From Grifola frondosa (Eukaryota > Basidiomycota > Agaricomycetes > Polyporales > Grifolaceae), in the NCBI GenBank assembly GCA_001683735.1, contig LUGG01000033.1, positions 310,001-374,000 on the forward strand: a stretch of 64,000 nucleotides of DNA, in the 5' to 3' direction. A program made the translations under genes and the position numbers. Positions 1-64,000 of this stretch are shown piece by piece. Below the pieces are notes generated by a model. That model made no database searches. It was not told where the DNA came from and was given only the letters and a program-made list of their open reading frames with translations. Within the stretch, counting starts at the first letter, position 1. Each line of letters begins with the position of its first letter.

Positions 1-3000
1 TCCAGTGACAGTGAGCAGTACGAAAGGATCCGTTACTACGCAGGCGCTCCTAGATTCCGGAGCTTTTTCAGTCTTTATTCATGAACGATTCGTGCGAAAG
101 CACAAGGTTGGGGTGAAGACCCTCAAAAAGCCGTTGATAGTTTATAACGCGGATAGGTCCGAAAATGAGAGCGGGCCAATCCAAGTTTATACCGTATTAT
201 GGCTTAAGATAGGAAACCACGAGTCTGAAGTTCCCATGCTTGTGACCAATGTAGGCGATCGAGACTTAATTATCGGTCTAGACTACATTCGATGTCACAA
301 CCCAGAGATAGATTGGGAGGCAGGAACCTTGGAGTTTACGAGATGTCCGGAAGAGTGTGGTCCTCGGTTTGCAAAAAAGAAAAGAAAGGAAAGGCAGACA
401 GTGGAGGAAGTTGATCGAGTCTTAGCGTCCATGGGTAGGCTCCGTGCAGCTGAGATAAGTGACACGAAAGCTCCATCACAACCTGCTTGGGAAGAACGAA
501 TGGAACTTGAAGAAGAGTTCATTCGTGTGGACGATGAAGTTCCTCTCGGATATCGTTATTCGAAGCGGTACTGGGAGTTCTACAAGGACACCGTTGCCTG
601 GTATGAGGTTGATTCGCAAGACCCCGAGTCTAATGCAGTTCTCGAGCAATGGGTAGAGATCTGCGCAAAGTACACTAAATCACAGGAGATCGAAGAAGCG
701 GCCCAAAAAGGGAAACAAACGAAGGAATGGAAAGAGATCGTTTCAGATCACCTTCACGATTTCGAGGACGTCTTTTCCAAGACGGCTAGCAAACGATTCC
801 CTACGAGCAAATCCTATGATCATGCAATTGACTTGATGCCGGATCAAAATCTGCCACCTATCTCCAAGGTTTACCCCCTGTCACCGGAAGAGACCCATCA
901 ATTGGATGAGTTCTTGGACGAGAACCTCCGAAAAGGTTACATCTGTCCATCCAAGAGCCCCGTTGGTGCAGCGGTCTTCTTTGTGAAGAAGAAGGATGGA
1001 TCCCTCCGACTCGTCCAAGACTACCAAAAGCTGAACACGGTCACGATCAAGAACTGCTATCCACTTCCGCGCATCAGCTCCTTGATCGATCAACTGAAAG
1101 GCGCCAAATACTTTACGAAGTTAGACCTACGTTGGGGATACAACAACGTATGGATCAAGGATGGTGATCAGTGGAAAGCAGCTTTCAAGATGCACCGAGG
1201 ATTATTCGAGCCAACAGTCATGTTCTTCGGCCTTCATGGTTCCCCAGGAACATTCCAAGCGATGATGAATGAGATTCTAAAAGATCTCATTCTCGAAGGA
1301 CATGTGGTGGTTTATCTGGATGATATCCTCATTTTCACCACTGACCTTCGTACTCATCGACACATCACACGTGAAGTATTGAAATGTTTACGGGACAGAG
1401 ACTTGTTCTTGAAGCCAGAAAAATGCCTGTTTGAAGAACTATCCATCGACTACCTTGGTATGATTATTTCACAGAACTCTGTCTCCATGGATCCGAAAAA
1501 GGTCGAAGGAGTTCTCGATTGGCCAGTGCCCAAAACCGTTAAGGAAGTACAAGCCTTTTTAGGTTTTGCGAACTTCTATCGATGTTTCATTCAAGGTTTC
1601 GCAGACGTCTCTAAACCATTGAATGTCCTAACTTGAAAGAACTTTAAGTGGCAATGGGAACGGGAACAACAACACGCCTTTGAAACCTTAAAGCGCGCAT
1701 TCACCTCAGCACCTATTTTGAAACTTCCAGACCTGGACCAGCCATTTAGATTGGAGACAGATGCTTCGGACTTCACGACAGGTGCCGTTCTTGAACAGCG
1801 AGATGGAGAAGGAGCTTGGCACCCAGTCGCCTTTTATTCCAAAGGACTCAACGAGCACGAACGCAACTACGAGATCTACGACAAAGAGTTGCTGGCAATC
1901 ATTCGGGCTTTGGAAGAATACAGGCACTACCTCGAAGGGGGCCCTCACTCGGTCGAAATTTGGTCGGACCACAAGAATCTTGAATACTTCCAGAAGGCTC
2001 AAGATCTAACGCGCAGACAGGCTCGTTGGTCACTTTATCTTACCCGGTTTAACTTCACGATTCACCATCGTCCTGGAAAGACTATGCAATGAGCGGATCC
2101 GTTGTCGCGTAGAACCGACCATGAAGAGGGGGTCGCTTCAGACAACCGGGATAAGGTCGTGCTAAAAGCGGAATACTTTCAAGCTCGCGCCATCCAACCC
2201 GGTCATGCATCTATCGTTCCCGACCAATCTTTACTCGATCACATTCGCGAAGCCCTCACGCGTGATGAGATCACGACGGAGCCGATTCAAAAGGCGATGG
2301 CTCATGGCCCACGTGAACTCGCTGCCAGCCTACAGGACTGGAATGTGGATAATGGCCTACTGTTGCATCGAGGAAAAGTCTATGTGCCAAAGGACGACGC
2401 CATTCATAAGGAGATCATTCAATTGCATCACGATCACCCTACTGCCGGTCATCCAGGACGCTGGAAGACGTATGAACTCGTCAGTCGTAATTATTGGTGG
2501 CCAGGACTCTCCGTATATGTCCGGAACTATGTCGACGGCTGTGACGCTTGTCAACGTAATAAAACTTTCCCTAGACAACCATACGGTCCTCTCCAGCCCA
2601 ACGAAATTCCAGACCAACCTTGGGATGTTACAACGGTCGACTTGATCACAGGCCTGCCTGAAAGCGTTGGACACGATGCAATCATGGTTGTTGCCGATCG
2701 AATGACGAAACGAGCACGGTTTTTCCCTGTACATGGTACGATTGACACTCGAGAAGTTGCCGAGGTATACTATCGAGAAATTTGGTCACAACACGGACTG
2801 CCGAAGAAAATCATTTCGGACCGCGGAACTCAATTTGCATCTAGAGTTTTCCAAGAATTATGCAAAATTCTCGAAATAACCTCCGCTATGTCCACCGCTT
2901 ACCATCCACAAACCAATGGTCAAACAGAATGGATGAACCAAGAACTCGAACAGTATCTACGTATTTACTGCAACTTCCGCCAAGATGATTGGCACGATAA

Positions 3001-3814
3001 ACTTATCGAAGCAGAATTCACGTACAATAATCAAGCTCACGAGTCCACCAAGGTTTCTCCATTTTACGCGGACTTGGGACGTCATCCACGGGCAATGCCA
3101 GATCTCGTTACAGCGGTACGACACCCAGACTTGGACACCTTGATGCGCGAGCGCGAAGCTGCCCGAAAGGAATCACAGGCAGTGTTACAACTTGCAGCGG
3201 ATCGTATGAAACGATACTATGATCAACACGTTCAGGACACTCCTCAGTTCAAAGTCGGTGATCTAGTCTGGCTGGATGCTCGTAACATTCGTACAGAACA
3301 GCCAAGCAAAAAGCTGAGCGCAAAATGTCATGGACCATTCGAGATTCTCGAACAAGTCTCACCGCTCAACTTCAAGCTTAAACTTCCCCGAACCTGGCAC
3401 ATTCACCCCGTGTTTCATGCTTCGTTATTGTCGGCCCACAAAACAGATCAAATCCCAGGTCGGAAACCAACGAAACCACCTGCGATCATCATCGAAGGAG
3501 AACCCGAATATGAAGTTGAAAAGGTTCTCGATTCACGGATGTTCCGCAACCGCCTTCAATACCTCGTGAAATGGGTAGGATACCCTGATTCCGAAAACTC
3601 TTGGGAACCTCGCTCCAATCTTGACAATGCCGCCAATTTTGTTGCCGATTTCCATCGTACACACCCCTCCGCTCCACGGCAAATTAGCCAATTATCGATG
3701 AACAACATGCAGTTCCAACCGCTGATCAACTATACTGTTGTTGATAAACCACCGGGAATTTGGACACGAGGCAAAATTATTGGTCACGAAGCTCGTCCAG
3801 AGAAACTCGCCTGA
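1..3814 (+). pseudogene. Ty3/gypsy Pol polyprotein (protease-RT-RNase H-integrase-chromodomain), 5' partial, two in-frame stops
   Basis: One continuous reading frame runs in from the left edge and encodes the retrotransposon enzymes in Ty3/gypsy order. The protease motif DSG lies at 53-61. The reverse transcriptase has its YLDD active site at 1313-1324. RNase H begins near 1740 ([12 protein letters not shown]). The integrase has an HHCC zinc finger at about 2425-2560 and a DD35E triad at D2639, D2819 and E2927. A C-terminal chromodomain (about 3508-3660, [17 protein letters not shown]) marks a chromovirus. Such elements copy themselves through RNA and integrate cDNA; the chromodomain is thought to steer integration to heterochromatin. 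Two TGA codons, 1634-1636 and 2090-2092, interrupt the frame without shifting it, so this copy should not make full-length Pol. Gag and the 5' LTR lie outside the window. Confidence 0.95.
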
Positions 3815-3822
3815 AGAGGGGG
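3813..3822 (+). promoter_or_regulatory. polypurine tract of the gypsy element
   Basis: A purine run (GAAGAGGGGG) lies immediately after the Pol stop codon and a few bases before the TGTAAC start of the putative 3' LTR. This is where the plus-strand DNA primer of an LTR retrotransposon is expected. Called from position and composition only. Confidence 0.6.
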
Positions 3823-3825
3823 TCA

Positions 3826-4190
3826 TGTAACAATTTTCCTAATTTGGATAGAGATGCGGACTAGACACTGGAATGTGACACATCCAGTCACATGGAGAAT
3901 TGGGTCAGGTGATTAATGGTGGGAAAGGACCATCGCATGTATAAATGAATGAAAGGTATTTAAGGGTTGGTTACTTGCTCCTGAAACTTTAGCTCGTTCA
4001 ACTTCGTTGAACACATTTGCTATCGTTTCAGGTAAGCATTATTGTATTACTATTGTGATAGTTATTTACTTCATTGAACATGTTTGCTATCGTTTCAGTA
4101 TTTGATATCGTCGCTCACGCTGTCACGCACCAAATGTGTTTGGTACCTGGACATGGCAAAATAACATCAATTTTGCACATCCTGTCATCA
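3826..4190 (+). repeat. putative 3' LTR of the gypsy element (right end approximate)
   Basis: The block begins with TGTAAC just after the polypurine tract, as an LTR should. It contains a TATA-like TATAAATG at 3940-3947 and a second A/T-rich site near 3956. Inside it, a segment of about 25 bp containing TTTGCTATCGTTTCAG occurs twice, near 4013 and 4078. I cannot fix the 3' boundary because the 5' LTR is outside the window; an end anywhere from about 4130 to 4200 would fit. Confidence 0.55.
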
Positions 4191-4307
4191 ATAAGTAACA
4201 TGACATGGGACATCAAATCGGGAACATGGTCACGTGCTTATACTCATAAATAAAGCACAACTCTGTTCAACCGTTCCCAGGCATTCTTGTTCCTGTCCAT
4301 CACCATC

Positions 4308-4751
4308 ATGCAGGCAATTTCGTACCCTCGTGATACTCAGGTTCCCTACTATCGGGTGCATCGACAGACTCGTAAACATATCCTCATCCTCGATCCAGTC
4401 CAGGATCATCTTATCCCAATCTATTTTTCTGGTCCCCTTCGTCTTTTGGGACCCAACATCGAGTTTACAGGACGAATCACCCGCATCCTTCAATTTCAGG
4501 AGACTCGAGTCATTGTTGCTGTGGAGCATTACACAGGCACCCAGGAAGTTGCAGTGGGCATTCCCTATTCCATTCTAGCCATGTTTGAATGGTTGGATGC
4601 ATGGATCATTCGGAACATTGCTCATCGCAGAGGAATGTTGAAGCCGAACAGTGATATAGTTGAATTGCCGAAGAACATGCTGCAAGCAGGAGATGCGAGA
4701 CTGATAGATGACTTTCTACTGATCTATGAGGGACATGGATGGAAGAATTAG
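4308..4751 (+). CDS. hypothetical protein, 147 aa, unrecognised
   Basis: An uninterrupted ATG-started frame of 147 codons follows the gypsy LTR. I chose the ATG at 4308 because longer versions of the frame rely on a non-ATG start. The protein is of mixed composition with no obvious signal peptide or long membrane helix. It has a basic N-terminus (YYRVHRQTRKHI), a beta-like middle (GRITRILQFQETRVIVAVEH) and an acidic tail. The region just upstream carries a TATA-like ACTCATAAATAAAG. I do not recognise a family. It could be a small domesticated or retrotransposon-carried ORF, or a host gene; its closeness to the LTR leaves both open. Confidence 0.4.
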   Translation: MQAISYPRDTQVPYYRVHRQTRKHILILDPVQDHLIPIYFSGPLRLLGPNIEFTGRITRILQFQETRVIVAVEHYTGTQEVAVGIPYSILAMFEWLDAWIIRNIAHRRGMLKPNSDIVELPKNMLQAGDARLIDDFLLIYEGHGWKN

Positions 4752-4759
4752 GTCACATG

Positions 4760-6205
4760 ACAATGTATCCATTTTCCCACCAATCAGCACTCAGCTCACA
4801 TTATTTCAAGTCAAAATATGCATCTTTTGTTAAGGACATTACATAAGAATGATTATAAGAAGGAACTACATGACTTGAGAAGTTACAATGGAAGGACCTA
4901 GACAAGGTCCAGACCAGTCTACATGTTCTAGCTAAGTTCCAGAATGGCCTAGCCCTTGTCAAGAAACTCAATACGACCCAGGCTTGTCAAAAGACACCCT
5001 CAAATTTGGAGTGTTATCAGTTGTAACCCCATTTTGCAAGCCCAGACAGGTCCAGATCAATCACATGACCACCTAGATCATGAGCCCAGACCATCTAGAC
5101 AAGGCCTAGATGTGGAGATAAGGAGAAAAGTAGGAGATATAAATAGAATTGAAAGATTTAGTGTAGAAATAAGCTTAGTTAGGAAGACTTTGTACTGAAT
5201 TCGTAGTTTTGATACTTTTGTAACATAGTTTAGAATGTTCCATGACTAAGACATGATCAGATGACCTCAGATGAACTCTGATTTGTCAGCACTAATTCAG
5301 AAAAGCCAAGTCAGGACCAATTAGGATTGACCATGGATAATCATGATCAGTCGTGATTAGTCAGGATTTGAGGTGGATTAGTAAGGCAACCCAGAAATGA
5401 GTCAGGGGGAGTCAGAGTGAGTCATTTCCATGGAATGTTCTGGAATTTCCTCAGGGTATAAAAGCAGGCCAAACTGCCCCTCTGAGAGCAATATAGTTTT
5501 TTATCCACTTTCACCCCAGACATCTGTGTGCCCTCTCCTTCTGTGTGAATTTCACCTTGGATTGTCACCTGACCAGACTGAGCTCTGGTAGTACAAGTCC
5601 AAGAAGAGCATCTCAAGGACCCTACAAGGAAAGTAGGATAGGTTGAGTACTCTGCAGTAGAATATTCTCAGTAGCAAGACAGCAGATTGCGGCGTAAGGA
5701 AAGTGCAGGTTTAAGTTCAAGACAAGAAGTTTCTTGGGCTGTTTGACTGTTCAGACAAGTGCTCTGAAAGTACAGACCCAGGCAGGAAGACTCAAGGACC
5801 CTACAGGACAGTAGGCTAGGTTGAGCACTCTCACGAGACCAGGAATTGAAGTCGCAAGTGTTAGCAAGTAATATCCCTGACATTCATTTGGAATCTACGT
5901 ACCTGAATCTTATATATTGATAAATCTCGGATTTCCGGACTTGGCTGAGCGTCTGACCGGAAAAGTAGGAAAACCCGTCACGCTTGGTGCACATTGAAGT
6001 ATTAAAGGCTTTTAAATTTCTTGCTACTTATAATTCAGTTTCACTGAACCCCTTGCTTGAAAAATAAATCCTTTTGTGAACAAATTCTTGTGTTAGAAAT
6101 TTATTCTCAGACAGGAACTCTCACGTATGTCAATAACCCCTTACAACGCGTGCAAATCAAGCCGAGAGTAAGCCTACTCGTCGGCAATTGAGTTGATTTG
6201 TTACA
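4760..6205. repeat. LTR-like non-coding block (probable solo or truncated LTR)
   Basis: No gene is visible in these 1.4 kb. The right edge, GATTTGTTACA, is on the minus strand a TGTAACAAATC start, and it falls exactly where the Copia gag reading frame breaks off inside its zinc-knuckle region, so a retroelement LTR probably inserted there. A TATA box (TATAAAAG) sits at 5457-5464 followed by a pyrimidine-rich leader. A segment of about 72 bp is duplicated (5580-5653 and 5760-5831). I could not find the left boundary or a convincing target duplication (the right flank is CCACC), so its orientation and family are uncertain. Confidence 0.45.
5580..5831 (+). repeat. 72-bp imperfect direct repeat, two copies
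   Basis: The copies at 5580-5653 and 5760-5831 share GCTCTG, a variable middle, then CTCAAGGACCCTACA and AGGTTGAG with few differences. Direct subrepeats like this are common in LTR U3/R regions and support the LTR reading of the surrounding block. Confidence 0.75.
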
Positions 6206-6524
6206 CCACCGCACTTGAAACACGTCAAGTCCTCCTCAGAATGGTGAGTACTATTCTTGTTCGAGTTCACGCTGCGTCCCCGATTACTGCCGCGTCCGCA
6301 TCCTCGTGTCACACCACGTCCATTGGTGAAAGCAGCATTAGCTGCAACACTTTTGTCGGTGGTCTTGAGGACGGCGCGTGAGTCTGCTTCAGCACGGAGC
6401 GCTTTGATGATTTCCGCAGAGGTTACGATACGGCGCATAGCACCAGTTGCCAAGGTCGAGTTATAGATGTCGGTAGCGGTGGCGATGGCGGTGACAACAG
6501 GAGCAAAGGAGCGGGGAATAGATG
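6206..6524 (-). pseudogene. Copia gag, C-terminal fragment
   Basis: Read on the minus strand this encodes the end of a Ty1/copia Gag (UBN2-type): a helical stretch with MRRIVTSAEIIKALRAEADS, a Gly/Arg/Asn-rich linker (GRGVTRGCGRGSNRGRS), and the first half of a CCHC zinc knuckle (CFKCGG). The frame then runs into unrelated sequence at 6205, the edge of the LTR-like block. The upstream end stops at 6524 against a transposon tip. The missing N-terminal part is at 14884-15321; the two join in frame if the intervening elements are taken out. No Copia integrase or reverse transcriptase is present. Confidence 0.8.
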
Positions 6525-6675
6525 TGCATCAGCAAAATGTCGATTTGACTTATGGCTCTTAAATAACCCTTATGAACTTACTTTTAAGTCTTATTTCTCT
6601 TTTTTTCTTAATTAAGACCAATAAGAGCGATTAAGACGTAAAAGAGGTCTCATAAGGGTTTTTACATCAGCAAAA

Positions 6676-7160
6676 CATTTTTGGCCTGAGCAGACTGTAC
6701 ATACCCGTGCACACCCCAGAAGTGAGTGCACCAAATATATTTTCTTGCACACCACACTTGGTGTTTGGCAAGAACTGCCAGACAGTGCCAGCCACTGCAC
6801 CATATGGCCGGAGGCGTGCAATCAGAGCCCGGCCATTCCAAACTGGCGCTGTTCCTCTGATACGATAGGGCCAGGCACAATACATATCGGGCAAGACCTT
6901 CTATCGTATTGCCAGCCTCGGCGTGTGCCTGGCACCAATTTCCCCGGCATTAGCGGACATGAGTCCGGTCCTGTAAGATTGATGCCATGTCCCTGCCGCT
7001 TGCACATCTCGGTCCCCGACGCTTGCACGTCTTGGTCACGGAAATTAATATATTTAATTTGAATCACACAAACACCGATGGAGTCCACAAGAAATTTGAG
7101 CAACAATAGAAAGCACAAACAAAATTAATCACTGTCAAGAAAATATGCATGCTTCCGACC
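6676..7160. other. Plavaka left subterminal region, non-coding
   Basis: No supported gene. The sequence contains short GC-rich motifs such as CTGCCAGACAGTGCCAGCC and GGCCGG, with partners in the right subterminal region (TCTGCCAGATAGC, GTCTGGCCAGG near 14107-14142). Subterminal repeats of this kind commonly serve as transposase binding sites; that role here is inferred. Confidence 0.4.
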
Positions 7161-9188
7161 CTAAAACCACTCCGGGAGGTCATCAAGCTCGTCGCGCTCT
7201 TCTTCGCCGTCTTCCGGATAATCCAGTTCTTGCATGTCCTTGTCAGAATCGTCTTCGGCGCCGCTATCATGGTCCCATGCGTCTTCCTTGCCGCTGGTAC
7301 CATTGTCCCCACGGTCCTCGTCGGAATTCTCACCAGCATAACGGATCTGGTCCTCGAGAGCTCACTGCGCCATCTCCTCACCACGCCTATGCTCCTTGAT
7401 GGCGGCGCGCTGAGCGAGAATCCGCACATACATATTGTCTCCGTCGTCCTCGTCGTCGCTGTCACTTCTGTTGTTCCCGAATACTTCTCTGTGGTGGGGT
7501 ATGTATCAGTAGATAGATTAATAAATACAGAAAATGACACTTACTCGTTCCACCACTTCAATGTGGAGGCGCGCCATTCAGCATTCGAGAACAAATGTAT
7601 AAGGCTGTTGTAGAAATCCGCGCTGTTGAATTTGTTGTCATCGACATGCCAGGCATCTTGGTCGTTGAGAATGAAGCGCGCCTGGTGCATAAGAAGAAGA
7701 TGAGTGCGAATTTATATAAGTGAAGGAGACATACCAAGACTGCAACATATCCGATGTTTTCAGGAGTCACCTCACTCATCTTGTTGAGCTCGGCCACAGG
7801 CCTAGGTCCGCCCTTGAGGCCTACGCAGGCGGACACAGTAGCGTTGCGTTTCCCTGTAAAGATGTGATGGAAGCACTTGTATATTTGGGTCAGTAATGTA
7901 CTTGAAGCCAAGAAAACACTCACTCGAACGAGGAACGGGCCCCTGCAGAGCCCGTAGTCAGATCTCCCCTTCTTATAGCCATCCTCGGGGTACATGAATG
8001 AGGGATAATCGCGGGATTTGATCCTCGTAGTCCCCTCGCGCACATTGCGACAGAACCTACATGAAAATCAATGTGGTGAGTGCATGTATACATCGGAGCG
8101 AGACTCACAATTCTGGATTAGCATCGAAATCATCCCGTAGTCTACGAGGCGTTAAGAGGCATGCGGTTGCGAGATCCTTGAAGCCGCGGAGCATCTTGTT
8201 GCGTCCGGCCTGGTAGCAAATAATCGTGCCGTCGAGGCATACCTCCTCGATATATAGCATGGCGTCGTAGCGCAGCGTGCCGAGGTCGTCCGAGCGTGCA
8301 AATCGAGCGTGTGCATCAAGCTGTGATCGATAATGTTGGCCAATAGGTGAGGCAAGATAGCAAAGTGTGAAAATAACTTACGAATGCGCCAAGGAGGACC
8401 ACCCCATATGGACTGATGGTGAGGTCGGGCATCAGCGCAGGCATGAATGGAACACGGCACAGGATAGTGCCCCATGCCTTCAGATATTTTTCAATATCCT
8501 CGGGTGCGCTGTCATTGATTAGTACCCATGGCGGTAGCATATATGCAGGGGACATACATATTTTTGAAGGCTTCCATCTCCTGCGTGGTCACCACGGGCT
8601 CCGGGTCATCATGGAGAGCAACGCCCACGGTGACTAACTCTGGGATGTTGATATGATTACCGCATTCGCGATTAATCATGCGCCCGGCATCCTTGAGTTG
8701 CGCGCCGGGGCTGTGGGTTTCTCTGCGCACGAAGAAGGTGAGCATACATGTGCATATATGCTCATTACTTACCTTATAACCCATCCTCTTGATTCCTTTG
8801 CATTGCGCAACTCAAGCATGACCAACCGATAGAAATCATCGAATTTGGGGTTCTTGTCGTCCGGAACGAAGGCATCGTCATCCGAGGAATCAACATGGCG
8901 CGACTTGCCATGTTTAGCTCGTGCGCGGGGATAGGAGAGGACGGCGTGCAGCTAGAAGAAAATTGTTTCTTGTGCGGGCGAGGGGAGGCTGAGCGATTGT
9001 CTGCACGGCCACGGCCCCGCACTTGACGAGGTGGTGGCGACGACTGAGGACTCGAAGGCAGCGTGGGGGATTCGATATGCCTATATTAGGTTAGTGTGCA
9101 GATCTTCAAGGGCATCTCTCACGTACCTGGCGCATCGATCACCCACATCTTGGGTGCCGGAATGCGATTTATTCTTGCGGGAGGGCAT
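7161..9188 (-). pseudogene. DUF6698-like accessory protein of the Plavaka element, one in-frame TGA
   Basis: Starting at the ATG at 9188 (MPSRKNKSHSGTQD), splicing about eight minus-strand exons with short GT-AG introns gives one protein. It has a Pro/Ser-rich basic N-terminus, a segment DDKNPKFDDFYRLVMLEL, a core (IIRYDAML-like LRYDAMLYIEEV), and a conserved-looking block with LCRGPFLVR, CFHHIFTGKRNATVS, TPENIGYVAVL and ARFILNDQDAWHVDDNKFNS. This block resembles proteins annotated DUF6698, a family common in mushroom genomes and of unknown function. The acidic tail (EELDDLPEW-like) ends at 7161. The frame is cut by a TGA at 7362-7364 just before the tail. Near 8960 the join between the N-terminus and core needs either a small intron or a frameshift. 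It lies head to head with the transposase, 310 bp apart. Confidence 0.65.
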
Positions 9189-9498
9189 GTTGAGGTGAGA
9201 GAAAGCGAGGAGAAACTGAGCAAAGGCAGAGCAAAGGCAGAGGAAGGTTGTCGTATGGGTTCAAAGTCGTGGATCGCAGCATGCCAGCTCACCCCAACTT
9301 TTATACCTGTCGTCACTTGAAGGACGCGATCTTGACTGAACTTTAAGAACGCGGTCCCGTGACCATGTGAGTGCCCCGATTTTGACTTCAGTAACAAATT
9401 CGCTTACCCCACTATATGCGCGCTTACCCCGCTCGCGCTTACCTCGCTATATGCGTTTACTTCTCCTCCTCGTGTTGGTGTGTGCTCTCTCGATTTCT
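9189..9498. promoter_or_regulatory. divergent promoter region of the Plavaka element
   Basis: These 310 bp separate the two divergent start codons (9188 minus, 9499 plus) and must hold the promoters of both transposon genes. Near 9405-9455 there is a short tandem motif, GCTTACCCC/GCTTACCTCGCTATATGCG, repeated about four times. The function of the motif is inferred from its position only. Confidence 0.5.
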
Positions 9499-12400
9499 AT
9501 GAGAATACAATGTTCGGGCTGCCAGCGCGGGTTCAACGAGCTCCGCGGATTGAAACGCCACCGCCTATCGTGCAAGAAACTCTCCCAACAGCTACTTCCC
9601 CTGAAACATGACCGCGAACAGGCCCATCTGCGCATTTACGAGGGACGAGAATGTGCACGCAACATAAAATTGCTGCGGCTCGCGGACGAAAAGGCTGCGG
9701 AGGAGGAGAAACTCAGAGCCCAGGAGGCACGAGAGTACGAAGAGGTAAGCCGCAATAATGATTGAAGATAATAGAAATTCACATATATCACTATCAGCTT
9801 CAGGTTCAGGCAGCTGTCGTCACAGACATGGCTGTGGTCCATTCTGTCAGCAGGGTCGGACGTAAATGCAAGGCTCCCGAGGCGCTCAAAGACTACCTTC
9901 CAAGCTCTCTCACCGGTCTTCCCAGTTTCTTTGCCCAGCCTCCACCCAAGCCCAAGCACATGGCTAAAGCGCCACAGCCACCGAGTCCTGCGCGATCCCC
10001 TACACCTGAGCCACCTCCGTTACCCAAGCACATCCATACCCCACTGAACTCCTTCGGAGTATTTCGTCGCTATGTTGTTCAACCTGTCTCTGATCCCGAA
10101 GACATGCTCACCATCGAGCATTTCTCTGACTCACCCAACCATCTTCCCACCTCCATCGATACACAGCACTTGAGCCCACTGCGCGGCTTTGGGATTTCAC
10201 TTTCCAAAGCCGCGCAGAAGGCCAAGGACAACTTCTTCGCACCCTTCCTCAACGCCAGCACATTCAAATTGATGCGCTGGTATTACTCCACCTCACACTG
10301 CAAATCAGCATTCAACCTCGACCGCCTTGTCACGGAAGTGCTCTGTGCCGACGACTTCCATCCCGACGACCTTGAGGGCTTCCGCGCTGCCCGAGAGATG
10401 AGGCGCTTGGATGAATTCACAGATTCAAGCACTGCCTTTTCTGCAGCGGACGGGTGGCACGAGGAGTCCGTCAAGATCAAGCTGCCTCACAGTGGCACGC
10501 GCTGGAATTATGAGGACGAGGCACCAGAATTCGAGGTTAAGGGTGTATTCGTACGTCCTCTAATTGAAGTGATCAAAGCAGCCTTCCAAGACCCGAGCGC
10601 GCACGGCTTCCACTGGATTCCATTCAAGTATCTCTGGCAATCCGATCCTGTCTCTGGGCCAACTCCTCTGCCAGAACGCATTTATACCGACACCTACAAT
10701 TCGGATGCCATGCTCGAGGCCGACGCTGAAATTCGAGCACAACCCAGGAATCTAGAAGACTCGCCCGACATTGAATACTCCGTCGCTCCCATCCTCGTAT
10801 GGTCCGACTCCACCCACCTAGCGAGTTTCGGCACCGCATCTCTATGGCCCATCTATGCCTTTTTTGGGAACCTCTCCAAGTATACTCGTGCAAAGCCGCG
10901 CTCATTTGCAGCGCAGCATCTCGCATACATACCCAAGGTGCGCTCTCACTTATTTTCATCCGCAGAAAATTCTCTGTACATTCTAACGCTGCATTTTAGC
11001 TCCCAGGGTCGTTCCAACAACATTATCAATCCATATTCCAATCGCCTGCGACCGTAGCCATCCTGCGCTTTGTCAACCGCGAACTCATGCATAAAATCTG
11101 GCTCCTCCTGCTTTCTCCAGATTTTATGCATGCGTACGTGCACGGCATCTTGATCAAGTGCGGCGACGGGTCTTGAGGCGCATATTTCTGCGATTTTTTA
11201 CTTATTCTGCGGATTACCCAGAGAAGTGAGATTCCATCTGTTTACATAGTCGGCCTGACTAATTATTTTGTTTAGAATATTGCTCGCATGCATCCGGTAT
11301 CTTGCAAGATGCCCTTGTCTGGACTGCCATACGAAGAAGGTGTATGTGCCAGGTCTGGGCACTACTATAGATCGGCAGCGCCAAGCCAAGCATCGAGAAG
11401 ATACACAGGTCGTTCAAGACAAGATCGCCCTCATGCGCAAATGGATCTTCAAGGATGGCGCACCTGTGGAAGGAGCTTGGATCAATCGTAAGCTCGAAGA
11501 AACTTCCCTCACAACTACTCGAGTATGCATCTTCTTCAATTTTATGTCTCCGGGCTAATCACGTTGCTTTTACAGAGCGCATTCTCGATACGGTTGGCTC
11601 AATTCGGCTTCAATCACTACGAACTCTTCATGCCGGACCTCATGCACGAATTCGAACTCGGAGTATTCAAAGCAATCTTGATGCACACCATTCGTTTACT
11701 GATCGCTGCAGGGAACGACAACATTCAAGAATTTGACGAGCGGTGAGCTTCAATCTGTTTGCTTTGTTTGACTGCTCACTGATTTCTGGCGTGTTGCAGA
11801 TTTGCGCTCGTGCCCACATTTGGCCGCGATACTATACGCCGCTTTGGCGCGAACATCTCGGGCTTGAAGAAACTCGCTGCGCGCGACTTTGAGGACATTC
11901 TCCAGGTGCGTATTCACACATTTATATTCTATTCTGACTAATCTATGTACATCAGTGCATAATTCCGATTGTTGAGGGCCTATTGCCCGGCAAGCATAAT
12001 CGGATCGCGCTGGACATGTTCTTCGAGCTTACCCTGTGGCATGCACATGCTAAACTGCGTCTGCATACTGACTCTACCCTCCATCAATTCGAGCAGGCCA
12101 CGAAGACGATGGGCGCAAGTGTTTGGGAGTTCAAGAAGGTCGTCTGCGCCGCGTATGTCACGAAGGAGCTCCCGAAGGAGACAGCTGCATGGCAGAGACG
12201 ATCTGCAGTGCTCAGTGCCAAGACCAAGTCCGGGAAGGGCAAGGATCCTCCCAAGTCCTCCCAGGTTGCTGCGACGACAATGTCCGCCAAGCAGAAGGCT
12301 CCGTCCAACGACTGCGAAGACACTGAGGATGTGACATCCGCAGAGCCCAAGACGCCACTCAAGGACTCTGAAGATGCGAAGAAGGTGACACCCGCGGAGC

Positions 12401-13918
12401 GCAAGGTTCCTACATCTAGCAGACGCACGAAGGAATTGAACCTGAATACGTACAAATGGCACTGGCTGGGTGATTATGTCCACGCCATTCGCCGCTTCGG
12501 GACTACTGATAATTATACCACACAAATTGTGAGTGACTCGTGTGCATTTATCTTATTTCACTTACCTGCGACTACAGGGAGAGCTCGAACATCGACGGGT
12601 TAAACGCTTTTATGTACGTACGAACAAAAACACACAATTCCAGCTTCAAATTGCAAAGCATCAACGATGGGAAGCATACCTCCACAAGTTGCAGGATGGT
12701 AGCAATGCAACTCACAGAACCCAGCGGGCTAAACACAAACACGCCGAACACAAGAAGACTCGCGCGAAGAGGTATTGTCGGATGCATCTCCATTTCAAAG
12801 ACACGGAGACGCTGCCAAAAACATCCCCCGATTACATCACCACATCGCCGACAATCAAAGTAAATACGTGCATATTTCTGGGTTCGCGTCAGACCATCAA
12901 GATGATCCTGCGTGCAAGGTGTGTCAAAGTCGGATCAGTTTCTAATTGAATTTAACCTGTAGCTAGGATTTCGTATGAAAACTGGAGCAGCACATTCTGG
13001 CATGGATGACAGGCCGACTTTACGAAGATCCTCCTCCCAATTTTACAGACAAAGAGAGGGACACCCTGGTGTTGGACCAAGGACGCATGTATCTCCACAA
13101 GGTCCTGCGGATCAACTACATGACGTACGACATGCGCCGCGAGCAAGACACGATCAACCCGTCCACACACGCTGACATCATGATGCTCGCGCCGCATGAC
13201 AGCCATCACCCATTCCTCTATGCATGCATGTTTAGCGTGTTCCACGTCAATGCCTATCGAATTGGACCGGGATTCCCGAAACACCCGGAGGCGGAGCGAT
13301 TTGACGTGATATGGGCGCGTGGCCTGGAGCTGGACGAATCTGCCCCAGGAGGATTTGAGACGCGGAGACTGCATCGCGTCAAGTTCATTGACAGCAGTTC
13401 CAGAGACGTGTTCTTTTTTCTCGACCCGCAACAAATTCTGAGGGGCGCTCACCTCATCCCTGCCTTTCACTTCGGAAATACCGATGAACTTCTCCCCGGA
13501 CCGAGTGTGGCACGTCAAGGAGACGAGGAGGACAATGACTGGATGTATTTTTACGTTGGGATGTGAGTATTTTTAAATTTATTCCCGAATCTACTCTAAC
13601 AAGGTATTCTACAGGTTTTGCGACCGCGACATGTTCATGCGCTTCAACGGCGGGGGCATTGGGCACCGATCCGGCAGCAAACATTCCACTGCCGCAATGC
13701 CAAGGATTCAAGTGAACGTGGAAGAAGCCTTAGACGAGGATGAGGAAGAGGTGCAGGAGCTACAGGCGGACTTAGATTCCGAGAGCAGCCATGGGTCAGA
13801 AGGTGATTCTGATGCAGAGGACAATTCGAATGAAGAGCAGGGCTCTGGATCCGAGGACGGTGAGAACGTTGACGGGGATGGAGACGACGACAATTTAGAA
13901 GGCTTCGGAGCACTGTAG
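9499..13918 (+). pseudogene. Plavaka transposase (DDE class), about ten exons, disrupted
   Basis: Exons read 9499-9744, 9804-10937, 11000-11225, 11276-11522, 11576-11742, 11800-11905, 11956-12528, 12578-12918, 12967-13562 and 13615-13918. The N-terminus has a C2H2 finger (CSGCQRGFNELRGLKRH), then a Pro-rich linker. The transposase core has the hallmark blocks WSDSTHLASFGTASLWPIY, RELMHKIWLLLLSPDFMHAY, FFTYSADYPE, FMPDLMHEFELGVFKA, FGRDTIRRFG and TTDNYTTQ/GELEHRRVKRFY. The C-terminal part (RINYMTYDMRR, DRDMFMRF) precedes a long Asp/Glu tail. The acidic D residues in the first and fourth blocks are the likely catalytic ones. Breaks: one base missing near 11172, one missing near 12834, and an in-frame TGA at 12976-12978. 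Family assignment is from recognised sequence blocks. Confidence 0.85.
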
Positions 13919-14270
13919 TTTGCACAGTGTAATTGTAGTACCGGAATAAATATTTTTATTGTATACCGAACGGACGTCCACGCTATGGTATTGTACTGCA
14001 TACTATGTACTCTACATTCTACGTGATTACACGCACCTGTAGGACCGGCGCGATCTGCTGGGGCTTTGTACACATTTGGCAAGACGTCCGACGTCTGGTA
14101 GCCTCGTGGCCACCTCTGCCAGATAGCGCGCGTCTGGCCAGGTGCTGCAAAGACCACCGGACTTTCAAGTTTTTGCTGATGTAGCTGCCCAAATAAGTGC
14201 ATTTAAGTACGTTTAAGACACAAAAGTATGGTAAGTCAAATTGACATTTTGCTGATGTGGTGATAGCATT

Positions 14271-14875
14271 TAGTGTTGTGCGGGCCTGGCTTGGCTTGAA
14301 AGCCATGGCTTTGGCCCGGCTTCAGACGGCTTCGGCTTCGTTTGAATGTCAGGCCGGGCCATGAGCCGTCGAAAGCCTAAGCCGGGGCTTGGCTTTGGCT
14401 CAGGCCCCGGCTTTTTTGTACAACTTCTTTTCTTCAGTATCCAATCCAAAAATGTCCTGCAGTGGTATTACAATATTGGATGTAATAACCTGTAGATATA
14501 GCTAGTGAAAATGTAGTGAAAAAATGGCGAAAATGTTTCGAAAATCGCAATATCACCTTGCTGCAGACCCTAATTAGGAAGGTATGCAGCCAAATTGGGA
14601 ATTGTGACCGAGAATCAACAAGTTTTCGGGGTTTGATTGCGAAAACCTGCAGCGAAACTTCATTTTGAGGTTCTAAAATTAATGTAAATGTTTTTCAGTG
14701 AGGTAAATTACTACATACTAAAAGCCCCGGCCTGACGGCTTGGCTTTGGCTGGCTTGACCCTTAGGCCAGGCCACAAGCCCTCACAAGCCGTCCTTCATG
14801 GCTCGGCTCAGCCCGGCCTACTTAGGGCTTGGCTTGGCCGGCTTGACGGCCTGAAGCCGGGCCCACACAACACTA
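14271..14875. mobile_element. hAT-like MITE, 605 bp
   Basis: The ends are TAGTGTTGTGCGGGCC and its near-complement GGGCCCACACAACACTA, and an 8-bp ATAGCATT is duplicated on both sides (14263-14270; 14876-14883). An 8-bp duplication with TAGTG... tips is the signature of the hAT superfamily. The interior has no coding potential. It is a long imperfect inverted repeat of GGCTTGGCTTTGGC/GCCGGCTTGACGGC words, so the element could fold into an extensive hairpin. Confidence 0.85.
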
Positions 14876-14883
14876 ATAGCATT

Positions 14884-15321
14884 GATGTAAGTCCGATCTT
14901 CGATCTTCACATTCATCTCGGAGAGCTTATCCTTGAGTTCGGAAAGTTGATCCAGGTGTTGGCGAACCTTTCGCTCGTCAGTGCAACGAAGCAAGAAGAG
15001 CTTCGCCTCCGTCCATGCCTCGGAAGCGGCAGTGGACATGCCAAACTCCGTCTTCAAACCAGACATCACGGAGTGAACTTCCGTGACACTAATATACTTC
15101 TTGAATAGTGAGTCGGGAAATTTTCCTGTAATCACATTGAGCATTTGCTTATTCAGCTTTAGCTCTGCAGCTGAAGAAGAGTCCGCCGCGCGAATGAGCA
15201 AGTCTTCGGCTTCACAGGCACCTGTGGCGCGTTCGACGCGGCCGAGCCATATGCGGTAGTTCGAGCCATCAGATGACAGCTTCGGGACTTCGGAAAATTC
15301 CTTGGCGACAGTCGTGGACAT
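14884..15321 (-). pseudogene. Copia gag, N-terminal fragment
   Basis: The minus-strand ATG at 15321 (MSTTVAKEFSEVPKLSSDGS) begins a typical Ty1/copia Gag with the N-terminal motif SNYRIWLGRVERAT and helices resembling the UBN2/gag-polypeptide domain (LFLLRCTDERKVRQHLDQL, LSEMNVKIEDRTYINAI). The frame is interrupted at 14883 by the hAT-like MITE and, 13 bp further on, by the Plavaka complex; it continues at 6524. The frame also stays open upstream of this ATG to about 15576, but that part lies in the leader region and lacks Gag features. Confidence 0.85.
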
Positions 15322-15836
15322 GATGGGTAAGGAGATGGTAGTCGGAGGGCTAGTCAAGGGGATCGGAGATGAGAATGTGAGGACGTCGAGGTCGATTCGA
15401 GTGAGATGGGCAAATGGAGAGTCAGAGTCATAGGGAGGGAGATCTGTAAGGTCCGAATCTTCGTAACCTTGTCGAAGTCTTAGCGTACGCGACGCAAAGG
15501 AATACGCGCAGCGCGCGAGTGTAACGGTCTGTCGATAGCGTAGAAAATATGGCATAAAATACCGGTGCGTACACAAAAATCAAGAGACACCTCAGCCGTC
15601 AAGGCCAGGGCTCATAACCTAACAACGTAGGTGATGCGACAGCGGAACGACTGAGTGACAAGACAAGACCGGAGAGGGAGCTGCAGTGACGCGGAGGTCA
15701 GCGGAATGCTCCAGGTGTAAAACTTTGTATTCATACCTGCAGTGACGCGGAGGTCACTGCATGACTTGTAAGTTTAATACAATGAAACAGAAGTAAGAAG
15801 ACGTACGCGGAATGCTCCAGGTGTAAAACTCTGGAG
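15322..15836 (-). repeat. Copia 5' leader and part of its LTR
   Basis: On the minus strand this precedes the gag start codon. It holds tandem subrepeats: CTGCAGTGACGCGGAGGTCA at 15681 and 15737, and GCGGAATGCTCCAGGTGTAA at 15701 and 15807. No gene is visible. The sequence stops at the left tip of the 15 kb element. Its continuation is expected at 30953, so it is probably an LTR split by that insertion, but I could not define the LTR ends. Confidence 0.5.
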
Positions 15837-15848
15837 TACATCAGCAAA

Positions 15849-16595
15849 ACTCGAACAACACTTTTTTGACTTATCCTGCCTGAAAAAAGACAACTTCAGA
15901 TGAATAAGTGGAATAAGTAGGTCCAATCCCTGATTTACCTTATTTCTGCCTGTTTCTTCGGTATCAACTGTAAGACCAGTCAGCAGAAAAGCAAAAATCA
16001 GGCAGTTTAAGAGAAAAACCCACTTTTGGAAATCAGAAATAAAATTCGCTCATAATTCGAAGGTTAACAGTCGCGCAAGTGCGAAATTAATTTAAAAAGA
16101 GAAAAAGTCGCCGCATGAGCCACTCATATCTCTCAGCAATTAAGGAACAGAGACACAGCAGTAGATTCAAAATTTCAGGCTAACAACAGAACATGCACTA
16201 TTAAGAGTGTCCAGGGCAACAAGATCAGAAAGGATCTTGTGTACGTGAAAAGCCGAAGAAGTCATCAAGAGAATCAGAAAGAAAGTAAAAGGCTGTAAGC
16301 GACACAGCATGCAAAAATGACGGCAGCGGAACAGAGTGGGGATTTTTCCTTCAGAAGAATAGAGCAGCATAGAATATAGGGCAGCATAGGGGTAGGGCAG
16401 CATAGGGGGTAGGGCAGGGCAGCATAGGAGGAGGGCAGCATAGGAGGTAGGGCAGCATAAGTAGATAGAAAAATAGAAAGAAGAGAGCTATAATATGAAG
16501 CAGCGGCTCGCGGCGCTGTATGCGCTTGCCGCTATGGTATCGGAGAATCTGATAAAGGTGAGTAAAAGATTGCTACGGAAAAAAATAGCCATACC
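15849..16595. other. left subterminal region of the giant element, non-coding
   Basis: No gene seen. It contains A-rich words (AAAAAGAC, GGAATAAGTAGG) like those in the right subterminal zone and a 16-bp minisatellite at 16362-16460, then leads to the 3' end of the accessory gene. Confidence 0.5.
16362..16460 (+). repeat. 16-bp minisatellite, about six copies
   Basis: The unit GGGCAGCATAGGGGTA (with A/G and length variants) is repeated in tandem about six times. It lies between the transposon tip and the accessory gene stop codon, so it could be part of that gene's 3' untranslated region. Confidence 0.85.
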
Positions 16596-19039
16596 TTAAT
16601 CGGAATAGTCCACGAGCATTGCGCGTTCTTCGTCCTCCTCCTCGTCTGCAATAACAATGGGATTCGTGACGCTGTCGATTACCTTCTGCAGCTTTTCAAC
16701 CCGCATTCCCTGAGCAGAACGGGCATACTGGCTGGTCTTCAAGCCGTATTTAAGCTCGGAGAATTGGTTGTCGACATTTGTCTTTTGGCCGGACCTTCGG
16801 TTTTCTGTTTTCGTCAAGTTGGTACCAGTCTTGTGCACCTCGACCTTCTGAGCGGAGAAGAGGTCGAAGGCGCGCTCGACCTACGAGCTTATTGAGATCA
16901 TCAAAGTTGTACAAGGGCTCTGAGAATTCTTACCGCAGCAGCTGCAATACCAATAGCACCAATCGGGTAGTTATCCTTGTTGAATAGACCAGGAACAGAG
17001 CTCAATCCCAGCCTCGTCAAGGCGAAGTGACGGCGGAGCGCGTCCGTCACAAAACTAGACCGAAAGAGTCCGCGGAATTTCTGAAATGATATCTTACTAG
17101 TAGATAAAGTGTGTCAATTATTAAATAATCATCACGTACCGTCTTGTCTTCCTCATTTAAAGGAGCATATTCCCAGAGAAAACGCAGGCCGTTGAGGATA
17201 TCCTTCGAATGCTCGGCGCGCGCAAGCCTGTTGTCCTTGAATCGATCGTCGGAGTTGAAGAACGCCTCCACAGATCCCATCGCAGCGTTGCCAATGTTGG
17301 AACGCCACTCGCAAAGCCGTTGACTTGCCTGCGAAGTCGAATTTGGTGAGTAGAATACAATTTCAAGTTACAGGATACTTACCGCTTGAATGTACGGTTC
17401 CAACGAGGCCGGTTTCACAACAGACGTATTACCATATACGGCTTCCCACGCTTTGTTCATGACTTCAATTGCTTCTGCGTCGGTGCCAATTGTCCACGGC
17501 TCTGTTGTGCTTGCCCTGTACTTCAGGATGGTCGAAAGCAAGACGCGCCAGCGCCCATTCCTCCTGAATTCGTCGGGAATCAACACCTTCTTCGATTTAC
17601 TATTTGGCGCCCGCTTTGAGCCTTCCTCCTCCGACTGTTCATCGGAATCGAGTACAATATCGATGACCTCCTCTTTGACGATGCCCTGTATGTACAAAGT
17701 GAGTTCAAGATGATATTAATTATGGAAAGCTTACACTGCTAGTCAGACGCTTCCCATTCTTAATCGGACTTGACCTTGCAGCATCTTGTTCGGCACATTC
17801 GTCTTCGCTTACGATGCCACCCTCGACGACCTTCATACCGGTAGGATTGGACACACTTTGGTGAGTCGGAGCTGCTCCTTTATATGCTGGGCGCGGTTTG
17901 GGTCGAACCGGCGTGGATACTTGCGTCTTGACCATTGCAGACACGACGGACCCCGACGAGCGCGAAGTAGTAGTAGTACCACTTTGCTTGCTATTAGGTG
18001 GACAAGACGGTCCCTGCCAGCTCGGGGTAGTACATTCGCTTCCTGATGACTTCCAGTCCTTTGTCATACCTGGACCGGACAGTGCGGCGACAGCTGGCGA
18101 CATCGCTTCCGTCGCCTTTTGGGGCTGTCTGCGAGAAAAGGTAAGTCTACAGTACATATTTCACAAGTAGATAGCTTACTTTTTTCTTGCGTTCGATTTT
18201 CCAGTTGTCTTCGCTGCATTCTGCGTGGCGTTCGATTTGCCAACAGATTTTGCTACACTCTGCGCGGCGTTCGATTTACCAACAGATTTCGCGGCATTCT
18301 TCGCGGCGTTCGATTTGCCAACAGTGCTCGGCGCTGCATTCTTCGTGGCGTTCGTATCTTTCTTATTCGAAGCAACTGTGGACTTCTTGGCTTTGGCTAC
18401 ATCGGAAACCCCGCGAGCGGCCTTGATTTGGTCCCGATGCACGACCTTCGCCTTCTTCGGTGGAGGGCTGGATTCATAGTCCGTTGCAAGTTCTGTTAGC
18501 TCAGTGTCGAAGCCACTAAGAACTTTTTGGTCATCAGCATCTGCATCGACCTCGACGACCTCCGTGCCATCGATGTCGTCAGCATCCTCGGTGTCAGCAT
18601 CCTCGCCGACGTCAGCATACTCGCCGTCGTCAGCGTCCTCACTGCCCTCACCGTCGTCGGCACCTTCATCATCCTGGATGCTGTCGTCGCCCATCTCAAC
18701 GTCCTCCTCGATAGGAGCACCATCTGGAGAGAGCGACCGTGCTCGCTTCTTCCCCTTGTCCAACTTCGACAAGTCGGCCACTGCATACGTTCGTACAAGT
18801 GGCCGCTCTATCTTCGGCTTGGTAACCCTGTTCACCTCCTGATCTGCGTCCGCAGAGGCCATGGCATCCTCTATAGCAGCAAGGTCTTTTGCCGCTTTTC
18901 TAGCGGCTGCATTGGCCTTTCGCTGGACCTGCTTCTCAGCCTCCTTAGCCTTTTGCACCTCTTGAGTGCTGCGACGTGGCTTTTTCGCATCCGGAAGGCC
19001 AGGATGCTTACTTCCGTTGGAGGGTCGAGTATTAGCCAT
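16596..19039 (-). CDS. KDZ-associated accessory protein, 725 aa, apparently intact
   Basis: Six minus-strand exons (19039-18180, 18128-17735, 17685-17393, 17338-17140, 17080-16934, 16880-16596) join in frame with clean GT-AG borders to give 725 codons and a stop. The start MANTRPSNGSKHPGL is the first ATG that gives a sensible N-terminus. Residues 1-110 are basic with coiled-coil-like Lys/Ala/Glu runs (AEKQVQRKANAAARKAAKDL). An acidic stretch of Asp/Glu follows (about 130-195), then Ala/Lys repeats built on GKSNAA. The C-terminal third has the blocks GRWRVLLSTILKYRAS, ASQRLCEWRSNIGNAAMG, LRFLWEY, GLFRSSFV and PIGAIGIAAAAVERAFDLF. I recall such proteins next to KDZ/Plavaka transposases in mushroom genomes; their function is unknown. 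The head-to-head partner is the transposase. Confidence 0.75.
18180..18335 (-). repeat. in-gene repeat encoding VGKSNAA-type 14-residue units
   Basis: Three to four copies of a 42-45 bp unit encode variants of VGKSNAAKNAAKS within exon 1 of the accessory gene. The product is Lys/Ala-rich and probably disordered or helical, and may contact nucleic acid; that is inference. Confidence 0.75.
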
Positions 19040-19272
19040 GGAAGCGAGGAGGATATGAAGAGTTGTGTGAGGTGGAAAATTTGGTACGTTGACATGGTAT
19101 GCTGCCACGAAAGCTAGCGCTAAAGCGGTGTCTTTCATTTCACGGCAGGACTTGATGCCGTTAATGCGATTGGACGGCTCTCAACTTTACAGATCGTACG
19201 CACCGCAACTTAACTCAAAAAAAAATTCCCCAGCCTACATCTTGCCTACGCGCTCAACTGTTCGTCTCTAAG
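19040..19272. promoter_or_regulatory. divergent promoter region of the giant element
   Basis: Only 233 bp separate the accessory gene start (19039, minus) from the transposase start (19273, plus). Both promoters must be here or overlap the genes. An A-rich AACTCAAAAAAAAATTCCCC lies about 60 bp before the transposase ATG. No specific site is recognised. Confidence 0.5.
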
Positions 19273-21261
19273 ATGCCAAGAAACCCTTCGTCAAAGTCTA
19301 CACGTCCAAGACGACTCGCGAGCGACCCTCTGCATCTTCGCTGCCTTGTTATATCCTGCAAGAGATGGTTCAAGAATGCATCTGGCCGAACGAAGCACAT
19401 GAGAACTCACCATCATGCGGACTATTGGGATGCTGCTGAATCCCATCGTTATGCCGAAGCAGCAGCTATTATTGAGGAGCGAGAGTCCTCAATCCGTGAG
19501 TCTACTAATAGTTCTACATACGCTTTACTATCCACTAACCTAGAACTTAGAGCGAAGCGACGTTTTTGAGATGGATGAGGGGGGGATCAGCATTATGAAG
19601 AAGATGTGGACATGGAAGTAGATGAGGACAGTCGTGGGTACGATCAAGAAGCGGACGATCTTGAACGCCCGGCATTCGACATCGAAGCACACGAGAATGC
19701 TCGTGGGCACGACCAAGAAGCGGCAGCGGACAACCTTGAATACCCATTGCCCGACGTCGCAACAGAAGATAATGGCGGCCAAGACAATCAAGAAGACCTG
19801 GATTATCCTGAGTATCCGGAGGAGGAGGAGATCCCTGAACACTTGCCGGGTATGCATGAGTACGCCGACATGGATCCGGAGGGTTTAATCAGAGTATATC
19901 ACGAAGGCCTTGATGGTGCGTACGATTGAATTCTTGCCTTGTATCTAAGACTGATCATCAGCAGGCCGACCTTGCGATGAAAACGGACTGGACTTACCAC
20001 CAGGAACACCTCCAACGCTTCCTCCGCCCCGGCGCTCTGACGATTGGACGCCGTATAGCAGCCGGGTTGAGTACGAGACGGCGCACCTTCTCTATACAGT
20101 CGATCAAATGCCAGCCAAGAATATTGACTGGCTTCTCAGCCTGTGGCGAACCACGCTTTTGAAGTATGGCGAAGACGGACCATTTACAAACCATAAAGAC
20201 CTGTATCGAACAATCGACTCCACACTCCTCGGAGACGTGAAGTGGGAATCGTTCGAGTTGAAGTACTCTGGTAATGTCCCTGACCACGACGTACCATCGT
20301 GGATGAACGCCGTCATACGATGTATGGTTTCGTGATCCCCACACTGTTGTACGAAACATGCTGGCGAATCCTGAGTTCAAAGATGAGATTGACTACGCGC
20401 CGTTTCGCGAATTTTACGAAGGCGAACGCCGATTGAAGGATTTCATGTCCGGCGATTGGGCGTGGAAACAAGCCGTGAGTAGAAAGTTCTTCTCTAATGA
20501 CAGAGTGCTCAACTTAGATTTTTCCAGACTGACATTGCTGAGGATCCCGCAGCAAAGGGCTCCGCCTTCGTGCCAATCATTCTTGGTAGCGACAAAACTA
20601 CGGTGTCTGTTGCGACAGGTCAGACGGAATATTATCCCCTATATTTGTCAATCGGAAACGTTCATAATAATGTACGTCGTGCGCACCGCGGTGCGGTTGC
20701 ATTAATCGGATTTCTCGCAATACCCAAAAGTACGTTTAGATAGCTATTAGTATTTGTAGAATTTGACTTACTCACAAGCTATATTCAATCCAGCTGATCG
20801 AAAATACGCAAGCGATCCTCACTTCAGAAAATTCCGTCGACAATTGTTCCATTCCTCTCTATCGCGAATTCTACGATCACTCAAGTCCGGAATGACTACC
20901 CTGAAGTTGTACGCTGCGCCGACGGACATTTCAGACGAGTAATATACGGCCTTGGTCCGTATATTGCGGACTATCCTGAACAAGCACTTCTTACTTGCAT
21001 CGTGCAAGGCTGGTGTCCCAGGTATGTCTACTTCTACGCCATTTGATTAGTTACTGACTTCGAGATGATGCAAAGATGCACCGCAGATAATACTGATCTT
21101 GATGGTTCAGAAGCCGGTCGTCGCTCGCGCGATCATACTGAAGCACTTGTCCTTCACTATGAACTGGGGGTCCTTTGGGACGAATACGGACTGGTGGGAG
21201 ATATTGTAGTGAGTTTAATCTTGCCTGCTCTTGCTTCTTTTCTCTTTTGTTGTTGTGCGTA

Positions 21262-21950
21262 GGATCTATCCGAAAATGGAAATGCATGATTGTATCTCCA
21301 TTTTCGGAAGACCGTGATCGTTGTTCTGTCCTCTCCATGACTGGGAAGATGCACCCCAAAATAGTTGAACACAGCGGTCTCGGACTTAACTAGAAATCAT
21401 CTGATTGGGACGTCAAGGTGAGATTGATTCATCTGACTTATCTAGTATATTAATGAAAACGTCGTTGCGCCATCATTCTCCAAGGTTTTGGAACTTAGAA
21501 CATTTCAACTCGAACTTCTGTCCTATAATAATAGCGGGAACAGTGTCTTATACTGAGGGTACGCTCCGAGATTCAACCAGAATACTCACATCAATCTAAT
21601 GTGGCGATACATCACAGCTTCCTTTCCCAACCTCTGTTGTGTTCGTATCAATGCCCAATGCCGTTCATGCATCTTAGTGCCGCTAAATCGGCAAGCGCGT
21701 TCAAGGAGCCATGGCTAGGACACCTAGCATGAGCTGTGGCCGAACATGCTAGCCTCTATCTTCTTCTGTCGCGGGCCTTCAATTCTGCCTCGTTAGGCAC
21801 ATTCAGCAGTCAGCAATCATGTAGCAGCACTGAGGTAACTTCCCTTTAAATCCACTGTTCGACATTTCTCACGATGCCACTGTAACTAACACAGGATCGA
21901 TCAAACCTTTCTCAATTCCACGCTCTCTTTCTACTATCACAACTGCTCTG
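21262..21950 (+). other. foreign DNA in the swollen transposase intron, no gene recognised
   Basis: A normal-looking intron end (TTGTTGTTGTGCGTAG) is followed by about 690 bp in which I find only short open frames and no recognisable domain. It may be 5' flanking DNA of the captured transcription-factor gene that follows. Confidence 0.4.
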
Positions 21951-21959
21951 CCTTGCAAA

Positions 21960-24200
21960 GTCTCTGCCTCTCCGCACCTGAATATGTCGCTTATTCAATC
22001 CTTCCGTGCAATGACCTCCTCTCCATTGCACCATGTGTCGTCGATGGAGGAGGTCCTTCTCGCACCCGGGCCAAGCGTCAACAAACTATACTTCCCTGCC
22101 AGCGTGTTTGGTTTTTCAGGAAAGTTAGGGCTTTACCTAGCCCAGAGAAGGTCGAGTATCTGGACTGCAATCTTGCGGACAAGATGGGGAGCGGGTGCCG
22201 TGTGTTGTGATCGTGGCGTGCTAACTTCCATGTTAGGTGGATGCACATTTTGCACGATTCCACTTCCTTATGCCAATCATCGACAAACCGTCGTTCATGC
22301 GATGATACACGTTCCTAATGGATCATCGGAACGATCCTACTCTCGCCAAGAAACAGACCGCTTTTATTGCGCTTGTATGCGCTGTATTCGCAGTTGTGGC
22401 ACGCCTTGTGGAAGATCCACACTTATCGAAGGCTGATAACCTGGACGATGCCGGGATGGGCATGGTTTATTAAGAACGGTAATCGTATTCAGTTGCGATG
22501 ATCTGTGGCATCCTACTAACACCCGTTCAATCAGAGCGTTAATTTTACACTATATCAGCCATGTATCCATGCAGGTCGAGCATGTGCAGTGCTTCCTGCT
22601 AATGTCCTCATTCTTATGTTCCGTCAATTGCCTACCGCAGGCTTGGCTCCTCGTTGGACAGGCGGTGCGATCCGCTCAAGATATAGGTCTTCATGTGGGT
22701 ATCGCTCCGAATCAGTAGTCTAATTGGCTCACTTCTTGCTCGTCTAGCGATCTCCCCGTCGACTGCTTATCTCTCCCATCGAGAAGGAAACTCGCCGCAA
22801 GGTCTGGTGGGGAGTGTATACTCTTGATCAGATGTTGGCACTTGCATTCGGACGTCCTCTAGCTATTGAAGACGCCGATTGCGACGTCGAGCTAGCGGTA
22901 GAGATTACGACGAGAATCTCCCGGAGTATTTCTCAGGCGCGGCGATATCTCGCGACTCGCCGTCGTTGATGCGCGGATACGTGGAGCTGATCTCACTCTA
23001 CAAGATCGCCGGACAGGTTTTGCGCCAGGTGTATGCGCTCGACAAGTGCAAGGACAATCTCGAGTTAGAGAAGTGCACGGAGCTGCAGCGCGCAGTGGAC
23101 TCGCTCGACAAGAGTCTTACGAAGTGGTGCGACGACCTGCCGAGTATCTTCAAGTCGAATCCTATCACCGAGAAGCAGGTCACGATGGCTGCCGTGCTGT
23201 GTAGCCATTACTACTCTATCCTGACGACGTTGCGCCGAAACTTCTTACCTGTTCGGCGCGACCAGCCGATTGCCCCCGCTCGACAGCGAACGCCGTCTCC
23301 ACCGCCCGAGCGTGCATCCGCTTGGCGCCTTCTATCAAGGCCGTCGTTCCCCCGAACCACCATCTCGCTTTTTTCATTCAGAATCTTTTTAGCTCTGTGC
23401 TCATCATATTACTCTACGCAATGCACGCCACGGATCCAACAGCCTCTCACACTGCCATGGACGAAGCTAAGAGCTGCCTGACATGCTGGAGATCTGGGAG
23501 GGGCACTGGGCTGGGGCATGGAAGTGCAAGGAGCTGCTCGAGGACCTGACCGCGACAGTCAGTGAGGCAATCAAAGTTGCTGCAATGGGCATGTGAGGGT
23601 GTCTTCCAACGCATCATCCTCGGCGTCCCCTGCATCGTTTTATCGGATGGGAGGATGTCCGCGCCAATCTCGGTCACTGTCTCCGAGTGGCTCGTCAAGA
23701 GTAGGCCCCGGAAGAATTGGTCGCGTGATGTTCATCTGTCTCCCGGCAGGCACAGGCCACGCAGTTTCGTCCCGAGTGTGAGTGCTATTCCGAGACTTTT
23801 TGCGCCTTCACATGATATTCACGGTCGGCCCTAGCACTCTGTGTGAGGTCGACGTCCCGCAAATGGCCCCATGATGAGGACCTATTCTCAGATCCATACG
23901 CTATTGACCTGCCAAGCTCATACCTCAGCTGGTCGAACCTCAGTGCACACAGCTCTCCTGTATCCATGAATAGTCACCCATCGCCTCCTGAACAATCACT
24001 GGATGCTCAAGAACTGCGCCCCAGATGGCGTCCTCGTCTTCCTACAGCCCATTGAACATCCCCCAGTCTACGGCTGCTCCAGTGCCTCACGCGCATTTCG
24101 ACTATGATTATGGCTTGTCCCAGAGTCCATCCGAGAGGTGGAATGGTCGAGCAGGATGCCGCCCCTCCGGGATTGTGCATGCACCCAGTGCACGAAGCCC
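21960..24200 (+). pseudogene. captured fungal-type transcription factor (Fungal_trans family), degenerate
   Basis: Across several exons and frames this reads as a Zn2Cys6-type regulator. A degraded cysteine cluster with linker (PSPEKVEYLDCNLADKM) lies near 22040-22190. The Fungal_trans middle homology region follows: DAHFARFHFLMPIIDKPSFM, TAFIALVCAVFAVVARLVEDP, CFLLMSSFLCSVNCLPQAWL, VRSAQDIGLH and KVWWGVYTLDQMLALAFGRP (near 22800-22865). A helical C-terminal part runs at 22890-23590, and a Ser/Pro-rich tail at 23590-24150. Introns are retained, so it arrived as DNA, not cDNA. A stop codon replaces a residue in YYERAL (near 22470) and there are frameshifts, so no working factor is made. It lies entirely within one intron of the transposase, same strand. 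Confidence 0.7.
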
Positions 24201-26049
24201 ATCTCTTTGATATTCTGTTTAGCCATTTTTTCTTCTACTCCACATATTCTCTTGCATGCGATAACTTACCACATTCCCTTGACAGCCATTCACGAACGAT
24301 TTTCCTCGCGCTGACATACATGAACTTATCGCGCCCGATATCCTACATCAATTGATCAAAGGTACATTCAAAGACCACCTTGTTGACTGGGTGGAGCAGT
24401 ATCTAGTTCAAACGCACGGAAAAAGTCGTGCGCAGCACATTTTAGCGGATATCGATCGTCGGTGAGTGTCTTGTCATATTTTATCACCTTAAACTGAAGG
24501 TGTAAATGTATTTGTAGCATTGCTGTAGTGCCCCCATTTTCAGGCTTACGAAAATTCCATGAAGGACGCGGATTTAAGCAATGGACCGGAGACGATTCGA
24601 AGGCGCTCATGAAGGTATTTACCCTTATCGTCTTTAAAGTATTTACCGAGTTTTAATACCCATTGCAGGTTTATCTTCCTGCGATTGTTGGTCACGTTCC
24701 TAGAGAAATGGTTCGCGCTATTCGCGCCTTTCTCGAATTCTGCTACATTGTTCGACGGAACGTTCATACACCGAAGAGCCTACGTGCGCTGCAAGATGCT
24801 CTGGATCGATTCCATCATTACCGAACCATCTTTCAGACCACCGGTGTCCGCCTAGAAGGGTTCTCCCTTCCTCGGCAACATTCTCTTGTACATTATCAAT
24901 CACTCATCTGGGCATTTGGCGCTCCTAATGGTCTATGCTCTTCAATCACCGAATCAAAGCACATCGAGGCCGTCAAGGAGCCCTGGCGGCGATCGAGCCG
25001 CAACGAGCCTATGGGTGAGATATTGCTAACTAATCAACGAACTGATAAATTGGCAGCATCGCACGTGGACTTTAAGGAGCGGCAAATGCTCAACGGATCA
25101 TGTCTGTCTGAAATGATCCTTTCGCTCGGTAAGACATTACCATTTTAAAGTTTTTGTTTAAGGTATAATATGCCATCAGCACTAGATGCCGACATTGATC
25201 CTGCTCTCCAACCACTTGAAGAAGCTGAGATTTTGCGTGAAGCTGGCCGCCGGGAAAACAACGACGCTGATGATGGCGCAGTACCCGGTCCAACTGTTCT
25301 TTCTTACGTGGTCATGGCAGCAACCATTCGTGAGTGTTCATCTTGTTTCGAATATTGATATTTACATGTGCCGCAATATGTTCTGAATAGAGAGAAAGCA
25401 TGCCCGTCTTGCCGAACCACTTGGCATTGAAATTGGGCAACCACGCCTTCCTGAACTCATTCGTAGATTTCTGTACGACCAGTACAACCCGACGAGCGAT
25501 CTACCGGGGCTAGAAGTCCCGCTCGATGAATGTCCGCGATTCAAGGAAAAAGTATCCGTATTCTACTCTGCCGCCGCAACCTACTACGCACCTAGTGACC
25601 CCTCGGGCACTGGGGGAATGCACAGGGAGCATATCCGAGCGACACCGCTGTGGTGGGGGACTGCGCCACGATTTGACTGTATCTTCGTGAATCGTGATGC
25701 AGATATTGACGGATTTTTAGGTCTTGGAGTGGCAAGAGTTCTACTCTTCTTCTCATTCACATTTAACGACATCCGCTATCCATGTGCACTCGTGCATTGG
25801 TTCAAGCGAATTTCTGATGAACCCGATGAAGACACCGGCATGTACATCGTGAAGCCCGAGACCAAGCGCGGGTCACCTGTCATTTCTGTAATCCACTTGG
25901 ACTCAATCGTTCGAGCTGCACACCTAATTGGTGTCTACGGAAGCATGTGTATTCCAACTAATCTTCGAAATTATCAGTCACTCGACGCCTTCCGTGCATT
26001 CTATGTTAACAAATACGCTGACCATCATGCCTTCGAAACCATCTTCTAA

Positions 26050-26255
26050 CTTCTTATGCTCTCTTGCAACTGGTCAGTTGTAACTCTAAAGTATGCACTC
26101 TTTTCCTCTTCGTGACGTTCACTGAAGATTTTACATAGTTTGACAAGCATTCTGACGCTACCGATCCTTTTTTCTTACCTGAATCGCCGTTCGTTCTGTA
26201 TGCCTTTTGATATGATGATCTGCAGCTCACAATGAATTTCTAGTCGTCATCTTCT
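26050..26255. other. transposase 3' flank, no gene seen
   Basis: About 200 bp between the transposase stop and the first captured exon. It contains A/T-rich stretches that could include the transposase polyadenylation signal; nothing specific is identified. Confidence 0.4.
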
Positions 26256-26707
26256 GGGTACGGGAAGGGAGTCCGAAGCTCGAAAGGTAGTGGCGGAGCT
26301 GAATGGTGTGCCAGAAGACGATCCAGTTGTGGTGGATATTGTAGAAGAGCTGGAGGTTGGTATCAAGGCAGAGAATGAGGGAAGCAAGTCGACGTGGATG
26401 GAGTGCTTCTCTGCGCGCAATGGTCTCTGGAAGAGGACAATAAACGGTATGGTGCTGCGGTTCGTCCGGCAGTTGAATGGACAGAACTTCTACTGTGAGT
26501 ATCTTGTGCAACGATGTCATGCCTCATGTTGACGATCTTCTCTCAAACGCTCAGACTACTACGGCAATACGTTCTTCAAGAGTGCTGGAACAACGTACGT
26601 GGATTACCACCAATATCTATTTCATTCTTTGCTGACAACGTATGTGTACGCTCAGCCCATCCACCATTCAGGCCATCCTCGGAGGCGTGTCTGTGGTTGG
26701 AACAGCA
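26256..26707 (+). pseudogene. captured fragment of an MFS sugar transporter
   Basis: Three consecutive exons (about 26256-26493, 26555-26597, 26656-26707) encode part of a hexose-transporter-like protein: ELNGVPEDDPVVVDIVEEL, STWMECFSARNGLWKRTING, MVLRFVRQLNGQNFY, YYGNTFFKSAGTT and STIQAILGGVSVVGT. This corresponds to the large cytoplasmic loop and helix 7 region of fungal sugar porters, where the QLNGQNFYYYYG-type motif is characteristic. Both ends of the gene are missing. The introns are retained. It runs straight into the amidohydrolase piece near 26740. Confidence 0.85.
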
Positions 26708-26756
26708 TACTTTCCTATGGCTCGCTTTCATGATTTATAGACTCGCCCTTCGCTCA

Positions 26757-27963
26757 AACCTACACGACTACTACCTCGCCATCAATCTCCCTCCCCGCGC
26801 AGCCGCCACTCTCTCTCACTGCAGGTCTCTCCATTCGCCTCCAGGCCCATCTTCCAACTTCGCTGCCTGGTACCAGGCCCACTCTCCTACAGAATGCCAA
26901 GGTCTGGACAGCCCAGCAGAACGGCACCGAAGTCATCCTCGCCGACATCCTGCTCGACAATGGCCTCATTAAAGGCATCAGGCACGTCGGTTGTGCAGCC
27001 ATAGAGGCCTACAACGACTTGGTCGTGATCGACTTGAAGCTTGCATGGGTTATGCCTGGGTAGGTACTTGCACGCGGCTCTGCAGCATTCTTGTCTGATC
27101 CTCACGCTTCTGCAGAATAGTAGACCTGCACTCGCACCTCGGTGACACATCCAGTCCAGAACTAGACGGTGCCAGCGGCGACGACAACTCCCTCAAGGGC
27201 CCCGTCCGACCGTGGCTACACGCACTGGACAGCTTGAACATGCACGACGAGTCCCACGCGCTCTCCATTGCAGGCGGCGCCACAACTGCGGTATGTGATT
27301 CTCCGTGAGACCTCCAACCTCACAGCACTCACCCTCCATGACAGCTGGTTCTCCCAGGATCTACCAATGCCATTGATGCGCACCTCATCTGCGTGTTTAT
27401 GCCTGTCCTTTGCTCGGCGGGCAGGGCTTCACGATCAAGTTGCGCAAGACACCGGAGCGCTCGCCCTCCTCGATGCTCCTCGAGCCGCCATATAAAATTA
27501 ACACCTCGTTCCTCGAGGCCGGAGGCAACCCACGGTGGCATCAGATGAAGTGAACAGTCTGTCCACATATTTGATGTACCTCGCTTAATGGGTCATGTAG
27601 ACATGCATGCATTCCATGTGACAGTAGAAGCGATCGTCAAGCTAACGCTTCTTCGAATTCGCATAGGGCGGAACCACAGTATGTCTTGCTCACTTCTAAT
27701 TGTATTTGGATTCACGGGTCTGGATAAATAGGCTGGGTGTATGGACAGACGCACCATCTAGGGTTTCCGCGAAACGTGAGTGCAGTAAATCCACAAATCT
27801 GCTGAGCTCGCTCAACGTTGCGTCTGGTTAGCTATAACAAGGCGCGGGAGATCAAAGAGGCACAGGACCAGTACTGCGCAAACGCTCTTAGAGGGGACTG
27901 GGATACGCTGACCACCACCGCTTTTCCCGAGGATATCCAGATGCTCGGTCTCGTGAACGCAGG
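26757..27963 (+). pseudogene. captured fragment of an amidohydrolase (metal-dependent hydrolase)
   Basis: The frame near 26860-27060 gives the beta-sandwich start of amidohydrolases (LLQNAKVWTAQQNGTEVI, LADILLDNGLIKGIRHVG, LAWVMPG). The next exon has the metal-binding H-x-H motif in VDLHSHLGDTSSPELDG, then PVRPWLHALDSLNMHDES and IAGGATTA. Further exons give IKLRKTPERSPSSMLLEPPY, VYGQTH-like sequence near 27740 and YNKAREIKEAQDQYCANAL near 27830-27890. The catalytic C-terminal half is absent. Several frame changes make it non-functional. Same strand as the transposase. Confidence 0.8.
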
Positions 27964-27984
27964 GTGCGGCAGTGGCTGACAAGT

Positions 27985-28530
27985 GGAGAATTACTTACGG
28001 GAGACGTTGAGGGCTGTGCAGAACAAGACTGTGCAGCATGGCGCGGCACTACGGCTGGGTGTCGCAGGTATGGGAGGGAAGAATGCGGAGGCCTACGACG
28101 ACCTGAAGGAGACACTGTTCGCGGATTCCACCGTCGCGGGAGAGGCCATCTGGTTATGCTATGGGTCTGATTATGCTCGGTACCGCGGATGCCACTAGCG
28201 CAGAGGGGATGTTTATGTATACGCGCCAGACTTGGCACGCGAAGATCATTCATAGTCACTATTGGTCTGGCTTTCATCTTCTACGGGAGACAGGAGGAGG
28301 CGGACGACATGGTGAAATCACTCATGGCCGAGAAGGTAATGTAGATGGACTATCAGACTCATTTTAGACTTACCAATCCTTTCATAGGATCCCATCTTGC
28401 GATATGGCGGACCTATACACTCGCGCTTGCGTCCGCTGGTACCTCAAACAATGACGTTGTCCGCCAACTATTGCATATCGCAGTTTCGGACACGTCTGAC
28501 GATGTCGGACGGTGGACAGTGGCTGGCCCG
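27985..28530 (+). pseudogene. RPN2: captured fragment of 26S proteasome subunit RPN2, first piece
   Basis: The sequence encodes PC-repeat (proteasome/cyclosome repeat) exons of the base subunit Rpn2/PSMD1: VENYLRETLRAVQNKTVQHG, LRLGVAGMGGKNAEAYDDL, KETLFADSTVAGEA, GLIMLGTADATSAE, then DPILRYGG, AGTSNNDVVRQLLHIAVSDT and SDDVGR. In the cell Rpn2 scaffolds the proteasome base; this is only an internal part and carries frame changes. It breaks off mid-exon near 28530 and resumes near 29700. Confidence 0.85.
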
Positions 28531-29700
28531 CATGCTCACGGTCATCATCATCCCCGAGGTGGAGCTCGTCATGGTCCGCACCCTGCCCCCAATATCCGTC
28601 TCCCCGAACTCCAGCCCAAACCTGCCACTCATGCGCTCCATCTCCTCCATCTCATCCTCTCTACCAGCACAGTGGAGCCCAGCGTGGAGCGGAGGGCGTG
28701 CCCATACAGCATGCTCGCGCTGCTCCACGCGGTGCTCCCGGCCTTGCTGATGTTCCCTGGGGCATTGATATTCGTCCGCAAGGGTGCATCGCTCGTTGCC
28801 GCCCATTGTTTGCTGAGCAACCTCTCCCCCTTCCAAGCCTCCCCGACCGGTCCTGGTGGGCGTGCCCTTCTTCTTGCCCCACACCCACCGAGCAACATAC
28901 GCTCCACCGAGGGCGGCACGGACAGGGAAGCCAGTAGCGGGTGCATTCCCGTGCGGCACAATCTGTTCCGCGTCGATTTGCGTGGTGGGCACCAGCATGG
29001 GTGCGTTGAACACGCCGCCCTCGAGGTTGGCTATTGACGGGAAGTTCGCCGCAGCGCCTGTTGCCAGAATGCGGGAGGGCAGCGGCGCGTAGTCATACGG
29101 GTCGAACGGCAGGCCCATGGTGTTGCTGTTATTTGTCGGACGTTTCTGTTGGCCGCCGGAAACAGGCCGTATAGCCTATTCCCCCTCTGGCCCAAGACGC
29201 AAGTGAAAAGAGACAATATGTTGCCATGTTGACCAGCAGGTGAGTGCGGATTTTCTTGTGTGGTCAGATATAATCATTGTGCTGATGGACATGCAGGAAC
29301 GCGGACGCGCCAACAGCCCTTGTGCGTGACATGTACACCAAGAGCTGGCCTTCGTATCGTCTCATTGCCATTGCCCCTCCGGGCGGGTCAATAGGGTATG
29401 TTATTGAATTTATCATCGAATCCGTGGCTGCTGACCATCGTCTATAGTCTGGATGACAAGCTCTTCAGTTTCTGGTTACTCCAAGGCGATAGCTACCCGT
29501 TCTCGCACGTCAAGGGCATCTTTCGCTTTCAAACCGGTGTCAAGGTCAACGAGTTCCGCGACCTCCGCGCGAATCCATGATGTCTCCTCGAGAGCCAGAT
29601 TCTCTCATTCCGCGTGCGCCGGCCCCACGTCATTGCCACAGGTGTCCTCGGCGCGAGTGCTGGGCGCGTGCGCACCAGCCACTCCTTGTTGGAAGGAAAT
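28531..29700. other. insert splitting the RPN2 fragment (unidentified gene pieces)
   Basis: About 1.17 kb separates two halves of one RPN2 exon. On the minus strand 29118 to about 28700 encodes a plausible N-terminus (MGLPFDPYDYAPLPSRILAT, GFPVRAALGGAYVARW), and frames down to 28531 continue a related reading (GSTAWSSASMLYGHALRSTL). On the plus strand 29298-29580 encodes two short exon-like pieces (LVRDMYTKSWPSYRLIAIAP and DDKLFSFWLLQGDSYPF). I recognise neither. They may be further captured host fragments. No transposon tips are evident at the edges. Confidence 0.5.
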
Positions 29701-30290
29701 GTGGGACGGGGGCAAGCAGAGCGGCAGTCACTTCCCTAGCATTCTTGGTCTTCAAAAATCCGTGCTGTTCCACGAATTGTCCAGCTCTTGAGCGAGAGCT
29801 ACAATCCTTATGTGCGCTGCGGCGCGACCCTTGCCTTAGGTATTGCTTGTGCAGCACAGGCTTGGAGGTACGATCACACCTTCCTGTTAGCGTCATCCAC
29901 TTATATATCGCACCTTTCCGTACTGCAGGATGCAATCGAGATCTTAGAGCACATGACGAAGCATACTGTAGACTTCGTTCGTCAAGGCGCTTTCATCGCT
30001 CTCGGCATGGTCCTCGTCGAGCAATCCGAAGCGTCATCTCCACCTCTGGCTTCCACACGCGCACTGTACCAGAAGATCATTTCTGACAAGCATAAGGACC
30101 CAATGGCTTGTTTCGGCATACCCCTCGGACAGGGGTTGATTGATGCTGGTGGTCGAAACGTCACAATCAGTCTTCAAAGTAGAGCCGGAAGCCGCAATAC
30201 CAGTGCAATTGTGGGCATTGTTTTGTTCTGCCAGTTCTGGTACTGGTATCCTCTAGCGCGCCTGCCTTGCATTCGAGCCCACGGGTAGAG
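29701..30290 (+). pseudogene. RPN2: captured fragment of 26S proteasome subunit RPN2, second piece
   Basis: Continues the first piece at VTSLAFLVFKNP, then LSESYNPYVRCGATLALGIA, QDAIEILEHMTK, DFVRQGAFIALGMVLVEQSE, ASTRALYQKIISDKHKDPMA, GQGLIDAGGRNVTISLQSRA and NTSAIVGIVLFCQFWYWYPL, which is near the C-terminal end of Rpn2 proteins. One intron (about 29870-29930) is retained. Recognisable tail sequence after 30360 (PKFGF-like, then FAYLPPV-like) is degraded. Confidence 0.85.
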
Positions 30291-30940
30291 TCTTAGCGGC
30301 GACTTCCAGGTGAGCAGACGAGTTGTCCGACAATGGGAAATGACTAAAATTAAGTTGTTGTTTTCTAGGCATCTAAATTTGGCTTCATCTCAATGCCAAA
30401 CCTAGCTTGTTTGCCTACCTCCTGTGATGAAATCACCGAAGGAAGAGGCCGTGGCAAGGGAAACAGTCAATTTCAGCGAACACTCCGAGAAACAGGCGGA
30501 TTGCATGGATATGGCAGACGGTACAGTTTGAAAATTGATTTACATCTTTGAAATACATACCAGGATTTCCAGCCTTTGTAGAGGAATAAGTCGTCGTCAG
30601 TACATCAGTTGGCGGTGAGGGCGGGTAAGCATAACAAGCGCAGAAGTGCGCTTCGGTTTTCTTTTTCTGTGGTGCTGTTATTCCTTAAATATCTCTTACA
30701 TGCCTGTGCGGTCTGACGAGCACTCAGGAGTCCAGAAAAAAAGTACTTGTAAGACGCCACAGCGAGCCCAGGAGGCTCAGAATTCATTTTGACTGTTACC
30801 ACTTTTATCCTTAAATTCTCTTATTTGAGCTGTAACACCTGAATTTCACTCAGAAAGTCATTTTTTCGCCTCTCTTATGTGCCTGAAATGCCTGATCAAG
30901 CTTATATAAGGCAAAAAAGTCGAATAAGCAGGAATTGGGA
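30291..30940. other. right subterminal region of the giant element
   Basis: No intact gene. The first 200 bp may hold the decayed RPN2 tail. The remainder is A/T-rich with words (TTAAATTCTCTTATT, AAAAAAGTCGAATAAG) that mirror the left subterminal zone, ending at the TTTGCTGATG tip. Confidence 0.5.
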
Positions 30941-30952
30941 TTTGCTGATGTA

Positions 30953-31190
30953 TCCGGTACTCGTTAAGCTACTTAAGTAGAATAGAGTCGTCTTGTAAGG
31001 TAATCGGGATGCAAGACATTCAATGGAACAAAACAACAAAGAGAACAATACAAACAAGAGAAAGTCGACCGTGCGTGTATTGTAAACACACCGTACAATA
31101 ACGAAGTCTCAGATTGCAACAGTCTCCTCATACTACTCGCACTCCCTTCAATCACTCTTATCGTCTGCCTCGCACTCTCAAGTTGACTTT
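30953..31190. repeat. probable continuation of the Copia LTR beyond the giant element
   Basis: No gene. If the 15.1 kb element inserted at TA in the Copia LTR/leader (break at 15836), this sequence should be the far part of that LTR. It is A/C-rich with no coding potential. I cannot confirm the LTR edge; a terminal TG/CA near 31190 is not evident. Confidence 0.35.
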
Positions 31191-31259
31191 CTCACCAGCA
31201 TCGCGCGGACACCCTCCCCAGCATACCATAAGAGCAACGATCCTGGGAAGTTCTAACCG

Positions 31260-32315
31260 GTTCTCTTAAAAACACTCTGGCTGGCGGAGTGCAGTGCGTG
31301 TCTTCCCTCTTCGCTTGGTGCTCCGCGTATCTGACTCTGACCATCCCTTGCAGCGCACTAATACGCGTACCCCTCCTCGGCGACCTCTTCGCGTCTGGCG
31401 TCCTCCACGACCCCCGCACCGTCCCTGCTGCTCTAGTAGCGCCTGCGCACCCTGCAGGATGACCTCATGGTACTGGTGACGGAACTCCGGACCTCTCAAA
31501 CCAGCTGCTGGCCGAGAACGAGGTGGAGCCCAGAGTTGATCCGCGGCATAGTCGACGTGAAGCAGCGTCTGGAGAAGATCGGCAAGGTGAAAGAGGGCAG
31601 AGGGGAAGCTCGTGAATATGATGCTTTGCGAGGAGAACGGACATGCGAGCCAGAACGAAGAGGTCAAGGCGCGCGAACCTCATCGGCTCACCCACCATGA
31701 CACTCGATGAGGCAAGCATATTTCGCCACAAGGCCGAACTAATCAGATCACACATAGGTTTAACCGCTCCCGCCCCCGCTCCTTCCTACGTTAAATGCCT
31801 TAACCTGCAAATGACCCTGCTCATCCATCCCCGCCACATTAGCTCTGTCTCCCACTTGCCGAAGCTCTCCGGCTGTCTTCTAGCATGACCACACAGCAAC
31901 GCGGCGTTCGTCCCTCCACAGGCTCCGCCTCCTCGCACCCCGCCTTGCCAGCGACCACCAGCGCACCAGCGCCGGCCGATGACAGTGCTAAAGCATCTGA
32001 GGCCGGTACTCACATACCTCGCGTCGCCGCTCCTGCACATTCTCACACGCCTGCACGTACTCGACGCGCTGCACATATCTGCGACAGTGTTCAAGGGTAC
32101 ACTGGAGGGCCTTGAGGAGCAGGGCTGGGTGCACCGCGCGCTGGATGAGCTCGTGCGGTGGCGGGCGTGGAGAAGAGCGTGGGCGAGAACGAGGCTCTTA
32201 TACGGGAGCTACAGGAGACACGAGCATGTTGTGAACCTCAGACTGCGTGTGGAAGCGCTGAAGGCGGCTGATGAAACTGAGGCGCCTGCTCTGCCCTTAT
32301 ACCTGGGGCGTTGAC
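31260..32315 (+). pseudogene. dynamitin-like (dynactin subunit 2) pseudogene, array copy 1
   Basis: In shifting frames the segment reads TELRTSNQLLAENEV-like, then LIRGIVDVKQRLEKIGKVKE (31535-31595), STMTLDEASIF (31690), a stretch like LNLQMTLLIHPRHISSVS (31800-31850), and LRPVLTYLASPLLHILTRLH with ALHISATVFKGTLEGLEEQG (31990-32120), ending ELVRW and VEALKAADE. This order matches the helical coiled-coil half of dynamitin, a dynactin shoulder subunit needed for dynein cargo transport. It lacks the N-terminal part and has several frame breaks. The assignment rests on my memory of basidiomycete dynamitins and needs a profile search. Confidence 0.55.
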
Positions 32316-32559
32316 ATTCTCATATTGCTAGCAGCGTGCCATGACGGCAATCGACGGCATCGATCGTGTCTCTTGAGGCTGTTTCCCTGTCCGTGAGCAC
32401 TTGCCGATTGTAGTCTCGTTACTGCTGAACTCGAAGGCCAGCGCTCACATGCACGTGTATGACATAGCGAGACCTAGTTGGTTAGCTGGCTGCGCCCGTC
32501 ATGCAAATGGTGCCTCTAATCCCGATTTCACGTGGGATATGGACGATAATTCGTACTCT

Positions 32560-33210
32560 GCTCTCCCCAGTTCCGTCGCGCCGCACCACAGCTCTCTCAG
32601 AGTTCTGCGGTGCCATCATTGACTGCCTCTGGGATAATCCGAACGCCCTACGACTATGCGCCGTCATCTGCCGTGGAAGGCTGCTGCAGCCGCCTGCACA
32701 TCCTCCCAGCCCTGGGCATCTTAAACTACACCAGCGTCGTGGGCCTCATCCATCAGTCGGCTACGCACCTGTGCGCGTCTTACACATATCCGAGAACGTT
32801 GTCCTGCTACTGGTCGATGGTCGTGCAGCCCGTCGTTCCGTTGGTGTTCAAGCCGTGCTCCGGTTTAACGGCGCGTCCGTGTGCAGCCTGCACCACCGAT
32901 CAAGGACGTCCAGTTCTCGGTCCCGATGACGTCGCTGCGGTCTCGCTGTACTTCTCATGGTACTATACGAAGTACATGCTATATGAAGTACAAACTCTAT
33001 GACACTCCGTCAGACGATGCTAATGGCAACGCGCTCTCTGCGCCGACGCCGCATCGAGGTAGTAGGCAGTTCTCTGTCTTCAGTGTGTCTCTAGCGGAAG
33101 GAAACCCAAACTCAACAGCCATCTTCACCATTATGAAGGAGCCGATGGCTGATCACTTCATCTACGACCTCCTCAGGTCTCACCGGTCCCGTATTCGCGA
33201 GATGTACTAG
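32560..33210 (+). pseudogene. F-box-like and unidentified exon remnants
   Basis: Near 32600-32700 the frames give EFCGAIIDCLWDNPNALRLC followed by a Trp/Ala-rich stretch, resembling the start of an F-box motif as seen in mushroom F-box proteins. A second readable stretch at 32880-33210 (FSVFSVSLAEGNPNSTAIF, MADHFIYDLLRSHRSRIREM) is unrecognised. No continuous gene can be built. Confidence 0.35.
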
Positions 33211-33539
33211 AATGCCGACGTGTCGAAGCCCGCAGCACCCCTATATTTCCATCTTGTCCGGTGCATTGATGTTCTCACATTGGTAGAGCTGGCAATTGAC
33301 CGCATTGAGTCTCTTCAATAGAGTTTCTTGAAGCGTTCCCATATGTCTGCGAGCTCTTTCCGACTGTACACTCACTAGTGGTGAACATTCCATCGTCAGC
33401 GAGCAGAGCACGCACAACAAGACAACAAGACCCTCTGCCATAGTTTAGGTGAGTTGGCTACGCTCGTCGTTCAAATCGTTTGCCTTCTTGAATCCTGATC
33501 TCGCGCCTTAACTGTGGATTGTAGACAACGATCCATGTG

Positions 33540-34010
33540 TCCGCCATCTCTCCTCGTGCAGCTCCGTAGATCATGACAGATATCTGCGATGCCATCGTAG
33601 ACCGCCTCCATGGGACCGCCCAGCGATGGTGCCACTTACGGTCCATGCATGTCCCCCCGCTTGTGTTCGCGTAGCGGCTCCCGTGCTTCGAGTGTTCAGG
33701 TTCAACGGTGCGTTCTCAGGTCGACGATCTTCGCCACGCTGTGGACCTTCCGCACCATCGAGGCGTTCTATTCTTTGCTCGAACTCCAGCAGCTCGTGGC
33801 AGTCTTCTTGAGGTCCACGGTTCACTGCGCTGCAGTTGTACAATGTCCGCTAGGCGGCCTGTGCGGACGCGTCTGCAAATCGTATACTGCGTGCGCGAGA
33901 TGCGCTGGTACTTGACAAGTGTCTGCTTGTGCCGATTCTGGAGATCTGCCATGTCGAGCATCAATTTGAGGTGCCTTTCCGATGCTTTCAGAATGTGACA
34001 CTACCACTCT
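33540..34010 (+). pseudogene. F-box-like protein remnant, array copy 1
   Basis: Frames give DICDAIVDRLHG (degraded F-box), VLRVFRFNGAFSG, TIFATLWTFRTIEAFYSLLE and LELQQLVAVFL. Related, better preserved copies are at 41650 and 51400. F-box proteins recruit substrates to SCF ubiquitin ligases; no functional claim is made for this remnant. Confidence 0.4.
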
Positions 34011-35363
34011 GAAACCTATGTGGATATAATCCGTGTTCCGTACCTCGTTGGTGCGTTATGTGCCCGAACTTGCTCATTTCTCTGTATCGTTGTGATTGCT
34101 ATCTACATATGGGCAAATATTGGAGCGCACATTCAAGGAACTCCACCCCACGCACGCTAAGGTTCTCCTGGGATTCCAAACGCTGGCGCACGATATTTAG
34201 CCTCGCGGGAAGCACACCACGCTATTTTGTCTGGACGCGACACGGTCATCCCATCTGTCTTGATCCGGAAATCGTCGTGCTGGTGTGACAGGCGAATGTC
34301 GAGCACGAGTAGTGGATGACGATTATGAGAATCGGATGCCCGAAGAGAGGTAGCCTGCTGGACACCGCCCGGGGGGAATTCTTAGCCCGAGGCGCAGGTA
34401 GACGTACGAGTGCGGTGTCGGGTGTCAGTGCAGCTGCGCGCATGAACCTTGCTATGGCCAACGAATGCGGTTATTCATTGAGTGATCATCTATCACCGGG
34501 CCCGATTTCCCTTTCTCATTATCCCTTCTCAATGTTTCACACACATCTCCTTCGCTATCCGCTTTGCTCTCGAATTCTTGTGATAGAGTTTACGTTGCAT
34601 CGCCATTCCTCTCACGCACGAGCCTGTTGATGAACTGCATGCTGCATACCTGATAACACGAGAACAAGTATAGGACATATATGTGTTTGTCTCTACTGCG
34701 TTAACTTCCAGGGCTCTTGCTCGGCTTTTGCCATACTCTGCCCCATCCTCGGCGAGCGAGCAGAGCAGCGCTGCATATATTTCGTTGTGCTATTCCGAGT
34801 CGGCGAACGCACAGCCTGGTTCCGTGGATACCGCTGGTTCTGTTCTTCTTCCATCTATCAAGTTATAAATTGCTGTGGCTGATACACAGCCTATACTTCG
34901 ACTTCCGTCCGACGTACCCATTCAACCATTGGGTTGCTTATTTGTTGCCGTCGTCTCGCACCTTTCCGCACTGTTTCTGGCAGAAGATGTCGTGGCCAAC
35001 GGGCAGTGCCGTATCTGTTGTCCGGCTAACTGATCTTCCCAGTGAGACGTATGATACGTATTGCGATATTTTGGCAAGTGACCATCCGAATGCCGTAAAA
35101 AACTACTCATTTCAATTGCCTGACAGCAAAAATACATGTTGGCGTCTTGAGTGAACATCATCCGCGGTACTGAGGCGAGCATTCGTTCAAGTTATCCTTC
35201 CTGTCTGATTGTCTCGTTGCGCTAGTACAGCTACGATCGATCACGTTCTAAGTGCGAGGATATCGCAGTTTGGTGATGTTGTTCTCGGGGATAGATATAA
35301 GAGCAGGACATCTCCATCTCTATCAGAGCATTGAGTCCAAAGTGGTCCTGACTACATCACAAC
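34011..35363. other. array DNA with no resolvable gene
   Basis: The segment is homologous to 42000-43000 and 51800-52800 in its first 0.8 kb (for example TTGGTGCGTTATGTGCCC at 34049) and to 46400-46890 and 56240-56728 in its last 0.5 kb (TTCGACTTCCGTCCGACGTA at 34889). It is therefore a junction of two half-unit types and contains the upstream region of the next DUF6533 gene. Short open frames occur but none is convincing. Confidence 0.5.
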
Positions 35364-37038
35364 ATGTCATCCACAGTCAACGCCGAAGAGGATCGACAAC
35401 TGTGAGTTACACCTCCCCGCAAACCTTCCTCATCTAACGTTTCCTACCGTGCAGCTTCATCGACATATATTGTGGTGTATCGGCAACCGGTTAGTGATTC
35501 ACGTACAATCTCTGGTCAGTCTCTCATTCCTATTTCTTGCAGCTCTTCTGGTCTACGAGTATCTTATCACATTCAACCGTGAATATCAGCTTGTATGGAA
35601 GCGTCGATTCTCGGCGGCCACCTTGCTTTTTTTGGTCGCAAGGTATTCTCAGCTTCTCATCACCATTCTTGACCTCCCAAGCATATATCCAATATCGATA
35701 AGAGTATAGTTCTTGTCCTGTTCCTATAGCCTGTATTTGCCCACTCATAATTTCCAGAGCTGCTCTGCGTTGGTTTGGTTGGTGACCGTTTCGGACCTGC
35801 TCTTCGTGTTTCTTGTGGCCGGTGAGTAGCGATACGATATTCTCGCTGCTGACCGACAATTGATATTTTGTGAAGTATTCTCAAGTCTCCGAGCATATGC
35901 CTTGTCAGGTCGTCAATGGCAAATTGCGTCGTTGATATTCATCTTATTACTGGTTCCTTGCGGAATTGACCTGGTGAGCTCTGTCCTCAACATTGAGCCA
36001 AGCATGAAATTGAAGTGCAACACATACTTCTAGTTTGCATATGTGCGGCGAATAGTAGTTGTAGCTCCACCTCCGATCAATTGTACAGCAGTACTTTTTG
36101 GTCTCACCGGAGCTCAGCAATATGTCAGTGAAATTCATTGATATTGCTGCAGATTGTTGACTGAATCCGTGCATCATATAGATGTATGTAGTGCTGTCGG
36201 CCTCATATTGCTCAAGTGCTCTGCTCACATAATAATGCAAGTGGCGTATGTAGCGCGTGCGGCCACAATCACTGCCGATATACTTGTTATTGCAGTAACC
36301 ACACACCAGACGTACTGGCAAAGGCGAGCTGCGGATGCTAATCTCCGAACTCCGTTGCACACGGTGATCCTGAGGGACGGTAAGTCTCAATTCCTGCCTT
36401 GACATGCGCGACCTGATGAGACTTCATCAGGTACGGTATACTTCTTGTAGGTTATCGAAAGTGAAACCAGCCTGATGTCAATTAACAACGGTGTATTCGA
36501 TAGTGCTTTGTTGATGATGAGCATTGCAGATATTGTATCCTTCTATTTTGGACAAGTATTTGTAGGGAGATTTCGTTTCGAATCGCTAGTGATCCTAACT
36601 CACGAGTCTCTTGTGCTGTCATTAGGGAGACACATCATATATCGGCACTTTCAGAGATCCGTCAGTAACTGCAATTTGCTGCTCTTTGTTTTGATCTGTA
36701 TTGACATTTGTTACGGCACAGAATAACCGCAATTCTCATCTCGCGGTTCATGCTCAATCTCCGCGAAATCGATGCATCCCAATGCGGCACCGAAGATTCA
36801 AGTCGCCCATCGTTTGTCGGCTCGGTCCAGTTTGCAGCTTTCGTCGAACCCCTCGGTCCCCCTCGACCATGAATTCTCATTCTCTGCGATCGATCACAGT
36901 TCATTGGACGAGCAGATAGCCGATAGAGAGGGCGAGAATGAGGACATGCTGGACAATGATGAGGAAATGGAGTTAGGCCAGATCTGTTTTCATGAGCCAT
37001 CCCAAGCCCAAGCCGGTCCATCTGGGTTCAGGGAGTAA
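35364..37038 (+). pseudogene. DUF6533-type membrane protein, copy A (frame-damaged)
   Basis: ATG 35364 (MSSTVNAEEDRQL) with short exons gives ATALLVYEYLITFNREYQLV, WKRRFSAATLLFLVARY (the DUF6533 signature: aromatic-rich helix then W-K-R-x-W/F-S), then further hydrophobic helices (LVWLVTVSDLLFVFLVA, WQIASLIFILLLVPCGIDL, ITADILVIAVTTHQTYW, LLMMSIADIVSFYFGQ) and a C-terminal ISRFMLNLRE motif with an acidic tail (ENEDMLDNDEEMELG). About seven membrane segments are expected. Family function is unknown. Copy A has an extra base near 36090 and loses two bases near 36862 compared with copies B and C, so it is probably dead. Confidence 0.75.
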
Positions 37039-37555
37039 ACTACCAGGACCGTGATATTCTTTCGGTTCGTGCCTGATTGTGATCCCATTACTATCTCGTG
37101 TGTGCTGACGTCGAGCTTAGAACAAAAGTGCAGTCTGTCTAGCGTCACATCGTTTTTCGGTGCTTTCTTGGGATACTGCAACTTGGTGTCATAAATTATA
37201 GAGGTCTGCCGCCGCAGGATCATATCGTGTACACTATACCATCATCGCTCACTTATCTATTCATTACTGCGTTGATTTATTGGATTATTATGCATGATCT
37301 CCTCGGGATGCGCTTGTACTACGCTGTAGAATACAAAAGAAGAAGAAAGAGCAATTGCAATGCCTCCAGCAATTCTCTCACGACCAGATGGAACGTAGCA
37401 GACATCGTTCACCCACGTAAATTCTCGATAGACTTGCATGCGAATAGCGAGGGTCGGGCCTTGAGCACGTCTCTATCGTGAGCGCAAAGCAGCATGACGC
37501 GCAGCGCCGCCAGCTACACCACGCCGCCGACTCGTGCCCCGTCTGCCCCCGAGCG

Positions 37556-37800
37556 CGCCCATGTCAATGACGGCCGGACCAGCTGACGCAGGTGTCCACG
37601 CGCTCGCGGTGCTCCCGCACATCCCGCACACCCTGACACTCCTGTGCACCTCGCCACATTGCACACGTCTTCTACAGCAGTGCAGGGGCACGGTGGCGGG
37701 CGTGGAGAAGAGCGTAGGCTTTCATGGGCCACTGTGCAGGTGAACGTGAGGGGATCAGCGCATCGTGAGTGTTAGGAGGCGCGTGGAGGAGCACGAGTTG
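37556..37800 (+). pseudogene. dynamitin-like C-terminal fragment, copy 2
   Basis: Plus-strand frame HALAVLPHIPHTLTLL, HCTRLLQQCRGTVAGVEKSV, then VRRRVEEHE-like. It matches the C-terminal helices of the copy at 31990-32300. Isolated, no start or intact frame. Confidence 0.45.
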
Positions 37801-37899
37801 AGAAGTCAGGCCGACACCCTGACACTCGCTGAGCTGCAGCTGCCCGCTCGTGCCGGCTATCTGACAACCCAGCTGCGCTCAGCGAGCTGTGGATCTCAC

Positions 37900-38130
37900 A
37901 TGATGATCAATCTGTGAAAATGAGAGCCTCAGTTGTATGTGCAGTTGTTGACGGTAGGAATAAGTGCCTGGGGTTTTCAGCGGAAGCGTGTTGCCAAAAA
38001 CCACTGCGCAGTCTGTCAACGAAGGACTCAATTGTCTCCACACCCGTCTCCGCATAGCTTTCTTGGAGTACTGTAACTTGGTGTCGTAAATTATAGAGGT
38101 CTGCCGCCGCGAAGATCATGTGTACTAAAC
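37900..38130 (-). other. unidentified recurring module (minus-strand frame), copy 1
   Basis: A minus-strand frame reads AETGVETIESFVDRLRSGFW and QHASAENP before a possible splice site. Similar copies follow each dynamitin C-terminal piece (near 38.85, 43.77, 49.55, 53.57 and 59.4 kb). I do not recognise the protein and cannot exclude that the real coding strand is the other one. Confidence 0.3.
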
Positions 38131-38389
38131 TGTCATCACTCTCTTATCTATTCCTTTTTGCGTTGATTTATATGCAGGATCTCGGGATGCGCTTGTAATA
38201 TGCTGTAGAATACAAAAATCAAAAAAGCACAACTGTAATGCCTCCGGAAATTCTCTTACTACTTGACGGAACGTAACATGCAAATAGTGAGGCGCTGACC
38301 TTGAGCACGTCTACATCGCGAGCGCACGACGCGCAGCGCGCCAGGTGAACCACGCCGCCGACTCGCGCCCCATCTGCTCTCGAGCACAC

Positions 38390-38631
38390 CCATGTCGATG
38401 ATAACTAGACCAACTGACGTCAGTGTACACGCGCTCGCGGTGCTCCCGCACATCCCGCACAGTGTGACGCTCCTGCATGCCTCGCCACATTACACACGTC
38501 TGCTACAGCAGTGCAGGGGCGCGCTGGCGGGCATAGAGAAGAGCCTGGTGCAGGTGAACGTGAGGGAGCACCATCAGCGCATCGTGAGTGTTAGGAGGTG
38601 CATGGAGGAGCTGAATACGGGTGCAAGCTGA
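38390..38631 (+). pseudogene. dynamitin-like C-terminal fragment, copy 3
   Basis: Frame HALAVLPHIPHSVTLLHASP, HYTRLLQQCRGALAGIEKSL, VNVREHHQRIVSVRRCMEEL then a stop. It is the clearest of these fragments: the pattern of heptad-like leucines and the ending R-x-x-EEL fit a coiled-coil end of dynamitin. Confidence 0.5.
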
Positions 38632-38639
38632 GAGGTCTG

Positions 38640-39420
38640 GCCGCCCTCCTGATGCTCGCTGCGCTGCAGCTGCACCCCGTGCCGATACTGGCAGTCTGAC
38701 GACCCAGCTGCACTCCGCGAGCTCTGGATCTCACGCAATGATCCCAGGATCTGACAGATGATCAATCTGTGAAAAAGAGAGCCATCAGTCATATATGTAG
38801 TTGTTGATGGTAGAAACACGTACCTGAGGCTTTCCAGCGGAGGCATCTTGCCAAAAATCACCGAGCAGTCTGTGAACGAAGGAATTAACTGTCTCCACAC
38901 GCTTCGCCGCATATAATGGCCATTAAGCACAAGCAAGATCCTGACATCATCACATATCAATGCACCATACAAAACGTGAAGACGATGATGATTCCCAGTG
39001 CATGCGCCACTCGGTCTGGAAGATACCAGCAGAAAGCCGACATGTACATCTAATAACGACTGGAAGATCGACGTACCACTCAGCTCAGCATCTCCCTGGA
39101 TATTCCCAAGAATATACGGTGCTGTGGACCTCGCCGCACAGCATGTGTAGAAGAACATAATAGTTGTGTGCACAGACAGTGAGAACACACGTCGATGATC
39201 GATGCTGGCAGGACTTACCACCACAGCATCGCACTGGACAAGTCAATGAATCTGCCTATTCCTCCATATCTCCCACGAACTGTGAGCATGCAGCTTCAGT
39301 TATATGTTGTCCAGATGGATATGGGGAGTCGTATAGGCAGCACGGTTGGACAATGTGGCGTCAAGGGAACGAGGACGACTCTGCCAACGTCTCTGGGACT
39401 TCGGACTCCAAAGCTTGGTA
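38640..39420 (-). other. unidentified recurring module, copy 2
   Basis: A minus-strand frame is open from 39224 to 38574 (HTTIMFFYTCCAARSTAPYI, LLVLNGHYMRRSVWRQLIPS). Alternative frames give RVETVNSFVHRLLGDFWQD. The hydrophobic character suggests a membrane protein split by introns. Equivalent copies lie near 49.5-50.1 and 59.3-59.9 kb. Confidence 0.3.
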
Positions 39421-39839
39421 GGATTACACTCTTAATGCAACCTGCAATGTTTTGATAACGAACTTCAGTACATAGATTATATAGGCAAGATGAATTTACA
39501 ACCGTAAGGCCTTGAGCTTGAGGATGCATGTTGAGGACCACGGTAAGAGCCAAACGAGTCCAACTGAGCGCCGGTGTCAAACGTGAGGCGCCGACCATTC
39601 CGGCGGCTAGCAGCTAGCGCCTGTAGGCCTAACCCTAGCGCTAGGTCATCAAACGCCAAAGCGCCTAATAACTCTAATTCACACGCACACGCGTCATCTC
39701 GTGCAGTACTTACTTATGTTTTCGCAGACGTTTCTTTCGTTGCTAGTCTCGCCTCATTGAATTCAAAGGGGGCCGGATCCATCATCCACTTCTGCTGTCT
39801 CCGCTCGCGTTACTACTAGTCGACCACTTCGTCGATGAA

Positions 39840-40110
39840 TTGATGACCCCGGCCTCTTCGACAGCGAGTCTCAGGACAGGACAGAGTCTAGTATCTCGCT
39901 CATGACATCGCCGGATGCTGGCACGGCAACCGATTCCCCGCCACTCCAATGATCTGGTCACTGATACAGGCAGCGTGCTCTATCATACTCCACAAGATGA
40001 CTGTGTTACGACTATGACCCGGGCTCTGGGCTGGATGATGAGCTAAAGAAGTGGTAACTATATGCATCTTTGTCTTAGGGATCGCTGGCGCGTTTCCTTT
40101 AACGTGCCCT
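39840..40110 (+). other. unidentified FFDSE-type module, copy 1
   Basis: Degraded frames resemble LFDSESQDRT, MAGCWHG-like and DDCVTTMTRALGWM-like segments. Better copies are at 45420, 50280, 55246 and 60180. Spacing of these five copies is close to 5 kb. Family not recognised. Confidence 0.35.
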
Positions 40111-40737
40111 TGTTTCGATTCTGGATCCTCATGTCAGTCATTCACAGCGGTATCAGCAGGTATTCACGCCTGTTTTGTGAACTTCATCCACTTCTGATAG
40201 CCTCGGGCACCAAGATGGCCATTTGCATCTGTTAGCCTCGTCTCCTTCCAGTATGTCTCTCCAGTCAAATTCAATACTGCCCATCGACCTTTTGCTGATG
40301 TCGAACGTTGTCCTCACCATAACTCGCTCTCGTCTCACTTACACCTCGGCTCAGAAGCCCGATTCTTGCTGTGAGTCGCTGTGCGCGGTGATTTGCTAGT
40401 CCTCATCAATTGTGGTAGGTGAGTGTGAACGTTGGACGTTGAACTCTGACCGGGCACTCACAAGCCCTCAATCATTCGGATCACCTCAGCCCAGGACAGT
40501 GTGGCCGCATTGGTGCGGCAGGATCGCAGATCTCTCTTCCCGTTTGCTTTCCGGGGTGACTTGCGCGAAGGAAAACAAATCGCCTGCCCTCTCCATCCCA
40601 TCTACAGGCTATCGGTGCAGCAAGGCCCCTGGCAAGACACAAGAGGCAAGCAAGAAGTTCAAGACGGATGAGCGCAGGGCATATTCTCCCTTCTTCGATT
40701 GATCGTCCATCTGTCTAACCATCTCTCGTCCCACAAT

Positions 40738-41200
40738 GCAGAACACCACTGTGCGCGAATTTCGATCCTTCCCTATCTCATCCGCACCTGAAATCCCTCA
40801 CTATACCCGTACAATCCATGTCGCTCTCCCAGAGTCTGTATTTTCCATGGGTCAAGCCCGCCGCGTTGGAGACGAACCTCGCGGAACCGTCGAACCAGCT
40901 GTTGAAGAACGAGCTTGACAAGACGTGAAATGGCACTTTAACCAGATCATCGCCGTCATGGAGGGCAGAGAGCACTTTATGAACGTGGTGCTAAGGATGA
41001 GGACATGCGGAGCATGCGCGCAAAAAGGACGTGACCAAGGCGAAAGACGATAATGCAAACACCACAGACACCACGCCTGAGCCTGAACCCAAGCGGAAGA
41101 CTCTCGACGTCAGAAATGTCTCTGAGATAGACCGCAGCATTAGAAAGCTCGAGAAGCTCGTCGGGATCCTTCACCATTGCTCATGATGAGGCAAGCATAT
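40738..41200 (+). pseudogene. dynamitin-like middle fragment
   Basis: Frames give KPAALETNLAEPSNQLLKNE, a degraded VMEGREHFMNVVL (compare VKEGRG of copy 1), then KKDVTKAKDDNANTTDTTPE and RKTLDVRNVSEIDRSIRKLE with KLVG. The last block is a good match to the dynamitin segment that precedes the STMTLDE region. Stops and frame changes make it a pseudogene. Confidence 0.5.
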
Positions 41201-41349
41201 TTTGCGCTCTACAGACAAATGGGCGAGCTGATCGATACCACACCAAGCTTTCACCTACCCGCCCCCGCCACTTACCATTCTAACACGTCTCAACGCACAC
41301 ATTCCAGTACACGCTGCCAGCGGACCTCAAGGAAAACCAACACCTTATA

Positions 41350-41560
41350 CACGACACACGATGATGGACGTGAAAAGAGCATGGGCAAGAGCCAGGCGCT
41401 TATATGTGAAAGTGGGCGTGAGCTGAGAGGATATAAATGGCGCAGGAGATTGTGAAGGTGAGGCGTCCGCTCACTGATGCTGAACTCAATCGTCGGCGAT
41501 CACAACTGAGCAGACGCACCAGAGGACGGAACCTCTGCCGTAGTTTAGGTGAGCTGGCTG
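41350..41560 (+). pseudogene. dynamitin-like C-terminal fragment, short copy
   Basis: A short frame KSMGKSQALICESGRELRG matches the VEKSVGENEALIRELQE-like stretch of copy 1 at 32165-32220. It is followed directly by RRSQLSRRTRGRNLC, unrelated and unidentified. Confidence 0.35.
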
Positions 41561-41639
41561 TGCTCGTGGTGAAAAATACCTGCCTTCTCGAATCCCGATC
41601 TCACGCCTTCAGCTGTTGACTTCCGACGACGCCATTTCC

Positions 41640-42000
41640 CTTCGTGCGCTCCGTAGATATATACGATGCCATCATGGACTGCATCTGGGACGACCCAGCG
41701 ACGGTGCAACTCATCATTCGTGTGTGTGTGTCTCCACTCGACTTCACGTGGCGGCTCCGTAATCGCGTGCTCGGGTTGACGCACACTGTGGACCTTCCGC
41801 ACCGTCAAGGCGCTTTATTGGCGAATTTCATGTACAGTTCTTCCCTCACACTCCAGAAGCTCGCGGCTGCCCTCCCGAGGCTCACTTCGTTACAGTTCGC
41901 AATGTTCACTGTGCGGCCAAGCCGATTCTGGAGCTATCGGCCTGCCAAGATGCTTTTCCGATGCTGTGCGAATGTGGTACCCTCTGAAGTCTCTTAAACC
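41640..42000 (+). pseudogene. F-box-like protein remnant, array copy 2
   Basis: Frame VDIYDAIMDCIWDDPATVQL resembles the F-box start seen in mushroom F-box proteins (LP-x-E-x-x-D-x-I-x-D-x-x-W-D-D-P), followed by LTLQKLAAALPRLTSLQFAM. Frames change at least twice. Confidence 0.45.
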
Positions 42001-43150
42001 TATTCGGACATAATCCACGCTCCAACGCTCGTTGGTGAGTTATGTGCCTGGGCTTTCTCATTTCTCTGGGTTATGATAATTACTATCTACATCTGGGTGG
42101 AATATTGGAGCCAGGAAGCCCCACCCCACATTCCTGACGGTTCCCCAGGGATTCCAAACGCTGGCGCACCGATGTTTAGCGTCACGGAAAGCATACCGCG
42201 CACTCCGTTTGGACGTGACACGGCCATCCCATCTGTGTTCAACACAGAAACGGTTGTGCTGGTATTACAGGAGGGCATTCAGCGCGTGTGGTGGATATGG
42301 GGTGATGACGTCGACCGCAGATTACGACCTCGCGCTGCTGTTGCTTACGTCTATGTACGAGTATGAATGGGTATTCGAAGAGCGGTGGCCTGCTGGACAC
42401 TGCGCGGAGGGCCATCTATGCTTGGGCGAGGGAGGTAGACGTGCCAGTGGCCAGCGCGGAGTCGGGTGATGGTGCGGGTACACGCATGGGACTAACGAAT
42501 ACTATTATGCAGGCGTGTGATCTACAACCGGAACTATTTTTTCGTTGCTCCTTATCGCTTCCCAATGTCTCCCACAGATCTCCTTCGCTGTCCGCTTTGC
42601 TCTCATGTTCCTATGATACAGTTCATGTTGCATCGCCATGCCTCTCTCGCATTGGCCTGTTGATGAATTGCATGCTGCATATCTGATAACACGAGAACAA
42701 ATAGCAGACATATCTACCGGTTTCTATTGCGCCAGCTTGCTCGACGTTTATCATACTCTGTCCTGGTCCTCGGACAGACAGCCGAGCAGGGCCGCATATA
42801 TTTGAATGCATAATTCCGAGCCGGCGAACGTGCAACTGGATGCATGGTCACCTCCGGTGCTGTTCCCATTCCATCTGTCAAGAATTTATCGTGGCGCTGA
42901 TACAAGCCTGTACTTCGACACTCTCCGGCTTACCTGTTCAGCGCTCAGCCATTGGCTTATTTATTTGTATCTGTCCGCCAACATCGTCGCTTACTAATGT
43001 AAGATATCGCCGCTGACAGGCAGCTGTCCATCCTACTGATATTATGCATCGTGTGTATGACATATGATGGGATATTTTGGGAATCCACGCACCCAGGTAC
43101 CCCGAAAAACTGCCCACCCCAACTCCTGACAGCGAGCTCTGAATGTTGGT
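42001..43150. other. array DNA, no resolvable gene
   Basis: Homologous to 51800-52960. Short readable pieces (RDTAIPSVFNTETVVLVLQE, WWIWGDDVD near 42220-42320) recur in the other copies but form no recognisable domain. Confidence 0.45.
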
Positions 43151-43399
43151 GGCTAGATCTATGGATATGGAGGATCTCCTCGTGATGCGCTTGTAATACG
43201 CTTAGAATACAAAAACGAAGATCCTTCCAGGAATTCTCTCAGTATCTGACAGAATGTAACAGACATCCTCCACCCACATGAATTCTCGGTGGACTTGCAT
43301 GCGAAAAGTGAGGCTCTCCGACCTCGAGCGTACAGCAACACGACGTGCGTCACCATCAGCCGTGCCGCACCGAAGACTCGCGCCCCGCCTGATCCCAAA

Positions 43400-43625
43400 G
43401 ATACCCACAGGCTGGACCTGCTGATGTCGGTGCTCCCGCACATCCCACGCATCCTGATGTGCCTGTGCACGCTCGTCGCGTTGCACACGTCTGATACGGC
43501 GTTGCTGCGGGCGTACTGGTGGGTGTAGAAAGAGCGCAGGGTAGTACAGGCCGCTGATAAGGGACAACGTGGGGGAGCTTCAGGGCCGCCAGACTGAGGC
43601 TCGCTCGCGCTGATTCTGTGGCTGT
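43400..43625 (+). pseudogene. dynamitin-like C-terminal fragment, copy 4
   Basis: Segments LDLLMSVLPHIPRILMCLC and HTSDTALLRAYW match the other C-terminal fragments. This is the second half-unit version, with a distinct following sequence (GGGACAACGTGGGGGAGC) shared with 53360. Confidence 0.4.
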
Positions 43626-43689
43626 CCGACGACCCCAGTACGTTCCACGAGGAGCTCACACGATGTATGATCCAGGACCTGACATATGA

Positions 43690-44700
43690 TCAATACGTGA
43701 AAACAGAGCAGTTAGTCGCATGGACAGTTATTGATGGTAGGAATAAGTGCCTGAGCATTTTCGGCGGAGTATTCTTGCCTAAAATCACTGCGTAGACTGT
43801 GAATGAAGGACACGACGTTCTTCGCACATAGTGGTCATTAAGCACCGGGGGATACTTGTACCAGCTCATATGAACGGAAGACACCTGCAGAACGTCGACA
43901 TGGACATCTCAGGACGACTAGAGGATGACGTGCTACGTCTCGCAATTTTTATGATATTCCAAAGAACGTAAAATGGTATGGATCCACTCCTGTAGTACGC
44001 GTAGAATAGCGTACTAGTCTATGGACAGGCAGTGAGACCAAGTGTGGACGATGGGATATTAATGGACTTACCGACCTAGCAATACACTTGACCAGCCGAT
44101 GGATCTGCCAGTTCCTTTTTGTCTCCTACAGATTAAGAACATGCAGCCACGAGGAGATGTCGGTCAGATGAACATATGGAGTGGTACTATGGGCAGCACG
44201 ATTGGATATTGTGGCATCGCACGAGTGGGGGCGACTCAGTGAACAGACTCAAGGAGAGCCGCGTTTGAGAGAGCGACACCATGTTCTGATGATCGGAAGC
44301 GGTATTGAGTGTGTCATGGTTAATATGTGGGAGCTCGTTACCCCGGATACTACATCGCTTCGTTGATCTTGAACTTGCAGTGAAAACGCCTGGCTCTGGG
44401 ACTTCAGGATTTCCCTTATTAATCCTGCCAGCCGGTCGCTATATGCCATCTGTAATATTTGATAAAGGTCTTCAGCGCATAGGTAGAGGCAATGCATGTT
44501 GAAGACCACTCCAGGAGATAAATAGTTATCGGATAAGTGTTCTGCGAAGAGCCAAATGAGCGCAAATTAACAAATGGCTTGCGGCATTTGGAAATCTTCT
44601 GCAAAATGAACTTAGCGCTAGCTAGGTGAAGCGTCAAGGAAGCGCCGCCTAAATAGGCCTAAACACGGTAGTATCAAGCGCCCATACCCCCCCCCCCGGC
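43690..44700. other. array DNA, no resolvable gene
   Basis: The counterpart is 53530-54500. It contains a copy of the minus-strand module (about 43770) and an 11-base C run at 44687-44697. No gene is supported. Confidence 0.4.
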
Positions 44701-44732
44701 GCCCTTGTGCTAATATTGGCTACCTAGCGCGT

Positions 44733-45200
44733 ATGGGCTCCGCGAAGCCTCCTGCACCTGCTCCGCGCCCTGGTAGTCTTCAGCTAGATGGGCTTCGCGT
44801 TGCTGGACGCGCGTCCGCCAACCGTCCTGTGGTCAACCGCGCACCCAACGTAGCCCGTGCGGCGCAGCCGCCGTTCAACCAGCTGTTCGCACACGATGCC
44901 TCACTCGTGTTCGCACGGCGCTCGACGTGCTCGAGTTTAACCGCGCGTTCGCGGGCCTCCTCTCCATGGTGTTCTCGCCCTCGCTGCAGACGTTCCACAC
45001 CATTTGGTACTGTCTGGCAAACTCCATTGGCTCACCCTCTTGCGATCTGGTCCAAAACGTCCGCTGTGCCATGTGTGGAGTTACATCTTCTGTGTTCGAT
45101 CCAAAATGGTTGTGCTGGTACGTGTGCTATACAGATGGGACACATTCTCAGCACCGACTGCTCAGATGCGCAACTCAAGTAAGCGCTCACGCGCGCAAGT
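44733..45200 (+). other. unidentified Pro/Ala-rich module, copy 1
   Basis: An ATG-started frame reads MGSAKPPAPAPRPGSLQLDG and LRVAGRASANRPVVNRAPNV. A later frame gives VLEFNRAFAGLLSMVFSPSL and YCLANSIGSPSCDLVQNVRC. A diverged copy lies at 54562-55020. It could be an F-box-like or regulatory protein remnant; I do not recognise it. Confidence 0.3.
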
Positions 45201-45419
45201 ACTAGGGTCACTATTCAGTCTTGTGGCCGCAGTACACACCAGTTACAACGTTCACGGTACGCTTTTACCACAGCAAGACATATGTGCATGTACCCACTAT
45301 TCTTCCACTATCCCATCTAACACCAAGTCCTACAGTCCTGCGATATGTTCAGATAGACGTCCCATTGTCGCTAACTAGCACTCTATTGGGATAGAAGAAA
45401 TCTACATGGACGTCCTCCT

Positions 45420-45760
45420 GTAGTGCGCCTGCGAACATGATCGCGATGCATATCAACACGACTACTCGGACTTCTTCGACTTCTTCAACAGGGAGAAGGA
45501 CAGCAGATATTGCACCGAACCTGACTCCCGTGTCGATCAGATGGGGAGAATGGACACCGCGGCCTCCATTCCACTCTAACGCGTTGCAGATTGCTTGCCC
45601 GGTGCAGACTTTTCCTCACGATGTCACGGCGGTCTTGTCCGCCACACGACACTATCACGACTATGACACTCGATCTGGGTGTGGACTAGGATCTGAAGCG
45701 TTATCTCGGTGCTATTCGGTGGTGGTGCTGTTGGTAACTACGTGGTCTCTGTCTTTGTGA
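45420..45760 (+). other. unidentified FFDSE-type module, copy 2
   Basis: Related to 55246-55615. The frame is shifted here, with DYSDFFDFFNREKDSRYCTE as the diagnostic stretch and RMDTAASIPL following. Confidence 0.35.
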
Positions 45761-46891
45761 GCATTCCCGTCCACATGCCCTTGTTTCGAGTCTTGATCCT
45801 GATGATAACCCTCGACAGCCAATGTAAGCCGTATTTAATTCACTTCGTCCACTTTTGATAGCGTCTGAGACGCGTGCGTTCGTGGCCACTTGCACACCAT
45901 CGACGCGCTCTGAACAGACGCACCAAGTTGCTAGGCTCCAGTAGATACTCCCATACGTTGCCGGCATGTATCCTCTTGGTCGGTCGCTCCAGTTAAAGTC
46001 CGTACCAGCCATACCACCTTTTGCTAATAGGGCGTCTCCCTCGCCATGGTTCTTAGTCTCTTATACGCGAGCACTGTGAGCTATCACTGGTCAGATCCAG
46101 TGGTCGACGACTCATCGTTGCGGACAACTGTATTTGACATATGTGCATTTCCGGTAGCCGACCGTTTGTCTTCTGAAGTTCTGTAACCGTCAGTACAGCA
46201 ATGACACGGTGTTGGCCTTTGCTATATTTTTTGGTACATAGTCTGTTGCCAGATGGCTGAGCATTAATGCACCGCACCGTGGCCACATCACATCTTTCGA
46301 TTCGTGATTCCGCATCTGCTGACACCGTGCAGTCTGGACTCGCGCTCGCCGCGGGCTCTGTTCCTATCTCATCGCGCATACTACCAACTTGCAGTGACTG
46401 ATACACAGCCTGTGCTTCGACTTCCGTCCGACGTACCCATTCAACAATTGCATTGTTTATTTGTAGCCGTCGTCTCCCATTTTCCCCTGCTGTTCCTGGC
46501 ACAAGATGTCATCACTGAAAGACAGTGCTATATACGTTGTCAGGCTTACTGATGTTCGCAGCGATATGTATCATACGGATTGTGATATTAGGCAAGTGAT
46601 CCATCCCGGTGTCATTGGAAACTATTCATCTCAACTGCTGAAATTGAACTTTTAGATGTCCCTCTCATTGTAGAGGACTAAAAAATATAGCATATCATCG
46701 ATGGTACTCAGGCGAGAAGTTATCCTGCCTGATTCGTAGACTCGTTGCACTAGTACAGCCATGATCAATTACGTCCTGACAGCAAGAATATTACACTGTG
46801 ATAGCGTTGTAGACGAGGATATATATATGAACAGAATCTCTCCATCTCTACTAGAGCATTGAGTCCAAAGTGGTCCTGACTTCATCACACC

Positions 46892-48568
46892 ATGTCATCC
46901 GCCGCCAACACCGAAGAGGATCGACAAGTGTGAGTGACACCTCCCAGCAAACCCTCCTCATCTAATATATCCTACCACACAGCTTCATCACCATATGTTG
47001 CTCTATATCAGCAACCGGTCAGTGGTGCGCTTACAATCTCTAGGCATTTTCTCATTATTATTTGTCACAGCTCTTGTGGTCTACGAGTACATTATTACGT
47101 TCGACCGTGAATATCAGCTCATATGGAAGCGTCGATTCTCGGCGGCCACCTTGATTTTTGTGGTCGCAAGGTATTCAATGCTTCTAGAATTCATTCTTAC
47201 GCTCCCAACCATATATCCAATATCGATAAGGGTATAGTTCTACTCCTGCTACTATAGACTGTCTTTGCCCATTCATAATTTCCAGAGCTGTTCTGCGCTG
47301 GCTTGGTTGTTGACAGCTTTGAACCTGGTCTTCCTTTTTCTTCTGGCCGGTGAGTAGCCGTACAGTATTCTCACTCATGACCATGAAATAATATTTTGTG
47401 AAGCATTCTCAAGTCTGCGAGCATATGCCTTGTCTGGTCGCCAATGGAAAATCGCGTCATTGATATTCATCTTGTCACTGGTTCAATGCGGAATTACCCT
47501 GGTGAGCTCTGTCCTCGACATTGATCCTGGCATGAAATTGAAGTGCGACACATACTTCTAGTTTGCAGGTGTGCGGCAAATAGTGGTTGTAGCCCCGCCT
47601 CCGATCAATTGTACAAGAGTGCCTTTGTTCTCACCGGAGCTCACCAACATGTCAGTGAAATTCATTCATGCCACTGCAGCTCGTTGACTGAATCCGTGCA
47701 TCGTATAGATGTATGTAGTGCTCTTGGTCTCATATTGCTCAAGCCCTCTGCTCACGCAATAATCCAAGTGGCATATGTAGCGCGTGGGGCCATAATCACT
47801 GCAGATATACTGGTTATTGCAGTAATCATACACCAGTACTGGAAGAGACGAGCTATTGCAGAGGCTAATCTCCGAACTCCATTACACACGATCATCCTGA
47901 GGGACGGTAGGTTTCCATTCCTGTCTCGACATATGCGTGACCTGATGAGACTCTATCAGGTACGGTATACTTCTTGTAGGTTATCAAATGTTAAAACATC
48001 CCTAACTTTAATTGATAAGGGTTTATTCGCTAGTGTCTTGTTGCTGATGAACATTGCAGATATTGTATTCTTATATTTTGGACAAACCTTTGTAGGGAGA
48101 TTTGATTTGAATCACTAGCGACCTAACTCACGAGCCTCATATGCTGTCATTAGCAAGACTACTCATATATCAGTGTTTTCATAGATCCGTCAGTAACTGC
48201 AATTGGCTGCTCTTCGTTTTGACCTGCATTGACATTCGTTGCGGGACAGAATCACAGCGATTCTCATCTCGCGGTTCATGCTCAATCTCCGCGAAATCGA
48301 CGCATCCCAACGCGGCACCGAAGATTCAAGTCGCCCCTCGTTTGTAGGCTCGGTCCAGTTTGCGGCTTTCGTCGAACCCCTCGGTGCCCCTCTCGACCAC
48401 GAATTCTCGTTCTCTGCGATAGATCACAGTTCCTTGGACGACCAGAGAGCCGATGGAGAGGGCGAGCACGAGGATATTCTGGACAATGACGAGGAAATAG
48501 AGTTAGGCCAGATGAGTTTTCATGAGCCATCCCAAGCCGAAGCCGGTCCATCTGGGTTCAGGGAGTAA
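46892..48568 (+). CDS. DUF6533-type membrane protein, copy B (possibly coding)
   Basis: ATG 46892 (MSSAANTEEDRQV) and short exons give ATALVVYEYIITFDREYQLI, WKRRFSAATLIFVVARY, further helices (LAWLLTALNLVFLFLLA, WKIASLIFILSLVQCGI, ITADILVIAVIIHQYWKRR, VLLLMNIADIVFLYFGQT) and the last exon ISRFMLNLREIDASQRGTE to the stop at 48568. The exon joins I tested keep frame, including an intron of about 68 nt after SPELTN and one of about 57 nt after VYF; the stretch 48090-48240 I could not resolve. DUF6533 proteins are mushroom membrane proteins with about seven helices and unknown role. The product would be near 330-350 residues. Confidence 0.6.
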
Positions 48569-49089
48569 ACTAACAGGACGGTGATGTCGTTTCGGTTCGT
48601 GCGCTATTGTGATCCCGTCACTAAGTCGTGTGTGCTGACACTGAGACTAGAAGAAAAGTACATGCAAGCACTGGAGTCTGTCTGCCATCAGGCATTGTCC
48701 TTTGTTGTTTTCTTGGAGTACTATAATTTGGTGTCGTAAATTATGGAGGTCTGCCGCCGCGAGGGCGTTTCATGTGTACTAAATATCATCGCTCTCTTCT
48801 CTATTCCTTTTGCCATTCATTTACTGGATTAATTTGCAGGATCTCCTCGGGATGCGCTTGTATACGCCCTAGAATACAAAAGCAAAACGCACAATTGTAG
48901 TGCCTGCAGCAATTCTCTTACTACTTGATGGAACGTAACAGACATCTTCTACCCACATAAATTCTCGATGACCTGCATGCGAATAGCGAGGCTCTGACCT
49001 TGAGCACGTCTCCATCGCGAGCGCAAAGCAGCATGACGCGCAGCCCCGCCACCTGCACCACGCCGCCGACTCGCGCCCCGTCTGCCCCC

Positions 49090-49357
49090 GAGCGCACCCA
49101 TGTCGATGATGGACGGACCAGCTGACGCCGGTGTCCATGCGCTCGCGGTGATCCCGCACATTCCGAATAGCCTGACACTCCTGCGCACGCGAGCCACATC
49201 ACACACGTCTACAGCGGTGCAGGGCGCGCTGGCAGTCGTAGAAGGCTTCCACGGGCCGCTGGTGGGTGCAGGTGAACATGAGAGAGCTGGATCAGCACGT
49301 CGTGAGTGTTTGGTGGCGCGTGGAGGAGCTGAATATGGGCGCGAGTTGAAACGTTGA
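49090..49357 (+). pseudogene. dynamitin-like C-terminal fragment, copy 5
   Basis: Segments HALAVIPHIPNSLTLLRTRA and STAVQGALAVVEGFHG, then VWWRVEELNMGAS-like, match the other fragments. No intact frame. Confidence 0.45.
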
Positions 49358-49439
49358 GAAGTCAGGCCGACATCCTGACACTGGTTGAGCTGCAGCTGGC
49401 CGCTCGTGCCGGCTGTCCGACGACCCAGCTGCACTCCGC

Positions 49440-50120
49440 GAGCTGAGGATCTCACGCAATGATCACTCTGTGAAAGTGAGAGCCGTCAGTCGTATGTGCA
49501 ATTGTTGACGGTAGGAATAAGGGAGGAGTCTTGCCAAACATCACTGCGCATCTGTGGACGAAGGAATGAACTGTCTCCACATCCTTCGCTACGTAGTACG
49601 TACAATGTAAGCCAGATCCTGACATCATCGCATATGAACGCACCATACAAAATGTGAAGACGATGGTGTTTCCAGTGCATACGCACACCAATCTGAATAC
49701 ACCTGCAGAAAGCCGATATGTACATCTAATAACGACTAGAAGATCGACGTACCAAGTACTCAGGTCAGCATCTCCGAGTATATTCTCGAGAACGTTCGGT
49801 GCCGTGGACCTTGCCGCACAGTATGTGTATAAGAATGTGATGGTTCTGCGTGCAGGCAATGAGAACAAACGTCGATGATCGATCCTGGGAGGACTTACCG
49901 CCGCAGCGTCGCGCTCGACGAGTCAATGAACCTGCCTGTTCCTCCATCTCTCCCACGAGCTCAGAACACGCAGCCTCGGTTATGTGTCGTCCAGATAGAC
50001 GTGAGAGCCGTATAGATAGCACGGTCGGACAATGTGACGTCGAGAGAACGGGGGCGACTCCACCAACATCTCTGGGACTTCGGACTGCAAAGGTGAGAGT
50101 GTAAGCGCCGACCATTCCGG
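49440..50120 (-). other. unidentified recurring module, copy 4
   Basis: Minus-strand frames correspond to 38640-39420 (RTITFLYTYCAARSTAPNVL, TVHSFVHRCAVMFGK). It ends at the CTAACCCTAGCGCTAGGT junction near 50145. Function unknown. Confidence 0.3.
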
Positions 50121-50269
50121 CGGCTAGAGGCGAGCGCTTGTAAGCCTAACCCTAGCGCTAGGTCCCCAAAATCAACGCCACCGAAGCGCCTAATAACCCT
50201 AACATAGCTCGTCATGCGCACGCGTCATCTCCTGCAGTATGTTCTCAACGTTGAAGGGCTTCACCCATC

Positions 50270-50650
50270 CTCCGCTTCTACTGGCTCGGCCAGATCGTCT
50301 GCACCGACGTCCTCTTGTTCTAGTATCTCGCCGAGCTTGAGTCCTCGTAATATGGCGAACATGGGCGACGCGCTGGCGCACATGGCCGGATGCTGGCACG
50401 ACATCCAATCCCTCGCCGACTCCAATGATCCGGGTCACTCATACAGGTAGCTTGATCTATCATGCTCCACAAGATGACGGTGTCACGAATATGGCACGCG
50501 CTCTGCTCGTGGACGAGGAGCTAAAGCGGTATATATCAGTCCTATTAACTATGTGCGTCTCTGGTATTAGCGATCGCTCGCGCGTTTCTGTCGACGTGCC
50601 CTTGTTTTGTGTCTGGAGCCTTATGTCACGCGTTCATAGCGGTATCACCA
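50270..50650 (+). other. unidentified FFDSE-type module, copy 3
   Basis: Frame LSPRNMANMGDALAHMAGCW corresponds to VNMYDALAHMAGCWHG at 60250. Then VDEELKRYISVLL. Related to the other four copies; unrecognised. Confidence 0.35.
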
Positions 50651-51057
50651 GGTATTCACGCCGTATTTTGTGAACTTCATCCACTTCTGATAGCGGAGGG
50701 CTAGCAGATGGCCATTTGCGTCTGCTAGCCTCGTCTCCTTCCAGTATGTCTCTCCAGTCAAAGTCAATACTGGCCATGCGACTTTTTGCTGACGCCGAGC
50801 ATTGTACTCACCGTGCCTCGCTCTCGTCTCGCTTCCACTTCGGCTCAGAAGCCCCATTCTTGCTGTGAGTTGCTGTGAGCATGCATTCCTCTCCATCCCA
50901 TCTACAGGCGATCGGAGCGGCAAGGCCCCCGGCAAAACACTTCGAGTTTCATATGTGCGGAAGAGGCAAGCAAGAGGTTCAAGATGGGTGAGCGCGGTAC
51001 GTATTCTCCCTTCTTCGACTGATCGTCCATCTGTCTGACCATCTCTCGTCCCGCAAT

Positions 51058-51330
51058 GTAGAACACCACTGTGCGCGAATTTCGATCCTTCCCTATCTCA
51101 TCCGCACCTGGAATCCCTCACGATAACTGTACAATCCATGTCGCTCTCCCAGACTCTGTATTATCCATGGGCCAAACCCGCCGCGTCGGAGACGAACCTC
51201 GCGGAACCGTCGAACCAGCTGTTGAAGAGCGAGCTTGACAAGACGTGAAGTGGCACTTTAACCAGATGAGAAACGTCATGGAGGGCAGAGGACACTTTGT
51301 GAACGTGGTGCTGAGGAAAAAGGATGCTCA
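51058..51330 (+). pseudogene. dynamitin-like middle fragment, copy 2 (truncated)
   Basis: Nearly identical to 40738-41010 (EPSNQLLKSELDKT, HFNQMRNVMEGRGHFVNVVL) but it stops after VLRKKDA and continues directly into the F-box-like module, so the KTLDVRNVSEIDR part has been deleted here. Confidence 0.5.
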
Positions 51331-51379
51331 TTATTCAAATCGCCTGCCTTCTGTAATCCCGATCTCGTGCCTTGGCTGT

Positions 51380-51810
51380 GGACTTCCGACGACGCCATTT
51401 CCCTTCGTGCGCTCCGTAGATATCTACGATGCCATCATGGACTGCGTCTGGGACGCCCAAGCGACGTTGCAACTCATCATTCGTGTGTGTGTCTCCGCTC
51501 GACTTCACGTGGCGGCTCCCATAATCGACGTGCTCGGGTTCAACGGTGCGTTCTCGGGCCGACGTTCTTCGCCACACTGTGGACCTCCCGCACCGTCGAG
51601 GTACTTTACCTGACGAATTGCATGTTCAGTTCTTTCCTCGAACTCCAAGAGCCCGCGGCTGCCCTCCCGAGGGTCACTTCGTTGCAGTTCACAACGTCCA
51701 CTGAGCCGTCAAGTGTCTGCTCGTGCAAATTCTGGAGCTGTGGACCCGCCAAGGCGCTTCCCCGATGCTGTACGAACGCGGCACCACTATGAAGTCTTCT
51801 AAACCGATGT
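51380..51810 (+). pseudogene. F-box-like protein remnant, array copy 3
   Basis: Frame VDIYDAIMDCVWDAQATLQL, then IIDVLGFNGAFSG, FATLWTSRTVEVLYLTNCMF and SSFLELQEPAAALPRVTSLQ. It is the best preserved of the three and supports reading the module as an F-box protein with a following helical region. At least two frame changes remain. Confidence 0.45.
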
Positions 51811-52960
51811 GCATATAATCCGCATTCCAACGCTCGTTGGTGCGTTATGTGCCCGTACGTGCTCGTTTATCTGGGTTATAATTGCTATCTACGTATGGGA
51901 GAAATGTTGGAGCCCACCCCCCACAACACATTCCCGACGGTTTCCCTGGGATTCTAAACGCTGGCGCACGATTTTTAGTGTCACGGAAAGCAGAGCTCAT
52001 GTTCTGTTTGGACGCGACACGGCCATCCCATCTGTGTTCAATCCAGAAACGGTTGTGCTGGTGTTACAGGAGGGCATTCAGCACGTGTGGTGGATATGGG
52101 GTGGCGACGTCGACCCCAGACCACGACCTGGCGTTGCTGTTGCTTCCATCCATGGATGAGTATGAAAGGATGCTCGAAGAGCGGTGGTCTGCTGAACATC
52201 ATACGTGGGGCCATGTATGCTTGAGGCGAGGCACAGGTAGACGTGCAAGTGAGGAATTGGGCGATTGTGCAGGTACATGCATGAGACTTACTCCGGCCAA
52301 CGAATGCGATTATGCAGGCGGGTGATCTACCACCGCACCCATTTTCTCCTCGCTTCTTATCGCTTCTGAATGTCTTCTACACATCATCTTCGCTGTCCGC
52401 CTGGTCTCGTGTTCTTATGATAGAGTTTATGTTGCATCGCCAGGCCTCTCTCGCATTGGCCTGTTGATGAATTGCATGCGGCACATCTGGTAACACGACA
52501 ACAAGCAGGAGATATATGTATCCGTCTCTATTGCGCCAGCTTGCTCGGCGTTCATCATACTCTGTCCCCGTCCTCGGCAAGACAGCCGGACAGGGCCGCA
52601 TATGCTTGAATGCACCATTCCAAGTCGGCGAACGTACAACTTAGATGCATAGTCACCTCTGTTCCTATTCCATCTGTCAAGAGTTTACAGTGGCGCTGAT
52701 ACACAGCCCATACTTCGACCCTCTCCGATTTCCCAGCTGAGAACGTTCAGCGACTGGGTTTTTTATTTGTATCTGTCGGCCAACATCTTCCCTTACTAAT
52801 GTAAGATATCGCCGCCGACAGGCAGCTGTCCATCCTACTGTGCATCGTGCGTATGACATATGATGCGATATCTTGGGAATCCACGCACCCAGGTACCCCG
52901 AAAAACTGTCCACCCCAACTCCTGACAGCGAGCTCTGAATGTTGGTGTCTAGATCTACGG
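51811..52960. other. array DNA, no resolvable gene
   Basis: Parallel to 42001-43150, with the same readable pieces (RDTAIPSVFNPETVVLVLQE, HVWWIWGGDVD at 52015-52110). These pieces are conserved between copies although not in a long frame. Confidence 0.45.
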
Positions 52961-53199
52961 ATATGGAGGACCTCCTCGTGGTGCGCTTGTAATACGCTTA
53001 GAATACAAAAACGAAGATGCAAAGATGCTGCCAGAAATTCTCTCACTATCTGACAGAATGCAACAGACATCCTCCACGCACATGAATTCTCGGTGGACTT
53101 GCATGCGAAAAGCGAGGCTCGGACCTCGAGCGTACAGCAGCACGACGCGCGTCACAATCAGCCGTGCCGCACCGAAGACTCGCGCCCCGCCTGATCCCA

Positions 53200-53400
53200 A
53201 AAATACCCACAGGCTGGACCTACTGACGTCGGTGCTCCCGCACATCTCACGCATCCTAATGTGCCTGTGCACGCTCGTCACGTTGCGCACTCTGATAGGG
53301 CATCGCTGCGGGCGTGCTAGTGGGTGTAGAAAAGAGCGCCGGGTAGCACAGGCCGCTGATAAGGGACAGCGTGGGGGAGCTGAAGGGCCGCCAGACTGAG
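53200..53400 (+). pseudogene. dynamitin-like C-terminal fragment, copy 6
   Basis: Segments LDLLTSVLPHISRILMCLC and TLVTLRTLIGHRCG match copy 4 (43400). Second half-unit version. Confidence 0.4.
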
Positions 53401-54560
53401 GCTCGCTCGCGCTGATTCTGTGGCTGTACGACGACCCCGTTGCGTTCCACGAGGAGCTCACACGATGTATGATCCCAGGACCTGACATATGATCAATACG
53501 TGAAAACAGAGCAGTTAGTCGCATGGACAGTTATTGATGGTAGGAATAAGTGCCTGAGCCTTTTCAGCGGAGGATTCTTGCCCAAATCATTGCGCAAATT
53601 GTGAATGAAGGACACGACGTTCTTCGCACATAATGGCCATTAAGCACCGATGGGATACTTGCACCATCTCATGTGAATGGAAGACACCTGCAGAAGATCG
53701 ACATGGACATCTAAAGACGACTAGAGGATCAACGCACTAAGTCCGGCAATTCCTATGATATTCCAAAGAACATACGACGTTATGTATCCCCTCCTGCAGT
53801 ACGCGTACAATACGCGGCGCACTAGTCTATGGACAGGCGGTGAGACCAAGTGTGGACGATCGGATCTGAATGGACTTACCGACTCAGTGACGCACTCGAC
53901 GAGCCAATGGACCTGCTCGTTCCTTTTTCTCTTCCACAGACTGAGAACGTGCAGCCGCGAGTAGAGTCGGCCGGATGAGCACATGGAGTGGTATGGGCAG
54001 CACGGTTGGGTACTGTGTCATCGGGCGAGCGGGGGAAACTCAGTGAACAGACTCAAGGACAGGAGTCGTTTGAGAGAGCTAGACCATGATCTGATGATAG
54101 GAAGCGGTATTGATCTCTGAAGTGTGTCAAGGATTGATATGTGGGAGCTCGTTACCACGGAAGACATCGTTTCGTTTATCATGCACTCGCAGTAACAATG
54201 CCTGGCTCTGGGACTTCAGGATTCCCGTTTACTCCTCCAGCCGGTCGTTATATGCCATCTGTAAAATTTGATAAAGGTCTTCAGCACATAGATAGAGGCA
54301 AGATAGTTACCGTGAGGATGCATGTTGAAGACGACTCCAGGAGATGAGTAGTTACTGGATACTAGTGTTCTGCGAAGAGCCAAACGAGCGCAAAACTAAC
54401 AAGTGGCGAAATCTTCTGCAAAATGAACTTAACCTTAGCGCCAGCTGAAGTGTCAAGGAAGCGCCTAAACACAGTAATATCAAGCGCCCATATAACCTCT
54501 CCCTTGTGCTAATATTGGCTACCACGCCGCGCTCTGCGCGTAATCGCTTCATCGGCCGCG
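53401..54560. other. array DNA, no resolvable gene
   Basis: Parallel to 43626-44730 in order and sequence. It contains the minus-strand module near 53570. No gene supported. Confidence 0.4.
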
Positions 54561-54561
54561 T

Positions 54562-55020
54562 ATGGGCTCCGCGAAGCCTCCTGCGCATGCTGGGCGCCCT
54601 GGTGGCCTTCAGCTGGATGGGCTTCGCGTTGCTGGACCGGCGTCGCGAACGGTCCTGTGGTCAAACCGCGCATTCAACGTAGTCCGTGCGGCGTAGCTGC
54701 CGTTCAACTAGCTGTTCGCACACGATGCTTCACTCGTGTTCACATGGCGTTAGCTAGACGTGCTCGAGTTTAACGGCGCGTTCGCGGGCCTCCTCCACGG
54801 TGTTCTCACCCTCGCTGCAGACGTTTCGCATGTTGGGTACTGTCTGGCAAACTCTATTGGCTCACCCTCTTGCGATCTGGTCCACAACGTCCGCTGTGCC
54901 ATGTGTGGAGGCGGGAAGTTACACCTTCTGTGTTCAATCCAAAATGGTTGTGCTGGTATGTGTGCTATACAGATGGGACACATTCTCAGCACCGACTGCT
55001 CAGGTGCGCAACTCAAGTAA
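54562..55020 (+). other. unidentified Pro/Ala-rich module, copy 2
   Basis: Diverged copy of 44733-45200: MLEFNGAFAGLLHGVLTLAA and ADVSHVGYCLANSIGSPSCD, CSIQNGCAGMCAIQMGHILS. The first part has more frame damage than copy 1. Confidence 0.3.
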
Positions 55021-55245
55021 GCGCTCACGCGCGCAAGTACTACAGTCACTATTCAGTCTTGCGGCCGCAGTACACACCAGTTACAACGTTCACGGTACGT
55101 TTTTACCACAGCAAGGCATATGTGCGTGTTCCCACTATTCTTCCACTATCTCTTCTAACGCCAAGTCCTACAGTCCTGCGGTGTGTTCAGATAGATGATT
55201 ACGTCCCATTATCGCTAACTAGCACTCTGTCAGGATAGAAGAAGA

Positions 55246-55615
55246 GTGATGAAATTCTACATGGACGTCCTCCTCCAGTACGCCCGCGAACACGACCTCG
55301 ATGCATATCAACACGACGACTCGGACTTCTTCGACTTCTTCGACAGCGAGAAGGACAGCAGATATCGCACCGAACCTGACTCCCGTGTTGATCAGATGGG
55401 GAGAATGGACACCACGGCCTCCATTCCACTCCAACGCGTTGCGGATTGTGTGCCCGGTGCAGAATTTTCCTGACGATCTCACGGCGGTCTTGTCCGCCAG
55501 ACGACACTATCGCGACTATGACACTCTGTCTGGGTGTGGACTAGGAGCCGAAGCGTTATTTCGGTGCTGTTCGGTGATGGTGCTGTTGGAAACTATGCGG
55601 TCTCTGTCTTGGTGA
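55246..55615 (+). other. unidentified FFDSE-type module, copy 4
   Basis: The best copy: ATG 55249 or alternate start gives MKFYMDVLLQYAREHDLDAY, DSDFFDFFDSEKDSRYRTEP and RMDTTASIPLQRVADCVPGA, with a possible second exon RDYDTLSGCGLGAEALFRC. It is acidic and probably helical. I do not recognise it. Confidence 0.35.
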
Positions 55616-56728
55616 GCATTCCCATCCACATGCCCTTGTTTCGAGTCTTGAGCCTGATGATAACCCTCTACAGCCAGCGTGCAGCCGTGTTTCGTTGACT
55701 TCGTCCACTTTGGATAGCGTCTGAGACGCGTGCGTTCGTGGCCACTTGCACACCATCGACGCGCTCTGAACAGACGCACCAAGTTGCTAGGCTCCAGTAG
55801 ATACTCCCACATGTTACTGGCGTGTATCCTCTTGGTCGGTCGCTTCAATTAAAGTCTGTACCAGCCATACGACGTTTTGCTGATGGAGTGTCTCCCTCGC
55901 CGTGATTTCTAGTCTCCTATATGCGATCATTGTGAGCTATCATTGGTCAGATCCAGTGGTCGATGACTCATCATCGCGGACGACTGTATTTGACATATGT
56001 GCATTTCCGGTAGCCGACCGTTTGTCTTCTGAAGTTCTGCAACCGTCAGTACAGCAATGACACTTGTTTGGTACATAGTCTGTTGCCGGATGACTGATCG
56101 TCACTGCACTCCACCGTGACCACATCACATCTTTCGATTCGTGATTCCGCGTCTGCTAACATCGTGCAGTCTGGACTCACGCTCGCCGTGGACTCTGTTC
56201 CTATCTCATCGTGCGAGCTACCAACTTGCAGTGACTGATACACAGCCTGTGCTTCGACTTCCGTCCGACATATCTATCCAACCATTGGGTTGTTTATTTG
56301 TAGCCGTCGTCTTCCATCTTTCCATTCTATTCCTGGCACAAGATGTCGTGGCCGAAGGGCATGTTAGATATGTTGTCAGGCTTACTGATGTTCACAACAA
56401 TATGTATCATACGGATTGTGATATTAGGCAAGTGATCCATCCGGTGTCATCGGAAACTACTCATCTCAACTGCTGAAATTGAACTTTTAGATGTTCACTC
56501 TCACTCTCGAGGACCCAAAAATACGTGCATATCATTGATGGTACTCAGGCGAGAAGTTATCCTGCCTGACTCGTCGACTCATTGCACTAGTACAGCCATG
56601 ATCAATCACGTCCTGACAGCAAGAATATTGCACTGTGATAGTGTTGTAGACGAGGATATATATATGAACAGAATCTCTCCATCTCTACTAGAGCATTGAG
56701 TCCAAAGTGGTCCTGACTTCATCACACC

Positions 56729-58408
56729 ATGTCATCCGCCACCAACGCCGAAGAGGATCGACAACTGTGAGTGACATCTTTCCGCAAACTTTCCTCATCT
56801 AATATGTCCTTCTGCGCAGCTTCATCGTCATATGTTGCATTATATCAGCAACCAGTCAGTGGCGCGCTTACAATCTCTGGGCATTTTCTCATTACTATTT
56901 TCACAGCTCTTCTGGTTTACGAGTACATTATTACGTTCGACCGTGAATATCAGCTCGTATGGAAGCGTCGATTCTCGGCGGCCACCTCACTTTTTTTGGT
57001 CGCAAGGTATTCTCAGCTTCTCAACTTCATTCTTTTACTCCCAACGATATATCCAATGTCGATAAGGGTATAGTTCTACTCCTGCTATTATAGAATATCT
57101 GGGCTCACTCATAATTTCCAGAGCTGTTCTGTGTTGGCTTGGATGACGATAGTTTCGGAGCTGCTCTTCCTTTTTCTTGTGGCCGGTGAGTAGCCACACA
57201 ATATTCACACTCCTGACTTGCAATTGATATTTTGTGCAGCATTCTCAAGTCTGCGAGCATATGCCTTGTCTGGTCGTCAATGGCAAATAGCTTCATTGAT
57301 ATTCATCTTGTCACTCGTTCAATGCGGAATTGACCTGGTGAGCTCTGTCCTCAACATTGAGCCTGGAATAAAATTGAAGTGCAACACATACTTCTAGTTT
57401 GTGTTTGTGCGGCAAGTAGCGGTTGTAGCTCCGCCTCCGATCAATTGTACAAATGTGCCTTTGGTCTCACCGGAGCTGACCAACATGTCAGTGAAATTCA
57501 TTTATGCCACTGCAGCTTGTTGACTAAATCTGTGCATCGTATAGTTGTATGTAGTGCTGTCGGTCTCATATGGTTCAAGTCCTCTGCTCACGCAACGATC
57601 CAAGTGACGTATGTAGGGCGTGCTGCCACAATTACTGCAGATATACTTGTTATTGCAGTAACCATACACCAGACGTACTGGAAGAGACGCGCTGCCGCTT
57701 TGGCTAATCTCCGAACTCCGTTGCACACGGTGATTCTCAGGGATGGTAAGTTTCCATTCCTGCCTCGATATATGCGCGACCTGATGAGACTCCATCAGGT
57801 ACGGTATACTTCTTGTAAGTTATCAAAAGTTAAAACAGGCCTGATGTTAGTTGACAATGTTGTATTCGATAGAGCTTTGTTGGTGATGAACATTGGAAGT
57901 ATTGTATTGTTCTATTTTGGAGAAACCTTCGTATGGAAATTTAGTTTGAATCACTACCGACCCTAACCAACGAGCCTCATATGCTGTCAACAGGATGATT
58001 CCTCGTATATCAGCAACTTCCTAGATCCGTCCGTAACTGCAATTGACTGCTCTTCGTTTTGATCTGCACTGACATTCGTTGCGGCACAGAATCACAGCGG
58101 TTCTCATCTCGCGGTTCATGCTCAATCTCCGCGAAATCGATTCATCCCAACGCGGCACCGAAGATTCAAGTCGCCCGTCGTTTGTCGGCTCGGTCCAGTT
58201 TGCATCTTTCGTCGAACCCCTCGGTGCCCCTCTCGACCACGAATTCTCATTCTCTGCGATCGATCGCCATTCCTTGGACGAGCAGATAGCTGATAGAGAG
58301 GGTGAGCACGAGGACATGCTGGACGTTGGCGAGGAAATAGAGTTAGTCCAGATCAGTTTTCATGAGCCATCCCCAGCCGAAGCTAGTCCGTCCGGGTTCA
58401 GGGAGTAA
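56729..58408 (+). CDS. DUF6533-type membrane protein, copy C (possibly coding)
   Basis: ATG 56729 (MSSATNAEEDRQL) leads through short exons to ATALLVYEYIITFDREYQLV, WKRRFSAATSLFLVARYSQL, LAWMTIVSELLFLFLVA, WQIASLIFILSLVQCGIDL, ITADILVIAVTIHQTYWKR, LVMNIGSIVLFYFGE and the last exon ISRFMLNLREIDSSQRGTED with the acidic end and stop at 58408. Splice sites correspond to those of copy B. Differences from B are mostly single substitutions, which is what one would expect of a duplicated gene still under some constraint or of a recent duplication. Confidence 0.6.
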
Positions 58409-58929
58409 ACTACCAGGACTGTGATATTCTTTCGGTTCGTGCGATATTGTGATCCCGTCACTATCTCATGTGTGCTGACACCGAGCTTAGGACAAAAGTG
58501 CAGTCTCTCTAGCGTCACATCGTTCTTCGTTGCTTTCTTGGGATACTGTAACTTGGTGTCATAAATTATACAGGTCTGCCGCCGCAACATCATATCATGT
58601 ACACTATACCATCATCACTCACTTATATATTCCTTGTTGTGTTGATTCATTGGATTACTATGCATGATCTCCTCGGGATGCGCTTGTACTACCGCTGTAA
58701 AACATAAAAGAAGAAAGAGCAATTGCAACGCATCCCGCAATTCTCTCACGACCTGACAGAATGTAGCAGACATCTTCCACAGACATGAATTCTCAACGGA
58801 CTTGCATGCGAAAAGGAGGCTCGGACCTCGAGTACGTCTTCCTGCGAGTGCACAGAAGCATGACGAGTAACGCCGCCAGCTACACCACCCCGCCGACTCG
58901 TGCCCCATCTCGCTCCGAGCGCACCCGTG

Positions 58930-59168
58930 TCGATGACGAGATGGACGAGCTGACGCCGGTGCTCAGCTTCTTGCAATGTTCCCACACAACCTGCACTACC
59001 AGACACACCTGCACATGCTCGCCACGCTGTACATGCGGTGCAGGGCGTCCAGTGGCGGCATTGAGAAAAGCGTAGGCTAGCACGGGCTGCTGGCGCAGGG
59101 GAACGTGGATCAGGGCATCGTGCGTATCACGAGGCACGTGCAGGAGCTAAAGGTGGGGGCGACTTGAG
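58930..59168 (+). pseudogene. dynamitin-like C-terminal fragment, copy 7
   Basis: Across two frames: DELTPVLSFLQ, HYQTHLHMLATLY, GGIEKS, then GNVDQGIVRITRHVQELKVG and a stop. It keeps the order seen in copy 1 and helped to identify the family. Confidence 0.5.
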
Positions 59169-59289
59169 AAATCGGGCCGCCCTCCTGGGGCCCACTGCGT
59201 TGCAGCTGCCAATGTTGGGGCTGTCCGACGATCCACCTACGTGTCGTGAGCTGTAGACCTCAGACGATGATCCCAGGATCTGATACACC

Positions 59290-59980
59290 ATCAATATGTG
59301 AAACAGAGAGCCGTCAGTCGCACGGGCAGTTGTTGACAGTAGGAATAGATGCCTGAGCCTTTTCAGCGGAGGCGTGTTGCCAAATACCACTGCGCAGATC
59401 GTAAACGATGGACTGAACTGTCTCTACACCTTCTCTGCATAGAATGGCATTTAGCACAAGCAGGATCCTGACATCATCGCATATCAACGCACCATCAAAA
59501 AAGTGAGGACAATGATGGTTCCCAGTGCATGCGCCACCCGGTCTGGAAGACACCTGCAGAAACCCGACATGTACATCTAATAACGGCTGGAAGGTCGACG
59601 CATCACTCAGCTCAGCATCTCCCGGGATAATCCCAAGACTATACGATGCTGTGGACCTCACCGTACAGTATGTGTAGAAGAACATAATAGTTGTTCGCGC
59701 AGACAGTGAGAACACACGTCGATGATCGATCCTGGGATGACTTACCGCCACAGCATCGCGCTCGACAAATCAATAGACCTGCATATTCCTCCACCTCTCC
59801 AACCAACGGCGAACGCGCAGCCTCGGGTATATGTCATCCAGATGGACATGGGGAGTCGTACACGGTTGGACAGTGTGGTGTCGAGAGAACGAGGGCGACT
59901 CTGCCAACATCTCTGGGACTTCGGACTCGAATGCTTGGTAGGATAACACTCTTAAGGCAATCTGTGATGTTTTGATGACA
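59290..59980 (-). other. unidentified recurring module, copy 6
   Basis: Minus-strand frame open 59751-59314 (ARTTIMFFYTYCTVRSTASY, GVETVQSIVYDLRSGIWQHA). Parallel to 38640-39420 and 49440-50120. Confidence 0.3.
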
Positions 59981-60169
59981 ATCTTCATTACATAGACATA
60001 AGAGACAAGATGATTCGTGCACGTACGGTAAGAGCCGAACTTGCCCAACTAAGCACCGATGTCAAAACGTGAGGCGCCGACCATAGCGCCTGTAAGCCTA
60101 ACCCTAGCGCTAGGTCATCAAGATCAGCGCCAACGAAGCGCCTATCGATGACTCTAACTCGACTCGTCA

Positions 60170-60560
60170 CGCGCACGACCCCGACTTCTTCGACAGCGAG
60201 GCTCAGGACAGAGCCTTGTATCTCGCCGAGCTTGAGTCCTATGGTCAGATGGTGAACATGTACGACGCGCTGGCGCACATGGCCGGATGCTGGCATGGCA
60301 TCCAATTCCCCGCCAACTCCATCAGGGTCACTAATACAGACAGCTTGCTCTGTTATACTCCGCAAGGTGACGGTGTCACGAGTATGGAACGCGCTCTGGG
60401 TGTGGACGAGGAGCCAAAGTGGTATATATCAGTGCTATTCGGTAATGTTGGTGCTAACTGTATGCGTCTTTGTCTTAGCGATCGCTCGCGCATTTCCCTC
60501 GACATACCTTGTTTCTCGTTCATAGCGTTATTCAGCATGTATTCACTCGGTATGTTATGA
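60170..60560 (+). other. unidentified FFDSE-type module, copy 5
   Basis: Frames DPDFFDSEAQDRALYLAELE, YGQMVNMYDALAHMAGCWHG and DGVTSMERALGVDEEPKWYI with VLFG. Together with 55246 this gives most of the underlying protein: an acidic, helical sequence without a motif I know. Confidence 0.4.
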
Positions 60561-61390
60561 ATTCCGTCCACTTCTGATAGCGTCGGGCACACAATGACCA
60601 TTTGTGTCTGCTAGCCTCATCTTCTTCAAGTAGGTCTCTCCAGTCGAAGTCAATACCGCTCATACGACGTTTTGCTGATGCCGAGAATTTTGCTCACCGT
60701 GACTCCCAAACTAATCACTAGTCAGTCAGTTCGGGTGGTCGATGACACATGGTCGCGGTAAACTGTATTCTGCAGATTCACATTGTCGGGATGTCCGACG
60801 TTTCTCTTCTGAAATTCCGCAACGTTGTAGAGTTTCCACCATTCGGGGCAACCATGGCAGCGTTGAGCTTCGCTGTGTTGCTTTGGTATATATATGCTTG
60901 CAAGCTTACGCCGGAGCATGTCGCACTTCACCTTGGCCATATCATATCTTTCCATCCGTGATTCCGTGTCTGTGAGCGTGCAGTCTCTCTGGACTCGCGC
61001 GCGCCGCAGGCTCTGTTGTTCCTATCCTATCATGCAAGCTACCAACTAATTTTCCGTGGCAGATACATAGCCTGAGCTTCGACTTCTATCCCACGTACCT
61101 GTTCAACCGCTAGGTGGTTCTTTATACCCATCACCACTCATCCGTCTGTGCTCTTCTGAACAGAAGGTGTCGTGGCCGACAGGTAGTGATCTATCTGGTG
61201 TGAAAACCTTCTCATCTCCATTCAACTGCTGACCGTGAACTTTGCTCGTACAGCTCGATGAATCACATTCCGATAGCAAGATGTCACAGTGTAGTGGCGT
61301 TCTCCTCGAGGGTAGATATAAGATCAAGAGTTGTTTCTCCATTTCTGTTAAAACATCGACTCCTACGCCTTTCGGACTACCTCGTACCGT
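60561..61390. other. array DNA, no resolvable gene
   Basis: Resembles 46050-46890 in parts (CTGTATTCTGCAGATTCACATTG region; TTCGACTTCTATCCCACGTA) and includes the upstream region of DUF6533 copy D. No gene supported. Confidence 0.4.
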
Positions 61391-62165
61391 GTCATCCGCT
61401 GTCAGCGCCGAAGAGGATCTGCAAATGTGAGTGACACGTCCCTAATTGCTTTCTCATCTAATATATCATATCGTATAGCTGCATCACAACATATTGCGGT
61501 GTGTGGTCGCATCGTGATCTTGCGAGGTGGTCCGTTTGCCAGTTCTTCCTCGACATGTGCATCGACTAATCGTGGTTGACACGATATACTTCTTGTAGGT
61601 TTCCGACAGTTACTGCGTGCCTAATCCTGCTTGGCCACAGTGCATTTAATAGACTTTGGCAGTGATGGAACATTGCAGATACTGTGTTGGCAAACATTTG
61701 TGGGGAAATCCGTTCCGCTACCGGCACTAACTTGGACCTCGTACATTGTAGCAATCCGGTTCATATATCAACGAATTCATCGACTCGTCAGTAGCTATGA
61801 TTGATCCCTCTTCCTTCGAATTTATATTGACATCCAGTGCGGCACAGAATAACCGCGATTATCAATCATCTCACAGTTCATGCTCAATCTCCACGAAGTC
61901 GATGAACCCCAATCTGACACCGAAGATTCGTCGTTCGTCGTTTGTCGCCTCGCTCCAGTTTGCAGCTTCTGTTGGACCCCTCGGTGCCCTTCTCGACCGC
62001 GAATTCTCGTTCTCCGCGATCGATTCCCGTTCCTTGGATGAGCAGGGAGCTTACGGAGAGGGAGAGCACGAGGCCATGCTGGATAATAACGAGGAAATAG
62101 TGTCAGGCAGGACAACCGTTCATGAGCCATTTGAACTCGAAGTCTGTCCATCTAAGGTCGGGGTA
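61391..62165 (+). pseudogene. DUF6533-type membrane protein, copy D (remnant, start codon lost)
   Basis: The first exon corresponds to MSS(A/T)VNAEEDxQ but the ATG of the other copies is GTG here (61390-61392). The membrane-helix exons are almost all deleted: after about 61520 the sequence passes to the stretch near the last exons. The last exon (61850-62150) keeps PKIRRSSFVASLQFAASVGP, REFSFSAIDSRSLDEQG and an acidic end, in a different frame from its start. Confidence 0.7.
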
Positions 62166-62276
62166 GACTACTATGATTGTGACATTTCTTTGGTTCGTAT
62201 GGTATTCTGTCTCATCATTACTTCGTATGTGCCGGCGTTTACTCTAGTATATGCGGGAATTAAAGTGCCTCTGACG

Positions 62277-62299
62277 TTCTTTCTTTCTTTCTTTCTTAG
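62277..62299 (+). repeat. TTTC microsatellite
   Basis: About five to six tandem TTTC units interrupt the sequence shortly after DUF6533 copy D. Confidence 0.85.
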
Positions 62300-62502
62300 A
62301 GTATTCTGCCTTATCGTCGTCGTATGTAGTATTCAGTCATCATCACGCTCTTTTATCAAGGTTTGCATCGCATCTCCAACTCATTAATACAAGCAGCAGC
62401 GCAGAAAAAGTGGTATAAGGAGAGGTGACAGGCTGCGTGATAGTATCTCCTTAGCACCTAAGGAAGACATTGAAGCGACAGCATACCTCTCTCGCCTCAA
62501 AC

Positions 62503-64000
62503 CTAATGTTTATTTTCTTGACTTGCATGCTGGATGCCGCCATCGAGTTGCGTGCCTTTCGCCAACAAAGCCCAGATAACTTCGAGTACTTGTTCCATGC
62601 GAAGCAAGCGATCATCCACCACGCCGAATTTCGTCTCCATTGCCGCGAACCTCGTCTCCAAAGTTTCCAGCTTCAAGTCGGTCGGGCTTTGCTTATCCTC
62701 GTCAGCAACCGTCACTGCCACTTCCTCTTGGCATCTGACCAGGCCATGTGAAGCTTGGTGCTTTCCCACAGACACGCCGCCTTTCGCATCGCAAGTGTTG
62801 CATATGAACGTATCATCTAGTTTGAAAGTATTCGGTCTTCGCATTCGGGATGCTTCGAGGATCAGCTCACCTTCACAGACGAAGCAATACCAACATGGCC
62901 GAGCCACCCGCTCTCCACATACCACACATGCCAACCTCTTCTCGACGATTTTGCCGTACGGTTTGGGGCATTCTCTGACTCGGATGCCTCATCTGAAGGC
63001 GAGGCCACCGCAGTATCTGGAGTCGTCTGTTCTGCTGACAGGGTTTCCGATTCTTTCGTCCGTACGACTTGCTCAGATGACAACTCCACATCCCCTCATC
63101 CGTCCCAGCGTGCGCCGCCTCCATTTCGGCCGAATCCTCGAATGCCGCTTGGGCCTTCTTCAGCGCATCTCGCGCTGCACGGTAATTCTGACCGTACTCT
63201 CTCCAGTCAAGAATATTGGTCCGCAGTTTGAAAACATTGTGCGTAGTCAGGTGCGGCGATTCCAAGTCGTCCCTCTTGTCCTTGTGGATCTCCGCACTCA
63301 TGCACGTGCTTATCGCAAAAGTCAACAGACGTTTTGCCGTCACATTCGAGACAAACCACCCGCCCCCCGTGGATCGTTTCGCCGCAGTTCTCGCAGGAGA
63401 TGGTTCTACGAACCATACAGTGAGTTTTTCTTAACAAAAGAGTGTTGGACCGACTCACATGTGCACAGGGGTACTTCGCTGTTGATAGTCGTGCATCATA
63501 TTGTACCAGCGAGCATCTGCTCTCGTTAGTGACTGCACGATCTTCCTGAGCTCTTCGAGGCCATCGGCAGTAAGACCGGTGTCTGCTTGACGTATGAGGC
63601 AGTCAATATATTTCCGCCTGTTGTCTCGGCGCGGCTTCAGGTAAGTCCAGGAGAACATCCGTCGGCGAACTTGATTTTCCACCGCATTCAGCGCGTATTG
63701 CCATAATGCTCGCGTCCTATTCCTCTCGAATTCTATTGGTGGAGGACGGAAACACATCACTTCAGGTGGCACTCGTTTGAATATGAATATGAACGACAAG
63801 TCCTCCATATTATTGCCCCCAATTCCCGAGAACGTCGTCCCGCTCTCGTTGATAGTCCCGCGCCAATATCTGTTCGAGTATCGTGCAACGTACGCCTGCG
63901 TGAATGTATACGTCACCAGGCCCTCCGAATTAACGTTGGCGTCGCCGGTGATCGAATAGGCTGTCCCTCCGGCTGTACTACTAGTAGCCTCGAAATGTTG
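62503..64000 (-). pseudogene. cysteine-rich ZZ-like zinc-binding protein, 5' end outside window, frame-damaged
   Basis: On the minus strand the frame enters at the window end with a beta-rich stretch, then SFIFIFKRVPPEVMCFRPPP, RTRALWQYALNAVENQVRRR and YIDCLIRQADTG. An intron (63406-63458) follows HDYQQRSTPVH. Next comes a zinc-binding block ISCENCGETIHGGRVVCLEC, then AEIHKDKRDDLESPHLTTHN and VFKLRTNILDWREYGQNYRA. A second Cys block (ACVVCGERVARPCWYCFVCE, FICNTCDAKGG, HGLVRC) is followed by a coiled-coil end (LETLETRFAAMETKFGVVDD). The two Cys clusters resemble ZZ-type fingers of a mushroom-specific family. An extra base near 63307 and at least one frame change near 62960-63090 suggest a pseudogene. 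Function unknown. Confidence 0.6.

Follow-up and report, generated by a model that had tools for sequence, protein, structure and literature searches.

A PlavakaB-like transposon of Grifola frondosa with layered fragments of five host genes

The question raised by this locus is whether about 15 kb of Grifola frondosa DNA, lying in a repeat-rich area, is one mobile element that has taken up pieces of several host genes and, if so, in which order and by which route these pieces were acquired. The window is the whole stretch of 64,000 nucleotides that was analysed; positions refer to it unless preceded by a contig label such as C28. A first-pass annotation had proposed that 15839-30950 is a single transposon between matching tips with TA flanks, and these limits held. 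We find one 15,112-bp DNA transposon with CATCAGCAAA tips at 15839-15848 (+) and 30941-30950 (-) and TA at each side. Helitrons have neither terminal inverted repeats nor a target duplication, and the inverted 10-bp tips and the TA duplication exclude an element of that kind. The non-coding and terminal parts of the element, together with a series of opposite-strand open reading frames for which no Pfam match was found, are as follows.

15837..15848, + strand: TA target duplication (15837-15838) and left tip CATCAGCAAA, from tip search, second copy and empty site
15849..17046, + strand: left non-coding part, first 462 bases 80% identical to the relative on C9
17047..19180, - strand: opposite-strand ORF series, possibly a second element gene, 73% conserved in the C9 relative
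30460..30940, + strand: right non-coding part, last 451 bases 89% identical to the relative on C25
30941..30952, - strand: right tip (complement of CATCAGCAAA) and TA target duplication (30951-30952), from tip search, second copy and empty site

Exact agreement of the inverted tips extends over 10 bp only, and such a 10-mer is weak evidence alone (15 window sites at up to one mismatch, 6.1 expected). By sequence comparison, the boundaries are shown independently of it by a second copy and a related empty site, both of which had been suggested as checks. The second copy lies at C28:244476-259587 on the minus strand, is 99.7% identical, and has identical tips with TA at each side; its alignment spans 15837-30954 and stops there, and the outer flanks of the two copies are unrelated to each other. 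It sits within an open frame, and a paralogue reads across that frame. The related empty site (C28:302081-302476, about 24 kb away from the first insertion) carries a single TA and joins the equivalents of 15619-15838 (98.6%) and 30950-31127 (98.3%). Tips belonging to two different elements are ruled out by the second copy, which ends at both of them. Judging from these alignments, the element has recently moved as a single unit with all its cargo. The 28 indel columns between the copies, which we regard as assembly noise, and the repeat-rich surroundings could point to a mosaic created by assembly error or by ordinary segmental duplication between unrelated tips. We consider this extremely improbable, as the full arrangement is found at two sites with exact ends, one of them with a related empty site, and part of the mosaic is common to a diverged relative.

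The coding core of the element was assigned by Pfam search and by alignment to Grifola Plavaka proteins.

19165..21208, + strand: 5' exons of a Plavaka transposase gene, Pfam Plavaka matches of 1e-7 and 1.7e-18, Grifola Plavaka proteins aligning over 19762-21208
21209..24285, + strand: transposase intron of 3.1 kb containing a Fungal_trans fragment, exon ends from protein alignment
24286..26049, + strand: 3' transposase exons, Grifola Plavaka proteins aligning over 24286-26046

Both Pfam matches are to the Plavaka transposase family PF18759 and lie above the Pfam cut-off, while the ORFs of the 3' exons alone gave no Pfam match and a zinc-finger-like ORF at 19165-19569 matched below threshold. 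The counterpart of the 3.1-kb intron in a Plavaka on C32 measures about 70 bp. The transposase gene is full in extent; since apparent frame breaks are seen in both assembled copies, where assembly error is possible, self-mobility of the element is doubtful. In a protein search, 2649 of the 7996 scored candidates matched the transposase, and the named relatives among the 120 matches listed come from mushroom-forming fungi. PlavakaB elements are defined by 5'-CATCA..TGATG-3' ends, a 2 or 3 bp target duplication and a Plavaka transposase (Kojima 2025, PMC12730594). C(2)C and H(3-4)H motifs and a position in the PlavakaB branch of transposase trees further mark the group. Here, CATCA..TGATG ends are present, TA is found at both copies and as a single TA in the empty site (in the C9 and C25 pieces, CT adjoins the outer end), and the transposase is of Plavaka type by Pfam and by protein alignment. 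On sequence grounds, the tips, the 2-bp duplication and the Pfam match make the element PlavakaB-like and not KDZ. The label "KDZ/Plavaka-type" given to it earlier is supported as to the Plavaka transposase and unsupported in treating the two as a single type, since Kojima 2025 separates them: Plavaka is described there as having no sequence similarity to KDZ and is grouped with CACTA/EnSpm, Mirage, Chapaev and Transib, and the target duplications given are 7 bp for Kyakuja and 8 bp for Zisupton (PMC12730594). Membership of KDZ (Kyakuja, Dileera, Zisupton) is contradicted by the 2-bp duplication and by the absence of any KDZ family among the 10 ORFs scanned against Pfam (E up to 0.1).

About 6.45 kb of the element (43%) is host DNA, drawn from five loci on five contigs: genes for a Fungal_trans regulator, a sugar transporter, a probable amidohydrolase and the proteasome protein RPN2, and a conserved gene on C7.

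21984..24146, + strand: Fungal_trans regulator gene fragment, from C3:1459717-1461881, 92%
26169..26705, + strand: sugar transporter gene fragment, from C18:447201-447734, 88%
26705..27940, + strand: probable amidohydrolase gene fragment (family label weak), from C19:490120-491412, 86%
27943..28509, + strand: RPN2 fragment, first part, from C1:1944529-1943962, 90%, with a 52-bp intron kept
28512..29718, - strand: fifth fragment, from the C7 donor (C7:526297-525076), nested in the RPN2 piece, gene antisense except in the inverted part
29164..29685, + strand: inverted inner part of the C7 fragment (C7:525108-525632), uninverted in the C25 relative
29715..30459, + strand: RPN2 fragment, second part, from C1:1943964-1943207, 89%

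Aligning the pieces to intact host genes, another of the suggested checks, located parent loci and breakpoints for all four pieces named earlier, with one parent locus per named piece at 86-92% identity (38 of 60 candidates scored). The donor genes are still at their own loci, and the parents continue past the breakpoints. In the same search, every hit to a fragment fell at its parent or within this element, except that RPN2 and C7 also matched the C25 relative, a pattern that speaks against fragments existing apart from the tips. As the captured Fungal_trans and RPN2 ORFs alone score below the Pfam cut-offs (13.1 bits against 23, and 25.5 bits against 27.7 for HEAT_2), the identities of these two pieces rest on their parents. 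The C7 gene received no Pfam name; several JGI rows label its relatives xylulokinase, a label on which we do not rely. The earlier count of at least four host genes was correct for the named pieces and had missed the fifth donor at 28512-29718. Likewise, the four named donors share the orientation of the transposase, as had been claimed for all, whereas most of the C7 piece is antisense. Retention of introns was confirmed base by base for the 52-bp intron of RPN2 and, in the other pieces, rests on continuous alignment to genomic DNA. This one copied intron rules out copying from RNA and bears out the proposal that capture occurred at the DNA level.

The joints between pieces are short. Transporter and amidohydrolase share 1 bp, the joint before RPN2 has 2 bp of filler, that before C7 about 2 bp of filler, and that after C7 a 4-bp overlap with one mismatch. 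At the joints checked, then, homology amounts to 0-4 bp or is replaced by some 2 bp of filler, and target duplications are absent. The C7 fragment splits the RPN2 piece in two (27943-28509 and 29715-30459), with no transposon sequence at its edges. The diverged C25 relative carries a longer RPN2 piece with C7 at the same nested position, uninverted, and has no match to the transporter or amidohydrolase pieces; the Fungal_trans piece is absent from the C9 relative. The order of captures can be read because the C25 relative has the nested RPN2/C7 arrangement and lacks the transporter and amidohydrolase pieces. The C9 piece is the likelier candidate for its left half; a CATCAGCAAA site at C25:177441 was rejected as its left tip, being part of a repeat that spans 8 kb or more (nearly the whole query is covered in 26 of 38 match rows).

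Most probably, this PlavakaB-like transposon acquired its host DNA through several distinct events, after which it transposed by cut-and-paste with the cargo inside. RPN2 DNA would have entered 3' of the transposase gene, and C7 DNA would have inserted into the RPN2 piece before the lineages split. In the lineage of the window element, the transporter and amidohydrolase pieces would have taken the place of 1.09 kb or more from the 5' part of the RPN2 fragment, the inner C7 segment would have inverted and the Fungal_trans piece would have entered the transposase intron, these three events following in any order. Internal breaks or gaps of the element, such as those left by excision, may have been filled with unrelated chromosomal sequence copied in by template switching or templated end joining; joints much like these would also result if stray fragments were end-joined. 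An alternative route has been described for Pack-CACTA, in which neighbouring insertions excise aberrantly to yield a hybrid element with intervening host DNA (PMC13317346). It could account for one contiguous piece such as the first RPN2 capture, and Plavaka is grouped with CACTA, but each of five unlinked loci would have to have received neighbouring insertions of its own. Together with the clean edges of the C7 piece inside RPN2 and the transporter and amidohydrolase pieces, which come from two contigs and adjoin within 1 bp, this makes the route an unlikely explanation.

After capture, the pieces decay roughly as pseudogenes would. Compared with the parents, differences by codon position number 60/40/109 over 999 codons, counted in frames picked by eye; the second count leaves out the C19 segment 960-1148, where the parent has a stop, and one C1 segment probably begins in non-coding sequence. 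Premature stops and gaps are present, and the codon-position pattern is near-neutral. CpG polarity is 123/502 vs 66/437, and is uneven (6 vs 6 in the first RPN2 part, 11 vs 9 in the inverted C7 part). Between the two copies, 19 of 20 substitutions are CpG transitions, as expected of a CpG-methylated element. Capture in another species followed by horizontal transfer, with the local loci as orthologues of the donors, would explain why the parents are only 86-92% identical when the copies agree at 99.7%. We regard it as quite unlikely, since the codon-position differences and the premature stops are roughly what one neutral plus one constrained lineage would give, rather than two constrained ones, and the related C9/C25 element is likewise in this genome. 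It is very unlikely that the pieces are retained for some use, such as forming a chimeric gene or regulating the parent genes: four of five donors lie in transposase sense, which at n=5 is not significant, and the stops, gaps and near-neutral pattern, the excess CpG loss in the element and the ORF list, where inspection by eye found no in-frame fusion, speak against it. The cargo instead appears passive and decaying.

Tentatively, and with some doubt, Plavaka elements of mushrooms may form a general gene-collecting system. Internal breaks would be mended time and again with copies taken from unlinked host genes, newer captures would overwrite older ones or nest within them, and transposition would go on because a transposase intron and the region 3' of the gene tolerate cargo. 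If true, this would be a repair-based capture route, unlike the tandem-excision route proposed for plant Pack-CACTA. Other Plavakas speak less well for a standing capture habit: the second Plavaka in the window gave no evident capture among 40 scored candidates of 175, and neither did 20 kb of C32 among the matches listed (16 of 17 and 27 of 205 candidates scored). These 20 kb hold nested repeats between a left tip and the Plavaka transposase; a right tip was looked for there and not found.

How cut-and-paste elements take up unlinked gene fragments is unsettled, and an undiscovered mechanism is considered possible in a 2026 review (PMC13317346). Here, order and joints of capture are directly readable because one genome keeps parents, joints, a nested layer, a relative with fewer layers and an empty site. 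We found no paper on Plavaka gene capture in the open-licence PMC literature, and reports elsewhere could be missed. Layered capture from five donors by a Plavaka looks new, and would extend multi-gene capture to a group with numerous transposase relatives; gene uptake by such elements is already known from plant Pack-CACTA and fungal hAT. The statement that no standard description of capture exists for KDZ/Plavaka thus needs qualifying by near precedents: Pack-CACTA (PMC8903248, PMC13317346), Plavakas with TET/JBP (PMC12730594) and fungal hAT with histone H3 (PMC6710886). The element resembles the PlavakaB DNA transposons of mushrooms in its CATCA..TGATG ends, 2-bp duplication and Plavaka transposase (Kojima 2025, PMC12730594). 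Some Plavakas carry a TET/JBP gene, which is described as a retained enzyme gene, whereas here decaying, layered fragments of five unlinked genes are found (PMC12730594). Pack-CACTA and other Pack-TYPE elements of plants are Class II elements that enclose fragments of host genes (PMC8903248, PMC13317346), and Kojima's grouping places their transposases near those of Plavaka. The same arrangement, with pieces of host coding genes flanked on both sides by terminal repeats, is found here; Pack-TYPE elements, however, are plant elements of another lineage and defined as non-autonomous, whereas this one contains a transposase gene that spans its full extent, carries cargo in an intron and shows apparent frame breaks in both assembled copies. 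Helitrons of Pleurotus ostreatus are mushroom mobile elements with non-transposon genes, but move by the rolling-circle mode (PMC4289320). In Pseudocercospora and relatives, fungal cut-and-paste hAT elements copied a housekeeping gene, histone H3, and the copies decay; there, one gene is present in hundreds of copies decaying by RIP, whereas the Grifola element combines five donors in two near-identical copies (PMC6710886).

The tips listed here are weak evidence of boundaries when taken alone, because the window holds 15 sites with at most one mismatch to CATCAGCAAA (6.1 expected) and the two ends agree only loosely past the first 10 bp.

Tips of the element (window positions)
From 15839, + strand: left tip, CATCAGCAAA, TA adjoining
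To 30950, - strand: right tip, complement of CATCAGCAAA, TA adjoining

Using the element's left 462 and right 451 bases as probes against the 39.06-Mb genome (64 contigs; window C28:310001-374000), a second copy was found on the minus strand of the same contig (C28:244476-259587), which aligned at 99.7% over 15837-30954 and ended there. The outer flanks of the two copies are unrelated and TA lies at each side of both sites. Further, a related empty site (C28:302081-302476) carries 15619-15838 (98.6%) and 30950-31127 (98.3%) contiguously with one TA; it is a repeat copy ca. 24 kb away and not the other allele. These findings bear out the single transposon with matching tips and TA flanks proposed in the first-pass annotation and establish, at the level of sequence, that the element moved with its cargo as one unit. 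Copy 2 breaks the open frame of a gene-family member, EF-hand-like by eye, while a paralogue (C28:280421-280616) reads through the insertion point and has its own frame change further along. Gene-family units of ca. 10 kb each lie in tandem at 34000-64000 and upstream on the contig.

Parent loci of the cargo were located by a search with 16300-30500 followed by base-level alignment.

Captured fragments (window positions)
21984-24146, transposase sense: Fungal_trans regulator, from C3:1459717-1461881 (92%)
26169-26705, transposase sense: sugar transporter, from C18:447201-447734 (88%)
26705-27940, transposase sense: amidohydrolase (weakly assigned), from C19:490120-491412 (86%)
27943-28509 and 29715-30459, transposase sense: RPN2 in two parts, from C1:1944529-1943207 (90% and 89%)
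28512-29718, antisense except an inverted inner part: C7 fragment, from C7:526297-525076 (86-91%)

Cargo amounts to ca. 6.45 kb, or 43% of the element. Parents and breakpoints were found for all four host genes named initially, and a fifth donor, on C7, is nested in the RPN2 piece; the uniform transposase orientation claimed for the cargo holds for the first four only. Parent frames matched Fungal_trans (3e-19) and RPN2 (4.5e-80 to a solved subunit, 4e-60 to yeast RPN2); the transporter parent's match to Sugar_tr (4e-12) lies beyond the stretch that was captured. The amidohydrolase assignment is weak (E 0.01 and 0.06). The C7 gene has many relatives and no Pfam match.

Since the parent loci run on beyond the breakpoints, capture was by copying. 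The RPN2 piece retains a 52-bp GT-AG intron, which upholds for this piece the earlier argument from kept introns to DNA-level capture. Transporter and amidohydrolase share 1 bp at their joint, 2 bp lie between amidohydrolase and RPN2, entry into C7 shows ca. 2 bp of filler and the return to RPN2 a 4-bp overlap with one mismatch. No target duplication was seen at these four joints.

Part of the order of events can be read from diverged relatives. The C25 relative (identity of 82% for the transposase and 86% for the right end) carries C7 DNA at the same point of RPN2 but without the inversion, and 30 kb of C25 gave no match to the C3, C18 and C19 parents. Its RPN2 piece extends to C1:1945621 whereas the window element's adjoins the amidohydrolase piece at C1:1944529, so that the latter has lost 1.09 kb or more of RPN2. 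The C9 relative, a left half, lacks the Fungal_trans piece (1.07 kb compared with 3.13 kb), whose parent had no match in 30 kb of C9; the transposase intron holding this piece is ca. 70 bp in a C32 Plavaka. Both relatives have CT outside the tip and break off at one shared point of the element, where C25 runs into a repeat and C9 is close to its contig end, and we infer that they are halves of one older copy. The repeat (at least 8.2 kb, C25:176850-185037) interrupting this older relative has ca. 26 near-full-length copies among the matches listed. A 624-bp insertion (C25:187319-187942) in the C25 RPN2 piece has no other match among the matches listed. On C32, a Plavaka-like left tip (C32:235666) and a Plavaka transposase 24 kb further enclose nested repeats; a search for the right tip as far as C32:270000 found none.

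Sequence alignment documents copying from five loci, joints, nesting and part of the order. Breaks or gaps inside the element were probably repaired with copied ectopic DNA. A hybrid-element route, described for Pack-CACTA (PMC13317346), does not easily account for the nesting of one fragment within another without transposon borders.

Of 502 CpG sites in the parents, 123 read TpG or CpA in the element, against 66 of 437 for the reverse (p 4e-5), with a small or absent excess in two of seven pieces. Cargo and parents differ at 68/43/113 first, second and third codon positions over 1062 codons, with four new stops and 27 gapped codons (60/40/109 over 999 codons and three stops without one wrong-frame segment). 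Position 1-2 rates of about half the position 3 rate are expected for one neutral and one constrained lineage, and the observed counts agree with this. The CpG, codon-position and stop comparisons gave no sign of cargo function. Between the copies, all 20 substitutions are transitions and 19 fall at CpG (binomial p 2e-16, which takes no account of ordinary CpG hypermutability); the remaining one adjoins a 5-bp indel. Of 28 indel columns, some are perhaps assembly errors.

Two element ORFs match Pfam Plavaka (1e-7 and 1.7e-18), those of the transposase 3' exons have no Pfam match, and Grifola Plavaka proteins align to 19762-21208 and 24286-26046 (identity up to 93%, in one exon). The initial KDZ/Plavaka label can be narrowed to Plavaka, which Kojima 2025 (PMC12730594) sets apart from KDZ; the CATCA..TGATG ends and 2-3 bp duplications given there for PlavakaB, together with the transposase, fit our element by the features tested. 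The transposase gene is of full extent, but its reading frame appears broken in each of the assembled copies, with one break apparently common to both, and the element may therefore depend on transposase made elsewhere. Opposite-strand ORFs at 17047-19180, conserved in the C9 relative and without Pfam match, are possibly a second Plavaka gene. Another Plavaka (6665-14181, Pfam 2.8e-11) is nested inside a 214-bp repeat (6527-6664 and 14182-14257) with the same CATCAGCAAA tips and several other copies (95-99% identity). ORFs at 1637-3814 resemble, by eye only, retrotransposon reverse transcriptase/RNase H, integrase and chromodomain.

Capture was not evident in the few other Plavakas examined in one genome, where part of the candidates was scored. 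The first-pass annotation knew of no standard description of capture for such elements; this stands for multi-donor capture by Plavaka, of which we found no report in the open-licence literature (judged by titles, abstracts and the papers cited in this text), but not for capture by Plavaka in general. Gene capture by cut-and-paste elements as such is already established, being described for Pack-TYPE elements in plants (PMC8903248), for histone H3 in a fungal hAT (PMC6710886) and for TET/JBP in Plavaka itself (PMC12730594).
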